Shown here: positions 1 through 34,089 of the stretch, piece by piece | Layout: every line of letters begins with the position of its first letter | How positions within the stretch are numbered: the first letter of the stretch is position 1 | IMG/VR virus record: IMGVR_UViG_3300019754_000011 | Coordinates: 1 to 34,089 of that record | From: a virus | DNA length: 34,089 nucleotides | Strand: one strand, 5' to 3' | Notes under the pieces: model-generated | Told to the model about the DNA's origin: nothing | The model's input: the letters and a program-made list of their open reading frames with translations, nothing else | The model's database searches: none | Position numbers and translations under genes: made by a program

Positions 1-780
1 AGTATGAGTGAGAACCGCCCTTGTTATGCCATCCTCTTTTATGCTAACAGATGTTAGGTCATTGTCTGCACTGATATAATTTAACTGCATTGGATAGTCT
101 CTAGTGTTACAAAACGGATTCTTTAATGCACTAAAGAATATTTTATCAACATTGCTTGAGCCACTTCTAAAAAAATTAGCTTGACCAAAAAGATTAATAT
201 CTTGTTGAAACTTAATAAAATCAATATTTGCACTAAAAGGATTATTCAAGTAGCTAGGTACTATTGTTTTCCTGCTTTGCTCTGTCTGCATCATATACAT
301 AACTTCACTTCTTGAAAATGTAGCTGGAGAAGCAAATGAGTCATTGATACTATCAACCAGAATAAAATTTGCTGCAATAATTGGTTGCAATGAAAAAGTA
401 ATTATCTTAGTGTTAACTAAAAAATCTCTTTCATTTTCAGTTACAGTTATCTTTTTATCTTCTTTGTTTAATAGTGTTTTAGAAATTAGATTTCCACCTA
501 AATCTCTAAAAATTATATCATCAGAATCGATAGGGCTATCATCAACAAATGCATAGTAGTCTCCTGCCTGTCTGCTATCATATTTTATAAATAAAAAAGA
601 TATAATTCTTACATTCCCTACACTATAAAGAATCTGAGACCCCCTATTTGTTAAGTCAATTCCTGTTATTCCACAACTAAAACCTAGGCCTTCAATATTT
701 TTCATCCTAAAAATATCATTTCTTATTTCATTTGCGGGTAACCTATTACCAGCTTTGCATATTCCAGCTATATTAATCAA
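1..780 (-). CDS. Tail-fibre-like structural protein, 5' part (runs off the left end)
   Basis: Open for 260 codons from a TTG at 780-778 to base 1 with no stop, so the gene is cut by the window edge. The TTG is chosen because AGGAG lies about 7 nt before it and it overlaps the upstream gene's TGA (TTGA). The first in-frame ATG is about 25 codons later and has no such site. No catalytic motif is seen; the protein is rich in Asn, Ser, Phe and Ile, as virion fibre or tip proteins often are. Its place after the tail-tip genes supports a tail role, but function is inferred from position only. Base 1 is a codon boundary and the frame continues without a stop into the ORF cut at 34089, so this is probably the N-terminal two thirds of a 397-residue protein whose end is at 33676. 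Confidence 0.75.
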   Translation of the reverse strand, partial: MINIAGICKAGNRLPANEIRNDIFRMKNIEGLGFSCGITGIDLTNRGSQILYSVGNVRIISFLFIKYDSRQAGDYYAFVDDSPIDSDDIIFRDLGGNLISKTLLNKEDKKITVTENERDFLVNTKIITFSLQPIIAANFILVDSINDSFASPATFSRSEVMYMMQTEQSRKTIVPSYLNNPFSANIDFIKFQQDINLFGQANFFRSGSSNVDKIFFSALKNPFCNTRDYPMQLNYISADNDLTSVSIKEDGITRAVLTHT

Positions 781-2447
781 ACTATTTCTCCTGCTAAATT
801 AAGATGTAGATGTCCAGATCCAATATCACCCTGTGTATTATCTGCATAGGTCACTACAACCTCTTTATCATCAATTGCAGAATACCCGAAAAGTTGAATT
901 TCTGTTGCTGTTACATTAATTATTTCGAATACTCCAATAAGGGTATTATTATAATCATATATAGACAGGTAACGATCTATAAATAAGTAATCATACAAGA
1001 AATGACTAGCAAGGTTTAAATCTTTTTCTGATGTATACAAAAATGTACTAGCGATTTCTCCAGAAGTCAAAGCCAGTGTATCGCTTCCAGCAACAGTACT
1101 TTTCATTATCATGGCTAATCCAACTGGTTTATGTGCCACTACATCCAGAAGCACAAATTTAACTTTATTTCCACTTATTCCCAGACAATACATTACTACA
1201 TCTGTATTTATTGTAAAAAGTGTAAATAATTCAGTATTTAACTCATCTGATTTATAATACTTGTTAGGCTTAAAAGGCCTTGCTCCACTTCCATCTCCTT
1301 TATATCTTGTTGTATCAATGCTTAATTCACCAACAATATTGCTAAAAGTCTCAACATATTCTCGGCCTATTTCTCTTGCAACAGTTAAAGCCCTTGTAGG
1401 GTATGTATTAAAGACTATATTCGTTGTATCTATATCAGCCATGCTTCCGCTTATAGCACCCCCAGTAGTAGACCCACTGCTCTTTACAACACTATCTTCA
1501 TATTCATTTATATTATTCTCTGTCTTGGAGATATAACTAAAATTAAGTAAACAGCCTGCAAGATTTATTTTAAAATCACTTACCCATGAACCACCAAAAA
1601 GAACTTTATTTGTCAAGGTTGTAACATTAAAAGTATTAAAAACACTTAAGCCTAACAGTTTTCTGACTTTAAATACTCCATTATCAAATATTAAAAAACT
1701 CATATTTGCTGAAAGTATGGATTCAAAAACATCTTTTAAATTTATAGTAAAATATCCAGTTTCATCATAGTCATCGAGTTTTAGATACCCATTTTTAACA
1801 TTGCTGCTTACTTGCATATCTAAAAAATCATTAAATCCAAAAATATTATAATCTGTTATTAACTTATCTATTGTTAATTTACTTTTTACACTGTTTAAAA
1901 ATATATTGTTTTTTAACTTTTTTATAATAGACTCAAAGGTTATTAATACACCTGCACCAACACTTTTTAAATCAGAAATATAAACCTTTCTAACAAGTTT
2001 GTCTTCTGCATCGTAAATGTCAGCCTCTAGTCCAATTGGCGACCATCTAGCACCAGTAAAACATCTTATGCCAGAACTGAAAGACGGATTAAAAACATGG
2101 TTTGCTCTTCTTGTTCCATATTGTCCTCTAGAGCAAGAATATCTACCATCTCCAAGATTTGTATTTATTTTAATAATTTCATCATCAATAAAAATGTAAG
2201 TCCCTATAGTGATAGAATTATTGTCTAAATAAATCTCTAAATCACTATGCTCTAAATCTGCAACTAAAGTGTAATCATCTATTGTTCCACCATTTTTAAA
2301 ATAATCCTGGTTAGGGAATCTTTCAGAAAATGCACTATAAGAATATTTAAAAGTCATTAAGTCAACAACAGGCTCATCAAAATAAGAGTCTCTATCAAAT
2401 CTTAACTCTGGATTTCCAATTGTTTTAAATACAATTCTATACCTCAC
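777..2447 (-). CDS. Tail tip / baseplate hub-like protein
   Basis: A 556-residue protein starting at GTG and overlapping the end of the preceding gene by 11 bp. Residues about 88-120 contain a hydrophobic strand, an acidic turn (IDDEIIKI), then SCSRGQYGTRRANH. This resembles the RGq.GT...H signature found in tail-tip or hub proteins of siphoviruses and gene-transfer agents; the resemblance is from memory, not a search. A Ser/Gly-rich linker follows around residues 325-337. Its position two genes after the tape measure is where distal tail and hub proteins are encoded. The likely role is at the tail tip, linking the tube to the receptor-binding fibres. The function is moderately supported; the gene itself is certain. 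Confidence 0.7.
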   Translation of the reverse strand: MRYRIVFKTIGNPELRFDRDSYFDEPVVDLMTFKYSYSAFSERFPNQDYFKNGGTIDDYTLVADLEHSDLEIYLDNNSITIGTYIFIDDEIIKINTNLGDGRYSCSRGQYGTRRANHVFNPSFSSGIRCFTGARWSPIGLEADIYDAEDKLVRKVYISDLKSVGAGVLITFESIIKKLKNNIFLNSVKSKLTIDKLITDYNIFGFNDFLDMQVSSNVKNGYLKLDDYDETGYFTINLKDVFESILSANMSFLIFDNGVFKVRKLLGLSVFNTFNVTTLTNKVLFGGSWVSDFKINLAGCLLNFSYISKTENNINEYEDSVVKSSGSTTGGAISGSMADIDTTNIVFNTYPTRALTVAREIGREYVETFSNIVGELSIDTTRYKGDGSGARPFKPNKYYKSDELNTELFTLFTINTDVVMYCLGISGNKVKFVLLDVVAHKPVGLAMIMKSTVAGSDTLALTSGEIASTFLYTSEKDLNLASHFLYDYLFIDRYLSIYDYNNTLIGVFEIINVTATEIQLFGYSAIDDKEVVVTYADNTQGDIGSGHLHLNLAGEIV

Positions 2448-3159
2448 GAGGCAACCTCTCTTCTATCATTATCAAATCAACCTGTTCTATTCTTAAATAA
2501 TCCACTTTATTAACTATATTATCATTTTCATTTATTAAAATCTTATACTTAGTAATAATAAAACTAGTATTAATCCACTCAAAAACAGCATGCCTTGCAT
2601 AAGCAAGAAAAGTGTCTAATTCAATTAATCTTTCTTTTGTTATAGTATACCTATTTCTAACACCTCTTCGCTTCATATAAGGAGTACTATAAACATCACT
2701 CATCGTTATTTCAGATTTCCCACTTCCCCAACTTCTAGGGGTACCAAGATTAAAACCTCCTCTCATAGCAGTATTAGCTAGAGAAAGATAAAAAGGAAGT
2801 CTTACAGCTCCAATAAATCTAGAAATAATACTTCCTGGGCTTAATTCATTTATAGAATCCACGCTTGCAATAATAGGATCAAATATAGTTGTAAAACCTA
2901 ACATATCTGATAATATATTTCCCCCCCCCACATTTATAATTTGCACCTGCACTAAGTCTGTTTTAGTAAAAACAAGTTTATCTGTATCATCTGCATCAAG
3001 AGTTAAAGAGATGCTATGATTTGTAAATAATTCACTTATTAGTTCATCTATAGATAAATCAGTTAATGCAGTAAATGTTTCAGCTGGAGAAGCTCCAAAA
3101 TAAAACTTTATTTGAGAATCCTTTATATTAAACACTTTTTCACTTTTTAAAATTATCAT
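2437..3159 (-). CDS. Putative distal tail protein
   Basis: A 240-residue protein directly after the tape measure, with an ATGA overlap. Nothing in it is recognised with certainty. Gene order (tape measure, this, hub-like protein) matches the distal tail protein of siphoviruses, which caps the tube at its lower end. The centre has a hydrophobic, Gly-rich stretch (about residues 110-150) followed by a basic patch (KRRGVRNR). The coding strand carries an uninterrupted run of nine G residues encoding GGG at about residues 78-80, striking in so AT-rich a genome; one base gained or lost there would truncate the protein. Assignment as distal tail protein rests on order and size. Confidence 0.6.
   Translation of the reverse strand: MIILKSEKVFNIKDSQIKFYFGASPAETFTALTDLSIDELISELFTNHSISLTLDADDTDKLVFTKTDLVQVQIINVGGGNILSDMLGFTTIFDPIIASVDSINELSPGSIISRFIGAVRLPFYLSLANTAMRGGFNLGTPRSWGSGKSEITMSDVYSTPYMKRRGVRNRYTITKERLIELDTFLAYARHAVFEWINTSFIITKYKILINENDNIVNKVDYLRIEQVDLIMIEERLPREV
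2921..2929 (-). repeat. G9 homopolymer tract inside a tail gene
   Basis: Nine consecutive C on the plus strand, that is nine G on the coding strand of the gene at 2437-3159, lying in frame across GTG GGG GGG GGA. Poly-G runs of this length are known slippage hot spots that switch genes on and off in several AT-rich bacteria. Whether this one varies is not known, and it is also a place where sequencing errors are likely. Confidence 0.7.
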
Positions 3160-5216
3160 ATTGACCCTTTTATTTTAGCCATACTGTCATCTAATGCAAT
3201 TAGCCATTGTTCCTCACGAGGAAATAAATTAACAACAGTCTCTTGCTTATATTCATCATCAAGCTTAATTCTATCATTAACGGCTTGCTCTTTGCTTGTA
3301 TCGCTGGATTCTGTTTCAGAGACTCCAGGGCTTCCTGCAAGGGCTTTTCCTGCATATCCCATTGCAACACCTGTTCCTATCTCTAAAGCACCAACCGCTG
3401 CAAGAGCAGCACCTGAAAAAGGCATTAAAGGGTTTGCACTTAATCCAGCAGCAATAAGGATATTTTTAGTACCATCTGCAACAAGAGCTCCTCCTGCTTG
3501 CTTCATAGCAAGCCCAACCATTTCAAATAAACTATGCTCTTGGTCATCCAGCATTGCAGAATACATTGCATTAGATGCACTTATTATTCTTGAGCCTACA
3601 GCCTCTTTTAACTTTACTCTTTGTTTATCTTTCTTTTCTTCTTCCTCTAGTTGTTTAGATGCAAGAATACCAGCTTCTGTATACATGCCTTTAAGTGCTT
3701 CTAAGTTCTTTTCTGCAACAGTTTTGAGTGATTCAGCTTCTGCATCTATAACTTCTTTATATATATTACTTAACTGAGCAATCAATTTTTCATTTGAATC
3801 AATTCTCTTTTGATTATCAATTTCAGTCTGCTTGTCAATTTCATTTTGTGCTTTTGCTCTTAATACAAGCTCTTCTAGTTGCACCTTAGTGTATTCTTTA
3901 GAATCCTGTTTAGCATCTTTAAGCCTTGTATTATAATGCTTAACATAAGCATCTACTGTTGCAAAATTCTTTGCAGTAAATTTATCCTCTAGAGATGCAA
4001 GCTCTAACCCTAATGCAAGCCTTTGAGCATTATATTTCTTTTTATTTGCAATTTTCTTTTTATCAAATTTCTCTTGCTCTTCTATTGTTTTCTTTTTAAA
4101 GAGTTTAAATTCACCAAATGCTGTTTTTATAGATTCTTCAGATAAAGTACCCTGAGCCTCTTCCTCAGCCATTCTTGCCCTAAAAATAGCAGATTCTGCT
4201 ATTTCTACCTTCATTGCTTTTGCCCAGGATAAACCAGTCTGCATTAAAAGATTATTTCTCATAAGTGCAAGTTCAACTTCTTTTTCACTTGTCACAACTT
4301 CAACAGCAAGCCCATTTCTAGCCTCATAAAGCTCAACTGCTTCAGATTGGCTAATATTTTGAGCCCTCATGATTTCTAGAACAGCATTAGCTTTAGTTTG
4401 ATTATCAGCCAAACCTTCACCAATAGATGTTCCAAAGTCCATAACTTTAACTAAAGCCGTTGTAGCACCATCTTTGATAGTTTTCCATAAATTAGAAACC
4501 TTTTGAAGTTTTTCAATATTCTTTACATGAACATTATTTGATATATCTCCATATTCTTTTACTTTCTCTGCTCCTGCATCCATCATCGCATTAAGTAGAG
4601 CAGTTTTTTTCTCTATATCTGTTAAAGAGTCTGCTGTTTTACCAATTTGTAATGCATAGGCCTTATATTCCGCTTGTGCATTAACAATAATACCTGTATT
4701 CTCCATTATAGCAGGGCTCATTCTAGCAATACCAGTTATAAAACCGTCTACAACATCTTCAACCCCTAAATTCTGAGCCAAAGCAAGCTTGGTTGATACT
4801 TTTATCAACTCTTCATATTTCTCAGCAGTAATTGGAACACCACGGATCAATGCAGCATTCATTGTTGCAGCCATATCACTAGCCCTTAACATACCCATAC
4901 TTAAAGACTCTGTCTTTACTACCATGTCTGCAAGTTCTTTATTCGCTGTCTCAAGCATATCGAAACTAAGCAACTTTCTTTCCATCGCAATACTAGCTTC
5001 AACAATTTTCTCCATTGCATAGAGACTTGCTCCAAGCGCAGCAGTATATTTCATTACACTTTCAGCCATATCGCCAAAACTTCTTGCAGTCTCTTTGCTT
5101 GCACTATCACTATCATCACCAACACTTTTTAACTCTTTTTTAACAAGTCTTAATTGCTCAATAGTTTGCTGTACATCAGCGATAAGTTTTAAATTGGCTG
5201 TATTACCTTCTGTCAT
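3156..5216 (-). CDS. Tail tape-measure protein
   Basis: A 686-residue protein, the longest in the window, starting at ATG with GGAG about 6 nt upstream. It has the standard tape-measure build: an N-terminal coiled coil with an Ala/Met-rich helical part (about 1-130), long Lys/Glu-rich helices through residues 380-560, and a hydrophobic Gly/Ala segment near 570-640. Tape-measure proteins span the tail lumen, set its length and are ejected with the DNA. At roughly 0.15 nm per residue this predicts a tail of about 100 nm. It follows directly the frameshifted chaperone pair that would coat it during assembly. A short acidic tail ends the protein and overlaps the next gene by ATGA. Confidence 0.9.
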   Translation of the reverse strand: MTEGNTANLKLIADVQQTIEQLRLVKKELKSVGDDSDSASKETARSFGDMAESVMKYTAALGASLYAMEKIVEASIAMERKLLSFDMLETANKELADMVVKTESLSMGMLRASDMAATMNAALIRGVPITAEKYEELIKVSTKLALAQNLGVEDVVDGFITGIARMSPAIMENTGIIVNAQAEYKAYALQIGKTADSLTDIEKKTALLNAMMDAGAEKVKEYGDISNNVHVKNIEKLQKVSNLWKTIKDGATTALVKVMDFGTSIGEGLADNQTKANAVLEIMRAQNISQSEAVELYEARNGLAVEVVTSEKEVELALMRNNLLMQTGLSWAKAMKVEIAESAIFRARMAEEEAQGTLSEESIKTAFGEFKLFKKKTIEEQEKFDKKKIANKKKYNAQRLALGLELASLEDKFTAKNFATVDAYVKHYNTRLKDAKQDSKEYTKVQLEELVLRAKAQNEIDKQTEIDNQKRIDSNEKLIAQLSNIYKEVIDAEAESLKTVAEKNLEALKGMYTEAGILASKQLEEEEKKDKQRVKLKEAVGSRIISASNAMYSAMLDDQEHSLFEMVGLAMKQAGGALVADGTKNILIAAGLSANPLMPFSGAALAAVGALEIGTGVAMGYAGKALAGSPGVSETESSDTSKEQAVNDRIKLDDEYKQETVVNLFPREEQWLIALDDSMAKIKGSI

Positions 5217-6028
5217 TTAGCTCTCCTGCATTCGCTTTCGCTCCTCTTCTTTTTGCCCTAAATATATTTCTCCATATTCATATATTAACCCATGCTCTAC
5301 ACTTATGTTTAATAGATTTAAAGAAGATCTTCTTAGTCTATTAAACAGCCTGTAAATCTCTGTATACTCCATATAGTACCAAACAGGACATATAGAAACA
5401 TACATGTTTTCAGAACCTGTTGCAGCAAAAAAATAGTCTCCGCCTTGCCTCTCGGCCTCAGGGATATAACCACAGTTATTAACCCTCTGATGCTTACTTT
5501 TCTTGCAGTTATGACAATTTCTCAGTATTTGTCCACCTTCAATTACGGCTACTACTTTTTTTTTAAATCTATCTTGTACTGAGCAAAACCTACCAGAATC
5601 TGATACATTGTGTTATAACTATCAAGTAGAGACTCCTCTGCAAGTTCTACAATATTATCTTTCCCCCACATACCTAGCTCTTGAATAAATTCTAAAGGTG
5701 CTGACTCCAAATTCTGAAATAAATCTATACTTACAAGCATATTTCTTAATTTATCATCTTTTTCGTTTTCATATTTTTTAAGCAAGCCTCTTACATCAAC
5801 AATTTTATCAATTTTTTTCTTAAAAATATCCATTTGCAATTCTTTTGTCAAGTCTAGCTTTTTAACTGTATAATCAATTTTTAACAAAGTTTTAACTAAA
5901 AAGTCCTCTCCATATTCTAGCTTAACAACCTTGCTTTCATTATTTTTAATATTTTTTTCTTTTTGAATATTTTTTTCTCTTTTCTTTGCTTTCTTGTCTT
6001 TTTTTTGTTTTCGGTTTTTTCCAAGCAT
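5217..6028 (-). CDS. Tail assembly chaperone, long form made by -1 frameshift (G-T type)
   Basis: The region 5555-5217 is open in the -1 frame relative to the short chaperone gene but has no ATG, GTG or TTG before 5405. The upstream part nevertheless reads as genuine protein, with a zinc-ribbon pattern (CHNC, then NNCGY, then SICPVW). A -1 slip at A_AAA_AAG (5561-5555) joins the frames exactly, giving a 270-residue fusion ending LGQKEEERKRMQES. In many siphoviruses the gene pair between the major tail protein and the tape measure is translated this way, yielding a rare long chaperone that helps tail tube assembly around the tape measure. Position, slippery site and missing start all agree. 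The zinc-ribbon type of T domain is a less usual feature. Fusion is inferred, not demonstrated. Confidence 0.8.
5552..6028 (-). CDS. Tail assembly chaperone, short form (G type)
   Basis: A 158-residue protein. The start is placed at ATG 6028-6026 because GGAG lies 6 nt before it; longer in-frame versions would begin inside a transcription terminator hairpin at 6065-6097, which makes them unlikely. The first 40 residues are very basic (QKKDKKAKKREKN), and the rest is helical and acidic. It sits between the major tail protein and the tape measure, the position of lambda gpG and its analogues. Translation ends with AAA AAA AAG TAG TAG, and the A-rich run just before the stop is the frameshift site that gives the long form. 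The function comes from gene order plus the frameshift arrangement; no sequence motif identifies the family. Confidence 0.75.
   Translation of the reverse strand: MLGKNRKQKKDKKAKKREKNIQKEKNIKNNESKVVKLEYGEDFLVKTLLKIDYTVKKLDLTKELQMDIFKKKIDKIVDVRGLLKKYENEKDDKLRNMLVSIDLFQNLESAPLEFIQELGMWGKDNIVELAEESLLDSYNTMYQILVGFAQYKIDLKKK
5555..5561 (-). promoter_or_regulatory. Programmed -1 ribosomal frameshift site A_AAA_AAG
   Basis: On the coding strand nine A and one G precede two consecutive TAG stops. The last seven bases, read A AAA AAG in the zero frame, are the same heptamer used by E. coli dnaX. Slipping back one base makes the ribosome read GTA GTA GCC and avoid both stops, entering the downstream frame. 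No convincing downstream stem-loop or nearby upstream Shine-Dalgarno stimulator was found by eye. Confidence 0.8.
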
Positions 6029-6051
6029 TGTTAACTCCATTTTCGGTTTGT

Positions 6052-6097
6052 AAAATAAAAAAAAGTGGGCTGTAAAACCGAAAAGAAAACAGCCCAC
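6052..6097 (-). terminator. Intrinsic terminator between major tail protein and chaperone genes
   Basis: On the minus strand a 9-bp perfect stem GTGGGCTGT/ACAGCCCAC (arms 6097-6089 and 6073-6065), with a 15-nt loop, is followed at once by eight T and then ATTTTA. This is a textbook Rho-independent terminator. It lies 28 bp past the major tail protein stop and before the chaperone start, so it should cut readthrough into the lower-demand tail genes. A second small hairpin (ATAAGCC/GGCTTAT, 6099-6119) lies between the stop and the terminator. Confidence 0.85.
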
Positions 6098-6124
6098 GAT
6101 AAGCCCAGTTTAGGCTTATTTTCA

Positions 6125-7315
6125 TTATTGAGGCAAAATAATAACAGGCTCTTTATCCGTCCTGTGATTCACATTTGCAACAACAGATATTGTAGAGTAT
6201 TTATCATTTATAGCTCCTCTATCTTTTGTAACAAATTTAACTCCATCAGCTTCAAAAGCATAATCTTTTTGACTTAAAAAGAAAGCATTGTCAGTTAAAG
6301 CTGATGCATCAGGTCCAAACAATTCAAGGTTGATAGCATTATTATCAAACATTAGCTCACCCTTGATAGATGGCTCTGTATACCACCCCGTAATATTATT
6401 AACCCCTCCAACATGAGTTCCAGGGTTAACTGTATGCTCTACATTTATTTCATTTAAAACAGGCATTGCTGTAACATAAAGCCCAGTTGCAGGATCTTTA
6501 ACAACTGCAACCTGAAAATTGAATTTAATAGGGTTATATTGCCCTTCTAAAGTTATATTAGTGGGCTTTGTATATCTCACCTTGTTTGCATCTTTATATG
6601 CAACACTAGCAGACATAATGTTATACATGTGCTTACCTTGCTTATCAACTGGATGGTCTTCTTTAATTGCTAGACTAGCACCTTTCATAACCTCGACTTT
6701 ACCATCGTTATCAACGATTATAAATTGAAAAGTAACTGTATCTTTAGGCCTTGCAACTTTACATTTTGTCTGATTATTAACATCTGCTGTTGCAACCATA
6801 ACAAGCAAGTCATCATCAGTTACTGGGTATTCTAAAACAAAGTCATCGAGTGAGACAGTCTTAATCTTATAAATAGATGTCTTATTGCCACTTTTGACAA
6901 CCTGGATAAAATCTCCAGATGCAAAACCTGAGCCACTTGCAACAGTTAAAGTCGTAACACCACTTACTGTTGAAACTGAAGAAATTGTTGTAGTGTTTGA
7001 TTTTTCTTCAAGTTCACCTAGTCCAGCCTCAATTAGAGCTTTATTAACAGCTGTTGCTAAACAGGATTTATCAAGATTTTTTGATGCATCAAGTTTTCCT
7101 GTAATTCTTCCTGCTGATATATCAGCATCAAGCTTTCTTTCATCATTCATATAAACTATTTCTAATAGTTCAGTTACACTTTCATACTTAAATCCATCAT
7201 TTTCAAACTTTATTTGCTGTACTGGATTTAAAGGGTTATATTCTTCTGCAAAACCATCCTCTACTCTCACATAAATACTTTTATTAGCATCAATATTAAA
7301 ACTTGTCATCTTCAC
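6125..7315 (-). CDS. Major tail (tube) protein
   Basis: A 396-residue protein starting at ATG after a GAGGTGAAG ribosome site. It is beta-rich, with a Thr/Ser/Val-rich stretch around residues 107-130, and the C-terminal half looks like repeated beta-sandwich strands. Its location, directly before a strong terminator, the frameshifted chaperone pair and the tape measure, is that of the tube subunit, present in many copies per tail. The terminator just downstream fits its need for higher expression than the following genes. At nearly 400 residues it is long for the family, so it may carry an extra decoration domain. The assignment comes mainly from order. Confidence 0.75.
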   Translation of the reverse strand: MKMTSFNIDANKSIYVRVEDGFAEEYNPLNPVQQIKFENDGFKYESVTELLEIVYMNDERKLDADISAGRITGKLDASKNLDKSCLATAVNKALIEAGLGELEEKSNTTTISSVSTVSGVTTLTVASGSGFASGDFIQVVKSGNKTSIYKIKTVSLDDFVLEYPVTDDDLLVMVATADVNNQTKCKVARPKDTVTFQFIIVDNDGKVEVMKGASLAIKEDHPVDKQGKHMYNIMSASVAYKDANKVRYTKPTNITLEGQYNPIKFNFQVAVVKDPATGLYVTAMPVLNEINVEHTVNPGTHVGGVNNITGWYTEPSIKGELMFDNNAINLELFGPDASALTDNAFFLSQKDYAFEADGVKFVTKDRGAINDKYSTISVVANVNHRTDKEPVIILPQ

Positions 7316-7322
7316 CTCTTAA

Positions 7323-7643
7323 TTATAAAGTTAGCTCTAAGTAAATTCTGCAAGACTGGTCAAGCCATTCACTTCTTGCAACAAAAAACTCCTCAAAATC
7401 CTCTACTACTTTTTCATTTATTTTCACATACTCGCCATAATTTACATAAGAAACCACTAACTCTATTTTGTAATTATTATAGTCACCATTTGGGGTGTTA
7501 TAACTTTTATCAACTCTATAGTAGTTAGTTTCTTCATCTGTTTGACTACTTTTATAATGTAGTCCGTTTCTATTCATTATTGTCTCAGTCAATTCTTTTA
7601 AGTCTTCTTCATTTTTTACACTAACAACGATTTGATCAAGCAT
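7323..7643 (-). CDS. Putative tail terminator / head-tail joining protein
   Basis: A 106-residue protein with mixed helix at the start (LKELTETIMNRN) and beta strands after it, an alpha-beta layout like small tail-terminator proteins. It is encoded immediately before the major tail protein, the usual place for the protein that caps the tail tube. No conserved motif is recognised, and the role is inferred from order and size. Confidence 0.55.
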   Translation of the reverse strand: MLDQIVVSVKNEEDLKELTETIMNRNGLHYKSSQTDEETNYYRVDKSYNTPNGDYNNYKIELVVSYVNYGEYVKINEKVVEDFEEFFVARSEWLDQSCRIYLELTL

Positions 7644-7644
7644 A

Positions 7645-8421
7645 TCAGACCCCTAAAGAAAAATCAATTGAATTATCATTATCATTATTAGGATCTAAAA
7701 CCTCGGTATTAGTTAGCGATTTATCTTTTGCTACTTTTATCTTATTTCTTATTCTACCTAATGCTTTATAGTATTCTGTATCAGCTTTAGTTACAGGACT
7801 ATCACCTTTACCAGCTTCAATTTTTTGAACCATTTTTAAAATCATTAAACCTTTCAGCTGTCCGATTCCTACAACATTTATAAAGCTAGCATCAAAACTA
7901 AAATCAGCAAGAATACTATCGACTGCAGTTCTTGAATGCAGCTCAATATCATAATCAGCAGCAAGACCATGATAATTAGCTTTCATTTCTGCAAAAGGAA
8001 TTTTAATTGCAAGAAAAACACTATTTACAAACAATGTCTCTGCGTCTGAAAAATAATATATTCCTTCCTTCATTGTTGCCAATAAAGTGACTAATGTTGC
8101 TTCACTTATTATAGTTATATCAGTTCCTGAGTTTTCAGGTATATGCTCTCCAAACTCAATTCTATTTGCTCCAATACCTTTTATATAATTATTTCTAGGC
8201 ACTCCACTTTGACCAGTTATTTTAACACTATCTCCAACCCCTAAAGAGTTTGGAATTGATGTAAATTCAGCAATAGTATTACTGAATAAAACCCCGTTAA
8301 CTGGAGCAGGGGAAACTGCATTATAATCAGTCCCATTAACAAGTAAATTTCCATCACAATCAGTTATTTTACCTGTAAAACCTACTTTCTTAAATGTCCC
8401 TAATTCACTTGTTAAAATCAT
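7645..8421 (-). CDS. Putative head-tail connector or virion protein
   Basis: A 258-residue protein, start ATG at 8421-8419, not recognised. The N-terminal 90 residues look beta-rich, with Gly/Asn/Pro turns (NSLGVGDSVKITGQSG). The C-terminal third is basic and helical (YYKALGRIRNKIKVAK) and ends in an acidic Asn/Asp-rich tail. It lies between a virion-morphogenesis protein and the putative tail terminator, so it most likely acts at the head-tail joint. Confidence 0.5.
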   Translation of the reverse strand: MILTSELGTFKKVGFTGKITDCDGNLLVNGTDYNAVSPAPVNGVLFSNTIAEFTSIPNSLGVGDSVKITGQSGVPRNNYIKGIGANRIEFGEHIPENSGTDITIISEATLVTLLATMKEGIYYFSDAETLFVNSVFLAIKIPFAEMKANYHGLAADYDIELHSRTAVDSILADFSFDASFINVVGIGQLKGLMILKMVQKIEAGKGDSPVTKADTEYYKALGRIRNKIKVAKDKSLTNTEVLDPNNDNDNSIDFSLGV

Positions 8422-8430
8422 AATAACCTA

Positions 8431-8859
8431 TTATAAAAATCCTGCATCTCTAAAGGCTTCATTTATTGCGCTGTATAATTCTTTTCTCAAAGCCTTTCCC
8501 CAAATAAGCACTTGCCAATTTTTTTTTCTATGAATTTCTCTCATTTTTAAATTGTTTGCTTCACCATTTAAAAATATTTCAAATCCACCATTATAAACTC
8601 TAAAATTTATACTTAAAACCATTTGCGATGTAACCTGTAAGTTTACTTCACCACTGTAGCCGTTTTTTATTTTCCAAGCCTTGTATTTAGGATCATAACT
8701 CAAGAATTTCGCCCCTTCGGCATTTCGCCCCTGGTTAATTAATCTTTTTATCTTAGAGTAAATTCTTGCAGCTATTCTATCCCAGTAGTAACGCTGGAGC
8801 TTGGTTAAGCTTTCATCTAAGGCTGTAGAGTCAAAATTAAATGTAATTCCATCAGCCAT
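8431..8859 (-). CDS. Virion morphogenesis / tail completion-like protein
   Basis: A 142-residue basic protein. Residues about 41-85 follow the pattern of the phage virion-morphogenesis family (Mu gpG and P2 gpS types, and HK97 gp10): a helix, then a segment with Y.P.Y..WK...G and a strand pattern VNLQVTSQMVLSI. Those proteins help complete the head or join it to the tail. The start overlaps the end of the minor head protein by 8 bp, and the next gene follows closely, so it belongs to the head-tail joining operon. The similarity is weak and judged by eye. Confidence 0.55.
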   Translation of the reverse strand: MADGITFNFDSTALDESLTKLQRYYWDRIAARIYSKIKRLINQGRNAEGAKFLSYDPKYKAWKIKNGYSGEVNLQVTSQMVLSINFRVYNGGFEIFLNGEANNLKMREIHRKKNWQVLIWGKALRKELYSAINEAFRDAGFL

Positions 8860-9610
8860 TGTCTACCTTCTTCTTTAATTTTTCAACTTCATCAACTGGA
8901 ATTAAAACAAAAGAATCTCTACACCCAGGATGCCCACCATTTGAAAAAATATCAGGCTTAATCCTTATCCATTCAGCACGAGTTTTGACTTGATTAATCA
9001 AGTTCATGCAAAAATCATCTTTCCTTTTATCAACTGGGCCAACATATTGGTATTGATCACCTTCTTTTTCTATTTTTAAAAAAACTTGGTTTTGAAATTC
9101 CCTGTTAGCAATACTTAAAGATTCTTTCAATAAAAATTTAGACTTATTTAAACTTTTATTAATTTTAACTGATAAATCTTTTGCAATACTGGTTGTTCCT
9201 GCATCAGTTAGTGTCAATATTGCACTATCTAAAACATCATTAAATATTGCAGAAGGAATCCTTGATGTTGTTGCATTAACTAAACTATATATATCATTTA
9301 AAAAATTAGCTCTACCAATACTTACATTGTACAGCCTTTCAAAACTGCTTACAGCTTCACCAATTTTTCTTCTAAGTGCAATATTTGTAATTTTTTGTAA
9401 TTTATCTATATCTTTATCTAAAAAAAGGAAAGTACCACTGCTAAATAAAGTATTATTAGGTTTTATTTTTGCAATAGCCTTTCCTAAATCTTTTTCTTTT
9501 ACTGCATCTCTTATTTTTTTCTCAGTTAAAGAAATAAGAACATTACTATATTTATCAATACTTTCATCAATAACCTTATCAATAACTTTTGGTAAATCAG
9601 TAATGTTCAT
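8852..9610 (-). CDS. Minor head protein, Mu F-like
   Basis: A 252-residue protein. The N-terminal 190 residues are helical. The C-terminal part has the signature of Mu gpF-like head morphogenesis proteins: YQYVGPVDKRKDDFC, then a spacer, then GGHPGCRDSFV, where the family usually has H..C.C. These proteins sit inside or at the portal vertex of the capsid and help assembly. It follows the major capsid gene and precedes the connector genes. The second metal-type Cys is replaced by Asp (HPGCRD rather than HPRCRC), a modest departure from the family pattern. Confidence 0.65.
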   Translation of the reverse strand: MNITDLPKVIDKVIDESIDKYSNVLISLTEKKIRDAVKEKDLGKAIAKIKPNNTLFSSGTFLFLDKDIDKLQKITNIALRRKIGEAVSSFERLYNVSIGRANFLNDIYSLVNATTSRIPSAIFNDVLDSAILTLTDAGTTSIAKDLSVKINKSLNKSKFLLKESLSIANREFQNQVFLKIEKEGDQYQYVGPVDKRKDDFCMNLINQVKTRAEWIRIKPDIFSNGGHPGCRDSFVLIPVDEVEKLKKKVDNG

Positions 9611-9620
9611 TTTCTAACCT

Positions 9621-10658
9621 CTAAGGAGCAACAGGTACAATACCTTTATAGATTCCATTTGGATTTAAACAAACAATATCACCGCTTATAAAACCATAGA
9701 TAGTAGCTCCAAGCAGTGTATCCCACTTAATTTCAAATCTAAAACCCATAGAGTCATTAATACCATCATCGTGATAAACTCTTGCGATATCAGCTGTATC
9801 ACCAACACCAATAAAGTTATCAGGATTTGCACTGTCATAGTAAGAACCTGTTGCTTTCATTCCGTTTTTGCCAGGAATAACATTATCACCATACTGTCTT
9901 TCTTGAATATTTCTTACTTTTTCACCAGTAAAAACATCAGCTGCAAGTTGTGGATCTGAAGCATGTAATAAAAAGATAACTTTATCTACTCCAAAAGTAT
10001 AATTGTTAACATTTACTTGAAATGCTTCAAAAGTGTTAACCATGGCTTTATAAGGATTTTTATCAGTTGTTGATAAAGCTGTAATACCTTTATTTCCATA
10101 ATTAAAATTATCAGGTCTATCACTTGCATCACCAACAAGAGGTAAAATACCAAAAGCTTTTTGATAAGTCTTTGCACTTGCAGTTCCGATATTGATAAAA
10201 AAGTCAATTGTTTGCTGTCTTGCATGATTTCTTAATTTATCAATAAAATCTGTTATTACTGGCTTTATTTTTTCATTTGACATTAACCCAACAACATTTG
10301 CACTTGCTAGCCTTCTTGTCATCATATCACCATTAATTCCAAAATCACTGCATTTATCAACAGGAATAGTAAAATCAATACCAGGAGAGTTTGGCAATTT
10401 ATACTTTCCAGCTGTTGCAGAGCCATCTAAAATATTTGCATTATGGTTACCGCCTTGGTAAGCACCCTTATCATCTCTTTCAGTTACTTCATTTGCAAAT
10501 GTGATTAAACTATCAGTAAAATCTCTATGTTTATGAGATTTTACATTTCCCCATGTGAATACATCAATTAAATCTCTATATTCACTAACTTTTGGTGCGA
10601 TAAAATAATGTAAAATCCCTAGCCATTCTTCTTTTGTTGTGGTGTTTTGATCTGGCAT
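9621..10658 (-). CDS. Major capsid protein
   Basis: A 345-residue protein with a strong ribosome site (AAAGGAG) before ATG 10658-10656. Position after portal and scaffold-like genes and before the minor head and connector genes marks it as the capsid shell subunit. The central part contains a long helix followed by beta-rich segments, consistent with the HK97 fold but not proven by eye. There is no sign of an N-terminal protease-cleaved extension: the acidic leader is short and the scaffold is a separate gene. Confidence 0.8.
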   Translation of the reverse strand: MPDQNTTTKEEWLGILHYFIAPKVSEYRDLIDVFTWGNVKSHKHRDFTDSLITFANEVTERDDKGAYQGGNHNANILDGSATAGKYKLPNSPGIDFTIPVDKCSDFGINGDMMTRRLASANVVGLMSNEKIKPVITDFIDKLRNHARQQTIDFFINIGTASAKTYQKAFGILPLVGDASDRPDNFNYGNKGITALSTTDKNPYKAMVNTFEAFQVNVNNYTFGVDKVIFLLHASDPQLAADVFTGEKVRNIQERQYGDNVIPGKNGMKATGSYYDSANPDNFIGVGDTADIARVYHDDGINDSMGFRFEIKWDTLLGATIYGFISGDIVCLNPNGIYKGIVPVAP

Positions 10659-10660
10659 CT

Positions 10661-11332
10661 CTATTCTCCTTTATTTAAAAAATCTTTAATAACCTTTAAA
10701 ATTGCTTTCTTGTTTCCTAGGCCTTTAATATCAACATTTTTTGCAGCACACCACTCAGATAATTGATAAGTATCTAAACCTTTTAAAGCATCATAACTTT
10801 TTTTAGCATCATTTTCAAGTTTCAAGTTATTACTTGCGAACTTTTCTTTTTCAGAATCCATTTTTTTTAATGAAAAGTCTTTAGTTCTTGATAAAGAAAC
10901 TTTAATTTTTGCAATGTCAAGTGTTGCTGTTATTTCTAGCTCTTTATCAAACATTTTTACAAGACTGTAAACATTTATCTTTTTTAATTTTCTAATTGTT
11001 GTATCAAGATTTTCAAGTAAAACCTCTCTTTCTTCAGCTGTAAGAGATTCTATAAGCATCTTAGACATCTTTAAGTACTTATCACTTGTTGCGAATACAA
11101 CATGATCTTTTTTAATGAAAATTTCATAATCAGGAAAATCTTTTACAAAAAGCCATTGATTTTGGTCAAAAAATTCTTTAAATTCCGCAATTGTTTTAAC
11201 TTCAATCCAATCATTATCATTCCTAAAATCATAAGGTAAAGGCACTGTATAACCAGGCCTTGTTATATCAATTTTTCTATGAATTATTGCATTAGCAATT
11301 TCTTTAGTTGAATTAATCTTTTGTTTTCTCAT
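10661..11332 (-). CDS. Capsid-module protein with C-terminal SAP/HeH-like helices
   Basis: A 223-residue protein between scaffold and major capsid genes. The last 40 residues (LDTYQLSEWCAAKNVDIKGL, then KKAILKVIKDFL) fit the two-helix SAP or HeH pattern, small nucleic-acid or protein-binding modules often found at the ends of phage head proteins. The middle is a charged coiled coil (about 95-180). The N-terminal part has many aromatic residues and resembles nothing I know. Likely an assembly or internal head protein, based on position and the end domain. Confidence 0.55.
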   Translation of the reverse strand: MRKQKINSTKEIANAIIHRKIDITRPGYTVPLPYDFRNDNDWIEVKTIAEFKEFFDQNQWLFVKDFPDYEIFIKKDHVVFATSDKYLKMSKMLIESLTAEEREVLLENLDTTIRKLKKINVYSLVKMFDKELEITATLDIAKIKVSLSRTKDFSLKKMDSEKEKFASNNLKLENDAKKSYDALKGLDTYQLSEWCAAKNVDIKGLGNKKAILKVIKDFLNKGE

Positions 11333-11345
11333 TTCTCAACTCCTA

Positions 11346-11954
11346 TTAGTATTTTTTTGTATTGTAAGCGTCATTTAATTCTTTTACTGCATTTGTTGTT
11401 CTTGCACTCCAATTTGAATTACTATTGCTACTTTTCTGATTTATGTCAAGGTCGTGATAGTGCTTCTTATTAGTATTTACACCTAAAAGAGTTAGATAAT
11501 TGCTTAATTCAGAACTACTTGAATTTTCAATATTGATATTTGCAGCTTTTAAAGTCTTTTTATGATCATCTGTCAGACTTGTTACAAGTGCAAGTTTTTC
11601 CTTTTTTTCATTCTCTTCAGCAATTTTTAAAGCTTCTTGTTTTGCTTCTTGAGCTTTTTTAGCATCTCTTGCATCAAGAAATTCTTGCATTTCAGATTTA
11701 GTCATTGGTTTTTCATTAACCTTTTTATCTTCTTTTTTAGATTTCTCAGGCTCTTGATTATCAACAATAGACTTCATTAAAGCCTGCATATTTTGATTCA
11801 ATATATTAAACTGATCAACAGTAACATATTTGTCAGCCTCATTGTTTTCATTATCAAGATTTTCATCAAGATTTTCATTGTTTTCATTATCAAGATTTTC
11901 GTCAAGATTTTCATTGTTTTCATTATCAAGATTTTCAGTTTTTAGATCTACCAT
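11346..11954 (-). CDS. Scaffolding protein
   Basis: A 202-residue, very hydrophilic protein. Residues about 7-40 are a tandem repeat of acidic Asn/Glu/Leu units (ENLDNENN ENLD). A coiled coil rich in Lys, Glu and Ala follows (about 82-125), and the C-terminus is basic, ending YNTKKY. An acidic N-terminus, central coiled coil and short basic tail between portal and capsid genes is the classic scaffold layout: the basic tail binds the capsid protein and the coil organises the procapsid. No catalytic protease motif is present, so it is not a protease-scaffold fusion. Confidence 0.75.
   Translation of the reverse strand: MVDLKTENLDNENNENLDENLDNENNENLDENLDNENNEADKYVTVDQFNILNQNMQALMKSIVDNQEPEKSKKEDKKVNEKPMTKSEMQEFLDARDAKKAQEAKQEALKIAEENEKKEKLALVTSLTDDHKKTLKAANINIENSSSSELSNYLTLLGVNTNKKHYHDLDINQKSSNSNSNWSARTTNAVKELNDAYNTKKY
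11841..11936 (-). repeat. 36-bp tandem repeat (2.7 copies) in the scaffold gene
   Basis: Copies start at 11841, 11877 and 11913; the third is cut at 24 bp. The first two differ by a single base (CATC versus CGTC). Because 36 is a multiple of three, changes in copy number would only lengthen or shorten the acidic arm of the scaffold by 12 residues each. Confidence 0.9.
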
Positions 11955-11955
11955 C

Positions 11956-13437
11956 TTACAGCTCCTTGCTGTTATCTTTAACAGCTAATTTATTAATTTC
12001 AGCAATCTTTTGTTCTGCAAGAGAAAGAGGAATGTCTCTAACATAACTATAAGCTTCAGCATCTGTATAGTAATTCCCTAGTCTCATCGCATCAGCAAAA
12101 TCAAGTATATTCATGGGGTCAGCCTTAACCTCTAGAGGCCTAAAAATAATACCTTCATAGTTAAAGTTTTGCCCTGTCATTTCCTCCATCTTCTCAACAA
12201 GTTTTCTATTAAAAGTTTTAGCTTCAGACCTCTTCTTGTTTCTAACTTTATTTAGGTCTTCCATCTCTAACCTTTTATGCTCGCCACTCTCTTGAGAATT
12301 TCTTGAATTAGCAGCAATAACACTACTTTTGCTTACTCCAAGTTCAAGAGCTTTTTGAGTTAATATTTCCCCTTCAACATATAAAGCATCTTTTAAAACT
12401 TGAATATCCCCCATATCAAAGACCTCAGCTTTTGATTCTGTTGTAAGCTTTAAAGCTTTTCCAGTCCTTCCAAGGCCTTTAACACCTTTTTTAAATTCCT
12501 CTCCACCTTCTTCAGTCATAAAGATAATTTGACTTAAAAGTTTAGGCTCTGCATTAAACCAGCCCCAAGATAAAGTTGAAATAAAAGACCATTCTAAATC
12601 AACAAGAGGGTTTCCAAGTGCTTTTTCTAATCTATATTTAGATCTTTCAATAAATGGCATCACTTCAATTTCACCAATATTTTCACCATACTGCTTTACA
12701 TATTTAGATTGATCATTATAGTAAGTAAAACTCTTAACTACACTATCAAGTGGTTTATCTACTGCATAAATAAATATTTTACCCTTTTTATCATCATTTT
12801 TACTAGCTTCAACTTCATCAAGATTAACATCAGCAGACAAGCTACCTTCAAAGCCTTGACTTGTCATATCAACACCTTCAGTTTCATCATCAACTTGAGC
12901 TCCGAAAAGTAGCCCAGCACCTGTTGTTTTTTGATTAAAAGAAGTCCTTACATAACTACTTAAATCTTTAACATTTTTTTCAGGAATATAAATAATTGTT
13001 GTTTCATCATCATGTTTTAAAAACCAAGTACCACTTTTTTCATCATTAAAATATTGTGTTGCATCAAGAGCAACTACCTCAAGTTGGTCTCTCTCCTTGA
13101 CAGGTTTAAATTTAATCATTGCAGCTGATTTACCACAGCAGTTAAGATAAATATCTGTATTTTGCTGAGCTTGATTAAAATCACCTATATCAATCAAACC
13201 TTTAAAGTCAACAACTTGCTCAAAATCTTCAGTAAATAAATTGCTTGTTGCATCCATTAAACTAGTAAAGAATCTCAATTCAAGAATTGTCATCTTGCCA
13301 TTATCTTTAAATCTTGTCCTGACATAATCTTCAATGTCACTCCAATCTGTTTTAAAGTAACAAGACATTGTTTTGTTTAGATTATCAAAATCAGGAATAG
13401 TTTTTGGATCAATCTTTTCTTTTTTTCTTTTAGCCAC
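11956..13437 (-). CDS. Portal protein
   Basis: A 493-residue protein starting at GTG with AGGAGG upstream, directly after the large terminase. The N-terminal half is mixed alpha-beta, a long helical region follows, and the C-terminal part (about 380-450) is a charged helix ending in QNFNYEGIIFRPLEV. This arrangement fits the portal, the dodecameric ring through which DNA enters and leaves the head. The order terminase, portal, scaffold, capsid is canonical. Residues 165-215 hold a Gly/Asp-rich loop (GAQVDDETEGVD) of unknown role. The assignment rests on order, size and general layout. Confidence 0.8.
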   Translation of the reverse strand: MAKRKKEKIDPKTIPDFDNLNKTMSCYFKTDWSDIEDYVRTRFKDNGKMTILELRFFTSLMDATSNLFTEDFEQVVDFKGLIDIGDFNQAQQNTDIYLNCCGKSAAMIKFKPVKERDQLEVVALDATQYFNDEKSGTWFLKHDDETTIIYIPEKNVKDLSSYVRTSFNQKTTGAGLLFGAQVDDETEGVDMTSQGFEGSLSADVNLDEVEASKNDDKKGKIFIYAVDKPLDSVVKSFTYYNDQSKYVKQYGENIGEIEVMPFIERSKYRLEKALGNPLVDLEWSFISTLSWGWFNAEPKLLSQIIFMTEEGGEEFKKGVKGLGRTGKALKLTTESKAEVFDMGDIQVLKDALYVEGEILTQKALELGVSKSSVIAANSRNSQESGEHKRLEMEDLNKVRNKKRSEAKTFNRKLVEKMEEMTGQNFNYEGIIFRPLEVKADPMNILDFADAMRLGNYYTDAEAYSYVRDIPLSLAEQKIAEINKLAVKDNSKEL

Positions 13438-13446
13438 CTAGCCCTC

Positions 13447-15132
13447 CTATCCAATTTGTTCAATTGTTGTAGTTCCCCAAACACCTTTCCATAAGTACGA
13501 CAAGGCATCCCCTACATGAGAGTGTTCATCTTTATTAACACTATCAGTTTTTTCATTATATGCATAACTCTCTATATTTACAATAAGAGCTCTATTTTTT
13601 TTATTTATTAATATTTTATTGTGTTTAAAATCTTGTCTCATAAGAGCATGTGTTTTATATATCTGTGTATTACTTACACCATACAAGTCAAGCCCTTCTT
13701 TTCTTAAAAGTGAAGCAATACCAAAACCTTTGAATGATACCTGAGCCTTACTTGCAATATCAACATAAATTGGGGCTTTCTCATGCCCTTGATCTTGAAA
13801 CCAGTTTTTCACATCAAGGGGCTGAAAGTCATTAACTTTAAATACATCATCTAGTATTAAAGTCCCATTAGTTTTATGTGCCCAGCCTGTTAAATAAACT
13901 TGACTAGTACCACCATTATCACCGCCTGAAACTCTTATATAATCAGGGTTTGCTCTAATCGCTCTTTCATCTAAATCAATATAATTTTCTTCATCAATAT
14001 CTTTCCAGACTCTACCGCGTCTAGCCTTGGTCGGATTAATATCAAGCTCTCTTGCCATCAACACATCATCATAGCCAATTTTAGCAGCCTGATAGTCATA
14101 CCAAGCCCTATTGCATACAGGGTTATCTTGCCATCTAAAAGTGAAATAATCCCAGTGCCTAATATCATTATCAACCTTTCTTTGATAAAAAGGAAATGAA
14201 GCACTTCTATATGTAGAATATAAAAACACCCTGTCAACAGATTGACTAAAAGAACCAAAAATATCAGTTGCTTGGTTTGGGTACATTTCACAAACTACAT
14301 CAACTTCATCAACAAAAATCACATCTCCAGCAAACCCAACAGCAGTTCCTTTACCTAATACTTGGCCTTGTAGGGAATTGCCGTTTATTACGATATGTTT
14401 CTGCCCTGAATAAAACTTTCTACCCTTTTCAAAACTCCAATACTTCTTTCTATCTTCCCAGTCTTTAGGTATAAAGATGGATTTTCTCAGTAACCACCTT
14501 ACACCCTCAAAGGTGGAGTTCATGGCGATATCTTTATCACCACCATCTAAAGAACTTAAATCTTTATGTGTTGCAAACATAACAAGAGATTTTCCATGCT
14601 TCAGACACCATGACATGGCTTGTTTCATGACAGCAGATATGCCTTGTCTTCTTGATTTTTCAATATGAATATTTTTGTCACCATTTTGGATAGCAAATAT
14701 CAACTCTAACTGATTATCAAAAGGTAGAAAACCAATTTCCCTTGATTTACCAGTTGTTCTATTTACATCATAAGAGTATCCATCAATTAATATATCAAAT
14801 AAAAACTCTTTTTCAGCTAGTGCTCTTACTGCTTTTTTTAATTTAGGATCTTGAACAATTTTTAATAATATCTTTCTTCTAAATTTAATATATTTTCTAC
14901 CAAATTTGGTATACTTTCTATTTAATTCTTTTCTTGTATAATTTTCTTTGTTTTTTTGAAATAAAGACCATTTAGATAACCAGCTCTTTAATACAGTATA
15001 TATATTTTTTGTTTGCTGGTGATGGGAATCACCAGGAACTATTTTTACTACTTTATTATCATAAAAGGAATGATTTCTTAAACTATCAGCTCTTTTATAT
15101 GCAGTATGTCTTAGTTCCTGTCTTAATCCCAT
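13447..15132 (-). CDS. terL: Terminase large subunit
   Basis: A 561-residue ATPase and nuclease that pumps DNA into the procapsid and cuts it. Residues 158-166 are the Walker A variant EKSRRQGIS, and 271-278 are Walker B with the catalytic Glu (VIFVDEVD). The nuclease domain keeps its three acidic metal ligands: D405 in GGDNGG, D458 in YVDIAS and D542 in GDALSYLW. All key residues are present, so the enzyme should be active. The first 110 residues are a basic extension. It lies between an anti-defence gene and the portal. Whether packaging is headful or cohesive-end cannot be read from the sequence. Confidence 0.95.
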   Translation of the reverse strand: MGLRQELRHTAYKRADSLRNHSFYDNKVVKIVPGDSHHQQTKNIYTVLKSWLSKWSLFQKNKENYTRKELNRKYTKFGRKYIKFRRKILLKIVQDPKLKKAVRALAEKEFLFDILIDGYSYDVNRTTGKSREIGFLPFDNQLELIFAIQNGDKNIHIEKSRRQGISAVMKQAMSWCLKHGKSLVMFATHKDLSSLDGGDKDIAMNSTFEGVRWLLRKSIFIPKDWEDRKKYWSFEKGRKFYSGQKHIVINGNSLQGQVLGKGTAVGFAGDVIFVDEVDVVCEMYPNQATDIFGSFSQSVDRVFLYSTYRSASFPFYQRKVDNDIRHWDYFTFRWQDNPVCNRAWYDYQAAKIGYDDVLMARELDINPTKARRGRVWKDIDEENYIDLDERAIRANPDYIRVSGGDNGGTSQVYLTGWAHKTNGTLILDDVFKVNDFQPLDVKNWFQDQGHEKAPIYVDIASKAQVSFKGFGIASLLRKEGLDLYGVSNTQIYKTHALMRQDFKHNKILINKKNRALIVNIESYAYNEKTDSVNKDEHSHVGDALSYLWKGVWGTTTIEQIG

Positions 15133-15142
15133 TAATTAACCT

Positions 15143-15550
15143 TTAATTTTTGTTAAAACCTTCAACTCCTCTTTTCACTCTATCTTTTTTTCTTTCTTCA
15201 ATCCACATTAAGGCTTCTGTTAATTTTTCAATTACCATTTCGTTTTCATGACAAGGGAAGTTTTTATTTAATCCTTCTATAATAGTCTTTGCAGTTTCAA
15301 TAACTGTGTCCACTTGACAACCATTTATACCACTTTCTTTAATTGGCCCATCCTGGATAGTGAAAGATAGTGAGTTTACATCATTTCTAACATAAATAAA
15401 ATTATTAGGTCTAATGTCCTTTTCAAACCACTTATAATCCATGCTTCCTGATTCATTAAATTTTTCAGGATATTTTTCCCTCAATTTATCCATTACCACT
15501 ACTTTAAATCCACCAATTTCTTTTACATTTTTTAAAGTTTCTAAAGCCAT
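15143..15550 (-). CDS. tad1: Tad1/Acb2-hairpin anti-defence protein (signal-molecule sponge)
   Basis: A 135-residue protein; the start at ATG 15550-15548 is fixed by GGAGG upstream. It matches, from memory, the Tad1 family. An N-terminal beta part ends in RPNNFIYVRNDVNSLSFTIQ (47-66). Then come QDGPIKESGINGCQVDTVIE, a long helix with NKNFPCHEN (95-103), and a second helix with ALMWIEERKKDR then RGVEG (113-131). Tad1 proteins oligomerise and soak up the cyclic ADP-ribose-type signal made by Thoeris TIR proteins, and some also bind CBASS cyclic nucleotides. The Acb2/Tad1 helical hairpin is shared by both sponge families. It sits between the terminase genes, an odd place for an accessory gene. 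Activity and ligand are not visible in the sequence. Confidence 0.75.
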   Translation of the reverse strand: MALETLKNVKEIGGFKVVVMDKLREKYPEKFNESGSMDYKWFEKDIRPNNFIYVRNDVNSLSFTIQDGPIKESGINGCQVDTVIETAKTIIEGLNKNFPCHENEMVIEKLTEALMWIEERKKDRVKRGVEGFNKN

Positions 15551-15573
15551 TTCTTTCCTCCATAAAAAGGGCA

Positions 15574-15690
15574 CTATTGCCCAAAATCTAAGTAATTATC
15601 AAAACAATCAATGTTACAAAAAATAAGACTCTTATATCTTATATATTCCCCTGTACATATTTTATCACCACAATAAAAACAAATAAACAT
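15574..15690 (-). CDS. Small zinc-finger protein (38 aa)
   Basis: ATG 15690-15688 to TAG 15576-15574. The protein has CFYCGDKIC near the start and FCNIDCFDNYL near the end: two CxxC-type pairs, like a minimal treble-clef or TRASH-type zinc finger. It fills the space between two genes and lies 2 bp after the upstream stop. No strong ribosome site is seen, so it may be translated by coupling. Role unknown. Confidence 0.6.
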   Translation of the reverse strand: MFICFYCGDKICTGEYIRYKSLIFCNIDCFDNYLDFGQ

Positions 15691-15692
15691 AA

Positions 15693-16046
15693 TTAATCTA
15701 ACCCGAAATATTTATCAATTCTAACCTGCATTTCACCATCTAGAACACCAGCTATAAAATCAATATCTAAAACCTTAAAATCTTCATCACTTGTTATTTT
15801 TTTCATTATTCTCAATATTAAGAGTTCTCTAAAATCATCACTAAACTTAAAGAAAGTATCAGGATCTTTTATATCCAGCTTGTTAAAAAAAATAGGCCTA
15901 ATTACTAATCTAGAATCCCTGCCAGTCTTAACATCTTCAAGTCTTAGTACAATTAAGTATTCACCATGATTATCATCAAAATAGGCTTGGTAACTATAAG
16001 TATCCAAAAAAGGGTATATCATATTATTAATATATATAGCTTTCAT
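15693..16046 (-). CDS. Hypothetical protein in packaging operon
   Basis: A 117-residue acidic protein, start ATG 16046-16044, chosen for the GGAG 6 nt upstream; a GTG four codons earlier overlaps that site. It is mixed alpha-beta (VLRLEDVKTGRDSRLVIRPI in the middle). It is not recognised. It lies just after the small terminase gene and before the zinc-finger and Tad1-like genes. Confidence 0.6.
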   Translation of the reverse strand: MKAIYINNMIYPFLDTYSYQAYFDDNHGEYLIVLRLEDVKTGRDSRLVIRPIFFNKLDIKDPDTFFKFSDDFRELLILRIMKKITSDEDFKVLDIDFIAGVLDGEMQVRIDKYFGLD

Positions 16047-16057
16047 TATTTTCTCCA

Positions 16058-16546
16058 CTAAATAGGATCTTCTATTTCTTCACTTAATAAATCTTCTAAA
16101 GTTTGGGCATCAGCAATCTGATCAACATCAAGATTTTCTTTTTGCTCCTGAGAACCCCAAAATGTTTTATCTAGTTTATGCAATAAAAACATTCCAACTT
16201 TTCCATCTGCTGCAACTTGCTTTTTAATAACTTTTCTTTTACCTTTTGTTATTATTTCTTCTTCAGTTTCTTCATCAACTGTAAATTCATACTCTTCAAC
16301 AGTTTCAATCAAAACCTGCCCCATAGCCTTTTTATAGAGCCCGTCCTCAATGCCTGCAAGGATAACCTCTTGATTTTTTTTTAATAAGTCTGAAAAGTCA
16401 GAATTTTCTCTTTTATATCTATAAAAACTATCTTTACTGATTGGCAAAACTTCTATTAATTGAGCTTCAGAATATCCTTTATTGATTATTAAATGCTGTA
16501 TAGCAGGGAACATCTCTTTAATTATAGGATATTTTGATTTTGCCAT
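16058..16546 (-). CDS. terS: Terminase small subunit
   Basis: A 162-residue protein. The N-terminal 55 residues form a helix-turn-helix (LIINKGYSEAQLIEVLPISK, then DSFYRYKR), the domain that recognises packaging DNA. The middle (EDGLYKKAMG) and C-terminal part (ADGKVGMFLLHK then FWG) follow the layout of phage small terminases with an oligomerisation core. The last 30 residues are acidic and would contact the large subunit. It lies three genes upstream of the large subunit, with accessory genes inserted between them. Confidence 0.8.
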   Translation of the reverse strand: MAKSKYPIIKEMFPAIQHLIINKGYSEAQLIEVLPISKDSFYRYKRENSDFSDLLKKNQEVILAGIEDGLYKKAMGQVLIETVEEYEFTVDEETEEEIITKGKRKVIKKQVAADGKVGMFLLHKLDKTFWGSQEQKENLDVDQIADAQTLEDLLSEEIEDPI

Positions 16547-16556
16547 TATCTACCTT

Positions 16557-17237
16557 TTATTCACCTTTTCCAAATCCTTCACTTAAAATCTTTTCAATTT
16601 TTGGATTATCAAAACTATCAGAAAATTTATGCTCAATCAAAGAGTTTGCATTTACGATATAATATGCAAATTCTTTTCCTTCAGAATCTTTTATATAGGT
16701 TAATAGCGGATCTTTCTCTTTTCCTTCATCTAGATATTGCCTACCCACTAATACATTTAATGATTTAGGAGAGAAAGGAAATTTAACTTTTTGAGTACTA
16801 CTAAAGCCTTCAATTTCATTTTCTTCAGTGAATACTATTTTTTCATGCATATCAAGAAATAATATTGCATTTTTACAATACACATCACCATCTTTTTTAA
16901 AAAGGTATTGATATCTTGAATTAACAGTATCACCTTTTCCAAATCCATCTTTTTCATCATCAATTGCACTTAAAGGAAAGCCTGTCAATATATTTCTTAA
17001 AGTAACAGATATTGCATTTGCAGTAACAGCAGAGTTATTATCATTCTCTTTAAAGTTTTTTGCAAATCTTTTCAGAATTGCTTCAATTTCCGTTCTGTAA
17101 TCATCTGTATAAATAATGCTGTCAGGATACTTCTTCTTAAACACCTCAATTTCTCTTCTATAAGCTTTAAGAAATCTTTGATCATAATCCTGTTTCTTTT
17201 TATTATTAATACTAGTTACTTTTTGCCCTTTTTGCAT
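16557..17237 (-). CDS. Hypothetical protein, first large gene of the late operon
   Basis: A 226-residue protein, not recognised. It has a basic N-terminus (about 1-60), a mixed middle and a Lys/Glu-rich end. The segment LRNILTGFPLSAIDDEKDGF (about 82-101) has a look shared with some recombination or RNA-processing proteins, but this is too weak for a call. It follows the small zinc-ribbon gene with a 22-bp overlap and precedes the small terminase, so it is probably co-expressed with packaging genes. Confidence 0.55.
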   Translation of the reverse strand: MQKGQKVTSINNKKKQDYDQRFLKAYRREIEVFKKKYPDSIIYTDDYRTEIEAILKRFAKNFKENDNNSAVTANAISVTLRNILTGFPLSAIDDEKDGFGKGDTVNSRYQYLFKKDGDVYCKNAILFLDMHEKIVFTEENEIEGFSSTQKVKFPFSPKSLNVLVGRQYLDEGKEKDPLLTYIKDSEGKEFAYYIVNANSLIEHKFSDSFDNPKIEKILSEGFGKGE

Positions 17238-17383
17238 AAATCCACCTTTTTAATAAAATATTTATTAGAGCAGTGAGGGCATATTATTTTTTTATTTTTT
17301 AAATTTTTAATATTTTTTTTATCTACAAGAAAAGTTTGTTCACATTTACCACATTTGATTTTATTCTTTCTATTTTCTTTCAT
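17216..17383 (-). CDS. Small zinc-ribbon protein, first gene after the late promoter
   Basis: A 55-residue, strongly basic protein with CGKC and, 22 residues later, CPHC, a classic four-Cys zinc ribbon of the type that binds nucleic acid or polymerase. The start is placed at ATG 17383-17381, with GAGG about 9 nt upstream. It is the first gene downstream of the leftward promoter at 17.4 kb, a good place for a late transcription factor, but that role is only inferred from position. Confidence 0.65.
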   Translation of the reverse strand: MKENRKNKIKCGKCEQTFLVDKKNIKNLKNKKIICPHCSNKYFIKKVDLCKKGKK

Positions 17384-17414
17384 TTTAAGCAGCCTCACCA
17401 CTCAGCACATTTAT

Positions 17415-17443
17415 ATTATTTAAGATTTTTTATAATTTGTCAA
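17415..17443 (-). promoter_or_regulatory. Candidate late promoter, leftward
   Basis: On the minus strand TTGACA (17443-17438), 17 nt, then AATAAT (17420-17415). A second TTGACA 7 nt upstream makes a direct repeat of CTTGACA that could be an operator. Predicted start is near 17408, giving a leader of about 25 nt to the zinc-ribbon gene. It diverges from the plus-strand promoter at 17472. Confidence 0.6.
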
Positions 17444-17471
17444 GTGTCAAGATTATGTTAAAAATTAAATC

Positions 17472-17500
17472 TTGATAATTAGATAATAAAAAGCTACAAT
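17472..17500 (+). promoter_or_regulatory. Strong sigma70-type promoter, rightward
   Basis: TTGATA (17472-17477), exactly 17 nt, then TACAAT (17495-17500). Predicted start near 17507, just before GGAGG (17514-17518) and the ATG at 17524. It serves a single gene. Confidence 0.75.
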
Positions 17501-17523
17501 TAAATAAGTTCTTGGAGGTATTT

Positions 17524-17970
17524 ATGCATTTACTTAAAAGAGGAGCTGAAAAACCATCTTTTAATCTTATTGTTAAAAAGTTTGGAAGTGCTGCAATGAG
17601 TAAAAAAGAGATAAAAAAAAAGAAAAAAGCAGGAAAGAATATAAATAAAGCAATAGAAAAAGAACTTAATAAAACTGAAAAAGAGGTAGATATGAGAAAC
17701 TGGATTCAAACATTTATTAATTTAGGAATTGTTACTGTAGCTATAATTGGTTTTATTTTTACAACAGGAACACAATATGAAAGAATCAATAATGGGTTAA
17801 AAGTAACAGCTAAAGGAATTGAATCAATCAAGAGTGATACAAAAGAAATAAAAGAAAACTATCATAAACTTGATAAAAGAGTTGCTTTATCAAATGGAGC
17901 AATAAAGAGCAACAAAGAACAGATTAATACAATTGTTAAGACTATGTTAGAAAAATCAAGTAAGAGATAA
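17524..17970 (+). CDS. Lone membrane protein with coiled coil (moron candidate)
   Basis: A 148-residue protein; the start at ATG 17524 has GGAGG 5 nt upstream. It has a very basic N-terminal part (about 25-55), one membrane span (about 60-80, FINLGIVTVAIIGFIFTT), then a C-terminal amphipathic coiled coil. An internal ATG at 17692, with GAGGT before it, would give about 92 residues starting at the membrane span, a topology like an inner-membrane spanin. It is the only rightward gene within the leftward block and has its own strong promoter, which marks it as a possible moron. It could act in superinfection exclusion or lysis; nothing in the sequence decides. It ends 4 bp from the convergent neighbour, with no terminator seen. 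Confidence 0.7.
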   Translation: MHLLKRGAEKPSFNLIVKKFGSAAMSKKEIKKKKKAGKNINKAIEKELNKTEKEVDMRNWIQTFINLGIVTVAIIGFIFTTGTQYERINNGLKVTAKGIESIKSDTKEIKENYHKLDKRVALSNGAIKSNKEQINTIVKTMLEKSSKR

Positions 17971-17974
17971 AATC

Positions 17975-18349
17975 CTAAACAAAAGTTTCATTTAAAATTT
18001 TATAAATATCAGGCATTGCGTTACATAAGACTATATGCTCATTTGTAGAGCTACAGCTATCAATTTTTGCTCCATGAATAGGAACAAAGGATTTTGAACT
18101 TAAGTTTTTATCAAAAGTTGCAACAGTATCATTTAAAGAGTTTTTAAGCTCAAGAAATTTTCCATCCTCTGAAACCTCTAAAATAAATTTAATGCTAACA
18201 GTCTGAAACCTTCCTGAAACTTTTGTTTTTGCATCTAAAACCTGCTTTTCAAACTTTTCATCAAAAACTCTTTGAGCTTCCTTTCTTCTTTTTGTTGCCT
18301 GCATTTCTAATTCATACAGTCTCTCTAATTCAACACTAGAATTGATCAT
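17975..18349 (-). CDS. Hypothetical protein, last gene of the 18.8-kb mini-operon
   Basis: A 124-residue protein. The start at ATG 18349-18347 follows GAGGAGGAG and overlaps the upstream gene by 14 bp. An N-terminal charged helix (LERLYELEMQATKRRKEAQR) is followed by a beta-rich part with two Cys (DSCSS and VLCNAM). Not recognised. It meets the plus-strand membrane-protein gene end to end. Confidence 0.6.
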   Translation of the reverse strand: MINSSVELERLYELEMQATKRRKEAQRVFDEKFEKQVLDAKTKVSGRFQTVSIKFILEVSEDGKFLELKNSLNDTVATFDKNLSSKSFVPIHGAKIDSCSSTNEHIVLCNAMPDIYKILNETFV

Positions 18350-18650
18350 ACTCCTCCTCTTTTTCAACTGTGGGAAATATTCTTTCTCCATCAATCATCA
18401 CTAAATCAACATCATTGTCAAGATCAAGCAGAACAGTGTCTATATAAGGCTTTTTACTAACCTTAACTTTTACATCAACTTGACCTTGTGCTTCATTCTT
18501 ACCATCACTTGATGGCTTAACCTTTGTTTTAAAGCTCATTATATTATCTTCATCTATAAAGCATTTATTCAGGTGCATTACTACAAGATTTAACTTTATG
18601 CCATCAGAAATAACTCTCCCCTTCTTCATTTTAATTAGAACTTTAAACAT
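18336..18650 (-). CDS. Hypothetical protein
   Basis: A 104-residue protein with beta-rich N-terminal half (IKLNLVVMHLNK) and an acidic C-terminus (VEKEEEYDQF). The end of the gene, GAG GAG GAG TAT GAT, doubles as the ribosome site and start codon of the next gene. Not recognised; second gene of a short leftward operon. Confidence 0.6.
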   Translation of the reverse strand: MFKVLIKMKKGRVISDGIKLNLVVMHLNKCFIDEDNIMSFKTKVKPSSDGKNEAQGQVDVKVKVSKKPYIDTVLLDLDNDVDLVMIDGERIFPTVEKEEEYDQF

Positions 18651-18659
18651 TAATTACTC

Positions 18660-18800
18660 CTATTTTGGGTTATCAATAATTTTGGATATTTTATCAACTT
18701 GCTCCTTTGTTAGCTCAATTTTCTTTAATTTTTCAATTAATACATTTTTAGGGTTTTCATACTTGCGAGGTATATTATCATTAAACAAAGGATTATTCAT
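18660..18800 (-). CDS. Small hypothetical protein (46 aa) behind an operator
   Basis: ATG 18800-18798 with GGAG 6 nt upstream, to TAG 18662-18660. The protein ends in a charged helix (LIEKLKKIELTKEQVDKISK). It is the first gene after the promoter and 14-bp inverted repeat at 18811-18851, so it may be a regulator or the target of one. Not recognised. Confidence 0.65.
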   Translation of the reverse strand: MNNPLFNDNIPRKYENPKNVLIEKLKKIELTKEQVDKISKIIDNPK

Positions 18801-18810
18801 AAAAAACTCC

Positions 18811-18846
18811 AACTAGATATTAATTCTAATCTATTAATATCTAGTT
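18811..18846. promoter_or_regulatory. 14-bp perfect inverted repeat, likely operator
   Basis: AACTAGATATTAAT (18811-18824) and its exact reverse complement (18833-18846) are separated by 8 bp. The repeat covers the spacer and -10 box of the leftward promoter at 18823-18851, so a dimeric repressor bound here would block it. An RNA hairpin is less likely to matter because the predicted transcript starts inside one arm. Confidence 0.75.
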
Positions 18847-18851
18847 GTCAA
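18823..18851 (-). promoter_or_regulatory. Leftward promoter of the 18.8-kb mini-operon
   Basis: On the minus strand TTGACA (18851-18846), exactly 17 nt, then TAGAAT (18828-18823). The predicted start near 18816 leads directly into GGAG and the 46-aa gene. The overlap with a perfect inverted repeat suggests tight control. Confidence 0.7.
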
Positions 18852-18853
18852 TT

Positions 18854-19009
18854 TTAAAATTTAGTATAAAGGCTACAGCTTAGTTTGATAACTGATATGC
18901 TTTTTTTTAATTCCCAATATTTGACTTGATACTCAAGAGGACATGCATTCACAAAAGACTGTTCATCTTCAAATAGATAAATCGCTTCTTTTTTTTCTTC
19001 TTTTTTCAT
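18854..19009 (-). CDS. Small hypothetical protein (51 aa)
   Basis: ATG 19009-19007, with GGAG 6 nt upstream and an ATGA overlap with the preceding gene, to TAA 18856-18854. The N-terminus is very basic and acidic (KKEEKKEA), and the C-terminus is Ser/Cys-rich. Not recognised. It is the last gene before the 18.8-kb promoter. Confidence 0.65.
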   Translation of the reverse strand: MKKEEKKEAIYLFEDEQSFVNACPLEYQVKYWELKKSISVIKLSCSLYTKF

Positions 19010-19524
19010 ACTAAACTCCATTTAGTTCTAATACTTGCTCTACAATAAACATAATAAATTAATGGTGATAACAATTTTCCTGACTCTGTAGCACTGCTTA
19101 AAGGCTTAAACGTGCTATCTTCAAGTATTAAAACCCAGCATTTCTTAACTATACTTTCTCTTAAAGATTTTAAGCCCTGCTTTCTTGATCTAACAATCAC
19201 ATGTTCAGGATGAGTTAAGATAAATATTTCAAACAATTCTTTTCTAGTAAACTTATAAAAAACTTCATCACCATCAAAAAACTCATTTATTATATCTTTT
19301 CTACTTGCTCTTAGAATTTGATTAGCTAAAAAAGTATCACCATTTGAATATATAAATTTAGTTTTAAATTTATCACTTTTTGTAACTTCTTTAATTTTAT
19401 CAACAATATCTTTTCTTTTTAAAGGGAAAATACCTTTATATGCATAAGTCATACAATCAGGACATTGACTACTCCCCATCATTTTACCATTTTCTTTGTT
19501 ATATCTATACTCTGTTAATTTCAT
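19006..19524 (-). CDS. Hypothetical protein with N-terminal CxxC
   Basis: A 172-residue protein with an early SSQCPDCMTY (about 18-27) and basic segments (LKRKDIVDKIKEVTK and IVRSRKQGLKSLRE). It looks like a nucleic-acid-associated protein, but no family is recognised. It is followed by a 51-aa gene with a 4-bp overlap. Confidence 0.55.
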   Translation of the reverse strand: MKLTEYRYNKENGKMMGSSQCPDCMTYAYKGIFPLKRKDIVDKIKEVTKSDKFKTKFIYSNGDTFLANQILRASRKDIINEFFDGDEVFYKFTRKELFEIFILTHPEHVIVRSRKQGLKSLRESIVKKCWVLILEDSTFKPLSSATESGKLLSPLIYYVYCRASIRTKWSLV

Positions 19525-19532
19525 TTTTTACC

Positions 19533-19823
19533 TCACTTAAAATAGTTAATAGCAATTGAAGTCAAATTTAAAACTATGCTTCCAAGAATAATTATATAAA
19601 ATAATTTTCTCTTAATATCTTTTTTTAATTTTAATTCCTGTATTTCTAAATCCTTATAATCATTTTCAATAATTTTGATACTCAAATCTTTTTTTAATTC
19701 AAATATTACTTTAGCATATTCTACAATAATATCATTAGCATTATCATTTGATTTTAAAATTAGTTTTAAATAACTTGTTAATTCTTTAGTTTCATTTATT
19801 AATTCACTTCTTCTATTATTCAT
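19533..19823 (-). CDS. Coiled-coil protein with C-terminal membrane anchor
   Basis: A 96-residue protein. Residues about 1-70 are a charged helix, followed by KRKLFYIIILGSIVLNLTSI, a single membrane span near the C-terminus. This layout resembles XhlA-type small phage proteins linked to holins, but there is no endolysin next to it. A role in lysis or at the membrane is possible, not shown. Confidence 0.55.
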   Translation of the reverse strand: MNNRRSELINETKELTSYLKLILKSNDNANDIIVEYAKVIFELKKDLSIKIIENDYKDLEIQELKLKKDIKRKLFYIIILGSIVLNLTSIAINYFK

Positions 19824-19835
19824 AATTAACTCCTT

Positions 19836-20372
19836 TTACCACAGTTTAGTAGAATGAAAATATTCTCGCAACTCTCTTTCATATCTTTCAAAATCTATAT
19901 TCAGGTTTTCACTTGGGCAATCAAAATCATGCTGCATAGCCTTTAGTATTCTTTTTATAAAAACAGTATGAATTTGAGATATTCCAATCATTGTAAAAAA
20001 TTCTTTATCTTGATAAAAATCTAAAAGTAAATTCCTTTTTACTGATTCAGATAACCCCTTATAGTCATATCCAGCAGGTGGCAAATAAGGTATACCATTT
20101 TGTCTTATTTCATTCTCATTTATTACCAAATTCTCTATATACTTATAATTTCTATCTGTTTTCATTTTTTGTTCATCAGCAATACTTATTGTTGGATTCA
20201 ACAGATACTCTCTTTTTACTTCAGGATCTCTACCATATTCAACGCAGGCATCTACACGAACTGATTCATAAAGTGCATCCATCAATATGTCAGGTCTGAA
20301 AGAATTTATTATTATTTTAACAAAATTAAACATTTTACTAAAAAAGATAAGCTTCTTATTGGTCATTTTCAT
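19836..20372 (-). CDS. Hypothetical protein
   Basis: A 178-residue protein, start at ATG 20372-20370 with AAGGAG just upstream. The N-terminus is basic and hydrophobic (KLIFFSKMFNFVKIIINSF), possibly an amphipathic membrane-binding helix; the remainder is charged and helical. Not recognised. Overlaps the preceding 42-aa gene by 17 bp. Confidence 0.55.
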   Translation of the reverse strand: MKMTNKKLIFFSKMFNFVKIIINSFRPDILMDALYESVRVDACVEYGRDPEVKREYLLNPTISIADEQKMKTDRNYKYIENLVINENEIRQNGIPYLPPAGYDYKGLSESVKRNLLLDFYQDKEFFTMIGISQIHTVFIKRILKAMQHDFDCPSENLNIDFERYERELREYFHSTKLW

Positions 20373-20484
20373 CTCTCTCCTTTTCAATCAGCTCAATAGT
20401 TTCAATTAACTTTTCAACTAAATATTCTTTATCAAAATCATAGTCCTTAACAAGCTTAATTAATTTATCAAGTAATTTATCCAT
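20356..20484 (-). CDS. Small acidic helical protein (42 aa)
   Basis: ATG 20484-20482 to TAA 20358-20356. The product is a single amphipathic helix rich in Leu, Lys, Glu and Asp (MDKLLDKLIKLVKDYDFDK). The end of the gene carries the AAGGAG ribosome site of the next gene. Not recognised. Confidence 0.55.
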   Translation of the reverse strand: MDKLLDKLIKLVKDYDFDKEYLVEKLIETIELIEKERDENDQ

Positions 20485-20485
20485 A

Positions 20486-20755
20486 CTAAACTACTTTTAC
20501 TTTTTCTTCAAAAATTTTATATTCATCTTTTAACCAAATTGCATACCTTCCCTTTATTTCATAAAAATTATGAAAAACCATATTAAAAGCTATTTCCATT
20601 TCTACTTCATTTCTTTGATTAAGCTTTAAATTGTTTTTAACCATTTTTCTTTTCACTATAACCTTCTCAAACCCTCCAAACCCAAAAAAATAAACAATAA
20701 ATATAACCGGCCCTGCTATTAAAAATAAATAAATTGATACTATAAGAAGCTCCAT
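20486..20755 (-). CDS. Small membrane protein with N-terminal span
   Basis: An 89-residue protein. Residues about 3-25 (LLIVSIYLFLIAGPVIFIVY) form one membrane span; a basic, soluble part follows (KVIVKRKMVKNN). The start overlaps the stop of the original VRR-NUC frame by one base. Function unknown; a lysis or membrane role cannot be excluded. Confidence 0.6.
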   Translation of the reverse strand: MELLIVSIYLFLIAGPVIFIVYFFGFGGFEKVIVKRKMVKNNLKLNQRNEVEMEIAFNMVFHNFYEIKGRYAIWLKDEYKIFEEKVKVV

Positions 20756-21208
20756 TATTTACCCTCCAAATACTTATTTAAAATACTAATAAAACCTTCT
20801 AAACTCCAGCAAAAATGAACATCATAACCTTCTTTTCTAAGTTTTTCATGCATTGCAACTTGCTTTTTTAAATGCTCATTTTTTTTATACTCTCCATTCT
20901 TTTCTAAGTTTTTCATGCATTGCAACTTGCTTTTTTAAATGCTCATTTTTTTTATACTCTCCATTCTTTTTATAAACTTGTGACTTGTCTCTTTTCAGCT
21001 CTATTAATAAGCCTGCATAGCTTTTATTTTTCTTAAATAACTGAAAATCTGGAAAACCTGAAAAAGGATTAACTTTCTTTCTTCTTACAGCTTGCATCAT
21101 TGTCAAGTTACCATCATCATTACTGAACTTAAAAACCAATTTTGGATGCTGATATTTAAGATAGCTAGATATTTTTAAGCTTAAGTTGTATTCGTTTTGC
21201 TTGTTCAT
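20755..21208 (-). pseudogene. VRR-NUC nuclease broken by a 67-bp tandem duplication
   Basis: The N-terminal 104 residues from ATG 21208 read as a VRR-NUC (PD-(D/E)xK) nuclease of the Holliday-junction or replication-repair type. FSGFPDFQLF contributes the metal Asp, LLIELKRDKS gives the ExK pair, and a helix (HLKKQVAMHEKLRKE) follows. Translation then runs into a second, exact copy of 67 bp and stops at W-R-V. Removing one copy restores the frame: the protein would continue RKEGYDVHFCWSLEGF and end at a TAA (20757-20755) overlapping the next start, as expected of an intact operon gene. The break is therefore recent. As written it is a 107-residue protein lacking its C-terminal helix. An assembly error is a real alternative. 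Confidence 0.75.
20831..20964. repeat. Perfect 67-bp tandem duplication
   Basis: Two identical, adjacent 67-bp units (20831-20897 and 20898-20964). Because 67 is not a multiple of three, the duplication shifts the reading frame of the nuclease gene that contains it. Absence of any mismatch means it is young, or an assembly artefact. Confidence 0.9.
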
Positions 21209-21241
21209 TTCTCTCCTTTAAAAGACTTTCATAATCAGCCT

Positions 21242-22009
21242 CTATCTATTCAAAAACCCTTTAACAATACTCTCACTAACACTTTCAAGATTTAATAAAA
21301 AATTATCACTTTTTGGAGCTGCTAACTGCTTAACTTCCATCACAGGATAATCAGGATTTACATTATAAGCCCCATCCCCAGCCCCTAAAAAAGTCATTGC
21401 TTTACTTCCTGTCAGCATTTTAATATCAGTTCCAGTATCTAAAAAATGTAAATAATTCTTAATAAATTCTTTTCTTATACTATTTAAAGCATAATCACTC
21501 ATGCTATTAATCCCATCTAAACACTTAACTTGACTTTGAATGTAAGATAAGCCTGTTTTCTTTAAAGCAGCTAATAAAGTTTTATCATCACTTTTATATC
21601 TTCCTGAGTCTCTTATACTAAACAACAAGCCTTTTTGAAGTAACCTGTTAAAAGCATTTTCAGCTTGTACCTGCTTCTTATCATTTTCTGACTGATAATT
21701 TAAAGCATTTAACAGAAAGGCTGTATAATCCATAATTTTACTTGTTTGAGAGTAGTTATTGTATGCATTTATAATCATAGTATTCATAACTTCTCTAAAA
21801 GATACCTTTTTTTCTATAGAAAGCTGGAATAATTTAATAAAAAGCAGTTCTGTTACTGCTATTGCTTTTTTTGATGCATTATCTGCATTATAAGCACTTG
21901 TTCCAATTATAAAAATTTCTACTTTATAATTTAATTCTTTTTTTAGATAATCTTTTTTTGCTTGATTATCTAAAGTATTAAATTCTATTTCATTTAGTTC
22001 TTTAAACAT
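21242..22009 (-). CDS. Hypothetical protein
   Basis: A 255-residue protein starting at ATG with AGGAG upstream. It is mostly helical and ends with Leu/Asn/Ser-rich segments (SDNFLLNLESVSESIVKGFL). Not recognised. It lies between the zinc-ribbon gene and the broken nuclease, in what appears to be a replication or recombination neighbourhood, so a DNA role is possible but unsupported. Confidence 0.5.
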   Translation of the reverse strand: MFKELNEIEFNTLDNQAKKDYLKKELNYKVEIFIIGTSAYNADNASKKAIAVTELLFIKLFQLSIEKKVSFREVMNTMIINAYNNYSQTSKIMDYTAFLLNALNYQSENDKKQVQAENAFNRLLQKGLLFSIRDSGRYKSDDKTLLAALKKTGLSYIQSQVKCLDGINSMSDYALNSIRKEFIKNYLHFLDTGTDIKMLTGSKAMTFLGAGDGAYNVNPDYPVMEVKQLAAPKSDNFLLNLESVSESIVKGFLNR

Positions 22010-22176
22010 AGTTTACTCCTCGTTATTATACACAAAGGACAATCAGTTTTTATATTATCTATTTTCTGTAAAATTTCTGTATCACTAAACCTGCCCCACT
22101 CTTTGCCAAATTCTGGTAAAACAAATAATACACCGCAATTACTGCAAGTTTTAGTAAAAACAGTTTCTCTTATCAT
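21994..22176 (-). CDS. Small zinc-ribbon protein
   Basis: A 60-residue protein with KTCSNCGVLF near the start and DCPLC about 33 residues later, the four-Cys zinc ribbon. Its ribosome site and start codon lie inside the 37-bp repeat that also precedes the neighbouring gene. Role unknown. Confidence 0.6.
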   Translation of the reverse strand: MIRETVFTKTCSNCGVLFVLPEFGKEWGRFSDTEILQKIDNIKTDCPLCIITRSKLCLKN

Positions 22177-22209
22177 TTAACCCTCCACAACTTTAAATTC
22201 AGCTTCAAT
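22173..22209. repeat. 37-bp direct repeat, left copy
   Basis: Identical to 22461-22497. On the minus strand it encodes the C-terminus IEAEFKVVEG with stop, then GGAGG and the next ATG. The two copies are 288 bp apart, exactly the length of the gene between them. Confidence 0.9.
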
Positions 22210-22464
22210 CACATTTATTAATTTATCATAAAAACCATTTTTTCTGGCAAAACTTATAACTTCTTTTTTTTCATTTTCTAAAAAACTATCATAACTTTCA
22301 ATCAAATAATCAACAAGATGCTCTTCGCAAAAATCATAAATACATGATCCCATGCTAAAAAAACTAGATATTCCTGCAAGCGACAAATCAGACTTATCAT
22401 ACATTGTCGAGTCACCACAAAAATTATTACAATCATCTATGTCACATATAGTTACAGTACTCAT
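22177..22464 (-). CDS. Cys-rich small protein inside a direct-repeat cassette
   Basis: A 95-residue protein with six Cys in the first 50 residues (TICDIDDCNNFCGD, SCIYDFCEEH), possibly a zinc site, followed by an acidic helix. Its last ten residues, IEAEFKVVEG, are identical to the end of the replisome organizer upstream. The gene is thus flanked by a 37-bp direct repeat and could have been added by recombination at that repeat. Function not recognised. Confidence 0.6.
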   Translation of the reverse strand: MSTVTICDIDDCNNFCGDSTMYDKSDLSLAGISSFFSMGSCIYDFCEEHLVDYLIESYDSFLENEKKEVISFARKNGFYDKLINVIEAEFKVVEG

Positions 22465-22497
22465 TTAACCCTCCACAACTTTAAATTCAGCTTCAAT
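22461..22497. repeat. 37-bp direct repeat, right copy
   Basis: Second copy of the repeat at 22173-22209. It covers the end of the replisome organizer gene, the ribosome site and the ATG of the Cys-rich gene. Confidence 0.9.
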
Positions 22498-23478
22498 TAT
22501 ATCTTCTCTTTTTACATTATATTTTGCATAAATTTCATCAACTTGACTTTCACCAACTTCATTCATTTTTCCGTTTGTGTCTGAATTATAAAAAAGCCAA
22601 GGCTGACTTTTAAGCTCTAATATTTCTTTTTCAACCTCAATTAAGTTGACATTAGAATCTAAGTAAACAGTAAAAAAATCATCATTAAAGAACTTATTAA
22701 CACCTAATATAAATTCTTTATCACCTTTATACTTTTCAGAATAATTTTTTATACAATTAATAATATTTTCTTTAGTATGCCTTTCTAGAATTAAAGCTAA
22801 ATCTTTTTTAGTATTATAATTAACTTTATTAGGTCTTATATGAGAGTAATAATAATTACAAATCTCTATTATAGATTCTTTAATTTTATTTCTTTTAGAG
22901 TTTAAATCTTCTTTTTGTTTAGATTTAGTCTCTGCAACTGCTTTAAATTTATCATTAAATCTACTATTCATTTCTTTATTTAACTCTATATCTTCTTTAA
23001 CTATAACTCTATCTCTTAATATATCGTTACATTTTTTGTTACTGTCCGTTACTGTAACATCTTGTAACGCGTTACTTGTAACTTTTGTAACATCTTGTAA
23101 CGCGTTACATTCTTTTTCTTGTTTTTTTCTAGCTCTATATTTTGCAACTCTTTCTTTAGAATTATCTTTTTTACCAATAAATCTTGCTATATGCTCCATA
23201 TATAAAATGCCATCATTTTCAATTATTAATCCAAACATTTTATAATAATTAATAGCTTCCTCAATAAAACTAATTTCTTTTTTAAATATTAGAGCAATCA
23301 TTTTAATATCGAAACTTACATTTTCATTAAGGATAAGATATCCATCGAATTGAATTGCTCTTGTTGCAAGTTTTAAATAAAGAAAAACAAGACTTTCCCC
23401 ATTATCAAGACTTTCTAATAGTTTTATCTCAGAGCTATCAAAAAAGTCTTGGTTGAATTTCATATAATAATTTGCCAT
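22465..23478 (-). CDS. Replisome organizer / replication initiator
   Basis: A 337-residue protein. The N-terminal 115 residues match the phage replisome-organizer N-domain pattern: YYMKFNQDFFDSSEIKLLES, then a winged-helix-like stretch ending SKERVAKYRARKKQ. These proteins bind the origin and load the helicase. The middle (about 120-150) is Asn/Asp/Thr-rich with repeated NALQDVT, coded by the origin-like repeats at 23026-23108. The C-terminal half is Lys/Glu-rich and helical. No helicase or loader gene was recognised nearby, so host DnaC/DnaB or an unrecognised small protein would be needed. Confidence 0.75.
   Translation of the reverse strand: MANYYMKFNQDFFDSSEIKLLESLDNGESLVFLYLKLATRAIQFDGYLILNENVSFDIKMIALIFKKEISFIEEAINYYKMFGLIIENDGILYMEHIARFIGKKDNSKERVAKYRARKKQEKECNALQDVTKVTSNALQDVTVTDSNKKCNDILRDRVIVKEDIELNKEMNSRFNDKFKAVAETKSKQKEDLNSKRNKIKESIIEICNYYYSHIRPNKVNYNTKKDLALILERHTKENIINCIKNYSEKYKGDKEFILGVNKFFNDDFFTVYLDSNVNLIEVEKEILELKSQPWLFYNSDTNGKMNEVGESQVDEIYAKYNVKREDIIEAEFKVVEG
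23026..23108. other. Candidate replication origin: ten GTAAC/GTTAC elements inside the initiator gene
   Basis: Ten copies of GTAAC, in both orientations, lie within 83 bp. A 23-bp unit, TGTAACATCTTGTAACGCGTTAC minus nothing but split here as TGTAACATCTTG and GTAACGCGTTAC, occurs twice exactly (23053-23075 and 23086-23108), 33 bp apart. The palindrome GTAACGCGTTAC is at 23064-23075 and 23097-23108. Clustered repeats inside an initiator gene are the usual design of phage origins (lambda O, lactococcal replisome organizers). Confidence 0.7.
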
Positions 23479-23481
23479 AGC

Positions 23482-24036
23482 CTATTCCTTAATCCATGAT
23501 TCAATAAGATTACTTAAGACCTTCCCTTTAGTAGAGTCAATCATTTTTACTTTAGCTTTAAATCTATCTAGCAAACCCCCTTCTAACTGAAATGTAACTT
23601 TTCTTAAGGCAACAGAGGTAGCAGGATGCCCAATACATTTTTTCCTAGCCTCTCCTCTTAATAGTGATGAAGCTGATAAATATAATTCTTTGCCACAAGA
23701 GCAAATACACTTCATGAAGCGTCTTCTATGCTTGTCTGATTTAGATATGCTCAAAACTGTTATTTCCCCAAAAGTTTTACCTATTAATAATCTTGTTTTA
23801 TGTTTTCCACAAGTTTTTTGACCTCTTTTTATACTGTCAGCAGAAAACTCTCCTATATACCCACACGAACACTTGCATTTTACATACTTATGATATTTTT
23901 TATCAATTCTTGCTAATGACAATACTGTTAATTCTCCAAATGTTTTACCTATTATAAAAGAAATATCTTTTTGCTTTGCTTTCATTTCTTGTTTACTAAG
24001 ATTTAACTGTATTACCTTTAAGTATTCCTCTTTCAT
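23482..24036 (-). CDS. Two zinc-ribbon repeats fused to an RHH-like C-terminus
   Basis: A 184-residue protein. Two similar units start IGKTFGELTVLSLAR (about 29) and IGKTFGEITVLSISK (about 85). Each is followed by CxCSCG (KCKCSCG, KCICSCG), a basic spacer and a further Cys. Such units occur at the start of phage AP2/HNH-type homing endonucleases, where they bind DNA. No HNH or AP2 catalytic part is present. The last 45 residues (VTFQLEGGLLDRFKAKVK, then KVLSNLIESWIKE) look like a ribbon-helix-helix. It is therefore more likely a regulator than a nuclease. It overlaps the stop of the RHH gene by one base. Confidence 0.65.
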   Translation of the reverse strand: MKEEYLKVIQLNLSKQEMKAKQKDISFIIGKTFGELTVLSLARIDKKYHKYVKCKCSCGYIGEFSADSIKRGQKTCGKHKTRLLIGKTFGEITVLSISKSDKHRRRFMKCICSCGKELYLSASSLLRGEARKKCIGHPATSVALRKVTFQLEGGLLDRFKAKVKMIDSTKGKVLSNLIESWIKE

Positions 24037-24218
24037 TATTTATCCCCTAGATACTGCTCTATTGCAGTATTTAAAAATTCTGATATAGTTATCTTTTTAC
24101 CATTTTTACCAGCATTTTTTAGTTTTTTTTCAAGTGCTTTCTTGTTCTCTTTAGGCATTTGAAAGTTAAATAAAACCTTTTCAATTACCTTTTTGAATTT
24201 AATGTTTAGTTTAGCCAA
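24036..24218 (-). CDS. Ribbon-helix-helix regulator
   Basis: A 60-residue protein. The start is TTG 24218-24216, fixed by AAGGAGG 5 nt upstream; a GTG at 24245 lies before that site and has none of its own. The strand-helix-helix pattern is clear: VLFNFQMPKENKKALEKKLK, then ITISEFLNTAIEQYL, as in Arc/CopG/ParD DNA-binding dimers. It lies at the divergent control region, with a repeated TGTTAATAT in its own promoter, so autoregulation is likely. It could be the main early-to-late switch of the phage. Confidence 0.7.
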   Translation of the reverse strand: MAKLNIKFKKVIEKVLFNFQMPKENKKALEKKLKNAGKNGKKITISEFLNTAIEQYLGDK

Positions 24219-24235
24219 TTTATCCTCCTTAAAAA

Positions 24236-24258
24236 ATATTAACACTAATATATTAACA
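24236..24258. promoter_or_regulatory. Direct repeat TGTTAATAT x2, candidate RHH operator
   Basis: On the minus strand TGTTAATAT occurs at 24258-24250 and 24244-24236, 14 bp apart. The first overlaps the predicted -10 box and the second covers the predicted transcript start of the RHH gene. RHH dimers commonly bind such half-site pairs. Confidence 0.5.
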
Positions 24259-24277
24259 TTTTAATTCTATTTGTCAA
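24249..24277 (-). promoter_or_regulatory. Leftward promoter of the RHH gene and replication block
   Basis: TTGACA (24277-24272), 17 nt, AATATA (24254-24249) on the minus strand. The -35 box is perfect and the -10 box is weak, as expected of a repressible promoter. The predicted leader to the TTG start is about 24 nt. Confidence 0.55.
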
Positions 24278-24281
24278 GAAC

Positions 24282-24321
24282 TTTTTTATTTATTTTTTTT
24301 ATTTATTTTTTTTATTTATTT
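24282..24321. repeat. 13-bp phased T-tract repeats between divergent promoters
   Basis: Three units of the form T(6-8)-A-TTT-A, with the first A at 24288, 24301 and 24314, fill the gap between the two -35 boxes. On the other strand these are phased A-tracts, which bend DNA or act as an UP element. No coding sequence is present. Confidence 0.7.
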
Positions 24322-24323
24322 AC

Positions 24324-24352
24324 TTGACAAACAATTAAATAAAAGTTATAAA
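24324..24352 (+). promoter_or_regulatory. Early promoter, rightward
   Basis: TTGACA (24324-24329), exactly 17 nt, TATAAA (24347-24352). The predicted start near 24359 places the transcript 5' end at the foot of the first leader hairpin. Confidence 0.8.
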
Positions 24353-24359
24353 TAAGCAG

Positions 24360-24412
24360 ATGGAAAGTTTAAGGGGCTTTTCATTCATTAACTTTACCCT
24401 GAAAGGAGAAAT
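24360..24412 (+). promoter_or_regulatory. Structured leader, copy 1
   Basis: Stem ATGGAAAG/CTTTTCAT (8 bp, one G-T pair), loop TTTAAGGGG (24368-24376), then ACCCT and GAAAGGAGA before ATG 24413. Loop AGGG can pair with CCCT (24397-24400), forming a possible pseudoknot close to the ribosome site. Confidence 0.7.
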
Positions 24413-24763
24413 ATGAAAACTTCAAAACTAACTAAGCTAATCAAAAAGACAATCAATCATCACCAAGCTATTACAACTGCAACTCAAGAAAAGTTAAGAA
24501 ATGAAAATTTTTCATTTAATACAATAGGTAAATATTTAGGTATTAAGTCTAAAACATTATTTATTATAAGAAAAGAAAAAAATAATGTTCCTGTTTTTTA
24601 TGTTGGCATTGGGACTGCTGCTGAAAAATATGGCTACTATGAGCAAAACTTTGGTTTTACTTTAGAGATATCTGAAAAAATGTTTAATACTTTAAAAAAA
24701 GAAGCAGTTGATGGTGATAACATTTATGTAGATTTATCAGATAAAAAAAATATCTGGTTATAA
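24413..24763 (+). CDS. First early protein, hypothetical
   Basis: A 116-residue protein with a basic N-terminus (KTSKLTKLIKKTINHHQAIT) and a beta-rich C-terminus. Not recognised. It is the first gene of the rightward early operon and is preceded by leader copy 1. A regulatory role or a role in host takeover would fit its place, but nothing in the sequence shows it. Confidence 0.6.
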   Translation: MKTSKLTKLIKKTINHHQAITTATQEKLRNENFSFNTIGKYLGIKSKTLFIIRKEKNNVPVFYVGIGTAAEKYGYYEQNFGFTLEISEKMFNTLKKEAVDGDNIYVDLSDKKNIWL

Positions 24764-24769
24764 TCAACC

Positions 24770-24828
24770 AGCTCTTGCAATTTTAAGGGGATTGCAAGAG
24801 CTTCATTTTTACCCTGGAAGGAGAAGTA
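24770..24828 (+). promoter_or_regulatory. Structured leader, copy 2
   Basis: A perfect 12-bp stem AGCTCTTGCAAT/ATTGCAAGAGCT, loop TTTAAGGGG (24782-24790), then ACCCT and GGAAGGAGA before ATG 24829. A TATAAT at 24759-24764, without a good -35 box, would start a transcript at the foot of the stem. Confidence 0.75.
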
Positions 24829-25074
24829 ATGAAAGAAGGTATAGAAATTGTATTCGGGAAAGGTGAAGTAGGGGTGAACTCCCTCGTAACAAATGATAAA
24901 ACTCTAGGATTTATGATTTTTACACCTATATCTGAAGTTGAAATAGGTGAAACTATTGAGCAAAAAGAAATTAGCGAGTTGATAGACAGTATTGTTGCAA
25001 TAATAGAGTTTCACAGAAAGGAAAGTATAAAGGTAGTAATTGATGGACTGCAGTCTATTTATGATAAAATGTGA
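24829..25074 (+). CDS. Small early protein, hypothetical
   Basis: An 81-residue protein, beta-rich at first (IEIVFGKGEVGVNS) with an acidic C-terminal helix. Not recognised. Its expression is set by leader copy 2. Confidence 0.55.
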   Translation: MKEGIEIVFGKGEVGVNSLVTNDKTLGFMIFTPISEVEIGETIEQKEISELIDSIVAIIEFHRKESIKVVIDGLQSIYDKM

Positions 25075-25089
25075 AGTAAAACTAAGCAT

Positions 25090-25145
25090 CTTTGATAATT
25101 TTAAGGGGGTTATCAGAGCTTTATCTTTACCCTGAAAGGAGAGTT
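25090..25145 (+). promoter_or_regulatory. Structured leader, copy 3
   Basis: Stem CTTTGATAAT/GTTATCAGAG (10 bp, two G-T pairs), loop TTTAAGGGG (25100-25108), then ACCCT and GAAAGGAGA before ATG 25146. The stem sequence differs from copies 1 and 2 while pairing is kept. Confidence 0.7.
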
Positions 25146-26027
25146 ATGAGTAAATCATCAGAAAACATCAATAAAGCTAAGCTGGCAATGAAGCTAGCTG
25201 AAATATCTGCTTTAATGGTAGGTATTCAAAAAGATGGAAAGAACCAACAACAAAAATTTGCTTATATTGGATATGAGCAAATAAACGCTCTACTATCTAA
25301 ATACATGCTAGATAAAAAAGTTGTGATAATTCCTGAAATAACTGAAAGTCAAAGAAGTGTTTATGAATACCAGGACAAGTATAATAATGCAAAAAGAATA
25401 AATACTGTAAGCCTGAAAGCCACTTTCGAAATTATAGATTGTGAAACTGGATACACTATAATTAAGAGCTGGGAAGGTGAAGCAAGTGATTATAATGATA
25501 AAGCATTTAGTAAAGCTTCAACTGAAATCCAAAAAAGATTTTATGCAAAGCTGTTCAATATTACATCAGGTGAAGCTGATGCTGATGAAGAAACTATTGA
25601 GATTAAAAATAATAGAAATAGCAATAATAATTATCAAAACAATAACTATCGAACTAGTGGGGAAAACCCAATAGTTCAAAAACCTGTAAGAAAATTAACA
25701 CCTGCTCAGGTGTTTGATAAAAAAATAAAAACATGGATTGTTAAAAATCCAGCTGATAAAATTCAAAAAAGAGATTTATCAAAAGTTTTATTAGATTCCT
25801 TTAATGTAAGCAAATTGATTGAAGTAAATGCAAATGATTATGAAAGGTTTGAGCACGATCTAAAAGCAAGATTTGCTCTTGCTAAAAAAGTCTTAATAGA
25901 GTTTCAAGTTGAAAATTATAGTCAAATACAAGAAAAGAATTTAGTAATTGATTATTATCAAAGAATTGAAGAAATGATAAGTAATGATAGTGAACAATTG
26001 ACAAGAGATTACCAGCAAGCACTTTAA
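25146..26027 (+). CDS. erf: ERF-family single-strand annealing recombinase
   Basis: A 293-residue protein, start at ATG 25146 after AAAGGAG. The N-terminal 165 residues follow the ERF superfamily pattern: MVGIQKDGKNQQQKFAYIGY, a long middle with strands, then WEGEASDYNDKAFSKASTEI and ITSGEADADEE. ERF proteins anneal single-stranded DNA in phage recombination and help circularise the genome. A low-complexity Asn-rich linker (about 175-195) leads to a helical C-terminal part. No partner exonuclease was recognised, unless an intact VRR-NUC ancestor served. Confidence 0.8.
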   Translation: MSKSSENINKAKLAMKLAEISALMVGIQKDGKNQQQKFAYIGYEQINALLSKYMLDKKVVIIPEITESQRSVYEYQDKYNNAKRINTVSLKATFEIIDCETGYTIIKSWEGEASDYNDKAFSKASTEIQKRFYAKLFNITSGEADADEETIEIKNNRNSNNNYQNNNYRTSGENPIVQKPVRKLTPAQVFDKKIKTWIVKNPADKIQKRDLSKVLLDSFNVSKLIEVNANDYERFEHDLKARFALAKKVLIEFQVENYSQIQEKNLVIDYYQRIEEMISNDSEQLTRDYQQAL

Positions 26028-26031
26028 TGAC

Positions 26032-26078
26032 TTTAAGGGGCTAAAATAGATTAGCCCCTATTTTTTATGGAGAACAAT
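26032..26078 (+). terminator. Terminator / leader copy 4
   Basis: TTTAAGGGG (26032-26040) again lies 38 nt before a start codon (ATG 26079). Here AGGGGCTAA (26036-26044) pairs with TTAGCCCCT (26051-26059) to give a 9-bp stem followed by A and six T (26061-26066), an intrinsic terminator. It would limit transcription past the recombinase. The flanking stem of copies 1-3 is absent. Confidence 0.65.
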
Positions 26079-26522
26079 ATGAAAACCGAAAAGCAAATAT
26101 TAGAACCTGATATAATTATTGGAAACTTTTGCAGCACTGGGAAACATAAAGATGTCATTAATAAAGCTGGTAAAAGCATAAGGTATTATCAATTCACTTG
26201 TATTTGTGGATCAATAGGCTGGAGGCAATTAGGAAGGCTAAAAAAAGGCCTTCCTGCTTCTTGTGGATGCTTAAGGTATAACCAGCCTGAAGGTTTAACA
26301 AAAGTTGAATTTGATTATATAAGATTTTGCAAGCTCCATAATTTAAAATTTGATCATGATAATAAAAAAATTGATAATAAAAAATATGTTGTTAAAAGTG
26401 GTAGGCTGTTTTTTAAAAAAAGTGGTGTTGATATTATGAAGTTTTATCAGGACAAAAAAAGTCTACAGTTTAAAGATGAAAAGGTCAGCAAAATAACAGG
26501 TGATTATAAAATATCATGGTAA
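26079..26522 (+). CDS. Zinc-ribbon DNA-binding-like protein
   Basis: A 147-residue protein; the start is put at ATG 26079, 6 nt after GGAG. Its N-terminal half has one unit similar to those in the gene at 23482-24036: CICGSIGWRQLGRLKKGL, then ASCGC. The rest is basic. No AP2/HNH catalytic part is seen. Likely a small DNA-binding or modified homing-type protein. Confidence 0.6.
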   Translation: MKTEKQILEPDIIIGNFCSTGKHKDVINKAGKSIRYYQFTCICGSIGWRQLGRLKKGLPASCGCLRYNQPEGLTKVEFDYIRFCKLHNLKFDHDNKKIDNKKYVVKSGRLFFKKSGVDIMKFYQDKKSLQFKDEKVSKITGDYKISW

Positions 26523-26530
26523 GGAGAGTT

Positions 26531-26623
26531 ATGAAGGATTTATTAAATTTGGTTTTATTATATTCAGGCTTTATATTAATTGCAGAGCTTGTATTCTTTT
26601 TAATTAGGAGTAGATATGAATGA
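26531..26623 (+). CDS. Tiny membrane peptide (30 aa)
   Basis: ATG 26531 with AAGGAG upstream, TGA 26621-26623. About 20 of 30 residues form a membrane span (LVLLYSGFILIAELVFFLI). The 3' end holds the ribosome site and start of the next gene. Role unknown. Confidence 0.55.
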   Translation: MKDLLNLVLLYSGFILIAELVFFLIRSRYE

Positions 26624-26927
26624 GTTTAAAATAAAAGTTATAAGCTCTAGCTGGGTAGCTGCTGAAGCAAGAGCAGTACTAGCTGGTAATTTTGGGAACA
26701 GTATTGAATATATAAAAGCTAGACACTTAAAAATGGATAGTTTAATTCAGGAGCTAAGAGATGATAAAAAATTATTTATTATTTTTTATAAAAACTTAGA
26801 TATTGAATATTACAATAAATTCACCAGCAGGGCTTTAAATAAAAATGTTTATGACCAATTGTTTGTTTATGGGTTTGATACAGATAGATTAAAGGAAATA
26901 TTAAAAAGAGTTTGCTATGAAAATTAG
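26616..26927 (+). CDS. Hypothetical early protein
   Basis: A 103-residue, mostly helical protein (MDSLIQELRDDKKLFIIFY in the middle). Not recognised. Start overlaps the preceding membrane peptide by 8 bp and is preceded by AGGAG; a 55-aa gene overlaps its end. Confidence 0.55.
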   Translation: MNEFKIKVISSSWVAAEARAVLAGNFGNSIEYIKARHLKMDSLIQELRDDKKLFIIFYKNLDIEYYNKFTSRALNKNVYDQLFVYGFDTDRLKEILKRVCYEN

Positions 26928-27084
26928 AATAATATTTAAAAATAAAAAAAGAAAAGATGTTATTATAGATGATCCTTTTGATATTTCTAAAAGAGAGCAT
27001 ATAACAACAATAGGGGCTAATAACAATAAATATTTCTTTGTTGAAGATACTGAATTAATTAAAGATATTATCGAGGTAGAATAA
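26917..27084 (+). CDS. Small hypothetical protein (55 aa)
   Basis: ATG 26917 to TAA 27082-27084, overlapping the neighbouring genes at both ends (11 bp and 1 bp). It has a basic N-terminus (MKIRIIFKNKKRKD) and an acidic C-terminus. Tight packing supports its being real. Not recognised. Confidence 0.55.
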   Translation: MKIRIIFKNKKRKDVIIDDPFDISKREHITTIGANNNKYFFVEDTELIKDIIEVE

Positions 27085-27299
27085 TGGCAACTATAACACA
27101 TACTAAAAAAAGAAAAACAAATGTTACTCATAACAAGAAAAGGAAAACATGTTCTTGTTGTGAGTCTATGAAATATGAAAAATATTTACTTAAAATATGG
27201 CACCCGCTACTAAGAAAAGAGTCTTGGACTTGTGATGAATGTGTGAATTATTACGGAACAAGAGTTGAAATATTACAAGAAAATAGCGATTGCAGTTAA
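27084..27299 (+). CDS. Small zinc-finger protein
   Basis: A 71-residue protein with an internal repeat (THTKKRKTNVTHNKKRKT), then TCSCCESMKYE and, 22 residues on, WTCDECVNYY, a four-Cys zinc site. The basic repeat suggests nucleic-acid binding. Role unknown. Confidence 0.6.
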   Translation: MATITHTKKRKTNVTHNKKRKTCSCCESMKYEKYLLKIWHPLLRKESWTCDECVNYYGTRVEILQENSDCS

Positions 27300-27324
27300 A
27301 GCATTGCAATGTAAGGAGTAGAAA

Positions 27325-27654
27325 ATGAAATTAATTAACCAGTTAAATAATTTAATGCATGAAAAAAATTATATTGGCAAGAAAAAAGATTTTGCTGATT
27401 TTTTATATGATAATGAAAAAGAGCTAATGACAGAATTAAACAATGTTAAGCATACTGATAAGGTGTATGTAAGTAAAAATTGCACATACTTAAAAACACT
27501 AAATTTAAAATTTTCACATGATGAATATAATATCGAAATATGGGTAGTTGTCAAAAGTACTTATAAGGAAATAAATAAATTGCTTCAATATCAGATTGAA
27601 AAAATAAGAAAAGAGCAGGAAAAATTAAATCTTAATGGAGCAGACAATGACTAG
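27325..27654 (+). CDS. Hypothetical early protein
   Basis: A 109-residue protein, alpha-beta, with a coiled-coil C-terminus (LQYQIEKIRKEQEKLNLNG). The end overlaps the next gene's start. Not recognised. Confidence 0.5.
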   Translation: MKLINQLNNLMHEKNYIGKKKDFADFLYDNEKELMTELNNVKHTDKVYVSKNCTYLKTLNLKFSHDEYNIEIWVVVKSTYKEINKLLQYQIEKIRKEQEKLNLNGADND

Positions 27655-28222
27655 AATTGATAAATTAAAAAAGAAAATAAAAGCTTTAGAAGAAAAAAAT
27701 AAAAAACTAAAGAAAAGTAAAAGTAATCATCACTATGAAATAAAAGAGCTTGAATTTAAAATTATGCAGCAAAATAATTTACTAGAAATGTATTCAAGTG
27801 AAGATTTTCAGAAAATGAAGCTCAAAGAGTTTCATAGAACTTGCATGAGAAAAGGCTTGTTTTCGTTCCCTGTTGATCAAAAATTTTATGATCATAACTA
27901 TAAAGAAAATAAAGTTTTTTACACAGTAGCAAGCATACCAGTTGACATTGATCATCACTCAAGAATTTCATTAAAAGTATTTGTGGAACTTGAAAAGCCT
28001 AGTGAAATTACTGGAGCTGAAAAACGTTTAAAAATTCAAGAAATAATACTAATGTATAGAAGAAAAGGTATTAATATGAGCTTTGAGGAAGCGATGACAA
28101 GACATTACATTGACAGAGATAAAAATCAAGCTGCTCAAATTGGACTACAAGAGCACAAACTTTCTGAGCTAATTAATGAAGACTTTGTAACATGGGCTCA
28201 TTCATGGGGGTTTGATGATTAA
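27647..28222 (+). CDS. Hypothetical early protein with N-terminal coiled coil
   Basis: A 191-residue protein starting at ATG 27647, after GGAG. Residues about 1-50 form a basic coiled coil; the rest is mixed, with aromatic and charged residues. Not recognised; the size and conserved-looking core (PVDIDHHSRISLKVFVELEK) suggest a folded domain. Confidence 0.5.
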   Translation: MTRIDKLKKKIKALEEKNKKLKKSKSNHHYEIKELEFKIMQQNNLLEMYSSEDFQKMKLKEFHRTCMRKGLFSFPVDQKFYDHNYKENKVFYTVASIPVDIDHHSRISLKVFVELEKPSEITGAEKRLKIQEIILMYRRKGINMSFEEAMTRHYIDRDKNQAAQIGLQEHKLSELINEDFVTWAHSWGFDD

Positions 28223-28328
28223 CTATTTTATCATTGTCACTGTATCATTTTTAACAATTTTGCTAGTTTTCCCGTTATTTATATTTTTTATTGTTAATGG
28301 AATTATCAGGCTTAGGAGGAAAATATGA
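28215..28328 (+). CDS. Tiny membrane protein (37 aa)
   Basis: ATG 28215 overlaps the previous gene's end; stop TGA 28326-28328 overlaps the next ATG. Nearly the whole protein is one long hydrophobic segment (FIIVTVSFLTILLVFPLF) with a basic end (RLRRKI), the usual inner-membrane topology. The last codons carry AGGAGG for the next gene. Confidence 0.55.
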   Translation: MINYFIIVTVSFLTILLVFPLFIFFIVNGIIRLRRKI

Positions 28329-28567
28329 ATTTAAGAGATTTATCTAAGAAAGAAGTAAGAATAAATAATTATAAATTAGTTAAATGCTCCTGTGGTCAAA
28401 TAGGATTTAAAGCACATTATGTAATGCAGGAATGGAACAATGAAGGTTGTCCTTCTTGTGACACTTACGAGTATAGTGATACTGACTTAAATTCGCTGTG
28501 TAAAACTGAATTAATTTCACTTTGCAAAAACCTTGCAGATTCAGTTATTTTAATAAATCAAGACTAA
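28325..28567 (+). CDS. Small zinc-ribbon protein
   Basis: An 80-residue protein with KCSCGQIGFKAHY and, about 20 residues on, GCPSCDTYEY, a Cys4 zinc ribbon. The C-terminal part is an acidic helix. It lies directly after a strong AGGAGG. Role unknown. Confidence 0.6.
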   Translation: MNLRDLSKKEVRINNYKLVKCSCGQIGFKAHYVMQEWNNEGCPSCDTYEYSDTDLNSLCKTELISLCKNLADSVILINQD

Positions 28568-28580
28568 ATAGAGGTGTAAA

Positions 28581-28754
28581 ATGTTAGATTTTTTTAGAAG
28601 GCAAGGGCAAACAGAGATGATTCAAGAAGTGGTTAACTTAGGAATAATTGTTGATTTTCAGAAAACTTTGAAAGCTTATGAAAACAAAAAAGATGATGAA
28701 TTAAAAATTATATTTGCAGGATTGTTATTAAATTCTTTAAAGAGGAAAGTATGA
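28581..28754 (+). CDS. Small hypothetical protein (57 aa)
   Basis: ATG 28581 with GAGGTG upstream, to TGA 28752-28754 overlapping the next ATG. Helical and amphipathic (MIQEVVNLGIIVDFQKTLK). Not recognised. Confidence 0.55.
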   Translation: MLDFFRRQGQTEMIQEVVNLGIIVDFQKTLKAYENKKDDELKIIFAGLLLNSLKRKV

Positions 28755-29137
28755 GAGTTATAAAAATATATGTAGGATTAAAAAATTTAGAACACATACA
28801 ATATAATCACAATGACTATGAGCTTATAAAAAATAGATTTGAATTAAGTGATGAATTGTCAGGTAAACTATGTGACTTCTTAGAGGAAAATGATTTTAAA
28901 TTAGATGTGATTGACACATTTGACCCTCAAAGTTTATGGCAAGGCTTCAACTTTATTATTAACAATGTAGATATATCAGGGAACGGATTTTGCTTTACTG
29001 CTGAAAAACTAAGTGAATTTTTGGAGAAAAGCCATAAAACAAAAATTAAAAAGTTTGGCATAAAAAGAAGTGAGTTATCTAAAACCGAAAGGAAAGAGGT
29101 TGATGATTTTTTTAATAATAAAGTTAAAAAGGATTAA
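28751..29137 (+). CDS. Hypothetical early protein
   Basis: A 128-residue protein, alpha-beta in the first 90 residues, with a basic C-terminus (KTKIKKFGIKRSELSKTERK). Not recognised. It starts at ATG 28751 with an AGAGGAAAG ribosome site. Confidence 0.5.
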   Translation: MRVIKIYVGLKNLEHIQYNHNDYELIKNRFELSDELSGKLCDFLEENDFKLDVIDTFDPQSLWQGFNFIINNVDISGNGFCFTAEKLSEFLEKSHKTKIKKFGIKRSELSKTERKEVDDFFNNKVKKD

Positions 29138-29139
29138 TT

Positions 29140-29580
29140 ATGTTTAGGTTTAATAAAAAAACTTTAAAAGAGTATGAAATAGCTGATTTTATTATAAAGG
29201 AAAAGGATTATAAAGATCATATTATTCACAAATTAATTAAAGACTTTAAGAGAAAGGATTTTTTAATGTGTAATTTTTGCCACAAGTATAAGGCTGGATA
29301 TACAGAATTAAAAAAAGATAATGAAGGGTTTATGGTTAAGGCTGGAGCTTGTACAAAATGTACTATTATGATACTCAGAAAACCTTTATTTGACCCTAAT
29401 AATATTACTCCTGAAAGCATGGCCAATCTTGCGATAGACCTTTTAAGTAATACTTTTTATAATGAGCTTGATAATCCTTTAGAGGATGTTATTTTGATAA
29501 AAAATAATGTTGTAAGTGAGGAATTATTTTTGAAACAAACTAGTATTACTTGTGAAACATACCCAAAAGAAATTGAATAA
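29140..29580 (+). CDS. Zinc-binding early protein, last gene of the early operon
   Basis: A 146-residue protein with MCNFCHKYKAGYTELKKDNE and, 26 residues after the first pair, ACTKCTIMIL, a Cys4 ribbon in the middle. The C-terminus is acidic. Its stop TAA is immediately adjacent to the stop of the convergent gene at 29581; no terminator hairpin is visible there. Confidence 0.55.
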   Translation: MFRFNKKTLKEYEIADFIIKEKDYKDHIIHKLIKDFKRKDFLMCNFCHKYKAGYTELKKDNEGFMVKAGACTKCTIMILRKPLFDPNNITPESMANLAIDLLSNTFYNELDNPLEDVILIKNNVVSEELFLKQTSITCETYPKEIE

Positions 29581-30219
29581 TTAAATTAAACCTAAAACCT
29601 CAGCTTCAGACCTAGTCCACCATCTCCAAATGTAAACCTCTAAATTATTTATCTTAACTTTTGTTTTTAACTGCACGCATCTGATTTTTTTTGCATCTAT
29701 CTTGTCACAAATAGCGACTCTTGTAGATGGTAAAGGTAAGCCAGGGTTATACTCTTCATAGCTTCCTGCTCCAAATTTATCAACCAGCTGATAGTAAAGC
29801 TCTTGCATGATTTCATAAAGTAAATCTTCAGCAAAACTATAATCACCTTTATCAATTAACTCCTGCATTTCTTTACGAAATAAATCATCAGCTTTTTCTC
29901 TAGAGCATTTTGAAAATCTAGAATATCTAAAGTCATGTCTCAGACAAGCAGGATAAAATATAAGATTAGCTTCTATACCTATTTTTTTTACAAGAGAGTT
30001 TCCGCATCCATTACAGACTGTCTCCATATCATAGATATTAGGCTCAATTTCTCCAGTATTTTCTTTTAATATTATAGTTTTAACATCTTCTGCAGGTGGC
30101 TTTTTACCTCTCTTTGTGCTGCAACTCCAGCACAAGGGAATTACGAAATCTTGCACTTGCATTCTTGTAGTTGCAGGTTTATAGCAATCAACACATCTTA
30201 TTATTATCGGTTTTGGCAT
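29581..30219 (-). CDS. Phospholipase A2-like protein with N-terminal zinc ribbons
   Basis: A 212-residue protein. Residues 1-72 hold three CxxC pairs (C9/C12, C30/C33, C69/C72), suggesting zinc ribbons. Residues 86-118 (NLIFYPACLRHDFRYSRF, then REKADDLFRKEM) match the bacterial secreted PLA2 core F.PAC.RHDF.Y...DDLF, with the catalytic His95-Asp96 dyad and an Asp in the second helix (D111 or D112). The PLA2 calcium loop is not obvious. PLA2 enzymes hydrolyse the sn-2 acyl ester of membrane phospholipids, which could aid lysis or membrane penetration. It is the last gene of the leftward late block. Family similarity is from memory, and activity is unproven. Confidence 0.6.
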   Translation of the reverse strand: MPKPIIIRCVDCYKPATTRMQVQDFVIPLCWSCSTKRGKKPPAEDVKTIILKENTGEIEPNIYDMETVCNGCGNSLVKKIGIEANLIFYPACLRHDFRYSRFSKCSREKADDLFRKEMQELIDKGDYSFAEDLLYEIMQELYYQLVDKFGAGSYEEYNPGLPLPSTRVAICDKIDAKKIRCVQLKTKVKINNLEVYIWRWWTRSEAEVLGLI

Positions 30220-30222
30220 AAA

Positions 30223-30327
30223 TTAGTCCTTTTTAATATATTTTTTATTTTCCTCTCTCAATTTATTGTTCGCTTTTTTTAATCTTTTTATTTCATCTTT
30301 ATATTCTTGCTCTTTTTTTTTATCCAT
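30223..30327 (-). CDS. Tiny coiled-coil peptide (34 aa)
   Basis: ATG 30327-30325 overlaps the preceding stop (ATGGATAA); TAA 30225-30223. The whole product is a very charged coiled coil (EIKRLKKANNKLREENKKY). It lies between the M15-like and PLA2-like genes and is probably coupled to both. Role unknown. Confidence 0.5.
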   Translation of the reverse strand: MDKKKEQEYKDEIKRLKKANNKLREENKKYIKKD

Positions 30328-30838
30328 CTGTTAAAGCCTTCTTCATATTTCTTTTAATAAACCTTCTCTTAGTTACAAATCTTCTATTAGTATTTAAAGA
30401 AACATGCACAAAAGTAGTATATAAAATAACTTGTCTTAATTCATCACCAAAATTTTTTATTAAAAAATCATAATACATTTTTAATTTATTTTTATCCAAT
30501 ATTCTTACACCTTCTTTAGTATAAAAATGTAAATCATCAGCCTCGATTTCAGGATGCTGAGAGAATAAAGCTCCACCAATTTTTTTATTTATTTTTGGAG
30601 TTCTTATTGCAGAACCACTTTTTACAATAACATTAAAAGCTTTAAGGAATGCATTATTTATCCTATTGTGAGTATCTAGCAATCTCAAGGCTTTTAATAT
30701 CATTGTATCTGTTAAAACTAAAGTATCGTGATGATTTGAAACTAAAATAGGAGCAAATAAGTTATTGAAATAAATTTTATTTTCATCATTTTTTTTATAA
30801 ATTTTGTTATTTTGATGTAAAGTTATAGATATACTCAT
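30320..30838 (-). CDS. M15 peptidase-like protein (endolysin candidate)
   Basis: A 172-residue protein. Residues 72-101 follow the M15 zinc peptidase pattern: SGSAIRTPKINKKIGG, then SQHPEIEADD, giving zinc ligands H95 and D101. The third ligand, H145, is in FVHVS. M15 enzymes of this type are phage endolysins that cut peptidoglycan cross-bridges. The catalytic Glu, usually a few residues before the last His (as in I.E...WVHVS), is not in place: here it reads VILYTTFVHVS. The protein may bind zinc without cutting, or use another acidic residue. It overlaps the gene upstream by ATGA. Gene certain, enzymatic activity doubtful. Confidence 0.65.
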   Translation of the reverse strand: MSISITLHQNNKIYKKNDENKIYFNNLFAPILVSNHHDTLVLTDTMILKALRLLDTHNRINNAFLKAFNVIVKSGSAIRTPKINKKIGGALFSQHPEIEADDLHFYTKEGVRILDKNKLKMYYDFLIKNFGDELRQVILYTTFVHVSLNTNRRFVTKRRFIKRNMKKALTDG

Positions 30839-31158
30839 ATCATTTCCTGCGCTGGTAAATTTTCTACAGTAATAAATCCATTATCTTTTATATACTTATC
30901 TATATCATTAATTTCAGTCTGTGTAGGGGTACTATATCTACCCTTTTGAGTTATTCCATTCACCTCTCTTGTAAAATCGAAAACGCGCACTAAGAGGTAC
31001 CTATACTCTCCAATATCCACGAAAGATAACTTATGCCCTATGTCATCGTCTGCGTAGATAGAAAGCCCATGTCTGCGAAGTATACGAGCTAAATCTGCAC
31101 CTACTCGAGTGCTTATTTTCCCCTCTTTTACATCTTGTATTTTAACTTTTATATACAT
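30835..31158 (-). CDS. Hypothetical late protein
   Basis: A 107-residue alpha-beta protein with a basic helix (GADLARILRRHGLSIYADDD). Not recognised. It lies between a fibre-module protein and the M15-like gene; base composition here is richer in G and C than in most of the window. Confidence 0.5.
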   Translation of the reverse strand: MYIKVKIQDVKEGKISTRVGADLARILRRHGLSIYADDDIGHKLSFVDIGEYRYLLVRVFDFTREVNGITQKGRYSTPTQTEINDIDKYIKDNGFITVENLPAQEMI

Positions 31159-31166
31159 CTTTACCT

Positions 31167-31664
31167 CTATTTACTGTGTGCTTTTGTGACAACAGTATTA
31201 ATGCTAAGTTCTGTTAACACATTTGCAGCAATAGAACTTTTTACAACTAATTGTAATTTATCGCCTGTTTGAATTTCTTCTGTTGTACCATTACTTAAGC
31301 TTCCTAAGCTTCCTGTAGAAAACTCTCTAGGCTTATCCGAGCCTGCAATTTCTGTCTCTATAGTAGCTCTAGTTTTAAGTACAGCAAAAGTAAGAGTTGC
31401 TCCATTTTTACTACATTTTGTAGATACAAAGTAGTTTATTTTTAAGATTCTATTTATCAAACTTGCATAACTAATAGAGTCTCCATTTTCTGTAAAACCT
31501 TCTGTACTTTTTCTAATTAAAATACCGCTTAAAGGGTACCATCTGTCAGCATCTGTGCAAGTAATAGTCCCATTTCTGAGATAAGAACTCGCTATTATTT
31601 CTTCTTCTATAGTATCCAGCAACTGGTTTAAACTATCTACGCTTCTATTTAATAATTGTGTCAT
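31167..31664 (-). CDS. Putative virion (fibre-module) protein
   Basis: A 165-residue protein with an N-terminal helix (LNQLLDTIEEEIIASSYL) and a beta-rich rest with many Thr, Ser and Gly. No motif is recognised. It follows the lectin-like fibre gene, so a structural or attachment role is plausible. Confidence 0.5.
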   Translation of the reverse strand: MTQLLNRSVDSLNQLLDTIEEEIIASSYLRNGTITCTDADRWYPLSGILIRKSTEGFTENGDSISYASLINRILKINYFVSTKCSKNGATLTFAVLKTRATIETEIAGSDKPREFSTGSLGSLSNGTTEEIQTGDKLQLVVKSSIAANVLTELSINTVVTKAHSK

Positions 31665-31675
31665 CTTTTCCTCCT

Positions 31676-32863
31676 CTAAGGGATTAATACTAGTAAGTTG
31701 TTTAAACTGTAAACTGGGTTACCATCTATGTTTAATAAGATATCCACTCCAGTAGATGCCTTAATACATTTTTGAGCTTCTATAGCTTCTTTTTCAGTCA
31801 AAAATTTGTCATAAAAAACCATGAATTTATGTTTATTTTCTTCTGTGTTAGATAAGGCAGATATCCCAAGAGTCCCATAAAAAGTCTGCCAATCTGCATA
31901 AAAAAGAGGATTTACAATGTCCCCATCTATTACGGTTTTTAGGGTTGCAGGAAGTTGTATTGCACTCTCTGCATTATTATGCCAAGCACCACCTAAATTT
32001 GTACTCGCAAAGATGTATCCTGCTTCGATAACAGTAGAGCCGACAGGCACTCTTATTTCTTCTCCTGCAACTCCATTTGTCCATAAATCGAAGCCCTTTA
32101 TATTATAATGATAAACGTCTTGTTTTCCCCATAAAGTGGGCATAGAAAAGCCTAAAATTGTAGCATCTCCACCCACTCCAACATTATGCAAGATTGTAGA
32201 TTTTCCACCTTCAGCACAATTAAATTCTGCATCTCCATGCTTGAACCACGCTACATCGGCGTCTAGGCGAAATAAACCCCCCGTCTGAGCTAGAATATTA
32301 AGTTCAGATAATCCTGCATGAATCTCTGTGATTCCAAGATTATACTGCCCAGAAACCCCATTTAAAACAAAGTCTAAAATGCCATTATTAAACTCGTAAA
32401 GCAATGTATTCCAGCCTAAAGGCACTGTAAAATCAGCGCTAGCTTCCATAACCCCGTCTGAGCTATAAAACATTCTAATAATCGTAGAAGTTAACTGATA
32501 AAAGGTTAGCTCTCTATTAGCAGTAGGTAGCCATTTTCCCCCAATAGAGCCCGTATTTCCTCGATTATTAACAATAAAGCCACCTGTGAAATTTGTACCG
32601 TTATGGAGTACGACAGGTACTGTTTTCGCATAGACAGCACCATCTCCAACAAGACAATTACTTTGTACTAACTGTGCATCATTTCCATTTCCTGATTCAT
32701 CCAAAACTAGCCCATCTGTAGAAGGTGCTTGTTTAAAAAAATATTGAGCAACATGGCCAGAAGGAAGCTTACACCCTCCATGTAAAAAAGGTTTAAATCC
32801 AAAATTAAAAGGTTTCGGGCATTTTCTTAATATTTTAGGTTTTTTTATGCATTTAATTAACAT
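31676..32863 (-). CDS. Lectin-like tail fibre or receptor-binding protein
   Basis: A 395-residue protein. After a basic N-terminus (IKKPKILRKCPKPF) comes the pattern LVLDESGNGNDAQL (about 52-65), the typical opening of a concanavalin A-like (LamG) jelly-roll domain, which continues with beta strands to about residue 215. A second beta-rich part with Trp, Asn and Gly follows (about 225-330). Such domains in phage tails bind sugars or other surface receptors. Codon and base use is richer in G and C than the neighbouring tail core genes, hinting at a separate origin, as is common for host-range genes. Confidence 0.6.
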   Translation of the reverse strand: MLIKCIKKPKILRKCPKPFNFGFKPFLHGGCKLPSGHVAQYFFKQAPSTDGLVLDESGNGNDAQLVQSNCLVGDGAVYAKTVPVVLHNGTNFTGGFIVNNRGNTGSIGGKWLPTANRELTFYQLTSTIIRMFYSSDGVMEASADFTVPLGWNTLLYEFNNGILDFVLNGVSGQYNLGITEIHAGLSELNILAQTGGLFRLDADVAWFKHGDAEFNCAEGGKSTILHNVGVGGDATILGFSMPTLWGKQDVYHYNIKGFDLWTNGVAGEEIRVPVGSTVIEAGYIFASTNLGGAWHNNAESAIQLPATLKTVIDGDIVNPLFYADWQTFYGTLGISALSNTEENKHKFMVFYDKFLTEKEAIEAQKCIKASTGVDILLNIDGNPVYSLNNLLVLIP

Positions 32864-32865
32864 AA

Positions 32866-33402
32866 TTATACTCCACCATTTCCACCAACTAAAACCTTAA
32901 TTTGCAAATCAACATCGCTTTGACTTTTGCAAATCAAGACTTTAAATTGGTCTAGTGCAAAAGTTTCTGGATACATCCCTATAAGCCTATCATCTTGTCT
33001 TAATCTTATCTTTGCAGGAACTTTTCCATCTAAACCCTTTTTATAATTATTAAATCTACCTGTCACAACTCCAGTTCCTGAATTAAAACCAGCCACTTTA
33101 AAAGTGTTTATTATTTCATCAAGAGCAGTTAAAACCTGTAGTTCATCGCCATATCTTAAATCTTCAGCATCAATAGCAGTTACAAGGGTAAAAGATGTTT
33201 CAAGGGTATCAAAACTAGAGATATTTTTAAAGCTCTCAGCCTCTCTGATTTTAACCTTACTTAAATCAGGTTGTGGGGTTTGATTATTCATATAATGTAC
33301 AATTGCATCAGAATCAAGAGGCATTATTTGAGCATAACTAGAGCTGTTATCTTCTTTGATTTGAAAAATATGTGTTGTTCCTAATATCAAGCCTTCTATC
33401 AT
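32866..33402 (-). CDS. Putative fibre-module structural protein
   Basis: A 178-residue protein, beta-rich, ending in a strand pair with VLVGGNGGV. No motif is recognised. It is placed between the lipoprotein and the lectin-like fibre. Most likely a fibre base or adaptor. Confidence 0.5.
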   Translation of the reverse strand: MIEGLILGTTHIFQIKEDNSSSYAQIMPLDSDAIVHYMNNQTPQPDLSKVKIREAESFKNISSFDTLETSFTLVTAIDAEDLRYGDELQVLTALDEIINTFKVAGFNSGTGVVTGRFNNYKKGLDGKVPAKIRLRQDDRLIGMYPETFALDQFKVLICKSQSDVDLQIKVLVGGNGGV

Positions 33403-33403
33403 C

Positions 33404-33673
33404 TTATTCTCCTTTACTATCTAAACATTCATAAAATTTAACATCAAAATCTCTAAAACTAGAGCTACAAGTAGATTTCGCATACTCATAGTCATTACTG
33501 TTTTTAAAAATAGCTGCTATACAATCTTTATAGTCTTGCCCTAGATTATTTTTTATATCATCTACACAAGTGTAAACTATTTCTTTATCTAAGCCAACAG
33601 GTAAAATCTCACCTTTTTTTTCCTCACAACCTAATAACATAAAAAGAACTAGAACTAAAAGAAAATTACGCAT
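33404..33673 (-). CDS. Lipoprotein, superinfection-exclusion or spanin-like
   Basis: An 89-residue protein with a short signal peptide (RNFLLVLVLFM) ending in the lipobox LLGC, then a charged soluble domain with four more Cys (two possible disulphides). It should be lipid-anchored outside the cytoplasmic membrane. GGAGG precedes its ATG. A lipoprotein gene inside the fibre cluster recalls T5 Llp, which masks the receptor against further infection; an outer-membrane spanin subunit is the alternative. The sequence does not decide. Confidence 0.7.
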   Translation of the reverse strand: MRNFLLVLVLFMLLGCEEKKGEILPVGLDKEIVYTCVDDIKNNLGQDYKDCIAAIFKNSNDYEYAKSTCSSSFRDFDVKFYECLDSKGE

Positions 33674-33675
33674 TT

Positions 33676-34089
33676 TTACCTCCCAAAATCACAATTAAAA
33701 TAGTCAGTACTCAAAGCCTTATTTTTGAATAAAGTAGAGTAATTAACAGGTCTTAATCTAGAAGTATTACTATAACACCCTTTATCAAAACCTCCATTCT
33801 CTGTAAGTATAGCAAAAAAATCAAAATTATAAAAGCTTGAAGTTGCCATATTGTGAATTGCATTGACATGAAAATTCGTGTAACTACTATTATTATTTAC
33901 ATCATTAAGTTTTCCGAGCCTGGCTCTGTTCGTATAGTTGCTACTATCTTTAAATTTAGACTCCCAGTTTGGCAAAAGTAACACTATGCTTTCTGGATCA
34001 GACTTACCATTATTAAACAGAATCTCGAAATTACTATTGTTTGTGATTTGAAAAGTAACCTGATGTAAAAAGCCTGATGCGATAGTTGA
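33676..34089 (-). CDS. Tail-fibre-like structural protein, 3' part (runs off the right end)
   Basis: Open in frame from base 34089 to TAA at 33676; 137 residues of the C-terminus are present. An internal GTG at 33984 could be taken for a start, but the frame is open through the window edge and joins, without a stop, the ORF cut at base 1. The sequence is rich in Asn, Ser, Phe and Tyr and lacks known motifs. Together the two parts would make a 397-residue protein of the fibre or tip module. Confidence 0.7.
   Translation of the reverse strand, partial: STIASGFLHQVTFQITNNSNFEILFNNGKSDPESIVLLLPNWESKFKDSSNYTNRARLGKLNDVNNNSSYTNFHVNAIHNMATSSFYNFDFFAILTENGGFDKGCYSNTSRLRPVNYSTLFKNKALSTDYFNCDFGR

Follow-up and report, generated by a model that had tools for sequence, protein, structure and literature searches.

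A predicted lambda-type tail chaperone fusion at a nine-A tract in a virus from IMG/VR, and a candidate wider family for its cysteine-containing second part

The window analyzed here, the 34,089 nts of IMG/VR record IMGVR_UViG_3300019754_000011, appears to encode a pair of tail assembly chaperones, G and GT, which would be joined by -1 recoding of the lambda type at a tract of nine A's. We put the probability that this predicted fusion is real at roughly 0.86. The features of the locus are as follows.

6125..7315, minus strand: probable major tail protein (PHROG 584, weak match, E 0.0016)
5552..6028, minus strand: gene G, predicted short tail assembly chaperone of 158 aa, ending in LKKK and a stop
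5556..5564, minus strand: A9 tract with the overlapping -1 heptamers A_AAA_AAA and A_AAA_AAG, both in slip phase
5555..5561, minus strand: slippery heptamer A_AAA_AAG in the phase of G, with the G stop TAG (5552-5554) immediately after it
5217..5555, minus strand: predicted T part in the -1 frame, GTA at 5555 to the stop TAA at 5217-5219 (112 codons before the stop)
5472..5516, minus strand: CHNC...NNCGY, the first three conserved cysteines of T (codons start at 5516, 5507 and 5474)
5388..5390, minus strand: fourth conserved cysteine of T (CPVWYY)
3156..5216, minus strand: tape measure protein, assigned through its homologue in Rhodobacteraceae phage LS06-2018-MD06 (hereafter LS06)

On the minus strand, the 3' end of G reads TTA AAA AAA AAG TAG (L-K-K-K-stop), which places the heptamer at 5561-5555 in the X_XXY_YYZ phase, and the G frame past the slip site reads TAG TAG CCG TAA. 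The original prediction had described this end of G, a -1 frame of 112 codons and a run of 50 codons free of start codons, and re-reading of the sequence returned exactly these coordinates: the earliest ATG, GTG or TTG of the T frame is the ATG at 5405, codon 51. The overlapping G and T frames had also been placed between the major tail and tape measure genes, and the PHROG 584 match upstream and the tape measure homology downstream agree with this. Neither G nor T has matches in Pfam, PHROGs or NCBIfam. Since tail chaperone ORFs show low sequence similarity between phages (PMC5009743), a match to a catalogued chaperone family is not a defining feature of such pairs. Most virion genes in the region 3156-15132 have no significant Pfam or PHROG match, and the replication and recombination genes of the window resemble those of many bacterial groups and do not settle its host.

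In phage lambda, where a -1 frameshift produces gpGT alongside gpG (Levin 1993; Xu 2004, 2013, 2014; all as cited in PMC5009743), the tape measure protein is bound by gpG as well as by the rare gpGT, whose T part recruits the major tail protein; G and GT are made at about 30:1 (PMC5009743). The window resembles lambda in the place of the pair, the -1 offset, the slippery heptamer at the end of G and a T part with no usable standard start in the window; it differs in that its heptamer is A_AAA_AAG within an A9 run and in that T carries four conserved cysteines, and no sequence relation of the pair to known chaperone families could be detected. Most translation of G would end at the TAG and yield the 158-aa chaperone, and in a minority of expression events a -1 shift at the A9 tract would carry the reading on into T, to give a GT fusion of 270 aa. 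By analogy with lambda, the tape measure protein would be bound by G, and the rare fusion would recruit the major tail protein through its T end.

Taken by itself, the heptamer is weak evidence: the phage is AT-rich, and A_AAA_AA[A/G] occurs in frame 20 times in the genes of the window, with four A9 runs on this strand. When 18 such heptamers were checked, however, a long -1 frame was found behind one, that at 5561 (112 codons), and the other 17 open 1-20 codons. Only one further A9 site (8527) could be aligned with a relative, and it is not conserved.

Conservation of the junction was examined in a close relative from an independent metagenome, L004 (same record as L005 and L012; IMGVR_UViG_3300033146_004599), which was found by a terminase search (78% identity) and shares 41% identity with the window in G, 56% in T and 49% in the tape measure protein. 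The original prediction had proposed to check related phages for conservation of the heptamer; L004 keeps the A tract (as A10) and its -1 phase, along with the T frame and the four cysteines. Over T codons 4-53, which lie upstream of any start codon in the window, dN is 0.38 and dS is 2.8 between the two phages, and the other two frames of the same stretch contain 4-8 stops. This purifying selection, together with the stops in the other frames, makes it very probable that translation covers the stretch ahead of the window's first start codon. Searches of viral and genome collections with the major tail, tape measure and terminase sequences returned only L003 and L004 as close relatives; L003 has the same terminase, and its contig stops short of T. 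One match of a T-only search, L002, was rejected on reading as a different cysteine-rich protein that shares KHQRVNNC, probably by chance. Two further in-frame A_AAA_AAG heptamers of the window, at 1923 (gene 777-2447) and 10985 (gene 10661-11332), are also kept in this relative (L005); their -1 frames are 12 and 10 codons long, and their conservation possibly reflects that of lysine codons only.

More distant relatives were reached through the tape measure protein, which is related to that of LS06 (E 3e-8; profile E 4e-10). Upstream of the LS06 tape measure gene, a G-like gene ends in GAA GAA AAA AAA GCA TAA, and a -1 frame reads KKSIIANI...CDNC...C...CPGYY; the latter is annotated merely as two small ORFs. 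The 'ribonucleotide reductase' annotated at 5877-6341 of this phage (L009, OP947162) occupies the G position and is likely a misannotation. A tape measure profile built from three sequences retrieved 80 viral contigs, and a -1 frame that follows a slippery heptamer and ends by the tape measure gene was present at 37 of 82 loci, compared with 3 of 82 for a +1 control. The CxxC...C...C T domain occurs in 27 of the 80 viral contigs and in nine named isolate phages, with a -1 junction that is nearly always A_AAA_AA[C/G/A]; 30 loci at the profile threshold include three of the isolates, some loci are near-identical, and the T of L056 is a cysteine-spacing variant. The isolates are Alteromonas phage P24, Microcystis phage Mae-JY22, Rhodobacter phages RcZahn and RcDurkin, Rhizobium phages RHph_TM16, RHph_I4 and L338C, Agrobacterium phage JP1, and LS06. 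The zinc ribbon in T had originally been considered an uncommon variant, a description with which these counts disagree; the family is widespread.

Most members of the family have the heptamer A_AAA_AAC, some have A_AAA_AAG or A_AAA_AAA, and two have G_GGA_AAC; the G stop directly follows the heptamer in 16 of 27 members. Like the window, isolates including RcZahn (gp27/gp28) and RcDurkin (gp42/43) have a cysteine-containing T in the -1 frame after A_AAA_AA[C/G/A], adjoining the tape measure gene, whereas RHph_I4 and L338C use G_GGA_AAC instead. Unlike the window, many isolates have a Shine-Dalgarno (SD)-like stimulator, and most have only 6-7 A's. T identity between the window and the four isolates aligned is 17-19%, and in the regions read none of the nine carries a fusion annotation. 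In Alteromonas phage P24 (L093 3004-3312, MK241539), the conserved T part lies between G and the tape measure gene and has no annotated gene.

Membership was assessed with a T profile built from 25 other T sequences, with the window, L004 and LS06 left out. Its top six-frame matches were exactly the three T frames (E 0.001, 0.0034 and 0.0085; next 1.3). In a repeat search, from which the first three residues, including the slip-site lysines, had been dropped and to which control phages had been added, the window T came first (E 0.037), LS06 second, and L004 fourth, behind a control. A profile-profile comparison without the slip-site lysines scored better than 200 of 200 column shuffles. On sequence alone, the case for placing the window T in the wider family is modest; once the homology of the tape measure proteins and the shared location, reading frame and slip site are counted as well, it is good. 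The family as a whole has no family-level match in Pfam, PHROGs, NCBIfam or PDB and appears to be undescribed in the libraries and papers searched; the recoding is of a known kind.

T5-like chaperones (AKFV33 orf144/orf143 and Vibrio phage Thalassa gp29/gp30) are likewise encoded by two short overlapping genes ahead of the tape measure region, and the LS06 tape measure protein, a relative of the one in the window, is also related to the T5-like one. They were rejected as relatives of T, as their second part has neither CxxC...C...C nor an A-rich heptamer. Upstream of other related tape measure genes (L028, L030, L079, L019, L025 and others), T parts of other types, which lack these cysteines, follow the heptamers C_CCA_AAA, C_CCA_AAC, A_AAT_TTG, G_GGA_AAC or A_AAA_AAG, and phages whose tape measure proteins are related appear able to exchange the T domain.

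As to how the frame is shifted, we consider a ribosomal event to be the likelier route, with a chance of about two in three, because the junction is unchanged in relatives that have only 6-7 A's, usually with an SD-like stimulator upstream. Such an element was found 6-17 nts upstream of the heptamer in 19 of 27 members (a count inflated by near-identical contigs), compared with a background of 17%. The elements are mostly GGAG(G) at one fixed spacing, which resembles known stimulated sites (PMC4066793). The original prediction had called the site dnaX-type, and this description is apt for the heptamer but not for its surroundings: A_AAA_AAG and a stop soon after it are shared with E. coli dnaX, whereas the upstream SD and downstream hairpin of dnaX have no counterpart found in the window. 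The SD stimulator is also absent from L004, and folding of the window, L004 and LS06 revealed no shared downstream hairpin or structure (fold z 0.63 over 87 nts or -2.30 over 131 nts for the window, -2.38 for L004 and 0.29 for LS06).

Alternatively, RNA polymerase may add or lose A's on the A9 tract, such that an mRNA with ten A's would be read straight through as the G-T fusion. This transcriptional slippage is possible, though we hold it to be clearly the less likely of the two. Bacterial polymerase slips efficiently on nine A's or T's (PMC5009743; PMC1088944), and the dnaX gene of Thermus thermophilus, which like the window has a nine-A run in the sense strand, works in this way (PMC5009743; PMC1088944). 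Moreover, the four members with A8-A10 runs (the window, A9; L004, A10; LS06, A8; L070, A10) are precisely those with no SD-like stimulator (0 of 4 versus 19 of 23 with 6-7 A's). Low GC (30-31% in three of the four) confounds this link, which represents about three lineages (P about 0.04 by lineage). On the other hand, the run in most relatives is only 6-7 A's before a C or G, too few for polymerase to slip efficiently, and their junction is unchanged. Slippage in Thermus dnaX also differs in outcome, since its slipped product is the shorter one and makes up about half of the total, a proportion far from the G:GT ratio of lambda. Because A6-A7 members are unlikely to depend on polymerase slippage, ribosomal shifting is likely ancestral. 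Polymerase slippage on the A9 tract may add to or replace the ribosomal shift in the window phage, and the long runs without SD would fit, within the limits set by the low GC, a replacement of the stimulator by either a stronger ribosomal slip site or polymerase slippage. Tentatively, an undescribed zinc-binding T family may serve tail assembly in phages of several bacterial groups, with a signal in two exchangeable forms, namely a short A_AAA_AAC heptamer with an SD for ribosomal shifting, or an SD-free A8-A10 run at which polymerase slippage has partly or wholly taken over.

A different explanation is that T is a separate gene with an internal start behind an SD-like GA[A/G]GGTGGA, for which L004 would use its ATG and the window a rare codon such as ATA or CTG, possibly through re-initiation after the G stop. 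It draws on L004, where an in-frame ATG lies 10 codons past the slip site (10242) and is preceded by the SD-like GAGGGTGG; the window retains GAAGGTGG at the matching place. However, the stretch between the slip site and the L004 ATG is conserved as protein (VVAVIEGG in the window, IIAVIEGG in L004), as would be expected if it is translated, and its E-G-G codons are ordinary coding sequence that may resemble an SD by coincidence. In RcZahn, the ATG of T overlaps the G stop, and the gene is annotated from that ATG. No clear frameshift signal was reported for this phage (PMC8601537), but its gp27 holds A_AAA_AAC, and the homology of its T frame with that of Rhizobium phage RHph_TM16 runs across the junction. 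Because of the overlapping ATG, RcZahn may use either route, frameshift or own start. The absence of a start codon from T, part of the original prediction, thus describes the window, with its 50 codons without ATG, GTG or TTG, and 11 of the 27 members, which have no start codon ahead of the first CxxC; it does not describe L004 and RcZahn, both with an early ATG, and in L004 a relative with a potential independent start, which the prediction had named as contrary evidence, has to some extent been found. We consider a separate T gene improbable for the window.

It is still less probable that a sequencing or assembly error dropped one A from a true single fused ORF, or that T is a frameshifted pseudogene. 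The frames would join with one extra A, and homopolymers are error-prone, but the same one-base offset occurs in L004, from another metagenome, and in relatives with short tracts (A6C, A7C), isolates included, and T is under purifying selection. TAG can be leaky in some hosts. Read-through of the TAG that ends G is nevertheless ruled out for practical purposes by three in-frame stops (TAG, TAG and TAA around CCG) and by the position of T in another frame.

Between the major tail gene and G, the window contains at 6040-6097 (minus strand) a hairpin, GTGGGCTGT..ACAGCCCAC, followed by eight T's; together with a hairpin upstream, it has a fold z of -5.7. Just ahead of the ribosome site of G lies AAACCGAAAA (6049-6040), an exact reverse complement of the hairpin loop TTTTCGGTTT (6084-6075). 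L004 has a hairpin with different bases at the same place and keeps the TCGGTTT/AAACCGA loop pairing. From these two sequences only, this element is a possible pseudoknot, terminator or attenuator that would set the levels of G/GT and the tape measure protein.

With the predicted -1 recoding as the preferred reading, we also considered the nature of the T part itself. The CHNC and NNCGY elements are present as first described, and a fourth cysteine (CPVWYY, 5390) had gone unmentioned. Of the four cysteines, one does not vary among 22 T sequences, and the other three are conserved in at least 90%. The 'zinc ribbon' label is based on cysteine spacing alone: the best PDB match by sequence had an E of 2.3, which gives T no relative there, and an AlphaFold2 model of T on a two-sequence alignment (pLDDT 35) was too poor for use or for a fold search. 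The four cysteines probably bind one zinc ion, which would hold the N-terminal part of T together.

The G/GT frameshift is a textbook case, and T is hard to spot in diverged phages, being start-free and having little conserved sequence. Four cysteines together with A_AAA_AA[C/G/A] ahead of the tape measure gene form a signature that recovers T across phages of different hosts, and it caught T where it was unannotated (Alteromonas phage P24), fragmented (LS06) or reported as lacking a signal (RcZahn; PMC8601537). A structural zinc in T, if true, could help explain the contact of T with the major tail protein, and the T family lends itself to comparing ribosomal frameshifting with polymerase slippage at the same gene in nature.

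Follow-up and report, generated by a model that had tools for sequence, protein, structure and literature searches.

What does a nine-base sequence do when it recurs ahead of one early gene after another? The window, the whole stretch of DNA analysed here, comprises 34,089 bases and comes from an IMG/VR virus record. A search of both of its strands found four exact copies of TTTAAGGGG, at 24368, 24782, 25100 and 26032, all on the plus strand and all where an earlier note on this DNA had placed them. Shuffled sequences hold 0.35 copies on average, and one shuffle in 100 reached four. The distance of 36–38 nt that the note had read between each copy and the next rightward early gene start was borne out for all four. 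The loop ends 36 nt before the ATG in copy 1, 38 nt in copy 2 and 37 nt in copy 3, and by inspection copy 4 lies 38 nt before an ATG at 26079. The perfect antisense of the loop, CCCCTTAAA, does not occur elsewhere in the window on either strand.

The first three copies lie in hairpins, each followed by a ribosome site. A predicted early promoter, TTGACA-17 nt-TATAAA (24324..24352, plus strand), was read by inspection and is conserved in a second phage; it is not among the promoters listed by a consensus promoter scan. Divergent from it, a small protein on the minus strand (24036-24245) weakly matches Arc-like repressors (E 0.055) and is a candidate early repressor. The transcription start predicted from this inspection, about G24359, is the first paired base of the copy 1 stem, in agreement with the suggestion that copy 1 begins where the early RNA does. 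The copy 1 hairpin (24359..24385, plus strand) has 9-bp arms at 24359-24367 and 24377-24385, two of the pairs G-U, around the loop TTTAAGGGG at 24368-24376. Its pre-SD tail and ribosome site, TTTACCCTGAAAGGAGA, occupy 24393..24409 on the same strand, with CCCT at 24397-24400, and lead into early gene 1 (24413..24763, plus strand), whose 116-aa product belongs to no known family.

Copies 2 and 3 repeat this layout on the plus strand. The copy 2 hairpin (24770..24802) has 12-bp arms at 24770-24781 and 24791-24802 without G-U pairs, a loop at 24782-24790 and a folding energy of −18.5 kcal/mol. Its tail and ribosome site, TTTACCCTGGAAGGAGA, lie at 24808..24824 (CCCT at 24812-24815), ahead of early gene 2 (24829..25074, 81 aa), a weak match to phrog_31900, a family of unknown function. 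A perfect TATAAT at 24759-24764, at the gene 1 stop codon just 5′ of copy 2, has a possible transcription start at the first stem base of that copy; it is without a good −35 element and is not kept in the second phage. The copy 3 hairpin (25090..25118) has 10-bp arms at 25090-25099 and 25109-25118, two pairs being G-U, and a loop at 25100-25108. Its tail and ribosome site, again TTTACCCTGAAAGGAGA, lie at 25126..25142 (CCCT at 25130-25133), and early gene 3 (25146..26027) encodes an ERF-family single-strand annealing protein of 293 aa. All three copies thus carry TTTACCCTG(A/G)AAGGAG and then a start codon, the CCCT and purine-rich ribosome site described earlier.

Such stems are rare in this genome, and the loop that they close may itself be partly paired. 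Stems this long surround 0.05% (copy 1), 0.003% (copy 2) and 0.02% (copy 3) of its 9-nt windows. The claim that the 9-mer is a hairpin loop in copies 1–3 therefore stands as far as the perfect stems of 9, 12 and 10 bp go, but the loop may not be open: in the predicted fold three U-G pairs form within its nine bases and leave only AAG as a triloop. The predicted nested fold of copy 1 can also change when longer window context is included. Forbidding the hairpin in nested folding hardly altered the predicted accessibility of the SD, and this modelling argues against the hairpin by itself acting as a simple SD switch or occluder.

The fourth copy is an intrinsic terminator and not a member of the leader structure. 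Its 9-mer (26032-26040) lies within 26032..26059 on the plus strand, where AGGGG forms the 5′ arm of a terminator at 26036-26059 followed by ATTTTTT, confirming the AGGGG:CCCCT pairing proposed before. A leader-type hairpin is absent there, with a stem of 0 bp; the left half of the copy resembles copy 3 at 84% over 19 nt. Copy 2 also looks like a terminator, with 15 pairs and a TCATTTTT tail, so the repeats might be intercistronic terminators or attenuators that grade transcription along the early operon. Copies 1 and 3, however, do not appear in the list of terminator-like structures, copy 1 sits at the transcription start and lacks a U-tract (TCATTAAC), and a terminator needs neither a fixed loop nor a CCCTG tail. 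We consider this reading quite improbable. Intrinsic termination as the common function of the copies was rejected, as a G+C-rich hairpin with a U-tract is found only at copies 2 and 4.

Compensatory changes in the stems indicate that the structure is under selection as RNA. In a loop-anchored alignment of five distinct rows from two phages, whose copies may have exchanged sequence, 94.9% of cells are paired and 6 of 12 pairs have changed on both sides. None of 500 shuffles reached the pairing or the covariation score, and sliding the partners by 1–3 columns destroyed the pairing. Between copies 2 and 3, the inner ten pairs include three two-sided changes (U-A to G-C, G-C to A-U and C-G to U-A) and two pairs that become G-U in copy 3; no inner pair is broken, and one outer pair is. 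The stems had been called unrelated in sequence, which does not hold, since copies 2 and 3 align base by base; that pairing is kept with covariation, G-U pairs included, does hold, in copies 1–3 and in the second phage. The arms differ between copies far more than the loop and tail do (Fisher p 0.0026 to 3e-7), and across the leaders of both phages the loop and pre-SD tail are invariant except for one base. A selected RNA element almost certainly exists here, and covariation in the second phage also supports the view of it as a structure repeated before consecutive early genes.

The strand on which this structure forms bears on whether the repeats act as DNA. Repeats that share one orientation and lie near gene starts, in an operon beside a divergent gene with a weak Arc-like match, could suggest stoperator-like repressor sites or some other DNA-binding site. 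Yet the arms vary while keeping their pairing, and the G-U pairs work only in the mRNA sense, which makes the structure strand-specific. Copy 1 folds at −8.4 kcal/mol in the mRNA sense versus −0.8 on the other strand, and copy 3 at −8.8 versus −1.8 kcal/mol. Both therefore fold well only as mRNA-sense RNA, which makes a DNA-binding site unlikely. G-U pairs and strand bias together leave a DNA operator strongly disfavoured, at the very bottom of our ranking.

A second phage preserves the leaders while exchanging genes behind them. When viral_contigs was scanned for the pattern, one genuine relative emerged, IMGVR_UViG_3300019759_000004 (G001; 33,853 bp), which is probably circular given its 123-base direct terminal repeat. 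It has three leaders in the same place, and at the equivalent site a promoter, TTGACA-17-TATAGT. Leader 1 is identical in the two phages over the aligned region; leaders 2 and 3 of G001 carry the stem of window copy 2, and the stem pairs are retained, as the earlier note had asked of a homologous phage. The genes after G001 leaders 1 and 2 have no match to their window counterparts at 1e-4, so that even the identical first leader precedes unrelated genes. Leader 3 precedes the ERF annealing protein, the third early gene, in both phages, and the two proteins are 38% identical; early proteins common to the two phages are about 30–50% identical. The leaders are islands of 91–95% DNA identity with unrelated genes between them. 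Structure, strand and position are thus conserved, independently of the downstream gene.

Searches further afield added no other carrier. Those of the remaining pattern matches in viral_contigs and genome_contigs that could be read (L027 not among them) lack the hairpin, and we ascribe such matches to chance. The covariance-model search that the earlier note had proposed was run with model R1, and neither the window nor the halves of G001 yielded another full-length copy; low scorers were tail-only or chance matches. The element is absent from a distant relative, G002 (L049), where the best hit had an E of 0.06 and TTTAAGGGG does not occur; a tail-fibre-like protein is all that links that phage to the window. 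Near relatives sought by protein search came down to G001 and L019; the latter represents the phage of the window itself (99.99% over 13245-22569) and does not include the early region. Matches to the replisome organiser suggest that the host is probably a member of the Bacillota or Fusobacteriota. The putative structural proteins tested from window positions 777-17237 match no Pfam family above the cut-off, and only one of them matches a PHROG family (tail fibre), and that weakly, which points to a poorly known phage group.

Our preferred reading, at a probability of about 0.42, is a translational operator recognised by a single RNA-binding factor acting in trans. The rightward early operon would have one and the same cis-acting mRNA leader element ahead of its first, second and third cistrons. 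Its parts would be a stem that matters for its pairing only, the fixed loop UUUAAGGGG, a spacer rich in U and a tail, likewise fixed, of UUUACCCUGRAAGGAG, in which the ribosome site lies, with the start codon at a constant distance. Hairpin and pre-SD tail would form a single recognition site for which the stem is only a scaffold, and one factor, from phage or host, would set the translation of the three early genes jointly. Pairing of the loop with CCCU could add a pseudoknot, and the paired 5′ end of copy 1 would additionally protect the mRNA. As in an operator, the hairpin lies upstream of and near the ribosome site, and both loop sequence and stem pairing are conserved in five distinct rows from two phages. 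From this we infer action on translation and reading by a trans-acting factor; the ERF annealing protein encoded after copy 3 would be a candidate autoregulator. Copy 1 is identical in the two phages but their shared early proteins are only about 30–50% identical, which makes co-evolution with a phage factor less than obvious; a host factor fits equally. The element is present in only two phages, and the constant loop could also come from homogenisation between copies.

By sequence alone, a trans-acting binder is inseparable from an intrinsic role in stability or translation. The three roles put forward in the earlier note, namely 5′ protection, a repressor target and coordinated translation control, would each fit the sequence. 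A leader with no specific binder might protect the mRNA through its 5′ hairpin and strong ribosome site and insulate that site, and its SD-like loop, AAGGGG, might offer ribosomes a standby site. Computed pairing with the anti-SD is −6.1 kcal/mol for the loop and −12.7 kcal/mol for the SD, and the predicted start of the transcript at a paired base fits the same idea. In B. subtilis, long mRNAs are stabilised when a hairpin or ribosome site lies close to their 5′ end, and RppH requires at least two unpaired 5′ nucleotides (PMC3997798); by analogy, the paired end of copy 1 would resist RppH and 5′ decay. Stabilisers of the B. subtilis type, such as the aprE leader, likewise place a 5′-terminal hairpin before a strong ribosome site (PMC3997798), but they do not repeat before internal cistrons and do not require a fixed loop. 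The probable Bacillota or Fusobacteriota host suits such a stabiliser, which needs no phage factor and sits well with unrelated genes behind the leaders. It leaves the invariance of nine loop bases and the CCCUG tail unexplained, however, and the internal copies 2 and 3 would need a processing cut. We rate an intrinsic leader as possible but somewhat unlikely.

An H-type pseudoknot might instead act alone, as a translation switch or ribosome positioner, through pairing of loop AGGG with the CCCU before the SD. One pairing would then explain the invariance of both loop and tail. The spacing in the pseudoknot suggested earlier proved feasible (L1 4 nt, L2 1 nt, L3 9–11 nt), but the covariation that would favour it is absent, since AGGG and CCCT are invariant in all copies, and by a rough estimate its energy lies between −1.2 and +0.8 kcal/mol relative to the best plain hairpin. 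Complementarity of 4 nt within about 20 nt is moreover not rare, and the U-G pairs inside the loop compete with it. As the sole mechanism the pseudoknot is decidedly unlikely, though it is compatible with the operator.

The translational operators known from phages are for the most part single sites, each controlling one gene. The translational operator proposed here most resembles two of them in T4. In the gp43 operator, loop and upper bases are conserved between T4 and RB69, and sequence at the ribosome site is also recognised (PMC3014915). The likeness lies in a hairpin some 40 nt ahead of the start, a conserved loop and recognition that reaches the ribosome site; the gp43 operator differs in being a single copy before its own gene and in its loop, UAAC rather than UUUAAGGGG, and our element is not known to involve a DNA polymerase. 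The gp32 operator, to which a single-stranded-DNA-binding protein binds, takes the form of a pseudoknot on the 5′ side of the ribosome site (PMC535899). Here too a pseudoknot may lie 5′ of the ribosome site, which is rich in A and U, and a single-strand-binding or annealing protein follows one copy. Our element differs in having three copies, two of them before genes unrelated to single-stranded-DNA-binding proteins, and ERF is no gp32 homologue.

The leaders match no Rfam family. A scan of the window with 4227 Rfam covariance models at E up to 5 left copies 1–3 without a match and gave only chance matches, among them a sub-threshold SraG match (25.6 bits against a cut-off of 50) on the opposite strand at copy 4; G001 has no match at the gathering cut-off. 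The literature search found no such repeated leader, and publications that matched the 9-mer looked incidental by title. The earlier view that no element of this form had been described thus agrees with Rfam. Positions 24367-24382 of copy 1, GTTTAAGGGGCTTTTC, equal 14 of 16 bases of GTTTTTGGGGCTTTTC, the published M13/f1 gene II operator of gene V protein (PMC5405960). Copies 2 and 3 differ in sharing only its TTTxxGGGG core, and 0.44 matches with at most three mismatches are expected in the window by chance; the likeness is a lead only and could be fortuitous.

Repeats at gene starts are also known from cluster K mycobacteriophages, in which the short conserved SAS/ESAS repeats lie at many gene starts of the non-structural half and have no known function (PMC3203893). 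The SAS/ESAS sequence is the 13-bp GGGATAGGAGCCC at start codons; half of the repeats have upstream inverted repeats of conserved sequence, and mRNA hairpins had little backing in the authors' view (PMC3203893). In the leaders studied here, by contrast, the arms vary and the pairing is conserved, and direct reading found no GGGATAGGAGCCC in them. Phage cis-acting RNA leaders are known; what we regard as new here is their repeated, gene-independent use.

That independence raises the question of whether the leaders persist chiefly as patches of homology where genes meet, for exchange of early genes by annealing recombination. Between the two phages, the leader-bounded genes 1 and 2 have been replaced. 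The operon encodes ERF, the leaders are the conserved islands amid unrelated genes, and spacer variants are shared crosswise, window copy 2 matching G001 copy 3 and window copy 3 matching G001 copy 2, while the end from SD to start is common to copy 3 of both. This crosswise sharing, which comes down to two linked bases, suggests recombination at the leaders. Recombination alone selects neither compensatory stem changes nor strand bias, however, and we give homology patches as the main reason for conservation very little credence. Both roles could coexist in a cargo-independent RNA regulon, where one factor would read the UUUAAGGGG loop in three leaders that also serve as gene-exchange joints; we think this extended model fairly unlikely. 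If it is true, any gene placed behind a leader comes under shared post-transcriptional control. A covariation-backed leader that precedes three early cistrons in a row and persists when the genes are swapped would be a modular means of bringing new early genes under shared control after transcription. It also offers a concrete RNA element, open to testing, in a phage group that is otherwise uncharacterised and most of whose genes have no match among known families.

Repeated gene borders also occur outside the early operon, as a leftward junction and blocks in G002 show. A 37-nt repeat, 97% identical, lies at 22173-22209 and 22461-22497 among minus-strand genes, at two consecutive junctions of the leftward operon; its presence there is a further point for homology patches. 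It spans a gene end, a ribosome site and the next gene start, in a region that is highly conserved in G001. Conserved proteins of 60, 95 and 255 aa are encoded at 21242-22464. G002 carries a promoter-plus-leader block (89%) at 11319-11415 and 13764-13860 and a downstream terminator-like block (86%) at 11890-11933 and 14180-14223. These blocks border two insertions of one or two genes among opposite-strand genes, with unrelated genes inside, like moron cassettes. Elsewhere in the window, positions 20830-20970 hold a tandem duplication with a 67-nt offset, giving two identical 74-nt copies in or beside a VRR-NUC-like gene (20885-21208). The duplication may shift the reading frame, since 67 is not divisible by 3.
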